Shown: piece by piece, positions 1 through 57,047 of the stretch
How positions within the stretch are numbered: position 1 is the first letter of the stretch
How the letters are laid out: every line of letters starts with the position of its first letter
NCBI GenBank assembly: GCA_902775355.1
Contig: CACYLY010000009.1
Span: 1-57,047 of the forward strand
Direction of reading: 5' to 3'
Length of the DNA stretch: 57,047 bases
Source of the DNA: Oscillospiraceae bacterium
GTDB lineage: Bacteria > Bacillota > Clostridia > Oscillospirales > Oscillospiraceae
The notes under the pieces: model-generated
What the model was told of the DNA's origin: nothing
Seen by the model: only the letters and a program-made list of their open reading frames with translations
The model's database searches: none
Position numbers and translations under genes: made by a program

Positions 1-56
1 AGAGATTTGTGGCCGGTTTTCCACAGATCCTCGGTTTCTTTCGACTTTTAGGCCTG

Positions 57-97
57 AAAAAGGGGCCGCTGCAAAACTTCCATTTTGCAACGGTCCC
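57..97 (-). terminator. Rho-independent terminator of the gntR gene
   Basis: Arms 62-76 and 83-97 form a 15-base-pair stem with a few wobbles or mismatches. Read on the minus strand it is followed by five T (57-61). It lies about 55 bases beyond the stop codon of the GntR gene. Confidence 0.65.
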
Positions 98-100
98 TTG

Positions 101-137
101 AGAGGAACTCACAGATTTCGTTTCTGTGAGTTCCTCT
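101..137. terminator. Perfect 15-bp stem-loop next to the gntR terminator
   Basis: Arms 101-115 and 123-137 are exact reverse complements with a 7-base loop. There is no T-tract on either side, so on its own it is a weak terminator. It may act with the neighbouring hairpin or protect the mRNA 3' end. Confidence 0.45.
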
Positions 138-152
138 TGTACTATCCGAAGA

Positions 153-878
153 TCACTTCTCCGAGAGGGGAACGGCTCTTTTGCTCTCATCCGGAACGAA
201 GTACGTGCTGCGGATCTGCTCATACACCGCGGCGACGTCACGATCGCAAAGGATCCGGTACAGCTTTTCATGCGCCTGATACAGCTCCTCCGCCCGGCCT
301 TCCTTCAGCATCAGCTCGACGCTCTCGTGACGCATATCGTGCGTCATGGTTCGGACAGTCGCGGCGATCCGCTCGACCATAGAATTATGCGCAAGCGCCA
401 TCATCGTCTCGTGGAAAGCGTCGTCGCGGCGGAACACTTCTTCGATCGACGGCTCCGGACGGCGGCAAGCCTCTCCCAAGGCGACCAATGGTGCGGAAAG
501 CGTGGCGATCTCCTCGTCCCCGGCGTTGCGGATCACGGTCAGCATGGTGCCCGTCTCCATGATCTCGCGCAGATCCAGCAGTTCATTGTAGCTGTCGCCC
601 CGACCGAGGATCACGCCGTAGAGCATCGGACTGATCATCGGCTCGGTAAAGCCGGAGCAAACGAAAGTCCCGACGGGACGGCGAATCTCCAGAACGCCCA
701 TGGCCACCAGGATCTTGATCGCCTCGCGGGCGGTATTGCGCGCCACCCCGAACTTCTCGGAAAGCTCAACCTCCGTGGGGATCTGCTCTCCGGGGCGCAG
801 TGAGCCTTCCAGAAGCGCCTGAGTAAAGGCGTCTATGATCTGTTGGACTGCGTTGGTAGAGATTTTTTTCATGTCCAT
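153..878 (-). CDS. GntR-family transcriptional regulator, FadR/FCD type
   Basis: A 241-residue DNA-binding regulator. The winged helix occupies about residues 10-75 (helix-turn-helix around EKFGVARNTAREAIKIL) and the C-terminal helical FCD ligand-binding domain starts near DLREIMETG (102-110). Conserved Asp/His positions suggest a metal-assisted carboxylate effector pocket, as in UxuR and LldR relatives. It is divergent from the TRAP operon, and both promoters carry a shared palindrome, so autoregulation and repression of that operon are inferred. The start MDMKK is chosen for a GGGTGA-like site upstream; the Met two codons later is an alternative. The effector is unknown, but a sugar acid or other carboxylate fits the neighbouring transporter. 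Confidence 0.9.
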   Translation of the reverse strand: MDMKKISTNAVQQIIDAFTQALLEGSLRPGEQIPTEVELSEKFGVARNTAREAIKILVAMGVLEIRRPVGTFVCSGFTEPMISPMLYGVILGRGDSYNELLDLREIMETGTMLTVIRNAGDEEIATLSAPLVALGEACRRPEPSIEEVFRRDDAFHETMMALAHNSMVERIAATVRTMTHDMRHESVELMLKEGRAEELYQAHEKLYRILCDRDVAAVYEQIRSTYFVPDESKRAVPLSEK

Positions 879-889
879 CTACGTCACCC

Positions 890-913
890 GCTTTGTTCAT
901 TGTTGAACAAAGC
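890..913. promoter_or_regulatory. Operator palindrome for the GntR regulator (own promoter)
   Basis: GCTTTGTTCA (890-899) and TGAACAAAGC (904-913) are perfect arms. Within it TTGTTGAACAA (900-910) fits the FadR-subfamily operator pattern TnGTnnnACnA. The core TGTTGAACA recurs in the TRAP promoter at 1117-1125. Confidence 0.7.
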
Positions 914-939
914 ATAACAGGGAAAAGGATGGCTGTCAA
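911..939 (-). promoter_or_regulatory. gntR promoter
   Basis: On the minus strand TTGACA (934-939) and TATGCT (911-916) are separated by exactly 17 bases. The -10 box overlaps the end of the operator palindrome 890-913, which suits autorepression. The same two hexamers and spacing drive the divergent TRAP operon. Confidence 0.75.
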
Positions 940-1075
940 GCCTCATAGAGGGGGAAACAGCGGCCGAAAAGCTGAGATTGACAAACAATAAACAATCTTT
1001 TTGTGTAAAACAGCTAAAGCGGGAAAGAGAAAACTGGCGTTTACTCTGAATATTTGTAGAAGCTGTTAAAATCAC

Positions 1076-1104
1076 TTGACAGAATCAGGATGTTAGGATA
1101 TGCT
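1076..1104 (+). promoter_or_regulatory. TRAP operon promoter
   Basis: TTGACA (1076-1081), 17-base spacer, TATGCT (1099-1104). The large palindrome at 1105-1137 starts at the next base and would cover the transcription start, so bound repressor should block initiation. Confidence 0.75.
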
Positions 1105-1137
1105 GTTATTGCTCAATGTTGAACATTGAGCAATAAC
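1105..1137. promoter_or_regulatory. 33-bp operator palindrome of the TRAP operon
   Basis: Sixteen-base arms (1105-1120 and 1122-1137) are exact reverse complements around a single G. The centre ATGTTGAACAT matches the FadR-type pattern and shares TGTTGAACA with the palindrome at 890-913. It directly follows the -10 box. Confidence 0.75.
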
Positions 1138-1157
1138 GAAAAGCAAGGGAGAACGCC

Positions 1158-2186
1158 ATGAGAGCAAGAAGAAGGAGCCTGATCATTTCGATGATCCTCT
1201 GCCTGTTTCTGCTCAGCGCCTGCGGAAGCTCCGCGGGAAGGGGAGAAACGGGCAATTCCGAATACCAGAAGATCAATCTGGTCATGTCTGTCAACGGGAC
1301 GGATACCCAGATCGACACGCGGGTCGCCCGCTATTTTGCCCAGCTTGTGGAGGAACGTTCAGGCGGAAACATCACAGTTGACGTTTTCCCGAACGACCAG
1401 CTTGCCGGCGGAAACGCCACCAAGGGCATCGAGATGATCGCCCAAGGCAGCGTGGACCTGGCCGCCTACGCTACCTGCACGCTGGCCGTGATCGACAGCC
1501 AGCTCCCCGTAGCCACGATCCCCTGGTCCTTTGACAGCTACACCGAGGCCCGTCAGGTCATTGACTCCACGGGCGGCGCGTATTACGCCGAGCGGCTGGC
1601 GGCGAAGGGCATCACCTACATCGGTTCCTTCCACAACGGTTTCCGCCAGCTTACCAACTCCAAGACCGTGGTGGACGAGCCTTCCGATCTGAAGAATCTG
1701 AAGATCCGCGTTCCCGGCAGTGAGGTCTACATGGGCTTCTTCCGCGCGCTTGGCGCCGACCCCACTTCCATGAGCTGGAGCGAGGTCTTCACCGCGATCC
1801 AGCAGGGCACCATCGACGGTCAGGAGAACGGCGCCTCCGTCACCTCCACGGCGAAGATGGACGAGATCCAGAAGTATATGACCATCTGGAACTACTCCTA
1901 TGAAAACGATCTGTTCATTGCCAACACCCGGATCTGGGAGAGCCTGGACGAAAACACCCGGCAGCTTCTGACCGAGTGTGCGATCGAGGCCTGCAACTGG
2001 GGCCGCGACACGCTGGAGGCGGAGGAAGCGGATATTCTGGCCCGCTTCGAGGCCAACGGCATGACCATCACCTATCTGACCGACGAGCAGAAGGCGGCTT
2101 TTGCCGAGGCGATCTCCGAATGGAAGGCCGGCATGATCGACCGCTTCGGCGAACATGCCTGCTCCGCTTTCGGGATCACGAAGTAA
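1158..2186 (+). CDS. dctP: TRAP transporter substrate-binding lipoprotein (DctP family)
   Basis: A 342-residue extracytoplasmic binding protein of a tripartite ATP-independent transporter. The N-terminus is a lipoprotein signal (hydrophobic run, LLSACG lipobox). The segment LKNLKIRVPGSEVY contains the conserved Arg that pairs with the carboxylate of the ligand in DctP proteins, and ALGADPTSMSWSEVFTAIQ followed by GTIDGQENG is the family signature. A GGGAG site precedes the ATG. First gene of the operon dctP-dctQ-dctM-transketolase-dehydrogenase. The ligand is not evident; a sugar acid or similar carboxylate is inferred from the FCD regulator and the enzymes downstream. Confidence 0.93.
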   Translation: MRARRRSLIISMILCLFLLSACGSSAGRGETGNSEYQKINLVMSVNGTDTQIDTRVARYFAQLVEERSGGNITVDVFPNDQLAGGNATKGIEMIAQGSVDLAAYATCTLAVIDSQLPVATIPWSFDSYTEARQVIDSTGGAYYAERLAAKGITYIGSFHNGFRQLTNSKTVVDEPSDLKNLKIRVPGSEVYMGFFRALGADPTSMSWSEVFTAIQQGTIDGQENGASVTSTAKMDEIQKYMTIWNYSYENDLFIANTRIWESLDENTRQLLTECAIEACNWGRDTLEAEEADILARFEANGMTITYLTDEQKAAFAEAISEWKAGMIDRFGEHACSAFGITK

Positions 2187-2199
2187 GGGAGGGAACAGC

Positions 2200-2748
2200 A
2201 TGAAGATACTCAACAAGATCGAAGAGGGCATCTGCATCCTCTGTCTGATTGCCATGACGACGCTGGTTTTTGCCAATGTGTTCTCCCGCTATGTCCTGCA
2301 TCTTTCCCTCTCCTTCTCGGAAGAGATCACGACGAATCTCTTTGTGCTGCTGAGCATGATGGGGACCGCCATCGCGGCCCGGCGCCGCGCGCATCTGGGG
2401 CTGTCCATTCTGACGGACGCCGTCAATCCCAAAGTCCGCCGGGCGCTGCTGATCTTCGGATTCGGTCTGGCCACCGTGTTTTGCTTCGCGGTCTTCTTCT
2501 ACGGGATCAAGATGGTCCGCAATGAATACATCCTCGGCCAGGTGACGCCCAGCATGCAGTGGCCCGAATGGATCTACGGCTGCTTCGTCCCCTTCGGAGC
2601 CTTCTTCATGACCCTGCGCTTCGCCCAGGTCACGCTGGAGGAGATCCGCACCCCGGCCGAGCAGGTCAAGACGGACGCCGAGCTGATGATCGAGGAAGCG
2701 GCCGAAGAGGAAAAAGCTTACCTTGAAAAGGAGGACGAAAAGAAATGA
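2200..2748 (+). CDS. dctQ: TRAP transporter small permease (DctQ family)
   Basis: A 182-residue membrane protein with four predicted hydrophobic segments. It pairs with the large permease to form the sodium-driven TRAP translocator. The start MKILNK (2200) follows a GGGAGGG site 13 bases after the dctP stop; an in-frame ATG further upstream lies inside dctP and is not used. The end overlaps dctM by four bases (ATGA), which indicates translational coupling. The C-terminal tail is very Glu/Lys-rich and cytoplasmic. Confidence 0.9.
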   Translation: MKILNKIEEGICILCLIAMTTLVFANVFSRYVLHLSLSFSEEITTNLFVLLSMMGTAIAARRRAHLGLSILTDAVNPKVRRALLIFGFGLATVFCFAVFFYGIKMVRNEYILGQVTPSMQWPEWIYGCFVPFGAFFMTLRFAQVTLEEIRTPAEQVKTDAELMIEEAAEEEKAYLEKEDEKK

Positions 2749-4031
2749 TTGCTGCCATTCTGTTTGTTTCCTTTGCGATCCTTCTGATCCTCGGCGCGCC
2801 CATCGCGGTCTGCCTCGGCTCCTCCAGCGTGTTGGCCATGCTGGCCCAGGGTGCCGGGCGCCCGGTCGATACGATCATGTCCAGCCTGCCCTTCCTGTTT
2901 TCCGCCTCCTCCAGCAAATTCGTCCTGCTGGCCATCCCCTTCTTCATCCTGGCCGGCAACATCATGGAGAAGGCCGGCATTTCCGAACGCCTCATCAACC
3001 TGGCGGAGGCCTGTGTGGGCCACGTCAAAGGCGGTCTCGCCATCGTGTGCGTCATCGTGGCCTGCTTCTTCGCCGCTATCTCCGGCTCCGGCCCGGCCAC
3101 CGTGGCCGCGTTGGGTCTGGTGCTGATCCCCGGCATGATCAAAAGCGGCTACAAGCCCGCCTTCTCTGCCGCTCTGATGGGCTGCGCCGGGGCGATCGGC
3201 GTCATCATCCCGCCCTCTATCACCTTCGTCGTCTACGGTTCTATCGCGGACACCTCCATCGGCGACCTCTTCAAGGCCGGTGTGATCCCCGGGCTCATCA
3301 TGGGTGCCGGCCTGATCGTCACCGCGCTGCTTGTCGGCCGCAAGATGGATCTGAAGCGTCAGCCGAAGACCAGCGGTAAAGTTCGCTGGAAGGCATTCAA
3401 GGACGCCTTCTGGGGTCTGCTGATGCCCATCATCATCCTGGGCGGCATCTACGGCGGAATCTTCACCCCGACCGAGGCTGCGGCCGTCGCCGTAGTGTAC
3501 GGCCTGGTGATCGGCGTCTTCGTATACAAGACGGTCAAGCTCAAGGATCTCAAGGCGATCCTGATCGACTCGGCCAGCACCACCGCGACCATCATGTTCA
3601 TCACTGCCTGCGCCAGCCTCTTCGCCTATGTGCTGACCCGCGCCCGCCTTGACGTGGCCATCTCCAACGGCCTGATCGACCTGACCAAGGGCTCCGTTTT
3701 CGTGTTCTTCATCATCGTGAACATCCTGCTGCTGATCGCAGGCTGCTTCCTGGATTCCACCTCTGCCCTCTACATCTTCACGCCGCTCTTCGTCCCGGTC
3801 GCGCAGGCTCTCGGCGTGGATATGATCCACCTGGGCGTAGTCATGATCGTAAACCTCGCCATCGGCCTGTTCACCCCGCCCGTCGGCGTCAACCTGTATG
3901 TGGCCTGCGGCGTGGCCAATGTCGATCTCAAGCGGATCTCCAAGGCGGTCGTGCCGCTGCTGATCGCCTCGCTGATCGTGCTGCTGATTATCACCTATAT
4001 CCCCGGTATTTCTACTGTGTTTACCCGCTGA
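2745..4031 (+). CDS. dctM: TRAP transporter large permease (DctM family)
   Basis: A 428-residue polytopic membrane protein carrying the translocation path of the TRAP system. It has the usual length and about twelve hydrophobic segments, with the family hallmark region around GSGPATVAALG and IPPSITFVVYGSI and a C-terminal NLAIGLFTPPVGVNLYVA signature. It overlaps dctQ by four bases and is followed 22 bases later by the transketolase subunit, so transport and metabolism are co-expressed. Confidence 0.94.
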   Translation: MIAAILFVSFAILLILGAPIAVCLGSSSVLAMLAQGAGRPVDTIMSSLPFLFSASSSKFVLLAIPFFILAGNIMEKAGISERLINLAEACVGHVKGGLAIVCVIVACFFAAISGSGPATVAALGLVLIPGMIKSGYKPAFSAALMGCAGAIGVIIPPSITFVVYGSIADTSIGDLFKAGVIPGLIMGAGLIVTALLVGRKMDLKRQPKTSGKVRWKAFKDAFWGLLMPIIILGGIYGGIFTPTEAAAVAVVYGLVIGVFVYKTVKLKDLKAILIDSASTTATIMFITACASLFAYVLTRARLDVAISNGLIDLTKGSVFVFFIIVNILLLIAGCFLDSTSALYIFTPLFVPVAQALGVDMIHLGVVMIVNLAIGLFTPPVGVNLYVACGVANVDLKRISKAVVPLLIASLIVLLIITYIPGISTVFTR

Positions 4032-4053
4032 TCGAGTGAAAGGAGAGCTGTAA

Positions 4054-4893
4054 ATGAAAGAGAACCTGAGCGTCGTCGAACTGCAGAACACCTGTATCGA
4101 CCTGAAAAAGCATGTGATCGACATGATCTGGAAGGCCCAGAGCGGCCACCCGGGCGGCTCGCTGTCCGTGGCGGAGTTCATGACCGCCTGCTACTTCCGC
4201 TATATGAACGTGGAAGCGCGCAATCCTCGCTGGGAAGACCGCGACCGCTTCGTCCTCTCCAAAGGCCATGTCTGCCCCGCCCAGTATGCGGCGCTGGCCA
4301 TGAAGGGCTACTTCCCGATGGAGGTGCTGGACACGCTGCGTAAAGAGGGCTCTCCGCTGCAGGGCCACCCCAGCATGACCAAGTGCCCCGGCATCGACAT
4401 CTCCACAGGTTCTCTCGGCCAGGGACTGGCCTGCGCGGTGGGCATGGCGCTTGCCGCCAAGCTCGACGGCAAAGACTACCGCGTATTCTCCGCAGTGGGC
4501 GACGGCGAGTGCAACGAGGGCGAGATCTGGGAAGCCTGCGGCACCGCTTACAAGTACAAGCTGGATAACCTTGTGGTCTTTGTGGACTGGAACAATCTCC
4601 AGCTCGACGGCAGCTGCGAGGAGATCATGCCCCCCATCGATCTGGCGAAGAAGTTCGAGGCCTTCGGCTTCGAAGTCTACCAGTGCAACGGCAATGACAT
4701 GGCCGAGCTCGTCGAGGTCATGGACAAGGCGCTCGCGTCAAAAAACGGCCTGCCCAAGTGCATCGTGGGCAAGACCGTCAAGGGCAAGGGCGTGAGCTAC
4801 ATGGAGAATCAGGTCGGCTGGCACGGCGTGGCGCCCAATGATGAGCAGTACAGGCAGGCCATGGACGAGCTGGACAGCCAGTACGTCAAGTGA
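4054..4893 (+). CDS. Transketolase, N-terminal (thiamine diphosphate-binding) subunit
   Basis: 279 residues, the N-terminal half of a split transketolase. Visible motifs are SGHPGGSLSVAEFM (30-43), SKGHVCPAQYAAL, and the TPP/Mg motif GDG (149-151) ending in NN (180-181). It transfers two-carbon ketol units between sugar phosphates and must pair with the product of the next gene. AAGGAG lies before the ATG. Its place behind a TRAP transporter suggests a catabolic route that yields pentose or related phosphates, or a specialised ketol transfer, rather than the housekeeping enzyme. Confidence 0.93.
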   Translation: MKENLSVVELQNTCIDLKKHVIDMIWKAQSGHPGGSLSVAEFMTACYFRYMNVEARNPRWEDRDRFVLSKGHVCPAQYAALAMKGYFPMEVLDTLRKEGSPLQGHPSMTKCPGIDISTGSLGQGLACAVGMALAAKLDGKDYRVFSAVGDGECNEGEIWEACGTAYKYKLDNLVVFVDWNNLQLDGSCEEIMPPIDLAKKFEAFGFEVYQCNGNDMAELVEVMDKALASKNGLPKCIVGKTVKGKGVSYMENQVGWHGVAPNDEQYRQAMDELDSQYVK

Positions 4894-4906
4894 GGAGGGC
4901 ATAAAG

Positions 4907-5848
4907 ATGAATCTTGAGAAGAAGATCCCCACCCGCAACGGCTTCGGCGACGAGATCGTCGCCCTGGGCAAAGAAAATAAGAACATCCTCGTGGTAGACG
5001 CCGATATCGGCAAGAGCTGCAAGACCGGCGATTTCCGCAAACAGCTGCCCGAGCAGTACCTGAACGTGGGCATCGCCGAGCAGAACTGCGCCGGCGTGGC
5101 CGCGGGCCTCGCGACCTGCGGCAAGATCCCCTTTGTGGTCACCTACGCCGCCTTTGGCTCCATGCGCATGTGCGAGATGATCCGCCAGGAGATCTGCTAC
5201 ACCCACCTGAACGTGAAGATCGCCTGCTCCCACGGCGGCGTTACGCCGGCCAACGACGGCGCTTCGCATCAGGCCATCGAGGACATGGGCATCCTGCGCA
5301 CGATCCCCAACATGACCGTGGTCATGCCCGCCGACTACGCCTCCGCCCGCAAGCTGGTGCGCGCCGCGGCGGAGTTCGACGGCCCTGTGTACCTGCGCTT
5401 TACCCGCGACGCCGTCCCCGTGATCTACGACGAGGACGAGGAATTTGAAATCGGTAAAGCCAAGAAGCTCCGCGGGGGCAAAGACGTCGCCATCCTGGCC
5501 AACGGCGACACCGTGCGTCTGGCCATCCAAGCCGCCGAGGCGCTGGCCGAAGAGGGCATCGAGGCCCGCGTGTACGACTTCCACACGATCAAGCCCCTGG
5601 ATGAGGAAGCGGTCCGCTCCTGCATTGAGGAGATCGGCAGGATCGTCACCGTCGAAGACCATAACATTCTCAACGGTCTGGGCAGCGCGGTCTGCGAGCT
5701 GGTCGCCGAGGCCGGCTGCGGCAAGGTCAAGCGCATCGGCATCCAGGATGCGTTCGGCCAGTCCGCCCCCTATGAGCGCCTGCTGGCCATGAACGGAGTC
5801 ACGATGGAGAGTATCGTGGCCGAGGCGAAAAAGCTCGTTAAAGCGTAA
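4907..5848 (+). CDS. Transketolase, C-terminal subunit
   Basis: 313 residues, containing the pyrimidine-binding and C-terminal domains. Glu58 in NVGIAEQNCAGVA is the conserved glutamate that activates the TPP aminopyrimidine. ATCGKIPFVVTYAAFG and HGGVTPANDGASHQAIED fit the transketolase/DXS-like Pyr domain. The start MNLEKK is chosen for a GAGGAGGG site 13 bases after the previous stop. Forms a heterodimer-type enzyme with the preceding subunit. Confidence 0.93.
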   Translation: MNLEKKIPTRNGFGDEIVALGKENKNILVVDADIGKSCKTGDFRKQLPEQYLNVGIAEQNCAGVAAGLATCGKIPFVVTYAAFGSMRMCEMIRQEICYTHLNVKIACSHGGVTPANDGASHQAIEDMGILRTIPNMTVVMPADYASARKLVRAAAEFDGPVYLRFTRDAVPVIYDEDEEFEIGKAKKLRGGKDVAILANGDTVRLAIQAAEALAEEGIEARVYDFHTIKPLDEEAVRSCIEEIGRIVTVEDHNILNGLGSAVCELVAEAGCGKVKRIGIQDAFGQSAPYERLLAMNGVTMESIVAEAKKLVKA

Positions 5849-5859
5849 AGGAGAAATCA

Positions 5860-6888
5860 ATGAAGGTATTTATGATCGGCGCGGGCGACATCGCCCGGCA
5901 TCACGGCAGAGCGGTCGTCCGGCTGGGCGGCGAGGTCATCGGCGTCTACGACGTGAGCGAAAAGAATCTGGAAATCTACCGCAGCGAGTTCGGCTGCCCC
6001 TCCTGCGCCTATGAGGAGATCGAGGACTATGTGGTTCAGGCCGACTATGTGGTCATTTCCACGCCGCCCACCAAGAGGCTGGACTACGTGGAAATGGTGC
6101 TGAAGCACCACGTGGCCTGCTACATGGAAAAGCCCGTGGCCTGCACCATGGCCGACGCCATGAAGATCAAGGCCATGTCCGACAAATACGACGGCAAGAT
6201 CATGGTCGGCTTCGCGCACTACTACCGCCCGGCCTATCGCAAGATGCTGGAGCTGGTCAAAACCGGCATGTTCGGCGAGCCGGTGGATATCGCCTTCTCC
6301 CGTCTCAGCCCCGGCTTCGGATTCCACGCGAAGAATCTGGGCGCCTCCTGGCGCACCGATCCGGATCTGGCCTGCGGCATGACGGTGGAGTCCGTCAGCC
6401 ACGACTGGAAGCTCATCACCGCCATGGCGGGCGGCTTTGACACCATCGCCTGCAACTACACCGGAACCATCGACTCCGTGCCGAAATTCGATAACCACAC
6501 CTCCATCACGATCCGCCTGCGCAACGGGGCCATCGGCACCATCGCAGCCTCCTGGGCCTGCGATATCCCGACCTGCTCCCGCGCCTATATTGGCACCAAG
6601 GGCTCCATTTTCCTCACCGGCGAGGGAATGTTTGAGTTCACAAAGCTGACCTGGAAGACCGAGGACATGCCCTATGCCGAGACTCTGACCTTCAACGACA
6701 GCTATGACCATGCGACCGGCGATGTGATTTTCTACGCGCACGAGGCTTTCCAGAAGGCCATGCGCGAAGGCACCGAGTTCGAGACGCCGCTTGCCGACGG
6801 CATCTCCGCGCTGATCTACTCCCTGGCCGCGAAGGAATCCTCCGAGCAGCAGAAGACCGTCAAGGTCCCCGACTGGGGCGAGGTCTGA
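5860..6888 (+). CDS. Gfo/Idh/MocA-family NAD(P)-dependent oxidoreductase
   Basis: 342 residues. The N-terminal Rossmann fold has GAGDIARHH (7-15) and the family EKP motif is at 90-92 (MEKPVACT). The C-terminal domain is the usual beta-sheet substrate domain. Such enzymes oxidise or reduce sugars, inositols or amino sugars. Last gene of the TRAP operon, 11 bases after transketolase. The substrate cannot be read from sequence; together with transketolase it probably converts the imported compound into a pentose-phosphate-level intermediate. No convincing terminator was found just downstream. Confidence 0.88.
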   Translation: MKVFMIGAGDIARHHGRAVVRLGGEVIGVYDVSEKNLEIYRSEFGCPSCAYEEIEDYVVQADYVVISTPPTKRLDYVEMVLKHHVACYMEKPVACTMADAMKIKAMSDKYDGKIMVGFAHYYRPAYRKMLELVKTGMFGEPVDIAFSRLSPGFGFHAKNLGASWRTDPDLACGMTVESVSHDWKLITAMAGGFDTIACNYTGTIDSVPKFDNHTSITIRLRNGAIGTIAASWACDIPTCSRAYIGTKGSIFLTGEGMFEFTKLTWKTEDMPYAETLTFNDSYDHATGDVIFYAHEAFQKAMREGTEFETPLADGISALIYSLAAKESSEQQKTVKVPDWGEV

Positions 6889-7011
6889 AACAGATCCGGA
6901 TTCGGGTTTCGCTTTGAGAGAGGCCCATCCCCTTTCTCTTTCTTTTTCTCTCACACCGGCGCGTATCCATGAAAACCCTGCAAATATCCGCCGGAAAACG
7001 CAAAAAAGTGC

Positions 7012-7040
7012 TTGCAATTCCGGTATCCCTATGTTACAAT
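7012..7040 (+). promoter_or_regulatory. rpmE promoter
   Basis: TTGCAA (7012-7017), 17-base spacer, TACAAT (7035-7040), with rpmE starting 70 bases downstream. The rest of the 220-base gap 6889-7109 shows only a pyrimidine-rich stretch. Confidence 0.65.
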
Positions 7041-7109
7041 TCCCGTTGCGCCATGTAACTATGGTCATCGACCACAATCATGGCAGCCTTTGACGAGGAG
7101 CGTACTATC

Positions 7110-7310
7110 ATGAAGCAGGGCATTCACCCCAACTACAAGCCGACCACCATTCGCTGCGCCTGCGGCAACGTGATCGAGACCGGTTCCACCAAGCAGAACA
7201 TCACCGTTGAGATCTGCTCCAAGTGCCACCCCTTCTTCACCGGCAAGCAGAAGCTGGTCGACACCAGCGGCCGTGTGGACAAGTTCAACAAGAAGTACGG
7301 CATCAAGTAA
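7110..7310 (+). CDS. rpmE: 50S ribosomal protein L31
   Basis: 66 residues, the normal length for bacterial L31. MKQGIHPNY, the CACGN and [13 protein letters not shown] segments and VDKFNKKYG are family signatures. The Cys residues mark the zinc-binding (C+) form rather than the zinc-independent paralogue. The internal ATG at 7110 is preferred because GAGGAG precedes it at the right distance. It has its own promoter and a strong terminator. Confidence 0.96.
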
Positions 7311-7336
7311 TCGAGGAATCGAATAGATCGGTTAAC

Positions 7337-7372
7337 CGAAAAACCCCGCTGCGTCCGCAGCGGGGTTTTTCG
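7337..7372. terminator. Bidirectional terminator between rpmE and a small convergent ORF
   Basis: Perfect 17-base arms (7337-7353, 7356-7372). The GC-rich stem core is flanked by A5 on one side and T5 on the other, so it can end transcription from both directions. Confidence 0.9.
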
Positions 7373-7390
7373 GTGCTCTTTTCTCGAAAC

Positions 7391-7558
7391 TCACCGCCGC
7401 TGCTGCCTGCAGCAGCCGCGGGAAGTCTGCCGGGGCATTAGCGGTACGCCGCAGCGCTCCGCCGTCTCCCGGGGGGAGCGGAGCGCCCCCACCCGGCGCC
7501 AGACCGCCTCAAAATGCCGCAGCTGCCGCTGCATCTCCCGTTCGCTGAACTTTTCCAT
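7391..7558 (-). CDS. Possible 55-residue basic protein
   Basis: Not recognised. Translation from 7558 starts MEKFSEREMQRQLRHFEAVW and ends SRGCCRQQRR. It is strongly basic, with an N-terminal amphipathic helix and a Cys pair near the C-terminus. The support is an AAGGAGGAAAG ribosome binding site correctly spaced before the ATG, and a shared bidirectional terminator just after its stop. A nucleic-acid-binding role would suit the charge but is only a guess. Confidence 0.5.
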   Translation of the reverse strand: MEKFSEREMQRQLRHFEAVWRRVGALRSPRETAERCGVPLMPRQTSRGCCRQQRR

Positions 7559-7601
7559 GGACTTTCCTCCTTCTTTTCCCTCATTCTATCCTATGCCGGT
7601 C

Positions 7602-7630
7602 TTGCAAACGGGTGAAAACTGTGCCATAAT
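7602..7630 (+). promoter_or_regulatory. rsmE promoter
   Basis: TTGCAA (7602-7607), 17-base spacer, CATAAT (7625-7630), about 70 bases before the rsmE start codon. Confidence 0.5.
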
Positions 7631-7698
7631 AAACAATAGCCGCACAATAGCCGTGAATCGCTCGCGGCTGCGAATTCGGACGGGGGACGGAGAACGCC

Positions 7699-8430
7699 AT
7701 GGCAAGATTTTTTATTGCGGGAACCAATATCGCCGGCGGCAGAGCCATCATCCGGGGCCGGGACGCGGAGCACGTGAAGGTGCTGCGCCTGCGGCCCGGC
7801 GAGGATGTGACCCTCTGCGACGGGGAAGGCACGGACTATAAGTGCCGCCTGGTCCAGGCCGACAAGGAGCAGGCCGAGGTGGAGGTCGTGGAAGTGGTCC
7901 GCTGCCCGGCGGAGCCCAGCGTGGCCGTCACCGTGCTCTGCGGTCTGCCCAAGGGGGACAAGACCGAGTATATCATCCAGAAGTGCGTGGAAGCCGGCGC
8001 CAACGAGATCCTGTTCTTCCAGTCCAAGTACTGCGTGGCCCGGCCCGACGCGCCGGAGAAGAAGCTGGAGCGCTGGCAGCGCATCAGCGAGGAGGCCGCC
8101 AAGCAGTCCGGCCGGGGCATCATCCCCCGGGTGGGCTGGGTCGGCGAGTTTGCCGACGCGCTGAACGCGGCGGTGAAGAAGGACCTGGGCCTCTTCCTCT
8201 ACGAGACCGGGGAGCGGGAGAGCCTGGACGCGGTGCTGAACGCCAACCGGGACGTGAAGAGCCTGGCCCTGATCACCGGGCCCGAGGGCGGCTTCGCCCC
8301 CTTCGAGGCGGACCTGGCCCGCATCGCCGGGCTGCGCCTCTGCTCCATGGGGAGCCGGATCCTCCGCTGCGAGACCGCGCCGGTGGTGGCGCTGACGGCG
8401 GTGATGTACGCCACCGGCAATCTGAACTGA
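7699..8430 (+). CDS. rsmE: 16S rRNA m3U1498 methyltransferase
   Basis: 243 residues, a SPOUT-class enzyme that methylates U1498 of 16S rRNA using S-adenosylmethionine. The N-terminal PUA-like domain contains GRDAEHVKVLRLRPG. The C-terminal trefoil-knot domain has GPEGGF (194-199) and LRCETAP (222-228), which form the SAM pocket. Length is normal. A GGAG site precedes the ATG. Confidence 0.96.
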   Translation: MARFFIAGTNIAGGRAIIRGRDAEHVKVLRLRPGEDVTLCDGEGTDYKCRLVQADKEQAEVEVVEVVRCPAEPSVAVTVLCGLPKGDKTEYIIQKCVEAGANEILFFQSKYCVARPDAPEKKLERWQRISEEAAKQSGRGIIPRVGWVGEFADALNAAVKKDLGLFLYETGERESLDAVLNANRDVKSLALITGPEGGFAPFEADLARIAGLRLCSMGSRILRCETAPVVALTAVMYATGNLN

Positions 8431-8572
8431 AGAAGAGGGGGCGGCTCGCGCCGGACCCCACTGTCCCGTGCCGGCCTGCGGGCACGGTCTCGACGGATGC
8501 AGATCCGCCGCGCTATGTTTTCAGCAGCATGGTATGCAAAAACTGATTTCCTGATCTGGAGGAGGGACTATC

Positions 8573-9511
8573 ATGAAAATCGAGTACGCAAAAGAGTTTG
8601 ACCGCGTGGTGGAGAAGGCCAAGGCCGCCCCGAAGCCCATGCGGGTCGCCATCGCCGGAGCGGATGCGGAGAACATCCTTCTCGGCGCCTTCGCCGCTCA
8701 GGAGGAGGGCTTTGTGGAGCCGATCCTGGTGGGCCGGGAGAAGAAGATCCGCGAGATCCTGCAGCGGCTGGGGCTGGAGGACCGCAGCTATCAGCTGCAG
8801 GCCATCGACGGGAGCACCAACTCCGTCCAGTACGCCATCGAGATGATCCAGGCCGGGCAGGCCGACGCGCTGATGCGCGGCAACACCCAGACCCGGGACT
8901 TTCTGATGCCGGTGCTGAACAAGGCCAACCACCTGATCCGCAAGGACGCCCTGGTCACCCACGTGGTGTTCCTGAAGGTCCCCGGCTATGAGAAGCTGCT
9001 GGCGATCTCCGACGTGACCCTGCTCATCTTCCCCGACGAGTCCGAGCGCCGGGAGGTGGCCAAGAACCTGGTCCGGGCCCTGAACGTCTTCGGCGTGGAG
9101 AAGCCCAACATCGCCCTGCTGAGCCTGGTGGAGAAGCCCAGCTTCCAGATGCGGGACACCGTGGAGGACGACAATATCGTGCGTCAGCACAAGTTCCGCC
9201 CCATCGCGGACTGCAACATCGTAGGCCCCATCGCCTGGGACCTCATTATGAGCAAGGAGGCCGCCCGCCTGAAGGGCTACGACTGCCCCTTCTGCGGCGA
9301 GTTCGACGGCATCGTGGTGCCGAACCTGAGCACCGGCAACGTGATGATCAAGGTCCTGCAGCACAACGCCGGAGCCACCGGCTGCGGCGTCCTGGTGGGA
9401 GCGAAGATCCCCATCGCCATCTGCTCCCGCAGCGACGATCCCACCCAGGCCTACCTGTCCCTGGCCGCCAGCGCCGCCATGTGGGCCAGCGGCATCTACG
9501 CGGAGAGATAG
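8573..9511 (+). CDS. Phosphate acyltransferase (phosphate butyryl-/acetyltransferase family)
   Basis: 312 residues with the PTA/PTB fold: DADALMRGNT-like segment (ADALMRGNTQTRDFLMPVLN), THVVFLKVPGYEKLL, and a C-terminal ILVGAKIPI/SRSDDPTQAYLSLAAS-type signature. It moves an acyl group between CoA and phosphate. Length and sequence suggest the Ptb branch over Pta, but no kinase partner (buk or ackA) is adjacent, so specificity is open. GGAGGAGGG precedes the ATG. The 142 bases upstream hold a CCGTGCC/GGCACGG hairpin with no T-tract. Confidence 0.85.
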   Translation: MKIEYAKEFDRVVEKAKAAPKPMRVAIAGADAENILLGAFAAQEEGFVEPILVGREKKIREILQRLGLEDRSYQLQAIDGSTNSVQYAIEMIQAGQADALMRGNTQTRDFLMPVLNKANHLIRKDALVTHVVFLKVPGYEKLLAISDVTLLIFPDESERREVAKNLVRALNVFGVEKPNIALLSLVEKPSFQMRDTVEDDNIVRQHKFRPIADCNIVGPIAWDLIMSKEAARLKGYDCPFCGEFDGIVVPNLSTGNVMIKVLQHNAGATGCGVLVGAKIPIAICSRSDDPTQAYLSLAASAAMWASGIYAER

Positions 9512-9542
9512 TTTTCAGGTTTCCGTGTTCAGAAAGAACAAG

Positions 9543-9587
9543 AAGCAGCAAACGGAGGCGCGCTTTGCACGCCTCCGTTTGCTGCTT
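9543..9587. terminator. Terminator between convergent genes
   Basis: Exact 18-base arms (9543-9560, 9570-9587) around a 9-base loop, between the acyltransferase and the convergent HD-domain gene. Only a short T-run follows on the plus strand. Confidence 0.7.
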
Positions 9588-9603
9588 TCTGAAAATTGAA
9601 CGC

Positions 9604-10170
9604 TCAAGCCCCGGTGCCCAGCAGGCCCAGCTCCTCCGCGTGGGGGCGCATGCCCTCGATGCAGAGCTCCGCCACCTCCCGCAGCTCCATGCCCAGCAGC
9701 TCGCAGCCCCGGAGGATCACTTCCCGGTCACACTTGGCGGCGAACTTCTTGTCCTTGAACTTCTTCAGCACGCTCTTGACCTCCAGGTCGGCCAGGCCGT
9801 TGGGCCGCATCCGGGCGCAGGCCTGGATGATGCCGGTGAGCTCGTCCACGGTGAAGAGACTCTTTTCCAGGTTCGTCTCGGGCTTCACGTCGCTGCAGAG
9901 ACCCCAGCCGTGGCTCAGAATGGCCCGCACGTCCTCCGGCGCCACGCCGGCGGCCAGCAGGGGCGCCTCGGTGTGCTGCAGGTGCTCCTCGGGGTACTTT
10001 TCGTAGTCGTAGTCGTGCAGCATGCCGATGGCCTGCCAGTGCTCCTCATCCTCTCCGAAGTGCCGGGCCATGGCCCCCATGGCGTAGCACACGTTTTTCT
10101 CGTGGATCAGCAGGTTCTCCTGGGTGACCATCGCGGCGTTCAGTTCCTTGGCGCGTTCCAGTGTCAGCAT
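9604..10170 (-). CDS. HD-domain hydrolase
   Basis: 188 residues. Metal ligands of an HD phosphohydrolase are visible: His23 (LLIHEKNV), His52-Asp53 (GMLHDYDYEKYPEEH), and downstream His residues, followed by SHGWG. Proteins of this type act on nucleotides or other phosphorylated substrates; the exact substrate is unknown. AAGGAGGATCGCC precedes the ATG. Monocistronic, with its own promoter. Confidence 0.85.
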   Translation of the reverse strand: MLTLERAKELNAAMVTQENLLIHEKNVCYAMGAMARHFGEDEEHWQAIGMLHDYDYEKYPEEHLQHTEAPLLAAGVAPEDVRAILSHGWGLCSDVKPETNLEKSLFTVDELTGIIQACARMRPNGLADLEVKSVLKKFKDKKFAAKCDREVILRGCELLGMELREVAELCIEGMRPHAEELGLLGTGA

Positions 10171-10214
10171 GGCGATCCTCCTTTTCCCGGGCTCCGGCCC
10201 GGCTTTTTTTCTTT

Positions 10215-10242
10215 ATTATACAAAAGAGACGGGAAAATGCAA
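10215..10242 (-). promoter_or_regulatory. Promoter of the HD-domain gene
   Basis: Minus strand TTGCAT (10237-10242), 16-base spacer, TATAAT (10215-10220), 45 bases before the start codon. Confidence 0.65.
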
Positions 10243-10266
10243 GGGCAAAACAGGGGGCGAGAGTGT

Positions 10267-10296
10267 GAATTCGGAATTCGGAATGCGGAATTCGGA
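10267..10296. repeat. Short GAATTCGG tandem repeat
   Basis: Three degenerate copies of a GAATTCGG(A) unit in 30 bases, directly before the GTAGGGG repeat block. Noncoding. Confidence 0.5.
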
Positions 10297-10334
10297 AGTA
10301 GGAATAACCATTGGACCGACGTTCCGTTTTTGCC

Positions 10335-10463
10335 GTAGGGGAGGGGCTTGTCCCCTCCCGCCGATCTGCGGCAAGGTCCGTCTTCCTCTGTAGGGGCTGG
10401 CGCCCTCGACAGCCCATCTGCGGAGCGATCAGGGGATCGCTCCCTACGCGTCCCGCCGCCCCG
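10335..10463. repeat. GTAGGGG hairpin repeat, copy 1
   Basis: A 129-base unit that recurs at 10513-10641 with two base differences. It is made of modules that each begin GTAGGG(G) or its complement and continue into a small hairpin: GGAGGGG/CCCCTCC, GGCTG/CAGCC, and, in reverse orientation, GGAGCGATC/GATCGCTCC. No credible gene lies in 10171-10847. Confidence 0.85.
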
Positions 10464-10470
10464 CCCCCCC

Positions 10471-10512
10471 GTAGGGGCGCTTCAGGTCGCGCCTGCCGCT
10501 CCGTCCGCGCCC
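10471..10512 (+). repeat. Single GTAGGGG hairpin module between the two long copies
   Basis: GTAGGGGCGC followed by a GGCGC/GCGCC hairpin, the same design as the modules in the flanking long copies. Confidence 0.6.
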
Positions 10513-10641
10513 GTAGGGGAGGGGCTTGTCCCCTCCCGCCGGTCTGCGGCAAGGTCCGTCTTCCTCTGTAGGGGCTGGCGCCCTCGACAGCCCGTCTGCG
10601 GAGCGATCAGGGGATCGCTCCCTACGCGTCCCGCCGCCCCG
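10513..10641. repeat. GTAGGGG hairpin repeat, copy 2
   Basis: Matches copy 1 over 129 bases (period 178) with two substitutions, both A to G in ATCTGCGG. It is followed by a further hairpin (GCCGAGCG/CGCTCGGC type, about 10682-10710) that ends in CTACGGGG. Confidence 0.85.
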
Positions 10642-10746
10642 GGCATTGCCCGGCGAAAACGAGAGATTTCCGGATACGTTTCCCGCCGAGCGATGCTCGG
10701 CGCTACGGGGACCGCCGGATCCGCGCCGAGGCCCCCGCCCGCGCGC

Positions 10747-10806
10747 AAAAAAGGGGCTGTGAAGTCCGGGTGAGCCTTGCGGCTCCCTTTTCTTCACAGC
10801 CCTTTT
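10747..10806 (-). terminator. Terminator of the six-gene asparaginase operon
   Basis: Outer stem GGCTGTGAAG/CTTCACAGCC (10755-10764, 10792-10801) with an inner hairpin, followed on the minus strand by six T (10747-10752). Confidence 0.8.
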
Positions 10807-10847
10807 GCTGCCTGTTTTCGGTTGTCGAAACGAAAACGCCGGGATTC

Positions 10848-11060
10848 TCAGAGGATCTTGTTGATCTCCGTCTCGATGGCCTTGGCCTTGTCCTCGGGGA
10901 CGATCTTCTTGCTGACGACCAGATCAAAGATCTCGCCGCAGGACTTCTTGTTGAACAGCTTGATGGGGTACTTCATCAGGTTGGGGGCGTACTGCCGGAT
11001 GATCTCCACGCATTTGGGGTTGGAGAAGCAGTCTTTTACCGTCAGGCTTCTGAAATCCAT
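10848..11060 (-). CDS. Uncharacterised 70-residue protein
   Basis: Not recognised. Begins MDFRSLTVKDCFSNPKC and ends in a charged helix. The start at 11060 is chosen because AAGGAGG sits six bases upstream; a longer in-frame start has no such site. Soluble, two Cys near the N-terminus and one in the middle. Last gene of the operon, 14 bases after the preceding membrane protein. Confidence 0.7.
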   Translation of the reverse strand: MDFRSLTVKDCFSNPKCVEIIRQYAPNLMKYPIKLFNKKSCGEIFDLVVSKKIVPEDKAKAIETEINKIL

Positions 11061-11074
11061 GGGGTTCCTCCTTG

Positions 11075-11386
11075 TCAATTCATATTCCGGGCTTCGGTGG
11101 TATTATTGTAGCACGCTTGGGGGGCTTCGTCAACGCTCTTGGCATGGCGGGCGGCCCGGGCCTCGGCGGCCTTGCGGAGGCGGCGCCAGGCCTGTTTCCG
11201 GGCGTCGGCGTAGAGCAGGATGGCACAGCTGAGGGAGCTGAAGGCGCACAGGGCCACCAGCACCAGAAAGCCTCTGTACTCCAGCAGGCCCAGGGGAGGG
11301 TTGTACTGGTCCAGGATCACCAGGGTCAGCAGGGCCAGCCACAGGGAGATGCAGAGATTGGGCATGAACACTCTCCAGAATTTCAT
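11075..11386 (-). CDS. Small membrane protein with two transmembrane helices
   Basis: 103 residues. Hydrophobic segments lie at about 8-26 and 38-60, followed by a basic Arg/Ala-rich cytoplasmic tail. Its start overlaps the stop of the phosphodiester glycosidase gene by four bases. No family recognised. Confidence 0.7.
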   Translation of the reverse strand: MKFWRVFMPNLCISLWLALLTLVILDQYNPPLGLLEYRGFLVLVALCAFSSLSCAILLYADARKQAWRRLRKAAEARAARHAKSVDEAPQACYNNTTEARNMN

Positions 11387-12531
11387 CGTTTATCCTCCCA
11401 TCCTTCCTCGGTGACGATCAGCATGTCGCCCAGCTCCCGGCCGGCGCCATTGGACTGCCGGCTGTAGCGCTCGTGCAGGAAGGTCATCAGGGCGGAGCCG
11501 CCGCCGTCCAGGTTATAGGCCACGCTGCAGCCCAGCTCCTCAAAGATCTGGGCCAGCTCCGGCACGGTCACGCCCTTGGAGTAGTCGTCCTGCCGGCCGT
11601 CCACCACCACAAAGCAGTAGTGCCCCGGCTCGTAGTAGCCCACGGCGCTGCGGGGGTTGGGGTAGGACACGGCGACGCTGACCTGGTAATCCGGCAGGAC
11701 GTGGCCGTTTTCGTCCAGCAGGGAGGGGCCGAAGTTCCAGGCCTGGGCCACGCCCCGTTCCCAGATGTCCTCCACCGTGTAGTCGCTGGCCTTGTAGCAG
11801 GCCATCACGCCGGTGTTATATAGCACGCACAGGTCGCAGCGGGTCTGATCGGACTTCCAGAGCACCCCGTTGCGGGCCAGGAAGCCCGTGGACTGATAGG
11901 TGTAGAAATCCCCGCTGATGGCCAGGATCGCGTGGCAGTCCCGGTCCATCGTCATGGCGTCCTGGGTGGACCAGTCCGCCAGCTCGTTGTTGGCGGTGTA
12001 GGTGCGGAAATTGTCCAGGCTGGCCACGTAGATATCCGCCACGTGGTATACCGACTTGCCGTAGCTGCCGTTGAATTCCCGGGTCTCCACGGTGATGGAG
12101 ACATTGGGGCTGGTGTAGGAGTGATCGGTGATTACCACCTCATCCGTGAAATGCTCGGCAAAACGGATCTGCCACTCGGTGCGGTTGTCGGGGGTGGGCT
12201 CCGGCGTGGGCGGGACCGTCTCCGCAGGGGGCTGCTCCTCCGGAGCCGTCGAGACGGAGGCCTCCGTTCCTGCCGGCGTCTGGGTCTCCGGGACGGAGAC
12301 GGCGACTTCCGGGACGGCCGGGGTCTCCGGCGTCTCGGCGGCGGGCTGCGCGGGCACGGGAGAGGCCGAGACGGCGCTGAGCTCCGGCGCCGGGCTGGGA
12401 GCCGGCCCCTTGAAGAGCTTGGGGATCAGGGCCTTCAGGACTGGCAGGGTCACCAGGCCCAGGATCAGGGCTCCCGCCAGGATATCGGCGAGGAGCACCT
12501 TCCATATGGCTTTCGGTCTGTAGGATCTCAT
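11383..12531 (-). CDS. Membrane-anchored phosphodiester glycosidase (NAGPA-domain) protein
   Basis: 382 residues. An N-terminal transmembrane anchor (about 12-34) is followed by a Pro/Glu/Thr-rich linker (about 40-115) and a C-terminal domain of the NAGPA / exopolysaccharide-biosynthesis type, with AISGDFYTYQ and the hallmark NLDGGGSALM (D342-G345). Relatives remove GlcNAc from phosphodiester-linked sugars or process wall and exopolysaccharide. The domain would sit outside the cell. Six bases separate it from the preceding flavoprotein gene. Confidence 0.87.
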   Translation of the reverse strand: MRSYRPKAIWKVLLADILAGALILGLVTLPVLKALIPKLFKGPAPSPAPELSAVSASPVPAQPAAETPETPAVPEVAVSVPETQTPAGTEASVSTAPEEQPPAETVPPTPEPTPDNRTEWQIRFAEHFTDEVVITDHSYTSPNVSITVETREFNGSYGKSVYHVADIYVASLDNFRTYTANNELADWSTQDAMTMDRDCHAILAISGDFYTYQSTGFLARNGVLWKSDQTRCDLCVLYNTGVMACYKASDYTVEDIWERGVAQAWNFGPSLLDENGHVLPDYQVSVAVSYPNPRSAVGYYEPGHYCFVVVDGRQDDYSKGVTVPELAQIFEELGCSVAYNLDGGGSALMTFLHERYSRQSNGAGRELGDMLIVTEEGWEDKR

Positions 12532-12537
12532 GGCAAT

Positions 12538-14136
12538 CTATCTCTTTTCTTCAGGATCTTCGTTTTTCAGCAGGGCCTCGGCGCAGCGCAGCCCGTCCAC
12601 CGCGGCGGAGGTGATGCCCCCGGCGTAGCCGGCGCCCTCGCCGCAGGGGTAGAGCCCCCGGAGGGGAGAGGCGCAGTCCGGCCCCCGGAAGATGCGCACC
12701 GGGGAGGAGGAGCGGGTCTCCGGCGCGGTGAGCACCGCCTCCGGATCGTCAAAGCCCGGGAGCTTCCGCCCCAGGGCGGGGATGGCCTGCTCCAATACAT
12801 CGGTGATGCGCCGGGGCAGCACCGCGTGCAGCTCGCACCAGGTGACGCCGGGGCGGTAGCTGGGCCGGACCTTCCCGGGGCCCGCGCTGGGCCGGGCGGC
12901 CAGAAAGTCCCCCGCCAGCTGGGCCGGCGCGTGGTAGTTCCCGCCCCCGGCTTCGAAGGCGGTCCGCTCGATCTGCCGCTGCCAGCGCATGCCGGAGAGG
13001 ACGTCCCCCTCGGGAAAGTCCTCCGGGCGCAGGGTCACCAGCAGGGCGGCGTTGGCGTTTTCCCCGTCCCGAGCAGAATAGCTCATGCCGTTGGTCACCA
13101 CGCCCCCCGCCTCGGAGGCGGCGGCGATGACCTCGCCCCCGGGACACATGCAGAAGGTGTAGGCGCTGGTGCCGTCGGGCAGGTGGACGTTCAGGCTGTA
13201 GTCCGCCGCGGGGAGCCTTCCCCGGGCCCGGCCGTACTGGGTCCGGTCGATGTCCGCCTGGCGGTGCTCGATGCGCAGGCCCATGGAAAAGGCCTTGGGC
13301 TCCATGGGTACCCCCAGGCGATGGAGCATCTCAAAGCTGTCCCGGGCGGAGTGGCCGATGGCCAGGACCAGGCGGGAACAGGGGAGTTCTTCTTCCTTGC
13401 CGCCCCTTGTCACCCGGATGCCCCGCAGAGCGCCGTCCTCGATCAGAAGCTCGCTCAGCTTCGTCTCAAAACGGATCTCTCCGCCCAGGGCCAGGATCTC
13501 CCGCCGGATGCTCTGCACCACCCGGATCAGGACGTCCGTGCCGATGTGGGGCTTGGCGTCGTACACCACGCTTTCCGGCGCGCCGTGGGCGGCGAACTGC
13601 TCCAGGACCCAGGAAATGCGGGGATCGTGGGTGCCGGTGTTCAGCTTCCCGTCAGAGAAGGTGCCGGCCCCGCCCTCGCCGAACTGGACGTTGCAGTCCG
13701 GGTCCAGCGCTCCCCCGGCCCGGAAGGCGTCTACCGCGGCTCTGCGGCTCTCCGCGTCCCTTCCCCGCTCGATCACCAGGGGCCTGGCCCCGGCCTTCGC
13801 CAGCAGCAGGGCGGCGAACATGCCCGCCGGGCCGAAGCCCGCCACCACCGGCCGCTCTTGCAGGGTGGCGCGGGGGATCTCATAGGGCTTTGGCTCATAG
13901 GGGGCGGCGTCCGGGCATTTGGCCCGCTGCAGGATCAGGCTCTCGGAGCCCCGCACACGCAGGGCGGCGCTGCAGACATAGTGGATGTCGCTCTTGTCCC
14001 GGGCGTCCAGAGAGCGGCGCAGCAAGTGGATCTCTTCGATGCGCTCCGGCTGCAGCCGGAGTTTTTTGGCGGCCCGGTCCCGGAGCGCTTCCGTCGGCTC
14101 CTCCGTGCCCAGGCGCAGCTTGTTCACCCGGATCAT
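12538..14136 (-). CDS. FAD-dependent dehydrogenase (COG2509-like)
   Basis: 532 residues. An N-terminal basic domain (to about 85) is followed by a Rossmann FAD site VVAGFGPAGMFAALLLA and IERG, then NVQFGEGGAGTFSDGKLNTG, typical of this uncharacterised flavoprotein family, and a C-terminal LYPCGEGAGYAGGITSAAVDG motif that closes the FAD site. The start at 14136 overlaps the upstream flavoprotein stop (ATGA), so it is preferred to a longer reading into that gene. The substrate is unknown. Confidence 0.85.
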   Translation of the reverse strand: MIRVNKLRLGTEEPTEALRDRAAKKLRLQPERIEEIHLLRRSLDARDKSDIHYVCSAALRVRGSESLILQRAKCPDAAPYEPKPYEIPRATLQERPVVAGFGPAGMFAALLLAKAGARPLVIERGRDAESRRAAVDAFRAGGALDPDCNVQFGEGGAGTFSDGKLNTGTHDPRISWVLEQFAAHGAPESVVYDAKPHIGTDVLIRVVQSIRREILALGGEIRFETKLSELLIEDGALRGIRVTRGGKEEELPCSRLVLAIGHSARDSFEMLHRLGVPMEPKAFSMGLRIEHRQADIDRTQYGRARGRLPAADYSLNVHLPDGTSAYTFCMCPGGEVIAAASEAGGVVTNGMSYSARDGENANAALLVTLRPEDFPEGDVLSGMRWQRQIERTAFEAGGGNYHAPAQLAGDFLAARPSAGPGKVRPSYRPGVTWCELHAVLPRRITDVLEQAIPALGRKLPGFDDPEAVLTAPETRSSSPVRIFRGPDCASPLRGLYPCGEGAGYAGGITSAAVDGLRCAEALLKNEDPEEKR

Positions 14137-15341
14137 GTGCCCAGCCTCCCGGCCAGACGGCCGCTGGCCCAGGCCCACTGGAGGTTGTAGCCTCCGCAGT
14201 CCCCGTCGATATCCAGCAGCTCCCCGCAGGCGAAGAGCCCGGGGACCAGGCGGCTCTCCAGGGTCCGGGGGTCAAAGTCCGAGCTGCGCAGGCCCCCGGC
14301 GGTGACCTGGGCGTTGTCAAAGCCCTCGGTGCCGGTGACCGGCAGGCAGAAGTCGGCGCAGGCATCGGCCAGCTTCTCCAGGTCCCCGTCGGAGAGGGAG
14401 GAGAGGGGGCCCGCGCCGTTGAGACCGGCGTATTTCACCACCATCCGCCCCAGGCGGTTGTGGAGCATCCCGGTGAGGATCTCCCCGGCGGGCAGCGCCG
14501 GATAGCGGGCGCGGCGGGCCTGCAGCAGGGCTCTCAGCTCCCCGCCGCTCTGGGGCAGCAGGGCGATGTGCAGCACCAGACCCTCGCCCCCGGTGGCGGC
14601 GGCCCGGGACAGGTCGAAGACCGCCGGGCCGGAGACCCCGGTCTCCGTAAACTGCAGCTCTCCGGCGGCCTTCGCCAGCAGGAAGGCCTTCCGCTTCAGC
14701 CGCAGGGAGCACTGGACCCGCACGCCCTTCAGGGCCCGGGGATAGTCCGGCTCGGTGAGGAGCTGCACCAGGGCGGGGTAGAGCCCGGTGCGCTTGTGGC
14801 CCAGGGCCTTGGCCAGCTGGTAGCCGTCCATCACCCCGCCCAGCTTTGCCCCCGCGGCGCCGCCGCAGGCCAGGATCAGCTTGTCGGCGTGCAGGCGCTC
14901 CGTCTCCGTTTCCACGGTGAAGCCCTGCTTCTCCCGGCGGAGGTTGCGGACGGTGCAGGAGCAGCGCTGCTCCACCCCGGCTTTGTCCAGGGCGAAGCGC
15001 AGCACGTCCAGCACAGAGTTTGCGGAGTTGGAGAGGGGATAGACCCTTCCGCCCTCCTCCGCGGTGGTGAGCAGACCCAGCTCCCGGAAGAAGGCCAGCA
15101 CCGCCATGGGGCCGAAGCCCTCCAGGGCGGGGGCGGCGAAATCCGGGTTCTCCCCGTGGTAATGGCCGGGGAGGGGGCCGATGTTGGTGAGATTGCAGCG
15201 GCCGTTGCCCGTGGCCAGGAGCTTGCGGCCGATGCGCTGCTGGCGCTCCAGCAGCAGGACCCGGTTGGCCGGGTCTTCCGCGGCGGTCAGCGCGGCCAGG
15301 ATGCCGGAGGCGCCGCCGCCGATGACGATGACTGTTTCCAT
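14133..15341 (-). CDS. NAD(P)/FAD-dependent oxidoreductase, HI0933/BaiN family
   Basis: 402 residues, a common length for the HI0933 flavoprotein family. The FAD dinucleotide motif is GGGASG (8-13), followed by LLLERQQRIGRKLLATGNGRCNLTN, and the C-terminus has LFACGELLDIDGDCGGYNLQWAWASGR. One family member (BaiN) takes part in bile-acid 7-dehydroxylation in Clostridium scindens, but most copies have no known role and nothing nearby points to bile acids. Coupled by overlap to the next flavoprotein gene. Confidence 0.88.
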   Translation of the reverse strand: METVIVIGGGASGILAALTAAEDPANRVLLLERQQRIGRKLLATGNGRCNLTNIGPLPGHYHGENPDFAAPALEGFGPMAVLAFFRELGLLTTAEEGGRVYPLSNSANSVLDVLRFALDKAGVEQRCSCTVRNLRREKQGFTVETETERLHADKLILACGGAAGAKLGGVMDGYQLAKALGHKRTGLYPALVQLLTEPDYPRALKGVRVQCSLRLKRKAFLLAKAAGELQFTETGVSGPAVFDLSRAAATGGEGLVLHIALLPQSGGELRALLQARRARYPALPAGEILTGMLHNRLGRMVVKYAGLNGAGPLSSLSDGDLEKLADACADFCLPVTGTEGFDNAQVTAGGLRSSDFDPRTLESRLVPGLFACGELLDIDGDCGGYNLQWAWASGRLAGRLGT

Positions 15342-15345
15342 AGGC

Positions 15346-16344
15346 TTATCCCCTGTGCAGCATGTCGTGGGCCACGGGGGTGTAGAACAGGCGCTTGACC
15401 TCCTCCGCGTCCCGGGTCTGGCCCAGGATCCACATGATCTTGGCCAGGGCGGCCTCGGTGGTCATGTCGTAGGCCTCCAGGATGTGGGGATTGCCCTTGA
15501 GCCGGGTGCCCACGCTGTAAACCGAGAAGTCCGAGCCCTCGTTCTGCACCTGGGTGGTCATCACCAGGAAGCGGCCCCGCTGGGTGTAGTCGTGGAGCAC
15601 CCGGAAGAGCCGGTCGTCGTCGTAGGAGGGCAGGCCGCCCACGCCGAAGCACTCCAGGATCAGGGCGTCCTTCCGCTGGAGCATGAACTCCAGCAGCTCG
15701 TGGTCCGTGCCGGGGATCATCTTCACCAGACCCACCTTCTCGTCCAGAGCCTCGTAAAAGAGGGGGCGCTCCAGATGCTCGGGCCGGATGTAGCACAGCA
15801 GCTGGTGGTCCAGCAGATTGCCCAGCTCGGGGTAGTTGATGCTGGAGAAGGCGGCGAAGCTCTTGGAGCAGGTCTTCCGGGCCCGGGTGCCCAGGATCAC
15901 CCGGCCGCTGAAGACGATGCACACCCCGCTGAGCTCCTCCGAGCAGGCGCAGGTAAAGGCGTCGATCAGGTTCGTCTTGGAGTCGGTGGAGTCGTAGCTG
16001 ATGGGCTTCTGGGCACCGGTGAGGATGATGGGCTTGTCCGCCCCCTGCACCAGGTAGGACAGGGCCGCGGCGGTATAGGCCAGGGTGTCCGTCCCGTGGC
16101 TGATGACAAAGCCGTCGTACTCGTGATAGTGGGCCCGGATGGCCCGGGTGATGGCGATCCAGTGGGGCGGGGCGATGTTGGTGCTGTCCAGACTGAAGAG
16201 AGACAGGCATTCCACCTGACACAGCTCGGAAATGGCCGGGACGAACTGCAGCAGCTGCTCCGGCGTCAGCTCCGGGCTCAGCCCGTCCTCCGTCATGCCG
16301 GAGGCGATGGTGCCGCCGGTGCCGATCAGCAGGATCCGTTTCAT
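15346..16344 (-). CDS. L-asparaginase, type I-like
   Basis: 332 residues; hydrolyses asparagine to aspartate and ammonia. Both catalytic threonine regions are present: GTGGTIASG (8-16, Thr12) and HGTDT (83-87, Thr85-Asp86). No signal peptide, so cytosolic. MKRILLIG is the preferred start because GGAG lies just upstream; an earlier in-frame ATG is weaker. First gene of a tightly packed six-gene operon that runs to 10848. Confidence 0.9.
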   Translation of the reverse strand: MKRILLIGTGGTIASGMTEDGLSPELTPEQLLQFVPAISELCQVECLSLFSLDSTNIAPPHWIAITRAIRAHYHEYDGFVISHGTDTLAYTAAALSYLVQGADKPIILTGAQKPISYDSTDSKTNLIDAFTCACSEELSGVCIVFSGRVILGTRARKTCSKSFAAFSSINYPELGNLLDHQLLCYIRPEHLERPLFYEALDEKVGLVKMIPGTDHELLEFMLQRKDALILECFGVGGLPSYDDDRLFRVLHDYTQRGRFLVMTTQVQNEGSDFSVYSVGTRLKGNPHILEAYDMTTEAALAKIMWILGQTRDAEEVKRLFYTPVAHDMLHRG

Positions 16345-16389
16345 ACGCGTGCCCTCCATGCAGAGTATTTGCATTTCTTCTAAACAATC

Positions 16390-16417
16390 ATTATATCAAG
16401 GATTGGAGAAATTGCAA
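16390..16417 (-). promoter_or_regulatory. Promoter of the asparaginase operon
   Basis: Minus strand TTGCAA (16412-16417), 16-base spacer, TATAAT (16390-16395), 45 bases before the asparaginase start. Confidence 0.7.
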
Positions 16418-16425
16418 GGGAAAGC

Positions 16426-16470
16426 GGGAAGGGACGACGCTTCCGGGTGGGAAGGGACGACGCTTCCGGG
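16426..16470. repeat. Two tandem 22-bp repeats between divergent promoters
   Basis: Positions 16426-16447 and 16449-16470 are identical. Each carries a GGAAG/CTTCC mini-hairpin. They sit between the asparaginase promoter and the CotH operon promoter. Confidence 0.7.
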
Positions 16471-16497
16471 CGAGAAAGGGCCGGGCCGCTGTTTTGG

Positions 16498-16526
16498 TTG
16501 ACACAAGGGGACTGGCGCGGTATAAT
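16498..16526 (+). promoter_or_regulatory. Consensus promoter of the CotH-VTC operon
   Basis: A perfect TTGACA (16498-16503), 17-base spacer and perfect TATAAT (16521-16526), 34 bases before the CotH start codon. Confidence 0.85.
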
Positions 16527-16559
16527 AATCTGTAATTTTGTCGGATTTGAGGATATGAT

Positions 16560-19103
16560 ATGGGCAAAAAGAGACATCTGAACGGAAAAGTGCTGCTGAG
16601 CCTGCTCCTGGGGATCGGCGCGGCGCTGTTTTTCCTGTGGCCCTTCCCGTCCCATAACGCGGAGGACGGTCCCGCCGCCGGGATCACGGCCCCCGCGATC
16701 CCGGCCCTGCCGGGCGAAGAAGCCGGGCAGAACCCGGAGCCCGGCCAGAGCCAGCAGCCGGATCAGCCCCGGACGCCGGGACAGAACGCGGCGGAGGCGC
16801 AGAGTCAGAACCAGACGGAGACGCCGGCGCCTTATGATGAAAACGCGGACAAGATCCGTTTTTCCGAGCTGATGATCAAGAACCGGGCCACCCTGCCCGA
16901 TGAGGACGGGGACTTTCCCGACTGGATCGAGCTGGAGAACGTCTCCGGCGACACGGTGGAGCTTACCGGCTGGACCCTGCGGGATTCCGAGGGCAAGGAC
17001 GGCTGGAGCTTCCCGGAGACCCGCCTGGGCCCGGGGCAGCGCCTGGTGCTCTTCGCTTCCGGGAAGGACAAACCGGGCCATGTGAGCTTCTCCCTATCCG
17101 CGGGGGAGACCCTGCAGCTCTTCACCGCCAACGGCGCCCCGGTGCAGGAGCTCGTCTGCCCAGACGGGGAGGCGGACCGGGCCTGGCTGCCCGACGGACA
17201 GGGCGGCTGGACCGAGAGCCTCTATCCCACCCCGGGCCTGCCCAACACCGCGGAGAGCTATGTGAGCCTGATGGAGCAGCGTCAGCTTGCCAGCCCCCTG
17301 GCGATCTATGAGGTCTGCACCTTCAACCGCCCCGCCCGCTGGAAGGGCCTGCTGGGCACCTGCGACTGGGTGGAGCTGAAAAATGTTTCCGGCGAGAACG
17401 TGGAGCTGTCGGACTACTACCTGTCCGACAGCGCGAAGGAGCGGATGCTCTATCGGCTGCCGGAGAAGACCCTGCGCCCGGGAGAGTACTTCCTGCTGCG
17501 CTGCAGCGAGGAGGAGAACCCCCTCGGCACGGCGGAGCTGTGCAGCGCCTTCTCCCTGAGCTCTTCCACCGAGCAGCTCTATCTCAGCCGGGCCGACGGG
17601 AGCCTGGCGGACTACGCGTCCCTGCGGGGCATCCCCTATAAGGCCAGCTACGGCCGCATGCCCGGGCAGAACGGCTGGTTCTTCCTGCCGGAGCCCAGCC
17701 CCGGCGGCGAGAACTACAACGGCCAGCGCCGGGTCTCGGCCATGCCCCGGAGCCTGGAGCGGGACGGGGTCTACAACGAGGTGGACAGCGTCAGCGTGAG
17801 CCTGGAGGGCAGCGGCACGATCCGCTACACCCTGGACGGGACAACGCCCACCGCCCACAGCCCCCTCTACGAGGGACCCATCACCCTGCGGGAGACCGGC
17901 ATCGTCAAGGCCGTCTGCTTTGAGGAGGGCGCCCTGCCCAGCCGGGCCCTGACCCTCAGCTATATCGTCAACGAGAACCACGTGCTGCCGGTGGTGAGCC
18001 TGGTTTCCAACGACCAGAGCCTCCGGAACGTGTACTACAGCAGAGACAAGAACATCGAGGTGCCCTGCGACCTGTCCTTCTACGACGGGGGCAACAGCTT
18101 CAGCATCCCCTGCGGCACCAGACTTCACGGCGAATCCAGCCTGGTGCTGCCCAAGAAGAACATGAGCGTCCGCTTCCGGGGCGCCTATGGCCAGGACGAG
18201 CTGCACTACGACATCTTCGGCGACGGGGGCGTGTGCGACTTCAACAACCTGCTCCTGCGGGCCGGCCAGGACTACTACCACGCCATCGTGCGCAACGAGT
18301 GGTGCACGGAGCTGGCCCGGGCGGTGTCTGACCGGGTGATCGTCTCCCGCACCCGCTATGTGATCCTGTACATGGACGGGCGCTACATGGGCATCTACGC
18401 CCTGGGCGAGAAGCTCAACGAGGCCATGTACGCCCACCAGATCGGCGTCAGCCGGGACAGCGTGACTCTGGAGGATCCCCCGCTGGACGGCAAGCACGCC
18501 ATGTACCGGGAGGTCATCTCCTACGCCCTGACCCACGACCTGTCCCAGCCGGAGTATTACGAGGAGATCTGCGCCCGCCTGGACGTGGACGGCCTGATCG
18601 ACTGGCTGATCCTGGAGGGCTGCTTCGCCAACGACGATCTGACCTTCGGCAATATCCGCTATGTCCGCTCCCTGGAAGGGGACGGGAAGTGGCACATCGT
18701 CTTCTTCGATCTGGACAGCACCTTCAACCACGCCGATTCCTGCTTCGCCAACCTCTTCTCCCCCTGGGCCCTTGACACGCGCCAGATCGGCCAGCTGACC
18801 AACGCCCTGCTCCGCAGCCCCCAGTTCCGCACCAGCCTGCTGGCCCGGGCCTCCGAGCTGATCCCCAAGCTGAGCAACGAGCGGATCCTGGGCGAGTTCA
18901 ACCTGCTGTGCGACACCATTGATCCCGAGGTGGAGCGGGACTACCGGCGCAACGACATGCGCAAGGGCGAGTGGGACTGGAACGTGAACTGGATCCGGGA
19001 CTTCATCACCAAGAACGACTGGAACCACATCTGCGTGCAGAATTTCTGCTACTATCTGCACGTCACCAGCGAGGAGCGGGCCCTGTACTTCCCCAACGCC
19101 TGA
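16560..19103 (+). CDS. CotH kinase-family protein with lamin-tail domains
   Basis: 847 residues, anchored by one N-terminal transmembrane helix (about 9-25) with the rest outside. After a Pro/Glu-rich linker come two lamin-tail-like domains (about 100-215 and 245-375; both contain DW-ELKN/ELEN-VSG), a chitobiase-like beta domain (about 400-455, IRYTLDGTTPT), and a CotH domain (about 460-800) with LHGESS near 523 and FFDLDSTFNH near 715. CotH proteins are atypical protein kinases first known from spore coats, but many, like this one, are cell-surface proteins. It leads an operon with VTC and DUF4956 genes, a recurring partnership in Firmicutes. Confidence 0.9.
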   Translation: MGKKRHLNGKVLLSLLLGIGAALFFLWPFPSHNAEDGPAAGITAPAIPALPGEEAGQNPEPGQSQQPDQPRTPGQNAAEAQSQNQTETPAPYDENADKIRFSELMIKNRATLPDEDGDFPDWIELENVSGDTVELTGWTLRDSEGKDGWSFPETRLGPGQRLVLFASGKDKPGHVSFSLSAGETLQLFTANGAPVQELVCPDGEADRAWLPDGQGGWTESLYPTPGLPNTAESYVSLMEQRQLASPLAIYEVCTFNRPARWKGLLGTCDWVELKNVSGENVELSDYYLSDSAKERMLYRLPEKTLRPGEYFLLRCSEEENPLGTAELCSAFSLSSSTEQLYLSRADGSLADYASLRGIPYKASYGRMPGQNGWFFLPEPSPGGENYNGQRRVSAMPRSLERDGVYNEVDSVSVSLEGSGTIRYTLDGTTPTAHSPLYEGPITLRETGIVKAVCFEEGALPSRALTLSYIVNENHVLPVVSLVSNDQSLRNVYYSRDKNIEVPCDLSFYDGGNSFSIPCGTRLHGESSLVLPKKNMSVRFRGAYGQDELHYDIFGDGGVCDFNNLLLRAGQDYYHAIVRNEWCTELARAVSDRVIVSRTRYVILYMDGRYMGIYALGEKLNEAMYAHQIGVSRDSVTLEDPPLDGKHAMYREVISYALTHDLSQPEYYEEICARLDVDGLIDWLILEGCFANDDLTFGNIRYVRSLEGDGKWHIVFFDLDSTFNHADSCFANLFSPWALDTRQIGQLTNALLRSPQFRTSLLARASELIPKLSNERILGEFNLLCDTIDPEVERDYRRNDMRKGEWDWNVNWIRDFITKNDWNHICVQNFCYYLHVTSEERALYFPNA

Positions 19104-19157
19104 GCGGCGGGCCTACGGGCCCTCAGGCAGGGGAGCCAATAAGGAAGAAAAATTGAT

Positions 19158-19880
19158 ATGAACGACACCAAGCTGACATTCAAGCGCACGGAGAAGAAAT
19201 ATCTGCTCTCCGAGGCGAGCTACGAGGCGCTCTGGCAGCGGATCGGCCCCTGTATGGAGCCGGACGAGTACCCGGCGAGCACCGTCTGCAGCATCTACTA
19301 CGACACCGACGACTACCGGCTGATCCGCCACTCCATCGAGGGCCCGGTTTACAAGGAGAAGCTGCGCCTGCGCAGCTACAACATCCCCGGCCCGGAGGAC
19401 CCGGTGTTTGTGGAGCTGAAGAAGAAATACAAGGGCGTGGTCTACAAGCGGCGGGTGGAGCTGCCCGCCCGGGTGGCCGAGGCCTGGCTGGACCGGGGGG
19501 AAAAGCCGGCGGAGGACGGCCAGATGATCCGGGAGATCGACTGGTTCCTCCGCAGCGTCCGTCCCGCCGCCAAGGCCTATCTGGCCTGTGACCGGCAGGC
19601 CTGGCGGGCCATAGAAGACCCGGAGCTGCGCATCACCTTTGACCGGGACATCCGCTGGCGGGAGACGGAGCTGGAGCTCTGCGCCGGGGACCGGGGCGAG
19701 GCGCTGCTGGCCCCGGGGGAGCTGCTGATGGAGATCAAGACCCCTACCGCCGCCCCCCTCTGGCTGGCCCACGCCCTCAGCGAGCTGAGGATCTTCCCCG
19801 TGAGCTTTTCCAAATACGGCACCTGCTACAAGGAGCATATCCTGCACGAATACATTTTTGGAGGTTCCATCCATGCTTAA
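19158..19880 (+). CDS. VTC-domain polyphosphate polymerase
   Basis: 240 residues, the catalytic VTC tunnel fold that makes polyphosphate from nucleoside triphosphate. Basic and acidic tunnel residues are visible in FKRTEKKYLL (8-17), KLRLRSYN, VFVELKKKYKGVVYKRR and the terminal LMEIKTPTAAP plus SFSKYGTCY. The last eight bases overlap the DUF4956 gene. Because the protein is soluble, it probably works with the DUF4956 membrane partner, by analogy to yeast VTC. Confidence 0.92.
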   Translation: MNDTKLTFKRTEKKYLLSEASYEALWQRIGPCMEPDEYPASTVCSIYYDTDDYRLIRHSIEGPVYKEKLRLRSYNIPGPEDPVFVELKKKYKGVVYKRRVELPARVAEAWLDRGEKPAEDGQMIREIDWFLRSVRPAAKAYLACDRQAWRAIEDPELRITFDRDIRWRETELELCAGDRGEALLAPGELLMEIKTPTAAPLWLAHALSELRIFPVSFSKYGTCYKEHILHEYIFGGSIHA

Positions 19881-20535
19881 CAGCATTCTTAGCGCCGAGA
19901 TCTCGCTGACGCAGTACATCATCTGCGAGCTGACCGCCATGGTCCTCGGCTTCGGCACGGCCCTGATCTTTCTGGTGCGGGACAAGCACACCAGCACCTT
20001 TTCCCAGTCCCTGGCCCTGCTGCCCGGGGCGGTGACCCTGGTCATCATGCTGGTAAACGGCAACATCGGCGCGGGCCTGGCCGTGGCCGGCACCTTCGCC
20101 CTGGTCCGCTTCCGCAGCGCCCCCGGCACCGCCAAGGAGATCACGGGCCTGTTCATGGCGGTGGCCATCGGCCTGGCCTGCGGCATGGGCTATGTGGGCG
20201 TGGCGATCCTCTTCTTTGTGCTGATGGGCGCTTATGTGCTGCTGCTGGGCGGTCTGCGCTTCGGCGAGGAGAGCGACCGGCACCGCCACCTCAAGATCAC
20301 CGCCCCCGAAAACGTGGACTATGAGACCCTGTTCGAGGATCTCTTCGAGAAGTACACCAGCAGCCACGAGCTGGTCAAGGTGCGCACCACCAACATGGGC
20401 ACCCTCTACGAGCTGCATTACCGCATCATCCTGAAGGATCCCCGGCACACCCGGGAGATGATCGACGCCATCCGCTGCCGCAACGGCAATCTGAACATCA
20501 TCTGCGGTCGGGAAGCGGAAAAGGAAGTCATGTAA
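19873..20535 (+). CDS. DUF4956 integral membrane protein
   Basis: 220 residues with four hydrophobic segments in the N-terminal 130 residues, including the family stretch AGTFALVRFRSAPGTAKEI, then a cytoplasmic C-terminal domain. ATG at 19873 follows GGAGG (19860-19864) inside the end of the VTC gene; a TTG upstream overlaps that site and is rejected. DUF4956 is regularly found beside VTC and CotH genes and may be the channel or partner for polyphosphate; this is not proved. Confidence 0.88.
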   Translation: MLNSILSAEISLTQYIICELTAMVLGFGTALIFLVRDKHTSTFSQSLALLPGAVTLVIMLVNGNIGAGLAVAGTFALVRFRSAPGTAKEITGLFMAVAIGLACGMGYVGVAILFFVLMGAYVLLLGGLRFGEESDRHRHLKITAPENVDYETLFEDLFEKYTSSHELVKVRTTNMGTLYELHYRIILKDPRHTREMIDAIRCRNGNLNIICGREAEKEVM

Positions 20536-20548
20536 CAGACGGGAGAGA

Positions 20549-21880
20549 ATGATCATGAAAAAGCTTTTGCCCCTTCTCCTGATCCTGGTCCTGCTGCTGA
20601 GCGCCTGCTCCAACGGCAGCGGCGCCGCGCCGGCCGCCCAGGGCGAGGAACAGCCCGCGGAGACCCAGCAGGAAAAGCTGGACCACACCATCATCACCCT
20701 CGACGGCGCCAATGCGGAGATCCGCGGCGGCGGCGCCCGGGACGAGGGCGGCGTCATCGCCATCAGCGCCGCCGGCACCTATGAGCTCAGCGGCGTCAGC
20801 AGCGAGATGGCCCTGGTGGTGGACACCGGGGACGATCCCATGGACGTGACGCTGATCCTCAACAACGCCCAGATCACCAACCCGACGGGGCCCGCCATCC
20901 ATGTCAAGCAGGCCAAGCACTTCCGCCTGCGCCTGGCCGACGGCAGCGAGAACCTGCTGGCTTCCGGCCAGGAGGCCGATCTCCAGAACCCGGATCCCCA
21001 GGCCTCCGGCGCCGCCCTCTTCAGCGAGGACGACATGGACATCGAGGGCGAGGGCAGCCTCACGGTCTGCGGCTATCTGAACAACGGCATCGGCTGCAAG
21101 AACGACCTGGACATCAACAGCGGGAATATCGCCGTGCTGGCCGCCAACAACGGCGTGCGCGGCAACGACTCCGTGCAGATCAAGGGCGGCGTTCTGGCTG
21201 TCAGCGCCTGGGGCGACGGGATCAAGGCCACGGCCTCGAACAAAGAGGGCAAGGGCTATGTGGAGATCTCCGGCGGCAGCGTCAGCCTGGAGGTCTGGGG
21301 CGACGGCGTCCAGGCGGCCACGGAGCTGCGCGTCAGCGGCGGCAGCCTCACGGTCATCGCCCGGGGCGACGGCGTGGAGCACAGCAGCAAGGCCCTGAAG
21401 GCGGAGAAGCTGATCCAGATCAGCGACGGGAGCCTGAGCCTCAGCGCCCTGGAGGACGGCATTCGCTGCTCCGCGGGCAATGTGGACGTCAGCGGCGGCA
21501 GCATCCAGATCGCGGCCGCGGGCGACGGGATCCTGGCCGGCGAGAAGGGCAGCGGCCTGGGAGACGTTACGGTCTCCGGCGGGGAGCTGAGCATCAGCGC
21601 CGGCAGCCAGGCGGTGAAGGCCCGGGGAAGCTTCTCGGTCAGCGGCGGCAGCATCCGTGCCCTCTGCGGTTCGGAAAAGCAGGTGGCGCCCCAGGGCAGC
21701 CCCTGCCTGCTCTGCCTCATCAGCGGCGCCCAGGGCGACCCGGTGCAGCTGGGCGAGCTGGGCAGCGTGGAGGCCCCCCAGAGCTACAAGTGCCTGCTTT
21801 TGGTCCTGCCGGAGCTGAGCCCCGGACAGACTGTCACGGCTTCCAACCGGGTGGGCAGCGTGGACGCCACGGTGAAATAA
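20549..21880 (+). CDS. DUF4353 carbohydrate-binding-like lipoprotein
   Basis: 443 residues. A lipoprotein signal (LLLSAC lipobox) is followed by a beta-helix-like protein rich in repeated turns such as ISGGSVSLEVWGDGVQA, ISDGSLSLSALEDGI and VSGGSIQIAAAGDGI. This matches the DUF4353 surface family that accompanies CotH genes. Two ATGs (20549, 20555) are possible; the second has better spacing to GGGAG. It is the last gene of the CotH-VTC operon and probably sits on the outer face of the membrane. Confidence 0.85.
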   Translation: MIMKKLLPLLLILVLLLSACSNGSGAAPAAQGEEQPAETQQEKLDHTIITLDGANAEIRGGGARDEGGVIAISAAGTYELSGVSSEMALVVDTGDDPMDVTLILNNAQITNPTGPAIHVKQAKHFRLRLADGSENLLASGQEADLQNPDPQASGAALFSEDDMDIEGEGSLTVCGYLNNGIGCKNDLDINSGNIAVLAANNGVRGNDSVQIKGGVLAVSAWGDGIKATASNKEGKGYVEISGGSVSLEVWGDGVQAATELRVSGGSLTVIARGDGVEHSSKALKAEKLIQISDGSLSLSALEDGIRCSAGNVDVSGGSIQIAAAGDGILAGEKGSGLGDVTVSGGELSISAGSQAVKARGSFSVSGGSIRALCGSEKQVAPQGSPCLLCLISGAQGDPVQLGELGSVEAPQSYKCLLLVLPELSPGQTVTASNRVGSVDATVK

Positions 21881-21895
21881 GCTTCTTTCATAACA

Positions 21896-21938
21896 TGAGG
21901 ACCGCCCCGTTCTCCGAAAGGAGACCGGGGCGGCCTCA
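21896..21938 (+). terminator. GC-rich hairpin after the CotH-VTC operon
   Basis: Arms 21896-21915 and 21920-21938 (TGAGG, CCGCCCCG and TCTCC blocks with complements), 15 bases past the stop. The same core recurs at 22100-22135. It has no T-tract on the plus strand. Confidence 0.6.
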
Positions 21939-22006
21939 AGCTGTCGACACTTTGTCGACAGCTTGAGAAGCAAAAATGGAAACTTTCGAAAAAGTTTCCA
22001 TTTTTG
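21935..22006. other. Two further perfect hairpins
   Basis: CTCAAGCTGTCGACA (21935-21949) pairs with 21953-21967, and CAAAAATGGAAACTTT (21971-21986) pairs with 21991-22006. With the hairpin before and the one at 22100 they fill the 305-base gap 21881-22185, which has no gene. Confidence 0.7.
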
Positions 22007-22099
22007 AAAGATTGAACGTGAAGGGGGGCATACCCTCCCCCCTTCACAATCCCCCCATGCGAGTCGATACCTTGCCTTTTGACTTTGCCTGCAGCCTAT

Positions 22100-22135
22100 G
22101 ACCGCCCCGATCTCTTCTCTGAGACCGGGGCGGTC
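22100..22135. terminator. Second copy of the ACCGCCCCG hairpin
   Basis: Arms 22100-22114 and 22121-22135, one mismatch. The core matches the hairpin at 21896-21938. It lies beyond the stop of the convergent M14 peptidase and is followed by an AT-rich run of TTCATT repeats (22143-22188). Confidence 0.6.
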
Positions 22136-22185
22136 CTCATGTTGATTTTTTTACTTTTTCATTTTTCATTCTTCATTATTCATTT

Positions 22186-23463
22186 TCACGTGACCAGGGC
22201 GGCGATGGCGAGAAGGGGAAGCATCCTGGCGTAGATGGCGGGAAAGTCCGATACGGGCAGGGGATTGACGCCCCGGCCCAGCTCCACGGTATAGCCCGGG
22301 CGGCGGAATTCCTGCAGGAACCAGTCCTTGTAGCCCGCGGAGCTGGGGGCGGAGGGCTCCGCCAGCAGCCGATAGCCGGAGAGCTCGGCGAAAAGCGTTC
22401 CGATGCCCCGGGCGTTTTCCGGGGCGTAGTCCCGCCAGTTCCAGAAGATCACCTCGCCCTGGCTGTGGAAGCTGAGGGTCAGGGCCGGGTCGAAGCGCTC
22501 CGTCAGCTCCGCCATGGCCCGGGCCTCCGGGGCGGTCAGGGGCGCTTCCCCCACGAAGTCCGCCGGGGCGGGAGACGAGATCCCCTGGCTGTACTTGAAT
22601 TGCCGGGCTTCCTCCCAGCCCGCCGGGTACTGGAGATTCAGATCCACGCCCCGGATGTTGGCCTTCCAGCCCGCCGGGAAGGGGAAACGGGGATAGCGCT
22701 CGGCGATGGCCCGGGCGCTTTTGTAGGCCTCCCCGCTGCTCAGCTCCCCGGTGACCAGGTCCATGCCGTCCGGGTTCACCGCCGGCACCAGGCAAAGAGT
22801 GGCGTAGTCCAGGATCTCCCCGGCGGAGATGCCGGAGATCTCGCCCCCGGCGGCCGCGGCGGCGGCCAGCTCCTCCGCGAAGCGCAGCAGCAGCGGCGTG
22901 GTCAGCCACTCGTTGGCGTGGTGCTCCGCCTGATAGAGCACCCGGTTTTCTCCCTTGCCCAGGCGCAGGGTCCACAGAGGCCGCCCCAGGACGCTCTTGC
23001 CCGCGGAGCCCGCCAGCAGGAAGGGGTAGCGGGCGCCCAGACCCTGGACGCAGAAGCCCGTCAGGGCCGAGGAGAAGCGGATCCCCTCCGGCACCACCGG
23101 GAAGGGCAGGGGCACGATCAGCGCCGCGCCGATCTGCAGATTCTCAGGCTGCAGGCCCGGGTTTGCCAGCAGCACCGCCTCCGTGCTGCTGCCGTAGCGC
23201 CGGGCCAGGGCCCAGACCGTGTCCCCCGGGCGGACGCGGAGACTCACATAGCCGGTGTACCAGGGCAGCAGGGCCTTGTGGGTGGCGGGGCCCGCCACCG
23301 CGTCCACCCGCAGGCCGTTCACCGACTGGAAGCGGGCAAGAGCGCCCCGGGTGGCCGGCCCGAAGACGCCGTCGGTCAGCAGCGGCCCGAAGCCGGCCCG
23401 GACCAGGGCCAGCTGCAGCAGCTCCACGGCGGGGCCGATGCTGCCAAAACGCAGGGTGCGCAT
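22186..23463 (-). CDS. M14-family peptidoglycan carboxypeptidase/endopeptidase with PG-binding and LysM domains
   Basis: 425 residues: a peptidoglycan-binding domain (about 3-65, LLQLALVRAGFGPLLTDGVF), a LysM domain (about 70-118, VRPGDTVWALARRYG) and an M14 zinc carboxypeptidase domain. Zinc ligands are His182 and Glu185 (HANE) and His333 (SFHSQG); Glu394 in YTVELG is the catalytic base. This architecture matches gamma-D-glutamyl-L-diamino-acid endopeptidases that trim wall or cortex peptides. The start at 23463 has AAGGAGGG before it; the reading frame continues upstream without a start signal. No classical signal peptide is seen. Confidence 0.9.
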   Translation of the reverse strand: MRTLRFGSIGPAVELLQLALVRAGFGPLLTDGVFGPATRGALARFQSVNGLRVDAVAGPATHKALLPWYTGYVSLRVRPGDTVWALARRYGSSTEAVLLANPGLQPENLQIGAALIVPLPFPVVPEGIRFSSALTGFCVQGLGARYPFLLAGSAGKSVLGRPLWTLRLGKGENRVLYQAEHHANEWLTTPLLLRFAEELAAAAAAGGEISGISAGEILDYATLCLVPAVNPDGMDLVTGELSSGEAYKSARAIAERYPRFPFPAGWKANIRGVDLNLQYPAGWEEARQFKYSQGISSPAPADFVGEAPLTAPEARAMAELTERFDPALTLSFHSQGEVIFWNWRDYAPENARGIGTLFAELSGYRLLAEPSAPSSAGYKDWFLQEFRRPGYTVELGRGVNPLPVSDFPAIYARMLPLLAIAALVT

Positions 23464-23646
23464 GAGGATCCCTCCTTTTCTCCGCCAGTCTATGACCCGG
23501 TGCCCGCGCATATGCCATAATCCGGGAAAACGGGGGAACGGGCCATGCGAAAAATGTCTGCCGAAACGAAGCGCGGCACAGTCTTGGACGGAGGACCTGA
23601 ACAATATTTGTCAGAGACGCGGATAAGCACCTGAAAACGGCCGCAA

Positions 23647-23684
23647 AAAAACAATCGGCAGGATTTCTCCAGCCGATTGTTTTA
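23647..23684 (-). terminator. Terminator of the MarR operon
   Basis: ACAATCGGC (23651-23659) pairs with GCCGATTGT (23672-23680), extended by A/T pairs, and is followed on the minus strand by seven T. Confidence 0.85.
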
Positions 23685-23696
23685 TTTTTATACCGT

Positions 23697-24128
23697 TCAG
23701 CGCTCTTTCAGCAGCTTGTTCAGCAGCCTGCAGAGCTCCTGCCGTTCTTCCGGCTCCAGATTGACGCAGCGGGCCATCTGGGAAGGGACCTCCACCGCCC
23801 GCTCCCGCAGAGCCAGGCCCGCTTCGGTGAGGGTCACGATCAGGCTGCGCTCGTCCTCCGCCGAGCGGCGGCGGGTCAGCAGACCCTTGGCCTCCATCTT
23901 CTTCAGCAGCGGCGTCAGCGTGCCGGAATCCAGATACAGCGCCTCGCCCATCTCCTTGACGGTGACGGAGCGCTTCTCCCACAGCACCAGCATGGCGATG
24001 TACTGGGTATAAGTCAGGTCCAGCTGATCCAGAAAAGGCGTATAGAGCTTGATGGTCTCCCTGGCGCAGGCGTACAGCGGAAAACAGAGCTGCTGATCCA
24101 GGCGCAGGCAGTCGTATTGTTTTTCCAT
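23697..24128 (-). CDS. MarR-family regulator, OhrR-like
   Basis: 143 residues, a winged-helix dimer. The N-terminal segment QLCFPLYA places a cysteine at position 15, the peroxide-sensing residue of OhrR. The wing and recognition helix include GEALYLDSGTLTPLLKKMEAKGL and DERSLIVTLTEAG. The C-terminus lacks an obvious second redox cysteine apart from those near 110-130. No ohr gene is adjacent. GGAGGAAGT precedes the ATG. Last gene of an operon with two membrane proteins. Confidence 0.88.
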   Translation of the reverse strand: MEKQYDCLRLDQQLCFPLYACARETIKLYTPFLDQLDLTYTQYIAMLVLWEKRSVTVKEMGEALYLDSGTLTPLLKKMEAKGLLTRRRSAEDERSLIVTLTEAGLALRERAVEVPSQMARCVNLEPEERQELCRLLNKLLKER

Positions 24129-24149
24129 ACTTCCTCCGGGGGCGGAGAC

Positions 24150-24368
24150 TCAAAAGAGCCCCATGACCCCAGCTGCGATACTTTTCGCGGAATCCGCGGC
24201 CCACTGGGAATACTGCTCCCAGTAGCCGGACAGGTTATAGCGGGTGTTGAGGTTGGAATAGACCTCCACGATATCCCCGCCGGTCATAAAGCCGACGCCG
24301 ATGCAGATGGCGCCCAGCAGCACCATTACCAGGACCAGCGCGCCGATGATTCTCCAGCCTTTGCTCAT
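24150..24368 (-). CDS. Small single-span membrane protein
   Basis: 72 residues with one transmembrane helix (about 7-30) and an aromatic-rich outer segment. The start at 24368 has GGAGG upstream and overlaps the preceding stop by four bases. Family not recognised. Confidence 0.7.
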   Translation of the reverse strand: MSKGWRIIGALVLVMVLLGAICIGVGFMTGGDIVEVYSNLNTRYNLSGYWEQYSQWAADSAKSIAAGVMGLF

Positions 24369-25492
24369 ACCGGCACCTCCACAAAGCACCATTTGCGTCC
24401 CAGATCAATGATCCCGCGGATCAGGCCGGCAATGGCGCCGCCGATGAACCAGACGAAGAGCCACAGCAGCAGCAGACCCAGGGCCAGCACGATGATCGCG
24501 GTGCCCAGGACGATCAGCAGGTTCGCCAGCTTCGGGAATCCACTGAAGGCGGCCACCAGAGCGGCGGAGCCCAGCACGATCACCAGCAGGGCCAGGCCCA
24601 GGGCCAGCACCGTGGGGATCAGCAGCAGGACGATGCCCGCCAGGGTGACGGGAATGGCCAACAGGATATACAGGATCAGCAGGAACACCCGGGTCTTGCG
24701 CCGGGTCTCGGGGATATAATCCAGATTGTCCAGATCATAGTCCGCCGCGTTCAGCTTTACGGTGGGCAGCTCCGGCTCAGGCTCCTGGACGGGAGCGGGA
24801 ACGGTCGTTTCCTCCGCCGCGGGCTCCTCCAGCTTGGGGAACAGCTGCTCCTCCGTTTTCGGCTCAGCGGGGGCCGCAGGCTCCGCCGGCGCGGGCTCCT
24901 GCTCCGCGGGGCGCTCTTCCGCCGGGATTTCTTCGGCAGGGGCCTCATCCTCGGCGACAGGCTCCGGCGGCTCCTCCAAGGGAGGCTCTTCCCCGGGCCG
25001 GCGTGCTTCGTCGGGGCTTACGGGCTCCACTGGCAGCGCTTCCACCGAGCCCTCGATGGGGACGGCTTCCGCCTCGATCTGGAAGGGGACATACTCGGAA
25101 TCCGCAATGGGATGGGGCTCGTCGGGGAAGAGGGAAAACTGGTTGACCTGGACAGGCTCCGCCTCCGGCTCCCTGACCGCCTCCGGCTCCCCCTCGTGTC
25201 GGGGGGCCACCTGCTGATAAATCTTGTCGATCGCCAGCACGAAAGCGGGCGTCTGATCCTCCTCCTCGGGGGAGGCCAGAAGATGCTCGCGCTCCTTTTT
25301 GTTGTAAGTCCGCGCGAGGACGACGGCCTGACGGGTGGGAGACACCAGCAGGTCCATCAACTGCTGCTCATCCTCGGCGTCGTCAAACAATCTGCTGTAC
25401 ATGGAGAGAGCGGTCTGTCGGTCCTCCTCCGCCATAAAGGTCAGCAGCTTGCCGAGTTCTGGCAGAAATCTTTGCTTAACTATTTCAGTCAC
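24365..25492 (-). CDS. Membrane protein with long acidic Pro/Glu-rich linker
   Basis: About 375 residues. An N-terminal helical domain begins VTEIVKQRFLPELGK, then comes a long Glu/Pro/Ala-rich linker (about 115-265), then four closely packed hydrophobic helices (about 280-365). A GTG start at 25492 is proposed: the frame is open further upstream, but upstream ATGs overlap the promoter -10 box and so lie outside or at the very edge of the transcript. An ATA eight bases after GGAGGTGA is an unlikely alternative. No function is recognised; a scaffold or sensor in the membrane is possible. Confidence 0.65.
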   Translation of the reverse strand: MTEIVKQRFLPELGKLLTFMAEEDRQTALSMYSRLFDDAEDEQQLMDLLVSPTRQAVVLARTYNKKEREHLLASPEEEDQTPAFVLAIDKIYQQVAPRHEGEPEAVREPEAEPVQVNQFSLFPDEPHPIADSEYVPFQIEAEAVPIEGSVEALPVEPVSPDEARRPGEEPPLEEPPEPVAEDEAPAEEIPAEERPAEQEPAPAEPAAPAEPKTEEQLFPKLEEPAAEETTVPAPVQEPEPELPTVKLNAADYDLDNLDYIPETRRKTRVFLLILYILLAIPVTLAGIVLLLIPTVLALGLALLVIVLGSAALVAAFSGFPKLANLLIVLGTAIIVLALGLLLLWLFVWFIGGAIAGLIRGIIDLGRKWCFVEVPV

Positions 25493-25553
25493 CTCCGATT
25501 GCTCCGGACAGGTCCTGACAGGGGATACCAATCCATTATGGCAAATCATAAGC

Positions 25554-25582
25554 ATTATAGCCTCTTTGTACAAGAAGGTCAA
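25554..25582 (-). promoter_or_regulatory. Promoter of the membrane-protein/MarR operon
   Basis: Minus strand TTGACC (25577-25582), 17-base spacer, TATAAT (25554-25559). It fixes the 5' end near 25547 and so rules out the upstream ATG codons. Confidence 0.75.
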
Positions 25583-25614
25583 GAAAAATCGTATGGAAGG
25601 GGGGATTTCGGGCC

Positions 25615-25643
25615 TTGACAAGGGCAAAGCGGGGGAATAGAAT
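25615..25643 (+). promoter_or_regulatory. proS promoter
   Basis: TTGACA (25615-25620), 17-base spacer, TAGAAT (25638-25643), back-to-back with the divergent promoter at 25554-25582. Confidence 0.75.
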
Positions 25644-25707
25644 AATATCCCTGACATTTGATACCGATACGGCCGGGGCCGGGCCCCGGGAAAGAGAGGA
25701 CAAGAGC

Positions 25708-27144
25708 ATGGCGAAAGAGAAGAAAGTGGAACAGATCACCGATATGGAGCAGGACTTTGCCCAGTGGTATACCGATATCTGCCGCAAGGCGGAGCTGGTG
25801 GAGTACGCCTCCGTCAAGGGCTTTACCATCCTGCGGCCCTACGGCTACGCGATCTGGGAAAACATGCAGCGGATCCTGGACGGGGAGTTCAAGAAGACCG
25901 GCCACCAGAACGTGGCGATGCCGGTGCTGATCCCCGAGAGCCTGCTGAAAAAAGAGGGCGAGCTGGTCAACGGCTTCGCGCCGGAGGTGGCCTGGGTCAC
26001 CATGGGCGGCAGCGAGCAGCTGGAGGAGCGCCTGGCCTTCCGTCCCACCTCCGAGACCATGTTCTGTGACCACTGGTCCCGGGTGCTGCACTCCTACCGG
26101 GAGCTGCCCATGCTCTACAACCAGTGGTGCTCCGTCATCCGCTGGGAAAAGACCACCCGTCCCTTCCTGCGCTCCCGGGAATTCTGGTGGCAGGAGGGCC
26201 ACACCCTCCACGAGACCGCCGAGGAGGCCCAGGCCGAGACTGAGCAGCAGCTCAACTGCTACGCGGACTTCTATGAGAAGGTGCTGGCCATCCCCGTGGT
26301 CCGGGGCCGCAAGACCGAGAAGGAGAAGTTTGCCGGCGCCGAGGCCACCTATACCGTGGAGTGCATGATGAAGGACCACAAGGCCCTCCAGGGCGGCACC
26401 TCCCATTATTTCGGGGACAAGTTCTCCCGGGCCTATGACGTGACCTTCACCGGGCGGGACAACAAGCTCCAGTACCCCTTCCAGACCTCCTGGGGCGCCA
26501 CCACCCGCATGATCGGCGCGGTGATCATGGCCCACGGCGACAACAACGGTCTGGTGCTGCCCCCGCAGATCGCTCCCATCCAGCTGGTGGTGGTGCCCGT
26601 GGCCCAGCACAAGCCCGGCGTCATCGAGGGCGCCCAAGCCCTGCGGGACCGGCTGGCGGCGGCCGGCTACCGGGTGAGCATCGACACCTCCGACAATAGT
26701 ATGGGCTGGAAGTGCGCCCAGTATGAGATGAAGGGCGTGCCCCTGCGCGTAGAGATGGGCCCCCGGGACATGGAGAACGGCCAGTGCGTGATGGTCCGGC
26801 GGGACAACGGGGAGAAGACCTTCGTCAAGCTGGAGGAGCTGGAGCAGAAGGCCGGCGAGCTGCTGCAGGCCGTGCACGACGGGCTCTTCGAGAAGGCCCG
26901 CATCAATCTGGAAGAGCACATTTACCCCGCCTTCTCCGTCGAGGAGGCCAAAAAGCTCCAGGAGGAGCACGGCGGCTTTATCAAGACCATGTGGTGCGGC
27001 GACCAGGCCTGCGAGCTGGCCATGAAGGAAAAGGCCGGCATGTCCTCCCGCTGCATCCCCTTTAAGCAGGAGCACCTGGCGGACACCTGCGCCTGCTGCG
27101 GCAAGCCCGCCAGGACCATGATCTACTGGGGCGTGGCCTACTGA
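25708..27144 (+). CDS. proS: Proline-tRNA ligase, archaeal/eukaryotic-type short form
   Basis: 478 residues, charges tRNA-Pro. The class II motifs are visible: GYAIWENMQRILDGEFKKTG (motif 1 region), RPTSETMFCDHWSRVLHSYR (motif 2 region) with RPFLRSREFWWQEGHT, and SWGATTRMIGAVIMAHGD (motif 3). The C-terminal zinc-like cysteine cluster CACCGKPA and terminal Tyr are typical of the ProS3 form, which lacks the editing insertion of the longer bacterial enzyme. The start follows AGAGAGGA. Confidence 0.96.
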   Translation: MAKEKKVEQITDMEQDFAQWYTDICRKAELVEYASVKGFTILRPYGYAIWENMQRILDGEFKKTGHQNVAMPVLIPESLLKKEGELVNGFAPEVAWVTMGGSEQLEERLAFRPTSETMFCDHWSRVLHSYRELPMLYNQWCSVIRWEKTTRPFLRSREFWWQEGHTLHETAEEAQAETEQQLNCYADFYEKVLAIPVVRGRKTEKEKFAGAEATYTVECMMKDHKALQGGTSHYFGDKFSRAYDVTFTGRDNKLQYPFQTSWGATTRMIGAVIMAHGDNNGLVLPPQIAPIQLVVVPVAQHKPGVIEGAQALRDRLAAAGYRVSIDTSDNSMGWKCAQYEMKGVPLRVEMGPRDMENGQCVMVRRDNGEKTFVKLEELEQKAGELLQAVHDGLFEKARINLEEHIYPAFSVEEAKKLQEEHGGFIKTMWCGDQACELAMKEKAGMSSRCIPFKQEHLADTCACCGKPARTMIYWGVAY

Positions 27145-27177
27145 TTCAATGACGCTTTCCGGTTGAAAAGAGAACAC

Positions 27178-27219
27178 AAAAACGAGAGGCGAATTCCCAT
27201 GAATTCGCCTCTCGTTTTT
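27178..27219. terminator. Bidirectional terminator between proS and a convergent gene
   Basis: Perfect 19-base arms (27178-27196, 27201-27219) with a 4-base loop, A-run before and T-run after. Confidence 0.9.
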
Positions 27220-27228
27220 GTCGCCTCC

Positions 27229-28224
27229 TTACTGCCGGAAGGCCAGCATGATGCGGAAGAGGTCGCCGCAGACGGCCAGCAGCTCCTGATCCGCCTGCCG
27301 GACCGCGGCGGCGTCCGCGCGCAGCCGGGCCTCCGCCCGGCGGAAGCTCTCCTCGTAGACGCCGGTCTCCAGCCGCAGCATGGCCTGCTGCAGCATGGCC
27401 AGCTCCGCCTTGGACATCCGCCGGTTCCCGGGCGTCTTGTTCACGGCGATCATGGCCCGCACCTGCTCCAGCATGACGCGCCCGCCCTCCAGATTCTTGC
27501 GCAGCTGCTGCCGGCTGGCCTTCAGCTCGGCGGCGCGGTCCTGCTGCTGCCGGATGGCGGCCCGGCGCTCCCGCAGGAGCCTCTGCACGATCTCAAACTC
27601 CGGCTTGTTCAGATAGGGCGAGTTGCGGTTGCCGCCGGCGGCGAGCCTGGTCTCGGTAAAGCCCAGCAGGCAGGTGGTCACCTCCGTCAGGCCTTCATTC
27701 AGATCCGGGTCCGCAGCCTGGATGTTCAGGCTGTACATGATATAGTGGGTGGCCTCATGGCAGAGCGTGTCCATCAGATCCTCCGACCTGGACGAGACGC
27801 TGGTCAGCACGCGGATGACCTTGCTGCGGTAATCATGGCTGTATTCCCCCGCCCGGTTTGGGCTGGACATCTTTGCCGGGTCGTCCGTCACCTCCAATGT
27901 CACGTCGGGCATGATGTGCACGTGGCTCAGCAGCTCCATCAGCGCGCTCTGCAGCTGCTTCTGGGTCTCGGCCAGGGGCACGGAGCCGGGGGTGGAGACG
28001 ACCGTGCGGAAATGATAGTCCTCCAGCAGGAGCCATTCCATGCCCTTCTTCCGCAGCCGCTCGGCGGCGTTGTTGAAAAGGGAGGTCACCCGCTGCTCCT
28101 CGGGCGGGCGATACATGGCCTGGACCTGGGCGGCCTGCTTCTTGCGCAGCCTTTTTTCCCGCAGATGATTCCGCAGCAGGGCGAAGAGTGCGAGAATCAC
28201 GATCAGGGCGATATAATCCAGCAT
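27229..28224 (-). CDS. Membrane-anchored protein with HExxH metalloprotease-like motif
   Basis: 331 residues. One N-terminal transmembrane helix (3-17) is followed by a basic stretch, then a domain with the zinc-binding-like motif HEATH (156-160) in DLMDTLCHEATHYI and a downstream NEGLTE (176-181) that could give the third, glutamate ligand, as in gluzincins. The C-terminal third is a long charged coiled coil. This looks like a membrane metallopeptidase of SprT- or minigluzincin-like type, but no family was firmly recognised. Confidence 0.65.
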   Translation of the reverse strand: MLDYIALIVILALFALLRNHLREKRLRKKQAAQVQAMYRPPEEQRVTSLFNNAAERLRKKGMEWLLLEDYHFRTVVSTPGSVPLAETQKQLQSALMELLSHVHIMPDVTLEVTDDPAKMSSPNRAGEYSHDYRSKVIRVLTSVSSRSEDLMDTLCHEATHYIMYSLNIQAADPDLNEGLTEVTTCLLGFTETRLAAGGNRNSPYLNKPEFEIVQRLLRERRAAIRQQQDRAAELKASRQQLRKNLEGGRVMLEQVRAMIAVNKTPGNRRMSKAELAMLQQAMLRLETGVYEESFRRAEARLRADAAAVRQADQELLAVCGDLFRIMLAFRQ

Positions 28225-28323
28225 AGCATGTCACAACCTCTCTCTGCGGATGACGACGCCGTTCGTTTCCGCTGGTTCGTTTCTTTTCTTATGCCGTCAG
28301 GGGACTTTCTCCCTGACAGCTTT

Positions 28324-28950
28324 TTATTCGAGCCACTCCACAAAGAAATACCAGTGCGGGATCACGGGATCGAGAGGATAAAACTCCTTTTCCGTCGGTT
28401 CCTCTTCGCAGTAGAAAAGCCAGATGCGACAATAAAAGACATCGTTTTCATCGTGTACATGCGCGACAAAACAGCAGGCATCGGTGTCGACGATGGGACT
28501 CTCGAAATCTACATATACATAGTGGAAGAGGGTATCATCCAATATACTGGCTTTATCGATGATGGGGTGATCTGTGTAAAATGCTTTTGCTCGATAGTAA
28601 TTGGGATGATACACAAACACTGTTTTTTCGCGAACGTCATACTCATAATCATTCGAACTGCTGCTGTATTCCATCATGACGGCGACGAGCTCTTCCATCT
28701 CCGTCTGATGCTCCAGGAGAAAGGCCTTCATGGCTTCTTTCTGTTCCTCGATCCAGGCCAGGGGAGATTTCGCGCTCTCCGCGGGAGAGGGCATTGACGG
28801 CGCCGGGCTGACCGGCTCCTGTGTGGGAGCGGGGCTTTGCGTCGGCGTGAGAACAGCTTCCTCGGGCGTTTCGGCCACGCCGGCGCAGCCGGCCAGGAGA
28901 AGCCCCGCGCAGAGAAGGAGGGCGGCGCAGACCAGAAGGCGTTTTTTCAT
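28324..28950 (-). CDS. Uncharacterised lipoprotein
   Basis: 208 residues. The signal ends in LLAGC, so it is lipid-anchored. A Pro/Ser/Thr-rich linker (about 28-62) is followed by an acidic, aromatic-rich domain with several Cys (DACCFVAHVHD, FYCRIWLFYC). No family recognised. AAGGAG precedes the ATG. Base composition is lower in GC than neighbours in its C-terminal half, which may mean recent acquisition. Confidence 0.75.
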   Translation of the reverse strand: MKKRLLVCAALLLCAGLLLAGCAGVAETPEEAVLTPTQSPAPTQEPVSPAPSMPSPAESAKSPLAWIEEQKEAMKAFLLEHQTEMEELVAVMMEYSSSSNDYEYDVREKTVFVYHPNYYRAKAFYTDHPIIDKASILDDTLFHYVYVDFESPIVDTDACCFVAHVHDENDVFYCRIWLFYCEEEPTEKEFYPLDPVIPHWYFFVEWLE

Positions 28951-29023
28951 CTTTTCATGCTCCTTTCGGGACGGGGTTTGGGCAAGTCCCTGTCCGTAAA
29001 ACGATTGAGAACAGGAAAAGGTT

Positions 29024-29136
29024 TCATTCCAGCTTTTTCTCCGCCGGGAGCACGGTCCAGCCGGGGCGCTCTACCTCCCGGAGGATCGCGAAGCCGTTTT
29101 TCTTCCAGAAAATGGCTTGCCTCGCAGGGGCTTCTA
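29024..29136 (-). pseudogene. C-terminal remnant of a GNAT-like acetyltransferase
   Basis: Minus strand, the frame ending at 29024 reads APARQAIFWKKNGFAILREV followed by a short tail and a stop. AxxFWKKNGF resembles the last strands of GNAT acetyltransferases (FYEKxGF). No start or upstream part exists, because the lipase gene stops at 29134 in another frame. Likely the scar of a deleted gene. Confidence 0.35.
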
Positions 29137-29952
29137 ATACCCTCGCCGCTTCAGGTCCTCCGCGATCTCCGTGTAGACCCGGCAGATATCGCCGACGCCT
29201 TCGCCCGCCTTCCGGGAGAGGGGCGCACGGCGCAGGTCGATGGCGTCCAGATGGGAGATGCCGCGAAAGCCCCTGGCGCGCAGGACATGGGTCTCGCCCC
29301 AGGCGGCGGATTCCACCGAGACCAGCCCGTCGTTGGGCCCCTCGAGTCGGTTGAGGACGAAGTTTGCGGTGGAGAGATTGATATCCGACAGGGGATGGGA
29401 CATGACGCAGGCGTAGCTCTGATAAAACACGCCCGGCACGTCGGGGTTCTCCCGGTTGAAGCGCTCCATGGCGGCGGTGGAAAAGCCCTGGCAGACCTTC
29501 AAAAAGTCCGGCTTCTTGTCGCCGATCAGGCGGATCCAGTTGTCCACGGCGAAGGCGGCCAGCCGGAAGATGCCTTCGGGGAAGAGCAGGAGCCGGTCGA
29601 TGGTTTTTGAGCCCCGGTGGGGCGTGGCGATGGTGGTGATGCTGGCGATCTTCCCGCCGCAGCCCAGGGAGGAGGCGGCCATGCGGGCGTCCAGACCGCC
29701 TTTGGAGTGGGCGATCAGGTTGAGCTTCTCCGCGCCGGTCTCCTGAAGGATGGCGTCAATGCGCCCGGCGAGGACGGCGGCGTTGGTCTCCACGCTGCCC
29801 CAGCAGTCCTGCAGGCCGTAGAAGACAGACGCGCCCCGCTCCTCCAGGGCGCGGGGGATCCGGCCCCAGTAGACCGGCCATTTCAGATCCCGGAATCCGG
29901 CTCCGTGGATCAGAACGATGGGGTATCGGGTGGCGCAGCTGGTATCGGACAT
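29134..29952 (-). CDS. Lipase/esterase of the alpha/beta-hydrolase fold
   Basis: 272 residues. PIVLIHGAGF forms the oxyanion region and the nucleophile elbow is AHSKGG (Ser83), as in triacylglycerol lipases. LEGPNDGLVSVESAAW and HLDAID give plausible Asp and His of the triad. No signal peptide. The start at 29952 has AAAGGAGGAAG upstream. Part of a three-gene operon with a 2H phosphoesterase and an unknown protein. Confidence 0.88.
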   Translation of the reverse strand: MSDTSCATRYPIVLIHGAGFRDLKWPVYWGRIPRALEERGASVFYGLQDCWGSVETNAAVLAGRIDAILQETGAEKLNLIAHSKGGLDARMAASSLGCGGKIASITTIATPHRGSKTIDRLLLFPEGIFRLAAFAVDNWIRLIGDKKPDFLKVCQGFSTAAMERFNRENPDVPGVFYQSYACVMSHPLSDINLSTANFVLNRLEGPNDGLVSVESAAWGETHVLRARGFRGISHLDAIDLRRAPLSRKAGEGVGDICRVYTEIAEDLKRRGY

Positions 29953-29989
29953 GGAGCTTCCTCCTTTCGTGGATTGTTCTCGTTCGGGC

Positions 29990-30499
29990 TCAGCCGGACA
30001 GCTTGACGGCGCCCAGGATCTCATAGCCGCTTTCCAGGACCCGGGAGAATTCGACCGCCGAAATGTGGGCCGTAAAGGGCGTAAAGGCCGTTTCCATCCT
30101 GCGGTGGAGACTTTCCAGGCCCGCCTCGGGGGAATAGTACAGCGTTGTATGCGCCCTCCAGCGTTCCGTCCCGGTCCAGAGATCCAGATCGGCGGGAAAG
30201 GCCGCCGCGATGCGCCGGTGCAGGGCCTCCAGCTCCGGGGACGGCTCCGGCAGGGCGGCGAGGATGGAGGTCTCCTCCAGCACTTCGAGCCGGCCATAGC
30301 GGACGGAAAAGGCCGGGGCGTCCCGCAGGAGCTCCCGGCAGGCTTCGAGAAAGCGGGCTTCCTCTTTACCCACGTAAGTCGCAAGGGTGATATGCCCGTG
30401 CAGAGGCAGGCCCGCCTCCCCGGGAGGGAAAGCAAGGCTCCGCAGGGCCTGCAGCTTCTCCGTGGCGGCCCCGTCCAGTTTGGCGATCACACACAGCAT
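29990..30499 (-). CDS. 2'-5' RNA ligase-like 2H phosphoesterase
   Basis: 169 residues. The two HxT(L) motifs that define the family are present: HITL (36-39) and HTTL (117-120). Members act on cyclic phosphodiesters or 2'-5' RNA bonds. Ten bases downstream of the preceding gene and 37 upstream of the lipase. The true substrate is unknown. Confidence 0.88.
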   Translation of the reverse strand: MLCVIAKLDGAATEKLQALRSLAFPPGEAGLPLHGHITLATYVGKEEARFLEACRELLRDAPAFSVRYGRLEVLEETSILAALPEPSPELEALHRRIAAAFPADLDLWTGTERWRAHTTLYYSPEAGLESLHRRMETAFTPFTAHISAVEFSRVLESGYEILGAVKLSG

Positions 30500-30509
30500 G
30501 GCAAAGTCC

Positions 30510-30911
30510 TCAATTGTTGGTCCCCGAGAGGAAGGAGAGGGTAAAGCCCTCGTATTCGCAGAACATCAGATCAAAAACGAAGAAGAAGGGGGCCAGCCCC
30601 TCCGGCCTCTCCAGCTCGTCCCGCAGGGCCTTGTCATCCTCAAAGACGGTGACCCGCCGGGGCGGACCGAAGAGCCGCTCCGTCTCCCGGGCGATGGGCT
30701 GCCACACATCGTCGCCGCTGAGCTCCCGCAGAGCGGCGTGAAAGCCCTCCGGGGCGGGGATCAGCTTCAGGTCCCGGCCCTTGATCTCGTAAAAGTCACA
30801 GAAGGCGCGCAGATAGTCCCCGGCGGGGAAGGCCGTGACCGAGGTCTCATAGCGCAGCGCCAGCTGGTCCAGCAGCGCGGTTTTCTGTTCGATGACGGGG
30901 TCGGCAGGCAT
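30510..30911 (-). CDS. Uncharacterised 133-residue protein
   Basis: Soluble protein with an acidic middle and an aromatic strand FFFVFDLMFCEYEGFTLSF near the C-terminus. Family not recognised. AAGGGAGG precedes the ATG. First gene of the operon with the phosphoesterase and lipase. Confidence 0.7.
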   Translation of the reverse strand: MPADPVIEQKTALLDQLALRYETSVTAFPAGDYLRAFCDFYEIKGRDLKLIPAPEGFHAALRELSGDDVWQPIARETERLFGPPRRVTVFEDDKALRDELERPEGLAPFFFVFDLMFCEYEGFTLSFLSGTNN

Positions 30912-31003
30912 GGCGGGGCCCTCCCTTCGGACGATGGGACGGAGGGACGGCCCTCTGCCCCGGATGCTGAGATGGATCGTCCATCATTTGTATGATCAAG
31001 AAG

Positions 31004-31033
31004 AGTATAGCTTGAAGGAAACTTGCTTGTCAA
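31004..31033 (-). promoter_or_regulatory. Promoter of the 30911 operon
   Basis: Minus strand TTGACA (31028-31033), 18-base spacer, TATACT (31004-31009). Confidence 0.65.
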
Positions 31034-31054
31034 GCGCAGCGGCTCATGGCAAAA

Positions 31055-31090
31055 CGGCACCCTGCTGAGGCTGTTGTCCGCAGGGTGCCG
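31055..31090 (-). terminator. Terminator downstream of yidD
   Basis: CGGCACCCTGC (31055-31065) pairs with 31080-31090, followed by TTTT on the minus strand. About 90 bases beyond the yidD stop. Confidence 0.65.
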
Positions 31091-31180
31091 CGTTATGGAT
31101 CCATTGTGCCGGAGCGGGTGGGACACAGTACGATCCTCCCCTGGTCCGGAAGAACTGTTCAGGGCGGAAAAACGGCGGCT

Positions 31181-31660
31181 TTAGGGATAGTCGAATCCGC
31201 CGCCCTTGGTGTTGCAGCGTGAGAATCGGCCGAAGCCCTTCCGCAAGCCTTTGATCAGCCCGTATTTTTCTATGGCCAGAATCATGTATTCGGAGCAAGA
31301 CGGCTCAAAGCGGCATTTGTTCCGCAGCGAGTCCGGCGCCAATCTCTGATAGATCCGGATCAGGCAGAGGATCGCCCGCTTTGCCGTGAGAAGGAAATAG
31401 GCCAGCAGGAAAGCCGCGGCGGCAAGGATCCTTCCTCCGGGTGAGACCTGGACCTGCTTCAGACAAAGAACGAGCGCCGCTGCCGCAAGAGCGGGGAGAA
31501 GCAGGTAGAGCGCCACTCTCCCCCAGCGGATCTCCGGACGGCGCAGAAGCCTGACATAGGCTGTGCTGCGCGGGTCCTTCTCATCACAGAACAAGGCTTT
31601 CGCAATGGCGTCACGGTCGTGGAGCTGTTCCTCCGAAATCAGTACTTCTTTGACGTCCAT
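31181..31660 (-). CDS. yidD: Membrane protein insertion factor YidD with N-terminal extension
   Basis: About 159 residues from MDVKEV. The C-terminal 70 residues are a clear YidD domain: LIRIYQRLAPDSLRNKCRFE, PSCSEYMILAIEKYG, FGRFSRCNTKGGGFDYP. Normal YidD is about 70-90 residues; here an N-terminal acidic region and two extra hydrophobic helices precede it. A GTG at 31693 would add 11 residues; neither start has a good ribosome site. It follows the DUF4177 gene. It is not next to rpmH/rnpA/yidC as in the canonical locus, so it is probably a second, divergent copy. Confidence 0.8.
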   Translation of the reverse strand: MDVKEVLISEEQLHDRDAIAKALFCDEKDPRSTAYVRLLRRPEIRWGRVALYLLLPALAAAALVLCLKQVQVSPGGRILAAAAFLLAYFLLTAKRAILCLIRIYQRLAPDSLRNKCRFEPSCSEYMILAIEKYGLIKGLRKGFGRFSRCNTKGGGFDYP

Positions 31661-31711
31661 ATTTGATATCAAACGCAACAATAAAACGCACACACAGCTT
31701 GATTTGGAAAG

Positions 31712-31933
31712 TCAGATATCTCTTTCGAAAATCAGCATGTAGTAGCTAATGGGGATAGCCTGCTGGAAACAGCCGGGTTTTTCTGTAACGCTGATGGTTT
31801 CCATGGAATGGTACACCCATCCCTGACTTGCTTCCTGGTTGATGATATCCGCAAAAGTGTTGAACGCGGACTGCGTGTCGCCCTTGTCGACATTGATGTT
31901 TTTCGGGCCTGCAACTGCTTTGTACCGTTTCAT
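31712..31933 (-). CDS. DUF4177-like small protein
   Basis: 73 residues. The layout MKRYKAV...FADIINQEASQGWVYHSMETI and a terminal YYMLIFERD matches small DUF4177 proteins, whose role is unknown. GAGAGGAG precedes the ATG. Probably co-transcribed with the YidD-like gene 51 bases downstream. Confidence 0.7.
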   Translation of the reverse strand: MKRYKAVAGPKNINVDKGDTQSAFNTFADIINQEASQGWVYHSMETISVTEKPGCFQQAIPISYYMLIFERDI

Positions 31934-32206
31934 GTTTTTCTCCTCTCAATCGTTTCCGCGCCGTGTGTGAGTTTTATTGTTCAACAGGATTTTGCGCCCC
32001 GGGCAGCAATCAAGCGTGGCGGGATGAAAAAACACAAAAACACTATAGCGAATCACGACAATAAAATCAACTGGTCTCTGTCCCGGCGAACAAAAAAACG
32101 CTGTCTGATCGCAAGGAAAAAAGAGGAAGCTTATGACGGGGGCGATTTTTTGCCCGGGCGCGCGTTTTGTCAAGGTGTTTTTTATCTGTATTCAAAAAAG
32201 AATTAT
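31934..32206. other. AT-rich gene-free stretch
   Basis: No convincing gene or terminator. Lower GC than most of the window and adjoining a decayed gene, so probably eroded sequence. Confidence 0.4.
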
Positions 32207-32709
32207 GAAGTGATCGACTGGCAGCAGAATACCGAAGATGCAAAGAGGAACTCACAAGATTTGATTTGTCAAGAGTAGCGGATCTCTGTGCACCAGGCAT
32301 GCCTTGTCCGAATGAGTTGGTTACGGCAGATACCTGTCCGTGCTTCTTTGCTGCTGCGCGGGATGACAGAACGGTAGACATCAAAAATACACTGATGATG
32401 GAACTGGCATTGGCTGAAAAAGGCATCCCGTTTGAAAGCCATATCTATTCCTTTGGCGGGCATGGTTTCTCTACAGCCGAGCCTTGGATTATCACCAACT
32501 CGGTTTCAGAACGAGTACCTCATTGGGTCGATGACAGTATCGGATGGTTGAAAGAAACGCTTGGGACATTGACAAGAACAGGCATAACTGAGCCCAATAT
32601 TGCAGTCAGCAAAAACGGCGACAATGCTCCCATCCTGTCTGTCATGTGTGGGCACAAACCAGCCCCGTTTTGCCCCGATTCACCGCGAAAAAACCACGGT
32701 ATAGTCTGA
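32207..32709 (+). pseudogene. C-terminal fragment of an alpha/beta hydrolase/esterase
   Basis: The open frame after a stop at 32206 reads SDRLAAEYRRC..., then CPCFFAAARDDRTVDI and GIPFESHIYSFGGHGFS, the acid- and histidine-bearing C-terminal part of dienelactone-hydrolase-like or acetyl-xylan-esterase-like proteins. The nucleophile elbow and the N-terminal half are missing and there is no ribosome site. A non-homologous tail follows TRTGITEPNIA. Its GC content is lower than the flanking loci. Confidence 0.55.
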
Positions 32710-32801
32710 TATTTACTACCGATTTACTACTGATAATTGAGCCTCAGGATGACACGAAGAGAGCCCATGGAGCGAAAAGCTTCCAAAGGCTCTTTTCTAT
32801 C

Positions 32802-34298
32802 CTATGTACTCAATTGTTTTGCCAACAGATCGTATTTTTCCACGTCGATGATGGCGTGGCCCTGGGCCTCAAAGCTGATGCCGTCGGCAGTCTGGGGCGT
32901 GTAGAAGGTCATGGACAGCGCCTGTTCGCCGTCGTTGACAAAGACCTCTGCGCTGAAGCGGTCGAGGATGATGCGCAGCTTCAGCTCGCCGCCGCGGTCG
33001 GAAACAAAGCACTTGCGCTCGTGAACGAAGTCGCGGTTATAGCCTGCGTGGACGCGGCTGATGCGCATGGTCGAAGAATCCGGGCGGTAGGAAACGGACG
33101 AGTAGTGCTGGCTGCCCTTGGCAAACTTGACGCGGAAGACGCTGTAGGAGTCGGCGGTCTGCGGCCGGACGGTCACGGTCATGTCCAGCGTACGTCCGAA
33201 GACGCCCTGCAGCACGGTCTCGGCACGCACGGGGACATTTTTGTAGGACACGCAGCGGCCGCGCAGCGCCTCCAGCTCGCGCACGGGATTCTGGATCAGT
33301 CTCCCGTCCCGCAGAGAAAGCTCCCTGGGCAGGGACATCTGGCCAAACCACTTGCTGCCCTCGGGGGCAAAGCAGGTGTCCCAGTTCTGCATCCAGCCGA
33401 TCATCACGCGCCGTCCGTCCGGCATCAGGATCGTCTGGGGGGCGTAGAAGTCGATGCCGTAATCGACGGCCTGTACATGCTCTCGTTCAAACTTGCCTGT
33501 CTTCTCGTCGAAGCCGCCGATCAGGCAGACGGTGCCGTTGCCGTTGTGGAATTCCAGGCCGGCCTGGCACATGTCCTGGGGACTGACCAGAAGGACATGC
33601 CTGTCGTCCAGTTCGAACAGATCCGGGCATTCCCACATCTTGCCGTACTCGTTGTAACAGCGGTCGAGGATCGACCGGAAATGCCAGTGAATCGCGTCCT
33701 CGCTCTCGTAGAGAAGAATCGCACCGCTCTTGTCATCGCTGCGATTGCCGATGATGCAGGCATAACCGCCGTTGGGGCGACGACCGATCTTCGGGTCGCG
33801 GAAATCGTGGAGGCTGAAGCCCTCTGGAACGTCTTTTTCGCCCAAAACAGGATTCTTCTCGTACTTGATGTAGTTTTCTCCGTCGCCGAAGGCCAGACAC
33901 TGGGTCTGATACGCTTTTTTGATTCCGTCTTCCCGGCGTTTTTCCTTCATACCGGTGTACATCAGGAGCTGGCGGCCGTCGTCCAGCTCGATCGCTGAGC
34001 CGGAGAAGCAGCCCGCCCTATCGTAAGGCTGATCCGGCGCGATCGCCGCAGGGAGATAATCCCAGTGCAGCAGATCCGTGCTGACCGCGTGGCCCCAGTG
34101 CATCGGGCCCCACATGGTGGAATAGGGGTGATACTGATAAAACAGATGTACCTTTCCCTGATACAGGGAAAAGCCGTTGGGGTCGTTCATCCAGCCGATC
34201 CGCGGCGTGAGATGAAAGAGCGGGCGTTCCTCCGGCCGGATGAAGGCGCTGTACTGTTCCTCAAAATCTCTGGCTTTTTGCAAAGCGTCGCTGATCAT
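32802..34298 (-). CDS. Cytoplasmic GH32 beta-fructosidase (sucrose/fructo-oligosaccharide hydrolase)
   Basis: 498 residues, no signal peptide. All three GH32 carboxylates are present: nucleophile Asp39 in WMNDPNG (36-42), transition-state Asp168 in RDP (167-169) and acid/base Glu223 in WECPD. The five-bladed propeller is followed by the usual C-terminal beta-sandwich. It hydrolyses terminal fructose from imported sucrose or fructo-oligosaccharides. Last gene of the minus arm of the fructan locus, 102 bases after the binding protein with a hairpin between. The ribosome site is GGAGG. Confidence 0.94.
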   Translation of the reverse strand: MISDALQKARDFEEQYSAFIRPEERPLFHLTPRIGWMNDPNGFSLYQGKVHLFYQYHPYSTMWGPMHWGHAVSTDLLHWDYLPAAIAPDQPYDRAGCFSGSAIELDDGRQLLMYTGMKEKRREDGIKKAYQTQCLAFGDGENYIKYEKNPVLGEKDVPEGFSLHDFRDPKIGRRPNGGYACIIGNRSDDKSGAILLYESEDAIHWHFRSILDRCYNEYGKMWECPDLFELDDRHVLLVSPQDMCQAGLEFHNGNGTVCLIGGFDEKTGKFEREHVQAVDYGIDFYAPQTILMPDGRRVMIGWMQNWDTCFAPEGSKWFGQMSLPRELSLRDGRLIQNPVRELEALRGRCVSYKNVPVRAETVLQGVFGRTLDMTVTVRPQTADSYSVFRVKFAKGSQHYSSVSYRPDSSTMRISRVHAGYNRDFVHERKCFVSDRGGELKLRIILDRFSAEVFVNDGEQALSMTFYTPQTADGISFEAQGHAIIDVEKYDLLAKQLST

Positions 34299-34326
34299 GG
34301 GGAAACCTCCGATATTGATATATCAG

Positions 34327-34358
34327 CTTCAGCCGCACCACGCTGGATGCGGCTGAAG
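34327..34358 (-). terminator. Intercistronic stem-loop between binding protein and GH32
   Basis: CTTCAGCCGCA (34327-34337) pairs perfectly with 34348-34358. No T-tract follows on the minus strand, so it more likely stabilises the upstream mRNA or partly attenuates, allowing excess binding protein over enzyme. Confidence 0.6.
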
Positions 34359-34400
34359 TTGCTATGGAATCATATAGAAAAGGGAGCGAGCCGTCAAGTC

Positions 34401-36029
34401 TTACTTGCTGGCGAGGTAACGGGTGTAGGCATCCTGGTAGACGGCCAGAAGGCGGGACATGCCGCAGTTGTCCTCCAACATCTGGAGGTAGGCGTTCCAC
34501 TCCTCGTCGGTGGGACCGCCGTTCTTGAGCCAAGTGCCCTCATACTCCGCGACCTGGCTGGTGAAGTCGGCCTTGTAGCGGGAGATGACTTCCAGTTCCT
34601 CTTCGGTGAAGGTTACATCGTTGGGGTAGGACACAGGCGCTTCCACATAAGGCATCCACTGCTCCTCTATGTCGTGCAGACGCTGGGTGGCGCGATCTTC
34701 CATATAGAAGACATTGTTGTAGTACTCCGCCAGGATCAGGCGGGGACCGAAGACCTCGTACTGGCCCTTGAGCTCACCGGCGCTCTTGCCGAACTTGGCT
34801 TTGGCTTCCTCATCGGTGATGACCTGCCAGACGCCGTTTTCGTCCTTCTCGGTGAAGTAGATGCCGATAGGACCGTACTGGAGCTGCATGACGACCTCGG
34901 GATCATACCACTGGTCAAAGTACTTGAGCAGAAGCTCAGGGTTGCCGCAGGCCGCGGTGATGTTCAGATTTCCGGAAGTAACGCCAGGACCGGAGCGGAT
35001 GGTGACGTTGCGGGTGTTCTCATACTGGGTGCCCACAGGGCCGTACATCGGAGGCAGGAACACGAAGTCATCGGCGTGCTCGCCGGCGATCTCGTTGATC
35101 TCCCACCAGGTGGTCACGCCAACGCGGCCCTGGCTGACCTTGGCGATCAGCTGGGAAGTGCTCTGGGAGAACATCTCCAGGTCCATCAGTCCCTCGGCAT
35201 ACCAGTCATGGAAGTAGGTGACGGCGTCACGGTACTTGTCGGTGGCGCAGACGAATTCCACGGTTCCGTCGGGCTTGGCCAGCAGGTCAAAGCAGATATC
35301 GGAGGTGAAGTTGGTGAAGCCGAAGCCGGCGTAGAAGATTTCTTGGCCCCAGCACCACTGGTCGTAGCCGGTGGACATGGGAACGGTGCTGCCGGCGCCG
35401 CCGAGTTCGGCTTCCTTGAAGGCGGTCAGCGCGTCGTGCAGCTCGGTCAGGTTGGTGGGAACAGGCAGGCCAAGCTCATCCAGCCAGGTCTTGTTGATCA
35501 TAGAGAACTCGGGAACGGCATAGATCGAGAGATCGTCCGTTGCGCCGATCGCGGCGGTGCCCATCAGCTCGCCGGAGGGCAGACCGTAGATGCAGCCGTC
35601 AGCCTGGGTGATACCGGCCTTGATGTCGGGATGCTTCTCAAGGATCGCATAGAGGTTCGGCATGATCTCGGGAGTGATGTAGGGCGTCAGATCGATGAAG
35701 GTGCCGTCTCCGCCGTATTCCATAATGTCGTTCTGACTGAAGCCGACGGCAATGAAGGCGTCGGGCAGCTGATTGCCGCCGATCAGAACGCCGACCTTTT
35801 CACCGAGAGAGTCGCTCATCAGGTCCCACTCGATCTCGACGCCGGCCTTTTCGGCCAGCTCCATAAGGACGGGGTTGGAGTCATTGCCGCTGGAGAGGGC
35901 GGACATACCGCCGACGATCAGAAACTCGTTCTGTGTCTCGTCACCGCGCTGCTGAACACCACCGCCGCCGCAGGCAGCGAGACCCAGCACCATGGCGATG
36001 GCCAGGAGCATGCAAAGAAGCTTTTTCAT
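34401..36029 (-). CDS. Carbohydrate ABC transporter substrate-binding lipoprotein
   Basis: 542 residues, family 1 extracellular solute-binding protein of the large LplA-like type. The signal ends in LGLAAC with Cys20 as the lipid site. It binds an oligosaccharide outside the membrane for the two permeases encoded just upstream. The genes around it make fructo-oligosaccharide the likely ligand. AAAGGA lies before the ATG. Confidence 0.9.
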   Translation of the reverse strand: MKKLLCMLLAIAMVLGLAACGGGGVQQRGDETQNEFLIVGGMSALSSGNDSNPVLMELAEKAGVEIEWDLMSDSLGEKVGVLIGGNQLPDAFIAVGFSQNDIMEYGGDGTFIDLTPYITPEIMPNLYAILEKHPDIKAGITQADGCIYGLPSGELMGTAAIGATDDLSIYAVPEFSMINKTWLDELGLPVPTNLTELHDALTAFKEAELGGAGSTVPMSTGYDQWCWGQEIFYAGFGFTNFTSDICFDLLAKPDGTVEFVCATDKYRDAVTYFHDWYAEGLMDLEMFSQSTSQLIAKVSQGRVGVTTWWEINEIAGEHADDFVFLPPMYGPVGTQYENTRNVTIRSGPGVTSGNLNITAACGNPELLLKYFDQWYDPEVVMQLQYGPIGIYFTEKDENGVWQVITDEEAKAKFGKSAGELKGQYEVFGPRLILAEYYNNVFYMEDRATQRLHDIEEQWMPYVEAPVSYPNDVTFTEEELEVISRYKADFTSQVAEYEGTWLKNGGPTDEEWNAYLQMLEDNCGMSRLLAVYQDAYTRYLASK

Positions 36030-36088
36030 GCGTTCATTCCTTTCTTCGCGCTGTGCGCGAACAATTGTAATTCTATCCGTTGAAGGCT

Positions 36089-36979
36089 TTAGCCTTTGAC
36101 TGCGCCGGCCATGAAGCCCTGCTCAAAGTACTTCTGCACGAAGGGGTAAATGATGAGCATGGGCGCCGCGGCCACGATCATGGAGGCGAACTTGACAAGC
36201 TCCGCGATGCGGTTCGATTCGGCGTAGCTCAGGCCGCCGGTCATGCTGGTCATGGCCTCGGTTGTGATGAGGATGCCGCGCAGCACCAGCGGGAAGGGGT
36301 ACTGGTCCTTCTGCAGGTAAATGAGAGCGGTGAACCAGTCGTTCCAGAAAGCCACCATGGAGAACACCACGATGACCGCCATGATGGAGCGGCTCAGCGG
36401 CACTACGACCCGCACAAAGGTGGTCAGGTTGTCGGCGCCGTCGATCTCCGCGGCCTCGAACATATCCTTTGGGATGTTGTTCTCAAAGAAGTTGCGGACG
36501 ATGATGACGTTGCCCATGCCGACGCCGCCCGGGAGGAACAGCGCCCACATGTTGTTCAGCAGACCCGTGTCGCGCACAACCAGATAGGTGGGGATCAGGC
36601 CGCCGCCGAAGTACATCGTAATAATGAAGAAGATGCTGATCCACTTGCGGCCGGGGAGGTTTTTCTTTGAAAGCGGATAGGCCGTGATGTAGACCGTGAC
36701 GACCGAGTAGAGCGTACCGATGATCGTGTACTTCACGGAATTCAGGAAGCCGTTGAGAAGATTGGAGTTGGCGAAGACCGCCTTGTAGCCCTCCAGCGTG
36801 AACTTCGAGGGCAGCAGAAAGGTCTTGCCGGCGTACACGTCATAGGGGTCGGAAATCGAAGCGACGATGACGTAGTACAGGGGATAGGCGATGATCAGCA
36901 TGATGAGGGCGGTCGCCGCTACCAAGATGATGTCGCTGGTCTTGTCGGACATGCCGGTGGAAGTGTTTCTCTTGTTCAT
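36089..36979 (-). CDS. Carbohydrate ABC transporter permease (YtcP/LplC-like)
   Basis: 296 residues, six hydrophobic segments, with the EAA loop EAAEIDGADNLTTFVRVVVP that docks on the ATPase. Start MNKRN at 36979 has GAGGGAGGG before it. It lies 13 bases after the partner permease gene; together they form the channel. Confidence 0.92.
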   Translation of the reverse strand: MNKRNTSTGMSDKTSDIILVAATALIMLIIAYPLYYVIVASISDPYDVYAGKTFLLPSKFTLEGYKAVFANSNLLNGFLNSVKYTIIGTLYSVVTVYITAYPLSKKNLPGRKWISIFFIITMYFGGGLIPTYLVVRDTGLLNNMWALFLPGGVGMGNVIIVRNFFENNIPKDMFEAAEIDGADNLTTFVRVVVPLSRSIMAVIVVFSMVAFWNDWFTALIYLQKDQYPFPLVLRGILITTEAMTSMTGGLSYAESNRIAELVKFASMIVAAAPMLIIYPFVQKYFEQGFMAGAVKG

Positions 36980-36992
36980 CCTGCACCCTCCC

Positions 36993-37937
36993 TCAGACAA
37001 AGCTGACGTCGGCAGCCTTCTTGGCGATCTTGTTGACCACGATCAGAAGGATGATGTTGATGACTGTATTGAACAGGCCGATGGCGGTGGAGTAGCTGTA
37101 GGCATGATCCACAATGCCCTGTTCGTACACGTAGACCGCAATAACGTCCGATGTGGCCTTGTTCAGCTGGGTCTGGAGCAGGAAGACCTTTTCGAAGCCG
37201 ACGCTCATGAGGCCGCTGGCTGCCATGATGAGCTGCAGCACGATCATGGGGATCAGTTCCGGGATGTCGATGACGCGTATGCGCTGCCACATGGAAGCGC
37301 CGTCGATCTTCGCCGCTTCATAGAGCCCTGGGTCCACCGCGGAGAGGGTGGCCAGATAGATGATCGTGCCCCAGCCGGCGTCCTGCCAGATGCCGGAGGA
37401 GATATAGATCGTGCGGAAGGCCTCGGGCAGGGTCATGAAGTCGATCTGGTTGCCGGTGATGAGGTTGATCAGGCCGCCGTAAGGGCTCAGGAAGATGCGG
37501 ATCATACCGCAGACGACCATGATGGAGATGAAGTGCGGGGCGTACAGCACAGTCTGAACGACGCGCTTGTACCTGTGGAAGCGCAGCTGGTTGATCGCCA
37601 GGGCCAGGATGATCGGCACCGGGAAGCTCCACAGCAGGCTGTACAGACTGAGCTTGACGGTGTTGATGATCATTCTCCGGAAGGTAGGAGCGGTGAAAAA
37701 GCGCTCGAACCACTGCCAGCCGACCCATTTGCTCCCGAAGAAGCCGCGGGCGGGCTTGTAGTCCCGGAAGGCGATCTGGATGCCGTACATCGGGATATAC
37801 TTATAGATAACCGTGATGACGACGGGGATCAGGAGCAGGAGATAGAGCTGCCAGTTTTCGAGGATCCGCCGGCCAAGGGTTTTGCCGTGGCGGATCGGCG
37901 TCTTTGGCGCCTTCTCTGCTTTTGCCAATGTGCTCAC
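36993..37937 (-). CDS. Carbohydrate ABC transporter permease (LplB-like)
   Basis: 314 residues with six hydrophobic segments and the EAA loop EAAKIDGASMWQRIRVIDIP. First gene of the minus-strand import operon (permease, permease, binding protein, GH32). No ATPase gene is in this arm; the MsmX-type ATPase at 50824 probably energises it. GGAGG lies before the ATG. Confidence 0.92.
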   Translation of the reverse strand: MSTLAKAEKAPKTPIRHGKTLGRRILENWQLYLLLLIPVVITVIYKYIPMYGIQIAFRDYKPARGFFGSKWVGWQWFERFFTAPTFRRMIINTVKLSLYSLLWSFPVPIILALAINQLRFHRYKRVVQTVLYAPHFISIMVVCGMIRIFLSPYGGLINLITGNQIDFMTLPEAFRTIYISSGIWQDAGWGTIIYLATLSAVDPGLYEAAKIDGASMWQRIRVIDIPELIPMIVLQLIMAASGLMSVGFEKVFLLQTQLNKATSDVIAVYVYEQGIVDHAYSYSTAIGLFNTVINIILLIVVNKIAKKAADVSFV

Positions 37938-38031
37938 GCAGGAAATCCCTCCTTAAAGTCAGATTTGCCGGGATTTGCTTGCCCTTCGATTCCGAACCGG
38001 GTCACCAGCCTGTGAACGGAAGCGCCGGACT

Positions 38032-38046
38032 ACGTGAAACGTTATA
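38032..38046. promoter_or_regulatory. LacI-type operator upstream of the fructan import operon
   Basis: ACGTGAAACGTTATA, identical (in reverse) to 43584-43598 and close to CGTGAAACGTTACAT at 43710-43724. It sits 95 bases upstream of the permease start, downstream of candidate minus-strand -10 boxes near 38055-38066. A weak TTGACG lies at 38085-38090. Confidence 0.7.
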
Positions 38047-38174
38047 TCATGAACATCATAAAAGTACCATGTCCTTTCTCGTTTCGTCAATCATTTTTTG
38101 GCTTAAAATGATAAAATAGTCCATTTTTGCCGCTTTCGCCAAAGTGGGTAGGGCTTTTTTGTCTGTTTTGCCAT

Positions 38175-38189
38175 GTGAAATCGTTTCAC
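38175..38189. promoter_or_regulatory. LacI-type operator upstream of lacI
   Basis: GTGAAATCGTTTCAC is a perfect 15-base palindrome (GTGAAA, TCG, TTTCAC) just upstream of the lacI -35 box. It is related to the CGTGAAACGTT sites and suggests autoregulation. Confidence 0.7.
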
Positions 38190-38196
38190 GATGCCC

Positions 38197-38225
38197 TTTA
38201 CAAACACCATGAAACAGCTTATACT
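38197..38225 (+). promoter_or_regulatory. lacI promoter
   Basis: TTTACA (38197-38202), 17-base spacer, TATACT (38220-38225), 47 bases before the start codon. Confidence 0.7.
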
Positions 38226-38272
38226 GTTCACAGTGTTGTTTCACCACTTTTCATGAAATTGAGGGATCGACT

Positions 38273-39265
38273 ATGTCTGACAATAAATCCGTCCCCACGA
38301 TGAAGGACGTGGCCCGGGAGGCCGGCGTCGCGCTCGGCACCGTGTCTAAGGTCGTCAACGGCATTCCCGTCGGCGAGGAATACCGACTCCGTGTGGAAGC
38401 GGCTATCGAGAAGCTCAATTACCGGGTCAGCAGCTATGCCCGCGGCCTCAGAAGCAGCAGGACCTATACCGTCGCCGTCATGGTGCCGAATCTGATCAGC
38501 CCCTTCTTCTCCAAGCTGGTCAACTGCATCAACCACGAGCTCTCTGCCCGCAAGTACCGTATGCTTTTTTATGCCACGGATTACGATCCCGCGCAGGAGC
38601 AGGAGCTGGTGCACCTGGCCGAGCAGCAGAAGGTGGACGGCATCATCTGTCTGAGCTACAATCCGCAGCTGCAGGTCTCACCGGACGTGCCGCTGGTGTC
38701 TATCGACCGCTATTTCGGCGCGCAGATCCCCTGCGTGGCCAGCGACAACTACGGCGGCGGGCGGCTGGCTGCCGAGAAGCTGGTAGAAAACGGCTGCAAA
38801 AACCTGGCTTTCCTTCGCATCGGCTCGAAGCTCACCAATGAGCCGAACAAGCGCAAGGACGGCTTCATCGCCGGGTGCGAGGCCCTGGACGTGCCCTGCA
38901 CGCTGAAGATCATCGACGACGGCACCCCTTACAGCGCCTTCTTTGACTTCCTGGAGGAGCATTTCCACGACGGGAAGCTGGATTTTGACGGCATTTTCTG
39001 CGTGACGGACTCCATGGCGCACATCATCCGCAAAGCGCTGATCCAGCGCATGGGCCTGCGGGTCCCGGAGGACGTGCAGATCATCGGCTTCGACGGCGTG
39101 CAGAGCTTCGGCGACCTGGAATACACCTGCTCGACCATCGTGCAGCCCCTGGAAGCCATCGCCGCCAACTGCGTGGAGCTGGTGCTTTCCCCGCGGGGCG
39201 AGAACGCCCCTGCTCTGATCTGCCTGCCGGTCAGCTACGCTTACGGCGGAACGACGAAGGCTTGA
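38273..39265 (+). CDS. LacI-family transcriptional regulator
   Basis: 330 residues. The N-terminal helix-turn-helix and hinge read TMKDVAREAGVALGTVSKVV, typical of LacI/GalR. The rest is a periplasmic-binding-like effector domain (VAVMVPNLISPFFSKLV; DGIICLSYN; VCSTIVQPLEAIA-like end). It lies between the two arms of the fructan locus, and the repeated CGTGAAACGTTA sites in front of both arms make it the probable local repressor, with fructose, a fructose phosphate or a fructo-oligosaccharide as inducer. GAGGG precedes the ATG. Confidence 0.92.
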   Translation: MSDNKSVPTMKDVAREAGVALGTVSKVVNGIPVGEEYRLRVEAAIEKLNYRVSSYARGLRSSRTYTVAVMVPNLISPFFSKLVNCINHELSARKYRMLFYATDYDPAQEQELVHLAEQQKVDGIICLSYNPQLQVSPDVPLVSIDRYFGAQIPCVASDNYGGGRLAAEKLVENGCKNLAFLRIGSKLTNEPNKRKDGFIAGCEALDVPCTLKIIDDGTPYSAFFDFLEEHFHDGKLDFDGIFCVTDSMAHIIRKALIQRMGLRVPEDVQIIGFDGVQSFGDLEYTCSTIVQPLEAIAANCVELVLSPRGENAPALICLPVSYAYGGTTKA

Positions 39266-39266
39266 G

Positions 39267-39959
39267 ATGGCGAGCGAATATCTGAAAATGAAAGCGCGCC
39301 AGCAGCAGCCTGCCCCGCCGCCCAGAGAGCTGACGAAGCTGGAAAAACGACGCAACTGGCTGCACTATCACTGGGGCTGGCTGTTGGCCGGGGCGGTGCT
39401 GCTTTGGATCGCGGGCAGCATGCTCTGGAACATCCTCGGCATCGGGCAGACGAAGCCGGATGTGATCGTAGCCTATGTCGGGCGCGACACGCTGCCGGAG
39501 GATCAGGCCAAAGCACTGGAAGCGGCCTTGTCCGCCTTCGCGGAGGACCGCAACGGCGACGGGAAGACGGTCGCGGAGCTGCGGCAGTACGCCACGAACC
39601 GCAGCGGCGATCTGGATACCGCGATCTACTACAACTACGCCGCCGACACCACGCTTTTGGCGGATATCACCGCGGGCGACAGCTACCTTTTCCTCGTCGA
39701 AGACCCCAAGGGCATCCATCGCAGTTATCAGATCTTTGCCCGCCCCGACGGAACGCCGCCGGAGGAAGACGACTTTGATGCCACGGACAAGGTCTTCCGC
39801 TGGGGCGACTGCCCGGTGCTCGCAGGGCTCGAAGTGGATCAGGCGGTCTTTGAAAACCTGTATCTCGGCCGCCGCTGCTTCTATGATGAGAAGCAGCTCG
39901 AAGCGCAGGCCGGCAATGAGCTGTTTTGGGAAAGACTGACGGAAGGAGCCGCACGATGA
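39267..39959 (+). CDS. Single-span membrane protein of unknown function
   Basis: 230 residues. A Lys/Arg/Pro-rich cytoplasmic N-terminus (1-35), one transmembrane helix (about 37-58), then an outer mixed alpha/beta domain with conserved-looking acidic patches (AFAEDRNGDGKTVAELRQY). Family not recognised. Starts one base after the lacI stop and overlaps the next gene by four bases, so it is in the lacI operon. Confidence 0.75.
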   Translation: MASEYLKMKARQQQPAPPPRELTKLEKRRNWLHYHWGWLLAGAVLLWIAGSMLWNILGIGQTKPDVIVAYVGRDTLPEDQAKALEAALSAFAEDRNGDGKTVAELRQYATNRSGDLDTAIYYNYAADTTLLADITAGDSYLFLVEDPKGIHRSYQIFARPDGTPPEEDDFDATDKVFRWGDCPVLAGLEVDQAVFENLYLGRRCFYDEKQLEAQAGNELFWERLTEGAAR

Positions 39960-40537
39960 AAAAGCCGATCGGCGTCTTTCTGCTTGTCCTCGCCCTCCTT
40001 CTCACTGGATGCGGAAAGCAGCATGAGGACAGACATCCGGAATGGGATGAAAGCTGGACGCGCTTCGAAGATCTGATGGCGATCGAAGCACCGGAGGACT
40101 TCTATCTTGGGGAGTACAACGACGCGCTGGCGGTCAACGCCATTTGGTACGCGGTATGGAACTGCGGCACGGATCCGCAGGCGATTACGAATGCCGAGGG
40201 TCAGGAGGCCTCCGTTTATGACGCGCAGATCTTCCTGGTGCTGAAGGGCTTCGGCAGCGAAGAAGATGCCAAAGCCAGCGTGGACGACTGGATCGAGCGC
40301 GAGGCGCAGGGCTACGAAACCGGGGAATTCAAGGAGCTTTCCGCTGCCGGACAGATCTTTTCGACCTGGCTGCTGCTTGCCGCGAAAGCGGAGAACCCTT
40401 ATTCCCACGGCGCGGCGGCCTTCGCCGTGCGCGGCAAGCTTGCGATCAGCGCGGAGCTTCTCTGCACGGAGAGCTTCGGGGGCGATCCGGAGGTGATCCT
40501 GGAGCAGTTTCTGAACGGTTTTCATTACGGAGAATAG
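39956..40537 (+). CDS. Uncharacterised lipoprotein in the lacI operon
   Basis: 193 residues with a signal ending LLLTGC. The outer domain is acidic and alpha/beta in character (DLMAIEAPEDFYLGEYNDAL). The start at 39956 overlaps the previous stop (ATGA), which is why a more upstream ATG is rejected. Not recognised; with its neighbours it may form a small membrane complex. Confidence 0.75.
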   Translation: MKKPIGVFLLVLALLLTGCGKQHEDRHPEWDESWTRFEDLMAIEAPEDFYLGEYNDALAVNAIWYAVWNCGTDPQAITNAEGQEASVYDAQIFLVLKGFGSEEDAKASVDDWIEREAQGYETGEFKELSAAGQIFSTWLLLAAKAENPYSHGAAAFAVRGKLAISAELLCTESFGGDPEVILEQFLNGFHYGE

Positions 40538-40546
40538 GAGCAGAGC

Positions 40547-41320
40547 ATGGGTCTTTTTTTTGGAGGCGACGAAGAACGTTTCATCCCCGGTGTGAGAAAG
40601 GGCGGATTCGCCCGTTATAAAGAGATTTTGGAGGCCAACTGGAAGATTTTCTTCCTGGTCGGCTTCATAGCGCTGGCTTTTCATATCCCGTTGGCCGCAG
40701 GGCTCGTCTATGCCGTGGGCGCTAAAAGTTCGCTGGCTGTGATCGGCGCGGGCCTCATCGGCGGCGCGATCGCCGGACCGGGCTACGCCGGGCTGGCCGA
40801 TCTGATCATGCGCCGTCTGCGGGACGACAAAGGTGACTGGACGGTCTGCTGGAAGCGTTCTTTCCGGCAGAATTGGAAGGCCTCCCTGCTGCCCGGCGCG
40901 GTGCAGGGGCTTTTTCTCGCGCTGATCGTGTTCGCCGGCGCGCTGATCTTCTGGGGCGCGGCGCCGATCTCAATCGGGACGCTGCTGCTTCTGGCGCTCT
41001 CGATCCTCTTGGGGACCATGGTGCTGACGGCCTGGTGGCCGCAAGTGGTGACCTTTGAGCAGAAGGCACCGCAGCAGGTGAAAAACGCGGTGCTGTTCAG
41101 CGTTTTCCACTTCGGCAAGGTCCTGCTCTCCGCCTTGCTGCAGATCGTGTGGTGGTCGGTGCTGGCGCTCTTCATGCCCTGGACGGCCTTTGTCGTGCCT
41201 TTCATCGGGTTGTGGTACATCCTGTTCGTGGCGCTGCATCTCATTTACCCGGCGCTGGACGCAGATTTCCACATTGAGGAGCAGATCGAAGAGAAATTTC
41301 CGGGGAGGCTGGGCGATTGA
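40547..41320 (+). CDS. YesL-like (DUF624) polytopic membrane protein
   Basis: 257 residues, about six transmembrane helices. The pattern GPGYAGLADLIMRRLRDDKGDW followed by SFRQNWKASLLPG resembles DUF624/YesL proteins, which are frequently encoded beside ABC sugar transporters and glycosidases. GGAG precedes the ATG. Function unknown. Confidence 0.65.
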   Translation: MGLFFGGDEERFIPGVRKGGFARYKEILEANWKIFFLVGFIALAFHIPLAAGLVYAVGAKSSLAVIGAGLIGGAIAGPGYAGLADLIMRRLRDDKGDWTVCWKRSFRQNWKASLLPGAVQGLFLALIVFAGALIFWGAAPISIGTLLLLALSILLGTMVLTAWWPQVVTFEQKAPQQVKNAVLFSVFHFGKVLLSALLQIVWWSVLALFMPWTAFVVPFIGLWYILFVALHLIYPALDADFHIEEQIEEKFPGRLGD

Positions 41321-41847
41321 AAACAATCCTGGCGGAAAACCGCTTCATACTGACAAAAACGCTGTTTTATGAGGGCATGCGACGCGTATCCGCAGCTTCC
41401 TACGGGAAGACCGTAAAGAAGCTCCTGATCGGCGTTGCGCTGCTGTGGCTTGCCCTGAGCGTCTGGACCGTCCGGCGCAGCGGCAGCGTCTCCTATGCGC
41501 TGATGGAGCTTGCCGTGCTGGCTGCGGTCTCGCTCTGGCTGGCTGTGCTGCTGCCGCGCGGCAGGGCAAGGCGAGCCTGGAAGACAATGGAGGACAACGG
41601 CTCTGCCGAGGCCGAGCGCATCACGGACTTTTTTATCGGGCATCTGGAGGTCAATACCGGTCTGCGGACGGTCTCGCTGGCCTATGGGGAGATTGCGGAG
41701 ATCCTGCACACGGACAGCCTTCTGCTCCTCATCTCTCGGGAAAAAACCGGCATCATGCTGAAAAAAGACGCTTTTACCCGCGGGACGGAAGAAACCGTGC
41801 TGCAGCTGATAGAAGAAGCACAAAAGGAGGACGCGACCCATGACTGA
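41317..41847 (+). CDS. YcxB-like membrane protein
   Basis: 176 residues. Two hydrophobic helices (about 35-70) are followed by a C-terminal domain of YcxB type (VSLAYGEIAEILHTDSLLLLISREK). A TTG start at 41317 is supported by GGGGAGG eight bases upstream and by overlap with the preceding stop. Function unknown. Confidence 0.7.
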   Translation: MKTILAENRFILTKTLFYEGMRRVSAASYGKTVKKLLIGVALLWLALSVWTVRRSGSVSYALMELAVLAAVSLWLAVLLPRGRARRAWKTMEDNGSAEAERITDFFIGHLEVNTGLRTVSLAYGEIAEILHTDSLLLLISREKTGIMLKKDAFTRGTEETVLQLIEEAQKEDATHD

Positions 41848-42778
41848 TATCACCGCCATCGGCGAAATCCTGATCGATCTGACCCAATCGGGACTGACGG
41901 AGCAGGGCATCCCCCGCTTTGACGCCAATCCCGGCGGCGCGCCGGCCAATCTCGCTGTGGCCGCTTCCAGGCTCGGTGCGAAGACCGCCTTCATTGGCCG
42001 GGTGGGGCGCGACAGCTACGGCGGTTTCCTGCGCCGTACGCTGGAACAGAACCGCGTGGATGTGACGGGCCTTTCCGTCGATCCGACCCAGCACACGACG
42101 CTGGCCATTGTATCCCTGGACGAAAGAGGCGAGCGCAGCTTCAGCTTTTACCGAGATCCCAGCGCTGACGTCAATCTGCGTTTCGAGGACGTACCGGCGG
42201 AGTTACTGGAAAACACTTGCGTTCTGCATTTCGGCTCTGTGAGCCTCACAGCCGAGCCCAGCCGCAGCGCGACGCTGCGCGCGGTACAAACGGCAAAGGC
42301 ACATGGCGTACTCATCAGCTATGACCCCAATTACCGCGCCAGCCTCTGGCCGGACGAGGAGACCGCTGTCCGACAGATGCGCGATCCGCTGCCGCTGGTC
42401 GACATTCTGAAGATCTCCGACGAGGAGCTGCCCCTGCTGACCGGACTGACCGATCCCGAGCGCGGCAGCGCACGTCTTGCCGAAAAAGGGATCCGTCTCA
42501 TTCTGGTGACGCTCGGCGCGAACGGAGCATTCTATCGCTTCGGAGGCAGAATCGGGCATGTGCCCGGCGTCCGGGTCACGGTCGGCGATACCAACGGCGC
42601 GGGCGACACTTTCTTCGGTGCGGCGCTCTCGCAGCTTGTTCGTCTGAAAAGTTTGGATACGCTCATGGAAGAGGAACTGGAGCGCATCCTGCGCTTTGCC
42701 AACAGGGCCGCCTCGATCACGACCAGCCGTCACGGCGCCATCCCCGCCATGCCGACGCTGGAGGAAATGGCAGAGTAA
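41840..42778 (+). CDS. PfkB-family carbohydrate kinase, probable fructokinase
   Basis: 312 residues, ribokinase/PfkB fold. The N-terminal GEILIDLTQSG and NPGGAPANLAVAASRLG are sugar-binding signatures, and the C-terminal TNGAGDTFFGAAL holds the catalytic Asp256 in GAGD (253-256). In this locus it most plausibly phosphorylates the fructose released by GH32. Overlaps the preceding gene by eight bases. Confidence 0.92.
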   Translation: MTDITAIGEILIDLTQSGLTEQGIPRFDANPGGAPANLAVAASRLGAKTAFIGRVGRDSYGGFLRRTLEQNRVDVTGLSVDPTQHTTLAIVSLDERGERSFSFYRDPSADVNLRFEDVPAELLENTCVLHFGSVSLTAEPSRSATLRAVQTAKAHGVLISYDPNYRASLWPDEETAVRQMRDPLPLVDILKISDEELPLLTGLTDPERGSARLAEKGIRLILVTLGANGAFYRFGGRIGHVPGVRVTVGDTNGAGDTFFGAALSQLVRLKSLDTLMEEELERILRFANRAASITTSRHGAIPAMPTLEEMAE

Positions 42779-42793
42779 ACGAACCGGATATCG

Positions 42794-42829
42794 GAAACCC
42801 CGCAGCGTGAACATACGCCGCGGGGTTTC
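42794..42829 (+). terminator. Terminator after the kinase gene
   Basis: GAAACCCCGC (42794-42803) pairs with 42820-42829, with an inner GCG/CGC pair. The T-run after it is weak. Confidence 0.7.
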
Positions 42830-42840
42830 ATTGGACCTTT

Positions 42841-43570
42841 AGGGGCAATAAACCCCCGGTTCTACCGGGGGAATTAAAAAGCTTTAGCAAAAGCAACCTC
42901 CCGTGATAGAGTGGTAAAGGTTTGGCGACCGCGTTACCACAAGAACACAGGAGGTTACAAACGAATGGGAAAGAACGACCTAAATCACAACGCACACTCA
43001 ACATGGAGATTGCAGTACCACATAGTATTTGCACCGAAGTTCCGGAGAAAAGTGATCTACGGACAGCTAAAGGCAGACATAGGAGTAATACTGCGGAAAC
43101 TGTGCGAGGAGAAAGGTGTGGAAATCATTGAGGCAGAGGCGTGCCCGGATCATATCCATATGTTAGTGAGCATCCCACCGCAGTTGAGTGTAGCACAATT
43201 TGTGGGATTCCTCAAGGGGAAGAGTACGTTGATGATTTTTGATCGACACGCAAATCTGAAATACAAATACGGGAGCCGTCATTTCTGGTGCAGGGGATAC
43301 TACGTGGATACGGTAGGGAAGAACGAGAAAATGATAGCAGAATATATCCGCACGCAGATGCAGGAAGATGAATTGATGGATCAAGTGACAATGAAGGAAT
43401 TTGTTGACCCGTTTACGGGTCGCAAGAATAAGTAGGCATAAAAACAGGCCGCTTTAGCGGCGGCCTGTAAAGGTAATGCGGGAGCCAAATTTCAATGCCC
43501 CTTAAGGGGTTCTGCCTGTAATTTGCCCTTCTAGGGCTCATGCAAACCACCACTTCAGTGGTGGTTATGA
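42841..43570 (+). mobile_element. IS200/IS605-family insertion sequence (transposase only)
   Basis: One Y1 transposase gene flanked by subterminal hairpins: CCCCCGGT/ACCGGGGG at 42853-42871 on the left and AACCACCACT/AGTGGTGGTT at 43545-43566 on the right. No tnpB, so IS200-like. The ends given are approximate, since this family makes no target duplication or inverted terminal repeats. It sits in the gap between the kinase gene and the second arm of the fructan locus. Confidence 0.8.
42965..43435 (+). CDS. tnpA: IS200-type Y1 transposase TnpA
   Basis: 156 residues, single-strand transposase. The HUH pair is His63 and His65 (PDHIHML) and the catalytic tyrosine is Tyr127 (IAEYIRTQ), the same position as in the best-studied relative. 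STWRLQYHIVFAPKFRRKV is the family N-terminus. GGAGG precedes the start at 42965. Intact, so probably active. Confidence 0.95.
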   Translation: MGKNDLNHNAHSTWRLQYHIVFAPKFRRKVIYGQLKADIGVILRKLCEEKGVEIIEAEACPDHIHMLVSIPPQLSVAQFVGFLKGKSTLMIFDRHANLKYKYGSRHFWCRGYYVDTVGKNEKMIAEYIRTQMQEDELMDQVTMKEFVDPFTGRKNK

Positions 43571-43583
43571 TTTGTTGTTTCGT

Positions 43584-43598
43584 ATAACGTTTCACGTT
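43584..43598. promoter_or_regulatory. LacI-type operator, distal site of the second arm
   Basis: TATAACGTTTCACGT, the exact reverse complement of 38032-38046. About 70 bases upstream of the -35 box and about 112 bases from the proximal site 43710-43724; paired sites could allow looping. Confidence 0.65.
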
Positions 43599-43667
43599 GA
43601 ATTGCACAAATAGCAATAAGCGTTTTACCCCAAAATGACGGTTTTTGTGGATTCATCCAATTATTTG

Positions 43668-43696
43668 TTGACATTGAACACAATGAATACTATAGT
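43668..43696 (+). promoter_or_regulatory. Promoter of the fructan-binding / GH32 arm
   Basis: TTGACA (43668-43673), 17-base spacer, TATAGT (43691-43696), with an operator starting 14 bases after the -10 box and the first gene at 43800. Confidence 0.8.
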
Positions 43697-43709
43697 AAAG
43701 CTGTAACAC

Positions 43710-43724
43710 CGTGAAACGTTACAT
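43710..43724. promoter_or_regulatory. LacI-type operator, proximal site of the second arm
   Basis: CGTGAAACGTTACAT, sharing CGTGAAACGTTA with 38032-38046 and the reverse of 43584-43598. Placed just after the predicted transcription start, so a bound repressor would block elongation or initiation. Confidence 0.7.
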
Positions 43725-43799
43725 GAACAAATCACCCAAGCAAACCAAAGTCCCAAGCAAACCACCAAATCATGAATAGGAAAACGAAAGGGAGCTAAG

Positions 43800-45986
43800 A
43801 TGAAAAAGAGTTTTGTCAAACTGCTTTCCGCACTCCTGATCCTCAGCATGGTCCTTGGCCTTGCGGCCTGCGGCGACGCATCCAACGGCGGCGGCGACAC
43901 TGCGGCGGCCGTAGCTGAAGACATCGTCAACGGGGATTTTGAGGAAGTCAGCGAGGGCAAATGGGTCGGCTGGACCCGTCACGACGCGGCTTTCAACTTC
44001 CGCGGCGTGGTCAACAACGAGAAAATCAAGGGCGCGCCCATGGAAAAAAGCGGCGAGTACTACTTTGCCGGCTCCGAGGGCGGCAACCCCGCCATGCGCG
44101 GCACCCTGACCTCCGATGTGTTCAAGCTCGGGGGCAACGGCTTCATCACCTTCAAGATGGGCGGCGGCAAGGACACTGAGAAGTGCTATGTGGACTTCTT
44201 CGAAGAGGGAAACGACACCCCCATTGCCCACGTGGTCAACGCTGACTGCGATGGCCTGTTCATCACCGAGCACCTGATCACCAAGGCGGTCGACCTCTCC
44301 GCCTACGTCGGCAAGAACATCTACATCGTTGCCACCGACAATGACGATGGCAGCGACTTCTCCTGGCTGAACCTGGACGCCTTCAAGGTCTGCACCACCG
44401 AGGACGAGGTCAAGGCGGCCGAGGCCGAGTACGCACGCCAGATCGAGGAGTTCGGTCCGCGTCCCTTTGAAGAGGACGAGACCTCCAACACGATCCAAAA
44501 CGGCGGCTTTGAGAACGGCGACCTGTCCGGCTGGATGATCCTGGAGGGCACGGCGCTCAGCGGCGCTGCCATTGTGCCCACTTCCCAGTACTACTGGACC
44601 GACCGCGCTGTCTACGGCGAGGGCGAGTACTATCTGGACGGCAGCAACAACGGCGCCATCCAGGAGAACCTGACCGGCGCCATCCGCTCCACCAAGTTTA
44701 CCTTGGGCGGCGACGGCTTCATTACCTTCATGATGGGCTCCGGCAACGGCGGCTCTTATGTGGCGCTGTGCGACGGCAACACCGACGAAGAGCTCATCAA
44801 GCAGGAGAACATCTACTTCTCCGACCCGGCCCTTGCTCTGACGCTGCTGCGCTTCTACATGGACGCCAGCGAGTATATCGGCCGCGTTGTGTACATCAAG
44901 GTCGTGGACGCCAACGACGGCTCCAACGGCGGCTTTGCCTTCATCAACGTGGACGACTTCCGTGTCTCCCTGACGAAGGACGAGGTCGCGGCGCTGGAGG
45001 TCGAGCAGATGGAGAAAATCCAGAACGAGACCTATACCTCCGCCTCCTACGACGATCTGACCAGCCTGCGCAATTATTACAGCAACTATCCCTATCCCGT
45101 GCCTCTCCAGTCCCTGACCTTCACGGCCTACGCCCAGAACCAGGTCGTTGACTGCGGCACCGTGGATCTGACTGCCTTCGTGGCCGAGGCCGCCGCGGCT
45201 TTCGGCTCCGAGACCGTTCCCGTCGCCATCACCAAGGTCAGCTTCAACGGCAATGACAGCACTGAGGGCTTCGAGGCCTTCGATCTGAGCGAGCCCGGCT
45301 TCTACACCGTGACCTACGGCGCCAAGCGCGGCGACAAGACCGCCGAGGCCAGCTTCACCGTGGTGGCCATGGCCGACAACAGCACCATCGCCAACGGCGG
45401 CTTCGAGAGCGGCAACCTGGCCGGCTGGACCGTCGAGAGCGGCAACTGGGCCCTGGTCGAGGGTCAGCTGCCCGGCGTCATCAGCGCCCAGAACTACTGG
45501 GGCGAGGAGCTGCCCTACAACCAGGCCGGCGACTTCCATCTGGACGGCTGGAACACCGGCATCGGCGAGCCGGAGGGCTGGGCCCTGCGCTCCACCAACT
45601 TCGTGCTGGGCGGCTCCGGCTTCATCTCTGTCCGCATGGGCGGAAACGCCGCCTCGGTCCATGTCTATCAGGCTGACGGCACCGAGATCGGTTACTACAA
45701 GCAGACCCGCTTCTGCGACGAGAACTTCCCCTCCGTGGGCGCCGGCGGCTCCTGGGCCGACATGGGCACCTATGTCATCGACCTGAGCGATCACATCGGC
45801 GAGGAGCTTTACATCGTCCTGGAGGATGAGGTGATCGACGCAGGCTGGGCTCACGCTTTCTTTGATGAGATCGTGACCTTCTACGAGACCGCGCCCGACT
45901 ACGAGAATCTGGCCGACACCGTGAAAGACGGCGGAAGCGACGAGATGATCGACATCCCCTGGCAGCTGGCTGCAAACCTGAAGTAA
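43800..45986 (+). CDS. Surface lipoprotein with three carbohydrate-binding-like repeats
   Basis: 728 residues. The signal ends in LAAC (lipid Cys24). Three copies of a ~155-165-residue beta-sandwich-like domain lie at about 43-197, 232-390 and 531-697. Each begins (V/Q/A)NG(D/G)FE and GW, has a central LGGxGFI(T/S)F/V-MGG motif and ends with a Gly-rich aromatic strand. An Ig-like domain (about 438-524, AFDLSEPGFYTVTYGAKRG) lies before copy 3. The context (GH32 enzymes, LacI sites) points to fructan binding, perhaps CBM66-like; family membership is inference. AAAGGGAG precedes the ATG at 43800. Confidence 0.8.
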   Translation: MKKSFVKLLSALLILSMVLGLAACGDASNGGGDTAAAVAEDIVNGDFEEVSEGKWVGWTRHDAAFNFRGVVNNEKIKGAPMEKSGEYYFAGSEGGNPAMRGTLTSDVFKLGGNGFITFKMGGGKDTEKCYVDFFEEGNDTPIAHVVNADCDGLFITEHLITKAVDLSAYVGKNIYIVATDNDDGSDFSWLNLDAFKVCTTEDEVKAAEAEYARQIEEFGPRPFEEDETSNTIQNGGFENGDLSGWMILEGTALSGAAIVPTSQYYWTDRAVYGEGEYYLDGSNNGAIQENLTGAIRSTKFTLGGDGFITFMMGSGNGGSYVALCDGNTDEELIKQENIYFSDPALALTLLRFYMDASEYIGRVVYIKVVDANDGSNGGFAFINVDDFRVSLTKDEVAALEVEQMEKIQNETYTSASYDDLTSLRNYYSNYPYPVPLQSLTFTAYAQNQVVDCGTVDLTAFVAEAAAAFGSETVPVAITKVSFNGNDSTEGFEAFDLSEPGFYTVTYGAKRGDKTAEASFTVVAMADNSTIANGGFESGNLAGWTVESGNWALVEGQLPGVISAQNYWGEELPYNQAGDFHLDGWNTGIGEPEGWALRSTNFVLGGSGFISVRMGGNAASVHVYQADGTEIGYYKQTRFCDENFPSVGAGGSWADMGTYVIDLSDHIGEELYIVLEDEVIDAGWAHAFFDEIVTFYETAPDYENLADTVKDGGSDEMIDIPWQLAANLK

Positions 45987-46053
45987 GTACCTTTACGGGG
46001 CAGGGGAAGGAGCTTCCCCTGCCCCAACATACTTTGAAAGGGGCGTTCTTTCC

Positions 46054-48216
46054 TTGAAAAAACTTCTTTCTCTTCTGTTGGCGATCCTTGTTCTCTGCGC
46101 GTTTTCCGCGGCTGCTTATGCCGACGGGGACGACTTCAACATCATCAACGGCGATTTCGAGACCGGCGATCTGACCGGCTGGACCGTGCCGGACAACTGG
46201 GCCCGGGACGAGAACGGCAAGCCTCTGGGCGTGATTTCCGACGCCAGCTACTGGGCGGAGGAGATGCCCTATAACCAGGGCGGCAATTACCATCTGGACG
46301 GCTGGAACAACGGCATTCCCGAAAACGAGACCTGGGCCATCCAGTCCAGCTCCTTTACGCTGGGCGGCTCCGGCTTCATCACCCTCCGCATGGGCGGCAA
46401 CTCCGCGGCGGTGCGCATCTACAAGGCCGACGACAACAGTCTGATCGGCTATTACACCCAGACCCGCTTCCACGACGCGGGCTTCCCCAGCCTGAAAAAC
46501 GGCGGCTCCTGGGCGGACATGGGCACCTACGTCATCGATCTGCACGAGCATCTGGGCGAAAAGCTCTATGTCGAGCTGCGGGACGAAAAGGTCAACGCCT
46601 GGGCCCAGGCCTTTTTCGACGAGGTCGTCACCTATTACGAGACCGCGCCGGATTTTGAGAGCCTCTTCGATACCGTGAAGGACGGCGCTTCCGAGGACAC
46701 GGTGGACATCCCCTGGACCCTGGCGGAGAACAAGGCCGATGAGATCCTGAATCCGCCGCCTCCTCCCCCCGCGCCGGTGGATCCCTGGTATGTTCCGGAC
46801 GCGCCCAATCCGTTCTCCGTCGTCAACGGCGGCTTTGAGACCGGCACCCTGGCCGGCTGGACGCCCGTGTCCGGCAACTGGGCCAAGGACCAGTTCGGCC
46901 ATCCCGTGGGCGTCAGCGGCGACGCCACCTATTGGGCGGAGCAGATGCCCTATAACCAGGCCGGCAACTATCACCTGGACGGCTGGAAAAACGGCATCGC
47001 CGAAAACGACACCTGGGCGATCCGCTCCTCTACCTTTACCTTGGGCGGCTCCGGCATGATGAGCGTGCGCATGGGCGGCAACGCCGCCGCCGTGAAGGTC
47101 TACAAGGCCGACGGCACGCTGATCGGCCATTTCAAGCAGAGCCGCTTCAACGACGCAAACTTCCCCTCCGTGGGAGCCGGCGGTTCCTGGGCGGACATGG
47201 GCACTTATGTGATGGACATGTCCGAGTACCTGGGGGAGGAGCTGTACATCGAGCTCTGTGACGAGCCCGCCGCCGGCTGGGCCCAGGCCTTCTTCGACGA
47301 GGTCGTGACCTATTACGAGACAGCGCCCGACGTGTCCGGCTCTGCCGACACCGTGAAGGACGGCGGCTCCGACGAACAGGTCCAGATCCCCTGGACCATG
47401 GCCGAGAATTCACAGAAGCCCGCCGAGGAACCGGAGGATCCGGGCGAGTACAACATCGTCAACCCCGGCTTCGAGACCGGCGATCTGACCGGCTGGACCC
47501 CCAGCTCCGGCAACTGGGGCGACGATCCCCACGGCGTGATCTCCGCGGAAACCTACTGGGGAGAGCAGATGCCCTATAACCAGGCCGGCGACTACCACCT
47601 GGACGGCTGGGCCACCGGCATCCCCGAGGGGGAGACCTGGTCGCTCCGCTCTACGTCCTTTACCCTGGGCGGCTGCGGCTTTATGAGTGTGCGCATGGGC
47701 GGCAACGCCGCCGCCGTCCGGATCTACACCGAGGACGACACGCTGGTGGGCTATTTCAAGCAGAACCGCTTCCATGACGCAGGCTTCCCCCACCTGTCCG
47801 AGGGCGGCTCCTGGGCTGACATGGGCACCTATGTGATGGACATGAGCGCGTATCTTGGCCAGGTGCTGGTCATCGAACTGTGCGATGAGCCTGCCGCCGG
47901 CTGGGCCCAGGCCTTCTTCGACGAGGTCGTGACGTATTATGAAGAGGCGCTGGACTGGACGAGCCAGTACGACACCGTGAAGGACGGAGCCAGCGATCAG
48001 ACCGTGGACATCCCCTGGACCGTCGCGGAAAACCTGGCGCCTGCCGCCCAGGGCAACTCCGGCACGGAGCCCGCGGAGACCCTTGCCGCGGAGACGGAGG
48101 AGCCTGCCGAAGCGGAATCCGCCGAGACCCCGAGCCCGGAGGAGAGCGCCGAAGCGGAAGCCGGCGAGACCCCGATTCCGGAGGAGACCGCCGCCGGGAA
48201 CGACGTCGCGCCTTGA
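46054..48216 (+). CDS. Secreted protein with three tandem carbohydrate-binding-like domains
   Basis: 720 residues. A classical signal peptide (to about residue 23, AAAYA) without a lipobox. Three close copies of the same domain as in the preceding protein lie at 29-196, 256-424 and 468-630. Shared landmarks are FETGDLTGW, MPYNQAG(N/D)YHLDGW, FTLGGSGF, RMGGNAAAV, GGSWADMGTYV and WAQAFFDEVVTYYE. Each copy is followed by a linker DTVKDG-(D/Q)IPWT-AEN. The C-terminal 60 residues are a Glu/Ala/Pro/Thr-rich tail with no sorting motif. The start codon is TTG at 46054, behind AAAGGGG. It has no catalytic domain. Confidence 0.78.
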   Translation: MKKLLSLLLAILVLCAFSAAAYADGDDFNIINGDFETGDLTGWTVPDNWARDENGKPLGVISDASYWAEEMPYNQGGNYHLDGWNNGIPENETWAIQSSSFTLGGSGFITLRMGGNSAAVRIYKADDNSLIGYYTQTRFHDAGFPSLKNGGSWADMGTYVIDLHEHLGEKLYVELRDEKVNAWAQAFFDEVVTYYETAPDFESLFDTVKDGASEDTVDIPWTLAENKADEILNPPPPPPAPVDPWYVPDAPNPFSVVNGGFETGTLAGWTPVSGNWAKDQFGHPVGVSGDATYWAEQMPYNQAGNYHLDGWKNGIAENDTWAIRSSTFTLGGSGMMSVRMGGNAAAVKVYKADGTLIGHFKQSRFNDANFPSVGAGGSWADMGTYVMDMSEYLGEELYIELCDEPAAGWAQAFFDEVVTYYETAPDVSGSADTVKDGGSDEQVQIPWTMAENSQKPAEEPEDPGEYNIVNPGFETGDLTGWTPSSGNWGDDPHGVISAETYWGEQMPYNQAGDYHLDGWATGIPEGETWSLRSTSFTLGGCGFMSVRMGGNAAAVRIYTEDDTLVGYFKQNRFHDAGFPHLSEGGSWADMGTYVMDMSAYLGQVLVIELCDEPAAGWAQAFFDEVVTYYEEALDWTSQYDTVKDGASDQTVDIPWTVAENLAPAAQGNSGTEPAETLAAETEEPAEAESAETPSPEESAEAEAGETPIPEETAAGNDVAP

Positions 48217-48266
48217 CCCGCTGCATCCCTGAAGCGATCCCCGCAGGGATCCGATAGGAGGAAAAT

Positions 48267-50645
48267 ATGAAAAAGAAACAATGGCTTTCCCTGCTGCTTC
48301 TGGTCTGCCTGGCGCTGAGTCTTGCCGCCTGCGGAGGAGGCGGCGCGTCGGAACCCCACAAGGACGCGCTGCTGCTACACCTGCGCTTTGACGAGGGCCA
48401 GGGCCTGACCGTCAAGGATTCGGCCGGGAAGCTCCCGGACACCGCCTTGAATTACGAACTGGCCCACGCGGCCTATCAGCTGGAGGACCAGGATCCGCAG
48501 TGGCGCGCAAGCGGCATCGACGGCGGCTCTCTGCTGCTGGACGGAAGCTCCACCTACCTCAGCTATAACCGCAACGACATCACCGTTGAGGGCAGCGCCC
48601 TGACCGTTTCGGTCTGGATCGCGCCGCGCATGTTCGAGTGGGACGATCCCAACGCCGCCGACAACGGCACGGACGCGCCCACCGGCATCGTCAGCCAGTC
48701 CAACAAGGAGCAGAAGCAGGGCTTCCTGCTGGGCTATGAGCGCTTTGGCCGCCTGACCTTCCAGGTGGGCACCGGGGACGAATGGCTCACGGTCTGGTCC
48801 AACGGCGACAATCTGCAGCGCTACAAGTGGAACTACGTCACGGCCACTTTTGACGCGGAGGCTGGCGAAATGTGCCTGTACCTGAACGGCGAGCTGATCT
48901 CCTCCCGCTCCGTGCCCAAGGACGCCGCCATCGCCCCGGCCAAACGCGCCCCGCTGCTGGTGGGACGCAACGGCGAGGCCGAGCGGCTGACGGCGGGCTA
49001 CCTCAACGTGGCCAGCGGCCTGATCGACGAGCTGAAGCTCTATTCCGCCGCCCTCAGCGAGAAGGAAATCGCCGACTACTATAACAGCGTCTCTGTGCCA
49101 GAGATCGCCTTCGAGGATATCTGGCTGCAGAACATCCTGGGCGGCGACTTCACCCGGCCCCAGTTCCACGGCGGACCTTACCAGTTCTGGATGAACGAGC
49201 CCCACGCGCCGGTATACTACAACGGCATGTACCATCTCTTCTTCCAGGAGAACATGACCGGCTCCTACTGGCGCAATATCTGCTGGGGGCATCTGGTGAG
49301 CACCGACATGGTGAACTGGAAGCCCGTGAAGGAGGCCATCGTGCCCATGGAGGACAGCGTGGTTCCCGACGGCGTGTGGTCCGGCGGCGCGACTCTGGAC
49401 AAAAACGGCGTCCCGCTGCTGTTCTTCACCGCTGGCAACGACAGCTTCCGTGAGGTGGAAGGCCTCATTTCCAACCAGAATATCGGCGTGGCCTGGCCCG
49501 CGGATCTGAGCGATCCGGAGCTGACCGAATGGATCGTCGCGGATGAGCTGGCGCTGATCCAGAAGCAGGGTCAGGGCCGTCCCGGCGAGTTCCGGGATCC
49601 CCATATCTGGAAAGAGGGGGGCACCTGGTGCATGCTGATCTGCTCCGGCAGCGCCAAGACCAAGGGCGGCACCGCCCTGCTCTACACGACGGACACCCTG
49701 GAGCTGAAGGACGGGGAAGTCGACATGGACTGGCAGTACAGAGGACCGGTCTATGAGATGGAGAACCAGTCCGCCCTCTACGGCACCAGCTGGGAGCTGC
49801 CCATCATCCTGCCCGTGAGCAATGAGGCGGGCACGGTCACCAAGTACTTCTTCGAGATCTCCCCGGCTCCCGCCAGCATTGCCGACAACAAGGTCTATTA
49901 CTGGCTGGGAGACTTCGACCTGGAGACCGGCAAGTTCACCCCGGACGAGGCCTTCCGGGGCGAGCCCCATCTGCTGGACTACGGCGCCAATGTCTTCACC
50001 GGACCGAGCTGCATCGTCGATCCCGTCAGCGAGAACATCTATATGTTCTCCATCATGCAGGATCAGCGGGGCGCCGCCGAGCAGGGCGCTTCCGGCTGGG
50101 CGCACACCGTCGGTCTGGCCCGGCGCATCTGGCTGAATGACGAGGGCACCGACCTCTGCATCGAGCCCATTGAGGCGCTGCACACGCTCGAGGGACAGGT
50201 GCTCATCGACGAGAGCAACCTCAGCCTGGACGCCGCCAACGCGAAGCTGGCGGACGTGAAGGAGGATATGCTCTATATCCGCATGGACGTGGATGTGAGC
50301 AAGGCCGAGTCCTTCGGCATCACCATGCTGCAGGGCGGCCGCTGGGATGAGACCAGTCTCAGCTACAACGCGGCCGAGGGGCTGATCCAGGGCCGCACCG
50401 AGAACAAGGGCGAGGGCTGCAAGGCCAAGGCCGTCTCTGGCCCGCTGACGAACGGGGACGATATCCTGTCGGTGGAGATCTATCTGGACCGCTCGCTGGT
50501 GGAGGCCTTCTTTGAAGACTCCAAGGTCATCAGCATCCGCGCCTATCCCGAGGACCACAATTCTCAGGCCATCAGCCTCTTTGCCGAGGGTGAGGTCACG
50601 ATCGTCGGCATCTATGTGGCGACGATGGAATCGATTTTCGACTAA
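48267..50645 (+). CDS. Surface GH32 lipoprotein with N-terminal LamG-like domain and WMNEPH motif
   Basis: 792 residues. Lipid Cys22 (LSLAAC). A concanavalin/LamG-like domain (about 33-275) precedes a GH32 propeller (about 300-640) and a beta-sandwich (about 645-790). The usual WMNDPNG is WMNEPHA here, so the nucleophile Asp is replaced by Glu311; RDP (443-445) is intact, and Glu510 in TSWELP is the likely acid/base (usual EC replaced by EL). The protein may be an active fructanase of a divergent subgroup or a binding protein derived from one. It is lipid-anchored, so it acts outside the cell. GGAGG precedes the ATG. Confidence 0.88.
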   Translation: MKKKQWLSLLLLVCLALSLAACGGGGASEPHKDALLLHLRFDEGQGLTVKDSAGKLPDTALNYELAHAAYQLEDQDPQWRASGIDGGSLLLDGSSTYLSYNRNDITVEGSALTVSVWIAPRMFEWDDPNAADNGTDAPTGIVSQSNKEQKQGFLLGYERFGRLTFQVGTGDEWLTVWSNGDNLQRYKWNYVTATFDAEAGEMCLYLNGELISSRSVPKDAAIAPAKRAPLLVGRNGEAERLTAGYLNVASGLIDELKLYSAALSEKEIADYYNSVSVPEIAFEDIWLQNILGGDFTRPQFHGGPYQFWMNEPHAPVYYNGMYHLFFQENMTGSYWRNICWGHLVSTDMVNWKPVKEAIVPMEDSVVPDGVWSGGATLDKNGVPLLFFTAGNDSFREVEGLISNQNIGVAWPADLSDPELTEWIVADELALIQKQGQGRPGEFRDPHIWKEGGTWCMLICSGSAKTKGGTALLYTTDTLELKDGEVDMDWQYRGPVYEMENQSALYGTSWELPIILPVSNEAGTVTKYFFEISPAPASIADNKVYYWLGDFDLETGKFTPDEAFRGEPHLLDYGANVFTGPSCIVDPVSENIYMFSIMQDQRGAAEQGASGWAHTVGLARRIWLNDEGTDLCIEPIEALHTLEGQVLIDESNLSLDAANAKLADVKEDMLYIRMDVDVSKAESFGITMLQGGRWDETSLSYNAAEGLIQGRTENKGEGCKAKAVSGPLTNGDDILSVEIYLDRSLVEAFFEDSKVISIRAYPEDHNSQAISLFAEGEVTIVGIYVATMESIFD

Positions 50646-50823
50646 CACTAATTCAATTTCCATGACCTCCGGCCACTCCACTTTTCTGGTCGGCGGGACG
50701 TGAAAAAAGGAGGATAAAACCCGCTTGCTCGCGGTGCGGCAGCGTGGAGACCTGTCGTAAAGCACGAGGCACAACCCGTGCGAGGGCACATCCGGCGGAG
50801 GCCATGTGTCCGGAGCAAATTAT
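50646..50823 (+). promoter_or_regulatory. 178-base structured leader before the ATPase gene
   Basis: No gene. A GGAGG at 50709 has no start behind it. Possible stems are GCACG/CGTGC (about 50762-50781) and GGGCACAT/ATGTGTCC (about 50784-50812), the latter ending twelve bases before the ATG, in a region with only a weak ribosome site (GGAGC). Could modulate translation; no known riboswitch class is recognised. Confidence 0.4.
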
Positions 50824-52005
50824 ATGGCGACTGTTCAACTGAAAAACATCAAGAAAGTGTACCCCTTTGTCAGCGGCGAACAAAAGAAAAAAAGCAAGAA
50901 AAAGGCGGATGAGCCCGAGAAGAAAAAGGTCAATCTCCAGATCACCGATGAGGGCGTTGTGGCTGTCCAGGCCTTCAATCTGGATATTGCCGATAAGGAA
51001 TTCATCGTGTTGGTCGGCCCTTCCGGCTGCGGCAAGTCCACCACCCTGCGAATGGTCGCGGGTCTTGAAGAGATCTCCGACGGTGAGCTCGTAATCGACG
51101 GCAAGGTCGTCAACGATATCGCCCCGAAGGATCGCGACATTGCAATGGTCTTCCAGAACTACGCGCTGTACCCCCACATGACCGTGTATGAGAACATGGC
51201 CTTCTCTCTGAAGCTGCGCCATACGCCCAAGGACATCATCAACCAGAAGGTCCGCGAGGCCGCCGAGATCCTGGACATCACCCAGTATCTGGACCGCAAG
51301 CCGAAGGCTCTGTCCGGCGGCCAGCGGCAGCGCGTGGCCATCGGCCGTGCCATTGTCCGCGCCCCCAAGGTCATGCTGATGGACGAGCCTCTCAGCAACC
51401 TGGATGCCAAGCTGAGAAACGAGATGCGCGCCGAGATCATCAAGCTCCGCGAGCGTATCGATACCACCTTTATCTACGTCACCCACGACCAGACCGAAGC
51501 CATGACCCTGGGCGACCGGATCGTCATCATGAAGGACGGCTACATCCAGCAGATCGGCACTCCCCAGGAGGTCTTCAACCATCCCGCGAACCTGTTCGTG
51601 GCCGGCTTCATCGGCATGCCCGTCATGAACTTCTTCGACGCCCAACTCATCCGCGAGGGCAGCAAGTTCTTCGTGGAACTCGCCGGTTACAAGGTAGAAC
51701 TCGACCCCGAGAAGGAAGCGCGGCTGCTTGCCAACGACGTGCAGTCTCAGCCGATTACCCTGGGCGTACGTCCCGAGCACACTGATCTGGTGCAGGACGG
51801 CGTGAAGGCTCGCGTGGACGTGAGCGAGATGATGGGCTCCTCCGTGCATCTGCATCTCACTGCCGAGGGCCGTGACGTTATCGTCATCGTCCCCACGGTC
51901 GGCCTGAAGGAGAACTTCCGCATGGGCGACACCGTCCAGTTCGGCTTCAATGGCAATGTCGCGCACGTGTTCAGCAAGGAGAACGACAAAAACCTGGAAT
52001 TCTAA
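50824..52005 (+). CDS. msmX: Carbohydrate ABC transporter ATPase (MsmX/UgpC type)
   Basis: 393 residues. Walker [10 protein letters not shown] (65-73), signature LSGGQ (163-167), Walker B MLMDEP (184-189) and D-loop SNLDAKLR, then a C-terminal regulatory OB-like domain (VRPEHTDLV). A Lys-rich insert of about 28 residues (19-46) sits before the Walker region. Single MsmX-type ATPases serve several sugar permease pairs; here it ends the fructan locus and is the likely engine of the permeases at 36089-37937. The start at 50824 fits [12 protein letters not shown]. Confidence 0.92.
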
Positions 52006-52050
52006 AATCAGAGTGCAAGCTTTTCCCTATCCTCACTCCTTTTTCATGGG

Positions 52051-52082
52051 TCACGCCCTGCATGCTGTCATGCAGGGCGTGA
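52051..52082 (+). terminator. Stem-loop after the ATPase gene
   Basis: TCACGCCCTGCATG (52051-52064) pairs perfectly with 52069-52082, loop CTGT, 45 bases past the stop. T-poor. Confidence 0.6.
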
Positions 52083-52118
52083 TTCATATGAACAGGCTGC
52101 ATCCCTCGCATCCCCAAA

Positions 52119-52175
52119 AGCGGATCGGAACCACACACGAAAAAAGTGCAATCCCGATCCGCTCTTTTCATTTTC
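52119..52175 (+). terminator. Terminator at the end of the fructan locus
   Basis: AGCGGATCGG (52119-52128) pairs with CCGATCCGCT (52154-52163), followed by CTTTTCATTTTC. Confidence 0.75.
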
Positions 52176-52426
52176 GAGAGCGACTACAAAAAGCACGATT
52201 GCGTTTTGCAGCCTGCGAGCGAAAATGAATACCGGAAAAAAGCATTTCTGTCCGACGTGAGGAAATGCTGTTGCCGGTACCCGGGAGGTTTCCAAAGGAG
52301 GGCTGTGGAAGTCTGCCTTTGGCACACGATCTTGCTCACAAGGTCTAGTGCGTTATACCTTTTGTTCCGCGAGGCGGACAAAGGGGTGATGCCACCCGCT
52401 GGGCAGCACACCTTTGCCCGGTGAAA
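52176..52426. other. Noncoding stretch with hairpins at the mobile-element boundary
   Basis: No convincing gene. CAAAGGGGTG pairs with CACACCTTTG around 52379-52417. Open frames on either strand lack ribosome sites. Confidence 0.35.
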
Positions 52427-52612
52427 ATGGCAGCCAACAACTGCGAACGACACGCAGGGATCGGCTGTCAATTTCAAAAAGGAAGCAAGTGCGAAATGAA
52501 ATGCAGCACGCGCTTCCGGCGGAACAAGAGGTATATAAATCCCCCGTCCCGCCGCAGCGACGTTTCTCCGAAAGACGCTATCAAAATGATAGGTTTCGAA
52601 AGGCAACAATAA
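52427..52612 (+). CDS. Possible 61-residue Cys/Arg-rich protein
   Basis: Starts MAANNCERHAGIGCQF and is rich in Cys, Lys and Arg (CEMKCSTRFRRNKRY). It has no obvious ribosome binding site. Family not recognised; possibly an element-borne small protein or a chance frame. Confidence 0.3.
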   Translation: MAANNCERHAGIGCQFQKGSKCEMKCSTRFRRNKRYINPPSRRSDVSPKDAIKMIGFERQQ

Positions 52613-52694
52613 GCCAAAACCCTGCAAGAGGTCAAAAGCCCGGAAAGCCTTGAGGAATCAAGAAAAACCACGATATTCGAGGTGAATCCACGTC

Positions 52695-52724
52695 ATGACA
52701 AAAATCCTGTTCGTCTGCCATGGG
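52695..52724 (+). pseudogene. Truncated start of a low-molecular-weight tyrosine phosphatase
   Basis: GAGGTGA and a start at 52695 lead into MTKILFVCHG, the N-terminus and P-loop entry of LMW-PTP (normal continuation NICRSP). After HG the frame turns into unrelated sequence and stops at about 52787. The gene has been cut after ten codons. Confidence 0.45.
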
Positions 52725-52959
52725 ATCACTTGGGCATATCCGAAAGCAATCTGCAGAGGTTCAGGATTTGTTAAAACCTCTATATGACGGAATTGCAGCG
52801 ATAGCGGCTGAACGGGGTTTTTCTGTTGAAGGACTGACTTCAGCTATCTCCGAAAGCACGATCCGGGAGATTATGGAGGTTCTTCAATTTGATTCAGAGG
52901 CTATTCACGCCATGAATACTAAGTTACACGGGATAATAAACCAACTGGACATTTTTTAA
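52720..52959 (+). CDS. 79-residue helical ORF, probably the 3' end of a truncated gene
   Basis: Reads MGSLGHIRKQSAEVQDLLKP and continues as plausible alpha-helical protein to a stop at 52959. No ribosome site precedes the ATG, and the frame opens within the phosphatase remnant, so the true N-terminus was probably lost. AT-richer than flanking genes. Family not recognised. Confidence 0.35.
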   Translation: MGSLGHIRKQSAEVQDLLKPLYDGIAAIAAERGFSVEGLTSAISESTIREIMEVLQFDSEAIHAMNTKLHGIINQLDIF

Positions 52960-52984
52960 TATAAAGATTATAGATGGCTGAAAA

Positions 52985-53010
52985 TGGGAGCGGGCGTATT
53001 ACCGCTCCCA
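52985..53010 (-). terminator. mobA terminator overlapping its stop codon
   Basis: TGGGAGCGG (52985-52993) pairs with CCGCTCCCA (53002-53010), followed by TTTT on the minus strand. The stop codon of mobA lies in the loop. Confidence 0.7.
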
Positions 53011-54714
53011 TCCACGATCTTTTTTCCTGTGCTGTAGAACCGGCTCCCGGTTTTCCCTTTGCCGTTCCTGTTCCTTCCGATGTACCCGTTCCCGGATGGC
53101 ATGAGGGCCTTCCTCGTTCAGCATCCGGGAAGCATCTTTCTGCGCGCCGATCATTGCCCAGAAATCATATTTGTCCCCATAGGTCTCCCTGACCTTGCTC
53201 TGGACAGAGGCTTCCTTCTCCGGGCGGATGGCGAGCTGCGCCATGGCAAGCTCGTCGGGATCGAAATCCGCCGCCTGGGCTTTCGGCTCCTCGTATTCCG
53301 AAAGGGCCGTGTTCAGCTCGGCGATGTACCTCTGCTCCTGCTGCTCCAGCTTTTTCAGGTTGGCCTCTATCGCCGCCACATCCTTGCGGACAGCGGAGAG
53401 CGGCGTATCCGACGCATATTCCATGGAAGCGAGAAGCACTGTCTTTTCGGACCGAAGCTCCTCCAGATCCTCCGTCAGCTCCGCAATGCGGCGGGACAGG
53501 TCACGGTGCTTCAGGATATTGATAGCAGGCGTCGCTTTCTTCTCGGCAAGCAGCGCACTCCGATCCTTGCTCTTTTCCTTGATTTCCCCGGCGATCCTGA
53601 CGTATTCCTCCAGCTTGTCGTTCATAATATTCAGGTTCTTTGGGAGCCGGTTCTTGCCTCCGGTGATATAGCGGAGCTGGTACAGGAACAGGATCATCTT
53701 TCCCCGCACGGATTCCATGGCTTCGGCAAGCGACGGGATGGAGTTCTTGACCGCCTGCATCAGCTTCTTCACCTGGGCCTTGAGCTCCCGGAGAAGGGCG
53801 TTGTCCCGCTTAATCTGCCGGTTCAGCTCGCAGCGGTCAGAGACGATCCCTTTCTTCTCCAGCGCGCGGGCGATCACGCCCTCATGGACAGTGGGCTGTT
53901 CGTCAAGGCCACGGGCGGCGTTGCTCCGGTGGTCCACACGCTCGTCAAAGCCGTACCGATCAAGAGAACGATTGACGGCGTTAGCCCAGGCCTCCCGCCA
54001 GAGGACAAGCTGCTCGTCGCTGTTCCAGCGTTCGGAGATCGGGTTTCGCCTGCCGTATTTGGTGCTTTTCGGATGCTTGGAGGCGCGTTCATAGCCTTTG
54101 GCCTCCGCCTCCGAGGGCGCCAGATATACCTTCTTTCTCCCGACCTTGTACGGGTACTGCTTTTCCCATCCCTCAGCCTGCGCCTCCTTGAACTCGACGG
54201 CGGTAAAGCCGCGCTCCTCGTCGTTGCGAACACAGAGATATTCCTTTTCAGTCTTGTACTGCCAGCTACCGTCCGGGTTCAGGGGCCTCACGGTCAGCAG
54301 GATATGGGCGTGGGGATTGTGGCCGGGCGGGTCCGGGTCGTGGATCGCCACGTCGGCGCACATGCCGTCAGACACGGAGCTGCCCTGAATGAAATCCGAA
54401 AGCAGCTCCTTCCATTGCTCCGGGCTCAGCTCAACGGGCAGGGCGACGACGAACTCACGGGCCAGTCTGCTGTCTTTTGTTTTCTCGGCTTCCTCCACGG
54501 CGTTCCAGAGAACGGCGCGGTCTTGCCACTCCGCAGGCGCACAGTCAGGGAGAAAGACCTGCTCCCAGACAAGCCCCTGCTTGCGGGTATAGTCATGCTG
54601 TACGCCGTCGTAGTCGTTGTAGATGGCGGAGCAGCTCATATAGGCTGAGGCTGCGCAGGCAGATCGGCCTGTGCCACGGCTCACGACCTTCGCCTCCAAG
54701 TGGTAGATTGCCAA
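52999..54714 (-). CDS. mobA: MobA/MobL-family relaxase (MobQ type)
   Basis: 571 residues; nicks and pilots the element's DNA in conjugal mobilisation. The N-terminus MAIYHLEAKVVSR and Tyr25 match the RSF1010 MobA pattern, where Tyr25 attacks the nic site. The metal-binding histidines are in GHNPHAHILL (His132, 135, 137). The relaxase domain ends near 260; the rest is long coiled coil. The start is TTG at 54714, backed by GGAGGTGA. It lies directly beside a MobQ-like oriT. Confidence 0.94.
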   Translation of the reverse strand: MAIYHLEAKVVSRGTGRSACAASAYMSCSAIYNDYDGVQHDYTRKQGLVWEQVFLPDCAPAEWQDRAVLWNAVEEAEKTKDSRLAREFVVALPVELSPEQWKELLSDFIQGSSVSDGMCADVAIHDPDPPGHNPHAHILLTVRPLNPDGSWQYKTEKEYLCVRNDEERGFTAVEFKEAQAEGWEKQYPYKVGRKKVYLAPSEAEAKGYERASKHPKSTKYGRRNPISERWNSDEQLVLWREAWANAVNRSLDRYGFDERVDHRSNAARGLDEQPTVHEGVIARALEKKGIVSDRCELNRQIKRDNALLRELKAQVKKLMQAVKNSIPSLAEAMESVRGKMILFLYQLRYITGGKNRLPKNLNIMNDKLEEYVRIAGEIKEKSKDRSALLAEKKATPAINILKHRDLSRRIAELTEDLEELRSEKTVLLASMEYASDTPLSAVRKDVAAIEANLKKLEQQEQRYIAELNTALSEYEEPKAQAADFDPDELAMAQLAIRPEKEASVQSKVRETYGDKYDFWAMIGAQKDASRMLNEEGPHAIRERVHRKEQERQRENREPVLQHRKKDRGWER

Positions 54715-54901
54715 TCGTGTTCACCTCCAACCTTTTTCTGTTTCTCTTTCGCAAAAGAGAAAGCCGGGAAAGGTCAAAAATGACCGCCCCGGCCTCTGCG
54801 ACAAAGCTGCCGGTGGCAGGTTTTCGCAGGCGGAGAAACGGCGCACCGTTTCTTCGCGCAGGCAATGATGACCGTAGCTGCAGCTTCGGCAGCATTGTCT
54901 G

Positions 54902-54921
54902 GCGCTCTCTGCAGAGAGCGC
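54902..54921. repeat. 20-bp perfect palindrome near oriT
   Basis: Ten-base arm GCGCTCTCTG followed by its exact reverse complement, within the oriT-mobA intergenic region (54715-55052). Possible binding site for an accessory mobilisation protein. Confidence 0.6.
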
Positions 54922-54965
54922 GATCCGCCTCGCAGAGCGCACGGCCCGACCAAAGGGAGGGATAC

Positions 54966-55002
54966 CACCGCCTGCTTCGCAGGTGGTGAATAAGTGCGCC
55001 CT
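54966..55002 (+). other. Origin of transfer (oriT), MobQ/RSF1010 type
   Basis: An inverted repeat (CACCGCCTGC at 54966-54975 and GCAGGTGGTG at 54979-54988) is followed two bases later by TAAGTGCGCCCT (54991-55002). This is the nic core of RSF1010/R1162-type origins, where cleavage occurs between TAAGTGCG and CCCT. It lies just upstream of a MobQ-type relaxase gene. Confidence 0.8.
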
Positions 55003-55006
55003 TCGG

Positions 55007-55040
55007 GATAAAAAGAAGGACGCTCCGGTTTCCCGGAACG
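55007..55040 (-). terminator. Terminator after the DUF3847 gene
   Basis: CGCTCCGG (55021-55028) pairs with CCGGAACG (55033-55040); on the minus strand a T-rich run follows. Confidence 0.6.
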
Positions 55041-55052
55041 CCCCCGTCGTGC

Positions 55053-55250
55053 TCAACGTAATGCCCATAGTAAAAAGTCCTCCAGTTTTTCCAGGTCCAT
55101 CTCAGCCGCAGCCGGATAGACCTTCTCCAGAATAGCACCCTCCTGGATCAGCCGCCTTGTCCGGGCTTTCCGTTCTTTCACCCTGCTTCTGGCCTGCGCT
55201 TCCTCCAGCCGGTGCTTGGCTTGAAGCAGCTTCTTTTCGTCTTCTGTCAT
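55053..55250 (-). CDS. DUF3847-like mobile-element protein
   Basis: 65 residues, highly charged helical: MTEDEKKLLQAKHRLEEAQA, RKARTRRLIQEGA, then LEDFLLWAL. Proteins of this kind are regularly encoded just upstream of MobA in Firmicutes mobilisable elements, and may assist the relaxase. AAAGGAGG precedes the ATG. Confidence 0.8.
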   Translation of the reverse strand: MTEDEKKLLQAKHRLEEAQARSRVKERKARTRRLIQEGAILEKVYPAAAEMDLEKLEDFLLWALR

Positions 55251-55265
55251 GGCAAAAACCTCCTT

Positions 55266-55400
55266 TGGTATCAGAAATAATGAACGCAGATACCGCTTTT
55301 CCTGACATTGGTATCAATCGTCGAGGCAAACGGTATCTGCGCGTTTTGGATTTGAAAAATGGTAGTAAAAACGGCCGAGAATGATACTTCTGTGGTATCA
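55266..55400. repeat. Cluster of TGGTATCA motifs and an inverted repeat upstream of the DUF3847 gene
   Basis: TGGTATCA occurs at 55266-55273, 55309-55316 and 55393-55400, and GCAGATACCG (55286-55295) is the reverse complement of 55331-55340. This looks like a regulator binding array controlling the mobilisation genes. Confidence 0.5.
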
Positions 55401-55409
55401 CTCCCGGCC
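55367..55409 (-). terminator. Terminator of the toxin-antitoxin operon
   Basis: Fifteen-base arms (55373-55387, 55395-55409), two wobbles, followed on the minus strand by five T (55367-55371). Confidence 0.75.
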
Positions 55410-55429
55410 GGATATGGTATTGGGTATCC

Positions 55430-56233
55430 TTATCTCTCAGGCTCTTCCTGCTTCTGCGGTGTCTTGCTTTGCTCGACCTCTGCGTTCTTCTCCCGGAGCT
55501 TCGCGAGGATGGAAGCCCGATCTGTTTTCTTTTGCAGATTTCCGGCGATCTCATTTACATTTTTCCCCGTTACGACATGGGGATAATTCTGCTCGAACTG
55601 GAGAAGAAGCGCGCCGACCTCCTTCTCGCCGCTTGCCGTCTGCTCGTACAGTTCTTCAAAGCGGCCGTCCTCCATCACGTTTTCAATAAACGCCTGCGAG
55701 GTTTCCGGCAGCGATTCCCAGGCGCCGTAGAGGTCGCTCACTGCCCTGCGGATCTGCTCCATCGAAATCGGCGTCCCGCGCTTTTGATGCTCCGAAAGAA
55801 TGCCCAAAATGTCCGACAGGTCGCTCTTGTACTGCCGCCCGGAGCGGAGCTTCATGGCGATCAGGTATTCCGCCTCGACCGTGCGGATGGTCACGATGTT
55901 GGCGTAGGTCTTATAATACACGGAAAACTGAGACAGCTTGACGGAGTAGGAATCGGTATTCGTGAAGTCCGCGTTCAGCCAGCCGTGCGGCAGATCATAG
56001 CGATCCCCGACGCGGTTGATTGCGTCCTTCATGGCGGACGCCGCCTGGATCAGCGCGTCGATATCTGTGGTCATGTTCCGAAAACCGTAGTTGATCAGCA
56101 CAGAGGCTCCACCGATCAAAACGAGCTCGGCAGGCATTTTATTGCCCGCCTGCTTCCTATACTCCTTGGCGACCTCCTTCAGATAGAGGTCAATGTTGTC
56201 CTTGGTGAACTCAAACTGCTTTTCAGATGACAT
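55430..56233 (-). CDS. Nucleotidyltransferase-fold toxin (AbiEii/DUF6036-like)
   Basis: 267 residues. The nucleotidyltransferase core is LIGGASVLINYGFRNMTTDID: GG at 41-42, Ser44, and catalytic Asp57/Asp59. The C-terminal region is helical with a charged tail. Proteins of this class transfer nucleotides to tRNA or protein and are the toxic half of toxin-antitoxin or abortive-infection pairs. Overlaps the regulator gene by eleven bases, which supports a two-gene unit. Confidence 0.8.
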   Translation of the reverse strand: MSSEKQFEFTKDNIDLYLKEVAKEYRKQAGNKMPAELVLIGGASVLINYGFRNMTTDIDALIQAASAMKDAINRVGDRYDLPHGWLNADFTNTDSYSVKLSQFSVYYKTYANIVTIRTVEAEYLIAMKLRSGRQYKSDLSDILGILSEHQKRGTPISMEQIRRAVSDLYGAWESLPETSQAFIENVMEDGRFEELYEQTASGEKEVGALLLQFEQNYPHVVTGKNVNEIAGNLQKKTDRASILAKLREKNAEVEQSKTPQKQEEPER

Positions 56234-56792
56234 TTCTTACCTCGTTTTCAATGATGTTGAAGCGTTTGAACTCCGGGATAGCTGTCATGGCCGCCTTCCG
56301 CAGAACGGCGTCGTCCTTGGAGGCTGCCGATACCGCCCGCAGACTGGCCGGGTAGATCGGCTTTTCCAGCCTGCAGCAGCGAAGATCGTCATAGTCGTCA
56401 CAGAGAGGGATATCGTTCTCCCGGCTGATATAATCCAGCATGGCCAGAAGATACAGGCTCTCCGGATACCATCTTCGCTCGTAGTAGGTGCGGATCTCCT
56501 GGGTCTCCAGCGTGTCCATGATGAAATCAAGATCACCCAGCTCTTTCACCCGATGGCAGACCGTGCTTTTGAAATTTTCAAAGCTGCTGCGTTTGATGAA
56601 ACAGGGAGCCAGAAGATCCTCCATGGATACGTCCAGCGCATGGGCGAGGCGATAGATCGTCTCCGCGCTGCACTTTTCCAGCTGCGCCTTGCCGTTGCAG
56701 ATATCGTTGACCGTGGCATAAGGAACCTCGCTCACCTTGGCGAGCCGGTAAATGCTCATATGCTTTTGCTTCAAAACGTCCTGTATCGTCAT
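56223..56792 (-). CDS. XRE-family helix-turn-helix antitoxin/regulator
   Basis: 189 residues. An XRE helix-turn-helix (about 8-60: SIYRLAKVSEVPYATVNDIC, ALDVSMEDLL) is followed by a C-terminal domain rich in Tyr and Arg that probably contacts the toxin. First gene of the pair, with a consensus promoter. Likely neutralises the nucleotidyltransferase and represses its own promoter. Confidence 0.82.
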   Translation of the reverse strand: MTIQDVLKQKHMSIYRLAKVSEVPYATVNDICNGKAQLEKCSAETIYRLAHALDVSMEDLLAPCFIKRSSFENFKSTVCHRVKELGDLDFIMDTLETQEIRTYYERRWYPESLYLLAMLDYISRENDIPLCDDYDDLRCCRLEKPIYPASLRAVSAASKDDAVLRKAAMTAIPEFKRFNIIENEVRNVI

Positions 56793-56817
56793 CGTCTCTC
56801 ACCTGCCTTTGCTACAT

Positions 56818-56846
56818 ATTATAACGGTCAGCCGGTATAATGTCAA
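56818..56846 (-). promoter_or_regulatory. Consensus promoter of the toxin-antitoxin pair
   Basis: Minus strand perfect TTGACA (56841-56846), 17-base spacer, perfect TATAAT (56818-56823), 25 bases before the XRE start. Strong unless repressed. Confidence 0.85.
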
Positions 56847-56871
56847 CAGCAATTCCGGAATTAGTATGCCC

Positions 56872-57047
56872 TTACAGCCCGTTGATGAAATCCATCGCCG
56901 TGTCTAGATCGTTTTGCACCGCCGCGTCTTCCTTTGCCGGAGGCGCGGCGCTTTGCAGCAGAGCCGCGAGACCGGTCAGCGGATTGGCTTGAACCCCGCA
57001 TTGCACCGTTTCCAGCACACGTTGGAGAAAAGCGTCCTCCTTCTCCC
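56872..57047 (-). CDS. Partial gene, C-terminal 58 residues
   Basis: Open frame running in from beyond the window edge, reading EKEDAFLQRVLETVQCGVQA and ending MDFINGL with a stop at 56872. Helical and acidic. It lies upstream of the toxin-antitoxin promoter, so it belongs to the mobile element. Function not recognisable from the fragment. Confidence 0.6.
   Translation of the reverse strand, partial: EKEDAFLQRVLETVQCGVQANPLTGLAALLQSAAPPAKEDAAVQNDLDTAMDFINGL

What the first reader, a model, noticed from the sequence alone, without database searches (positions are those of the whole stretch)
43800..48216. Six copies of a probably new fructan-binding domain in two non-catalytic surface proteins
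Three diverged copies in a lipoprotein and three near-identical ones in a secreted protein, with landmarks FETGDLTGW, MPYNQAGNYHLDGW, FTLGGSGF, RMGGNAA and GGSWADMGTY, and a conserved linker DTVKDG...IPWT.AEN. The proteins carry no enzyme domain, so they may form a Gram-positive counterpart of surface glycan-binding proteins that concentrate fructan for the GH32 lipoprotein. The high similarity of copies in the second protein shows recent internal duplication or gene conversion.
Basis: partly seen in the sequence, partly recalled or inferred. Interest (0 to 1): 0.7.

Follow-up and report, generated by a model that had tools for sequence, protein, structure and literature searches.

The report
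Surface proteins built from fructan-binding domains
Two non-enzyme surface proteins of a gut bacterium are built from six copies of a domain that matches an already named inulin/levan-binding module, and one of them recurs beside the fructan-cutting enzyme in many gut bacteria, where it probably holds the fibre for that enzyme.

Summary
The six copies are real: A1, A2, A3 in a lipoprotein (A, 43800-45986) and B1-B3 in a secreted protein (B, 46054-48216). A1 and A2 are a short type; A3 and B1-B3 a long type, 63-70% identical, so not 'near-identical', and the B triplication is not recent.
The domain is not new. In the GH32 enzyme L191 its repeats start at 42/220/408/1311 with GH32N at 808; a published dbCAN2 annotation of a Defluviitalea enzyme has CBM38 at 44/221/409/1313 and GH32 at 808. 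B2 is 41% identical to that repeat. The model (pLDDT 97.5) is a CBM4/16/61-like jelly roll.
Less ordinary is the enzyme-free setting. A is 62-83% identical to 39 chosen relatives and is followed within 0.9 kb by a LamG-GH32 gene in 48 of 51 testable cases. Paired operator-like sites flank its promoter and recur at the importer/regulator promoters. Best reading: A holds fructan for the GH32 lipoprotein, as levan SGBPs do in Bacteroides; B is a lineage-specific addition. Binding is inferred. Against strict fructan specificity, a distant member is fused to a GH125 mannosidase.

The parts
43800..45986 (+). Lipoprotein A, 728 aa: signal with lipobox (by eye), A1, A2, Ig-like region, A3
   Evidence: 62-83% identity to 39 relatives chosen from the 56 three-domain proteins
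43920..44429 (+). CBM38-type domain A1 (short type)
44487..45014 (+). CBM38-type domain A2 (short type); 33% identical to the first repeat of the L168 GH32 enzyme, E 9e-22
45105..45374 (+). Ig-like region between A2 and A3 (approximate, from predicted strands at residues 439-524; by eye, no family match)
45381..45983 (+). CBM38-type domain A3 (long type)
46054..48216 (+). Secreted protein B, 720 aa: signal peptide (by eye), three long-type domains, acidic tail
46138..46737 (+). CBM38-type domain B1
46816..47415 (+). CBM38-type domain B2; model pLDDT 97.5; 41-42% identical to GH32-fused repeats
47452..48039 (+). CBM38-type domain B3; 83% identical to the single domain of L032
48040..48213 (+). 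Acidic, Pro/Glu/Ala-rich tail of B, no anchor seen by eye
   Evidence: sequence printed
48267..50645 (+). GH32 lipoprotein: Laminin_G_3 (about 48540-49073), GH32N (49167-50168), GH32C
50806..52005 (+). ABC transporter ATPase (UgpC subfamily)
43668..43696 (+). Promoter-like sequence before A: TTGACA, 17 nt, TATAGT
   Evidence: sequence; a pattern of this form before 44 of 49 relatives, no chance control made
43586..43595 (-). Operator-like site, exact GTGAAACGTT (LacI type by recall)
43711..43720 (+). Operator-like site, exact GTGAAACGTT
38034..38043 (+). Same site between permease and regulator genes (partner at 38180-38189, one mismatch)
38273..39265 (+). LacI-family regulator
41840..42778 (+). 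PfkB kinase; best NCBIfam model is fructokinase, below its cut-off
34401..37937 (-). ABC importer: solute-binding lipoprotein (34401-36029) and two permeases (36089-37000, 36993-37937)
   Evidence: permeases; binding protein called from its place and lipobox by eye, no Pfam match over cut-off
32802..34298 (-). Second GH32 enzyme, 498 aa, probably intracellular (no signal seen by eye)

Best explanation
A and B are non-catalytic fructan-binding proteins made of CBM38-type jelly-roll domains. A is lipid-anchored on the membrane near the LamG-GH32 lipoprotein encoded just downstream; its three domains hold a fructan chain at the surface so that the GH32 enzyme can cut it and the ABC importer of the locus can take up the pieces, which a second, probably intracellular GH32 and a fructokinase-like kinase then process. 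B is secreted, has no visible anchor, and adds three more copies of A's third domain type, probably as a multivalent fructan catcher that raises local substrate. The LacI-type regulator of the locus probably controls both halves through paired GTGAAACGTT sites. Shown: homology to CBM38-annotated repeats, gene order, conservation, the paired-site pattern, predicted fold. Inferred: binding, ligand (inulin or levan), hand-over to GH32, role of B, what the regulator binds.
Against: No binding data. Distant relatives are fused to a GH125 alpha-mannosidase (L097) or share a protein with CBM_X2 (L098; L103), and genome G205 has four matches but no GH32, so the domain is not fructan-only. A1 and A2 are only 27-34% identical to the long type. 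The fold is also shared by non-carbohydrate domains (cyclases, MAM, insecticidal-protein domains) at nearly the same Z. B has no visible anchor, and a close counterpart was seen in one of the 76 named loci only (L032), so it is not a core part. The domain is rare among close relatives: 5 of 200 genomes of the family and 4 of 391 of the class, the window's own included in both, and none in the three other genomes of its genus.
Confidence: 0.75

Rival explanations
1. The domains bind a glycan other than fructan (for example a host, plant or microbial glycan) and serve adhesion to food particles or mucus; they sit beside GH32 only because of operon history.
For: The jelly roll is used for many ligands (best fold matches are galactan and porphyran binders); divergent members occur with GH125 or CBM_X2 on the same protein.
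Against: LamG-GH32 follows within 0.9 kb in 48 of 51 testable A-type genes; fusion to GH32 in 14 of 14 chosen stretches; the family it matches by position is the inulin/levan-binding CBM38.
Confidence: 0.12
2. The domains are structural or protein-protein modules: A docks the GH32 lipoprotein or the importer, and does not bind sugar itself.
For: The GH32 lipoprotein has its own LamG domain; helices follow A1 and A2 in the model; the fold also occurs in MAM and other domains.
Against: B has the same domains without a visible anchor; the closest annotated homologues are carbohydrate modules of fructan enzymes.
Confidence: 0.08
3. A is an accessory oligosaccharide-binding protein of the ABC importer rather than a polymer binder.
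For: It is a lipoprotein and shares the paired-site pattern with the importer genes; in some loci (L101, L051) importer genes lie just upstream of A on the same strand.
Against: The locus already encodes a likely solute-binding lipoprotein (34401-36029) beside the permeases; A's constant neighbour is LamG-GH32 (48 of 51). How often A neighbours importer genes was not counted.
Confidence: 0.05

Closest known systems
CBM38 (inulin-binding module of Paenibacillus macerans CFTase; repeats annotated in a Defluviitalea raffinosedens GH32 protein)
   Same: Same repeat at the same positions in the GH32 enzyme L191; 41-42% identity of B2 to GH32-fused repeats.
   Different: In the window the modules stand in enzyme-free proteins, three per protein; the long type is predicted to have an extra C-terminal strand pair. 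The P. macerans sequence itself was not available for comparison.
Levan SGBP of Bacteroides thetaiotaomicron (BT1761)
   Same: Non-catalytic lipoprotein working with a GH32 lipoprotein; has Ig-like domains (PMC7618045, passages).
   Different: Different levan-binding domain (a central sheet with helices; related levan binder is DUF4960, PMC10076258), outer membrane and SusCD partner.
CBM66 (B. subtilis SacC)
   Same: Levan-binding beta-sandwich attached to a GH32 enzyme (PMC6560043, passages).
   Different: No sequence match. That the LamG domain of the GH32 lipoprotein is the better thing to compare with it is recalled, not shown.
Sas20 of Ruminococcus bromii
   Same: Glycan-binding cell-surface protein of a Gram-positive gut bacterium (PMC9112005, search listing with start of abstract only).
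   Different: Starch and amylosome instead of fructan.

Membership tests
CBM38 | Sequence homology to modules annotated CBM38 by dbCAN2/CAZy | tested here: met
   Starts of four repeats agree with the published annotation within 1-2 residues and GH32N starts at the same residue, 808; the published repeats end 14-21 residues earlier than mine. B2 41% identical to the first repeat, E 1e-44. The dbCAN model itself was not run.
CBM38 | Homology to residues 32-389 of P. macerans CFTase (founding member) | tested here: inconclusive
   AAG47946 was not available. L168/L169 enzymes have two repeats between signal peptide and LamG domain, in a protein of 1333 aa from a start with a ribosome site, as expected from PMC10076258; that the CFTase is 1333 aa long is recalled.
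CBM38 | Binds inulin or levan | not testable with these tools
   needs protein
CBM66 | Sequence similarity to the SacC C-terminal module | tested here: not met
   Profile of 73 domains against PDB sequences: 7 hits up to E 10, none CBM66
CBM_4_9 (PF02018) | Score over the Pfam cut-off of 25.9 bits | tested here: not met
   16.9 and 15.0 bits for A and B; 4 of 73 domains match at E up to 0.1, best E 0.014
CBM4/16/61-like jelly-roll fold | Fold of solved carbohydrate-binding modules | tested here: met
Bacteroides SGBP (SusE/F, BT1761 type) | DUF4960 or SusE/F domains and a SusC/D partner | tested here: not met
   No such Pfam match in A or B up to E 1, and ABC permeases in the locus; SusC/D genes were not searched for separately. 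Works like, not a member

The most novel reading that the evidence does not exclude
Gut Clostridia have a Gram-positive 'fructan utilisome': a conserved three-module CBM38 lipoprotein that feeds polymer to a neighbouring LamG-GH32 lipoprotein and an ABC importer, with some lineages adding secreted pure-CBM38 arrays (three copies in B, at least eight in L108) that work as diffusible or matrix-like fructan traps.
Probability: 0.35. Interest if true: 0.65.

Novelty: new variant of a known kind. Interest (0 to 1): 0.45.

Why it matters
How Gram-positive gut bacteria hold fructans before cutting them is, to my knowledge, far less worked out than in Bacteroides. A conserved, enzyme-free CBM38 lipoprotein beside the GH32 gene is a clear, testable candidate, and the data also suggest that the CBM38 unit is a single jelly roll of about 165-170 residues rather than the two-domain stretch first described.

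Tried and rejected
Pfam, NCBIfam and PDB sequence searches with A and B gave only matches below cut-off or at chance level; the NTTRR-F1 match covers only the NGGFETG stretch. In one search single domains also matched unrelated families weakly (best: FlaF_Ig-like, 1 of 73, E 0.00016). A PDB search with the LamG domain gave nothing useful (best E 0.011). Recent duplication or gene conversion of B was rejected by the tree. A scan of viral contigs with B2 found no relative. A plasmid search was made to find a named enzyme; the four best records are annotated only as 'GH32 C-terminal domain-containing protein'. A PDB search with the CFTase-like enzyme L166 gave 31 GH32-region matches and nothing for the repeats. 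Plain Foldseek against PDB never ran, so the fold evidence is VIA-align on Foldseek's top 1000 only.

Counting limits. The 76 named loci come from one motif scan with 100 candidate stretches, 77 confirmed; by their titles most are animal-gut MAGs, so frequencies are not representative. The 73-domain alignment holds the 6 window domains and 67 picked from 264 collected, thinned at 72% identity. The 39 relatives of A were chosen from 56 three-domain proteins; the distant L084 and L086 were left out. Lipoboxes were sought by a simple pattern: 52 of 56, of which L040 looks spurious. In one search, 3 of the 56 run off their contig and were not eligible and 2 more at contig edges were dropped, leaving 51; the three misses are L040 (GH32 lies directly upstream instead), L084 and L086. 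The gap allowed was -150 to 1200 nt; the largest found was 896, in L032, where a B-like gene lies between, as B does in the window. A stricter GH32 count (over 150 bits) gave 66 of 76 loci, 63 of 76 adjacent or fused. Of the nine loci without any GH32 match, six (L056, L082, L088, L099, L104, L106) end in or just after the domain gene; L097, L098 and L103 do not fit that excuse, though genome G206 of L097 has GH32 genes among other copies of the domain on another contig. The 14 Paenibacillaceae-family stretches were chosen by me from 85 genomes with matches; elsewhere in that list small domain-only frames also occur (L113, 287 aa). Part of the output was cut.

Literature. A non-catalytic CBM38 protein was not found in searches (0 papers) and 75. 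Of the 35 papers that hold 'CBM38', passages were read in five (PMC7355431, PMC10076258, PMC9458734, PMC9905522, PMC12643537); the others were seen as listings only. Lee 2004 and Kim 2001 were not seen (for the latter).

On re-checking I changed the confidence from 0.77 to 0.75 so that it and the rivals sum to one, and replaced 'directly precedes' by the measured distance.

Full report
What is there. Two neighbouring genes carry six copies of one domain. A (43800-45986) is a lipoprotein with A1, A2, an Ig-like region and A3. B (46054-48216) is a secreted protein with B1-B3 and an acidic tail. By identity there are two short domains (A1, A2; 27-34% to the others) and four long ones (A3, B1-B3; 63-70% among themselves). 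A search of the window's genome found these six copies only.

'Near-identical' is wrong (67-70% in protein among B1-B3; 66-78% in the DNA stretches compared). The tree of 74 long-type domains puts B3 with the single domain of L032 (83% identity, ultrafast bootstrap 100), with B2 and then B1 outside (89 and 95), so the triplication is older than the split between these two lineages (L032 then lost copies, or was assembled with fewer). The supposed linker is predicted to fold with the domain, pLDDT 96-98.

What the domain is. The sequence libraries do not name it: CBM_4_9 stays below its cut-off, and the PDB has no clear sequence relative. A motif scan of named genomes gave 76 loci. A profile of 73 domains found matches in 85 of 394 genomes of the family of Paenibacillus terricola. 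In 14 of 14 stretches that I chose from these, the domain shares a protein with GH32: five are repeat(s)-weak repeat-LamG-GH32-repeat (L166-L169, L175), others have repeats between or after GH32 parts. P. terricola itself has four repeats, LamG, GH32, a repeat and S-layer anchors in one protein. In the order of locus L051's genome (a Roseburia MAG by title) 3 of 392 genomes match, that genome included. One of them, L191, has repeats starting at residues 42, 220, 408 and 1311 and GH32N at 808-1125. A published dbCAN2 annotation of a Defluviitalea raffinosedens protein reads CBM38 44-189, 221-367, 409-527, GH32 808-1121, CBM38 1313-1448 (PMC7355431, passage). The starts agree within one or two residues; the published repeats end 14-21 residues earlier. 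I conclude that the domain is what dbCAN2 calls CBM38. B2 is 41% identical to L191's first repeat (E 1e-44) and 42% to that of L168 (E 1e-39); A2 is 33% identical to the latter (E 9e-22). CBM38 was described as residues 32-389 of the P. macerans CFTase, two beta-sandwiches, binding levan/inulin at low micromolar strength (PMC10076258, passage). L168 and L169 have the matching layout in a protein of 1333 aa from a start with a good ribosome site; that the CFTase has this length is recalled.

Setting. A GH32 match is found in 67 of the 76 loci, which were found by the domain and not by GH32 (66 with a stricter score). Of 51 complete three-domain genes with enough sequence behind them, 48 are followed by a LamG-GH32 gene within 0.9 kb, median gap 67 nt; in L032, as in the window, a B-like gene lies between. 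A is 62-83% identical to 39 chosen relatives over the full length. PfkB, LacI and the two permease types match in 50, 50, 50 and 42 of the 76 loci, many of which are cut by contig ends. In the window the importer, regulator, kinase, A, B, GH32 lipoprotein and ATPase run from 34401 to 52005. The genome has four GH32 matches, two of them in the window.

Regulation. A promoter-like sequence before A (TTGACA-17-TATAGT, 43668-43696) is flanked by GTGAAACGTT in opposite orientations at 43586 and 43711; a similar pair lies at 38034 and 38180 between the permease and regulator genes. The window has 5 matches with up to one mismatch, against 1.46 expected; 1 of 100 shuffles reached 5. Of 49 relatives, 42 have at least one site and 33 at least two in the 390 nt around the start, where about 0.1 site is expected from the density in the same loci; 44 of 49 have a promoter pattern of this form, for which no chance control was made. 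That these are LacI-type operators is recalled; that the LacI protein of the locus binds there is inferred.

How it probably works. A tethers fructan chains near the membrane beside the GH32 lipoprotein; the enzyme releases fructose or short chains; the ABC importer takes them up. B adds valency in the medium or cell wall. Every step after homology, order and the site pattern is inference.

Against. A divergent member is fused to GH125 (L097), others share a protein with CBM_X2 (L098; L103), and G205 has four matches and no GH32. So the family reaches beyond fructan, and specificity here rests on similarity and context. The domain is rare among close relatives: 5 of 200 genomes of the family and 4 of 391 of the class, the window's own included in both, and none in the three other genomes of its genus. 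B has a close counterpart in L032 only among the named loci; a separate array of at least eight copies occurs in L108, and more distant extra enzyme-free proteins with the domain occur in L084, L086, L087, L091 and L093-L096.

Verdict. A known module (CBM38) in a conserved enzyme-free setting that I did not find described in searches. New variant of a known kind; of moderate interest because it makes Gram-positive fructan capture directly testable.

Noticed in passing
window 42911-43435 +: IS200-type transposase gene (PF01797) between the kinase gene and A; in L032, L033 and L036 the gap there is under 300 nt. The promoter-like sequence of A lies downstream of it and looks intact.
   Followed up: partly
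window 38034-38189 and 43586-43720: Paired, oppositely oriented operator-like sites at both promoter regions, recurring in relatives; such spacing could suit looping (inference).
   Followed up: yes
L108 7424-13489 (genome G071): Protein of at least 2022 aa, cut by the contig end, with eight domain copies and a VPDIEE-type repeat tail, on the strand opposite to its A-GH32 genes.
   Followed up: partly
L097, L098, L103, L193, L194: Distant members of the domain fused to GH125 (L097) or sharing a protein with CBM_X2 (L098, L103); importer-like genes nearby by eye: a possible mannoside version of the same arrangement.
   Followed up: partly
L075, L110, L046, L088: A-type genes split by frameshift or stop in some MAGs; real loss or assembly error not decided.
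   Followed up: no
plasmid records NZ_CP109966 (Catenovulum adriaticum) and NZ_CP156675 (Pseudalkalibacillus hwajinpoensis): GH32 proteins matching the repeat-LamG-GH32-repeat enzyme L166 over 85% and 74% of its length; Catenovulum is a gammaproteobacterium by recall.
   Followed up: no
window 52999-54714 - and 55430-56792 -: By eye, a MobA/MobL-like relaxase and a nucleotidyltransferase/regulator pair at the right end, suggesting a mobile element next to the fructan locus; not searched.
   Followed up: no
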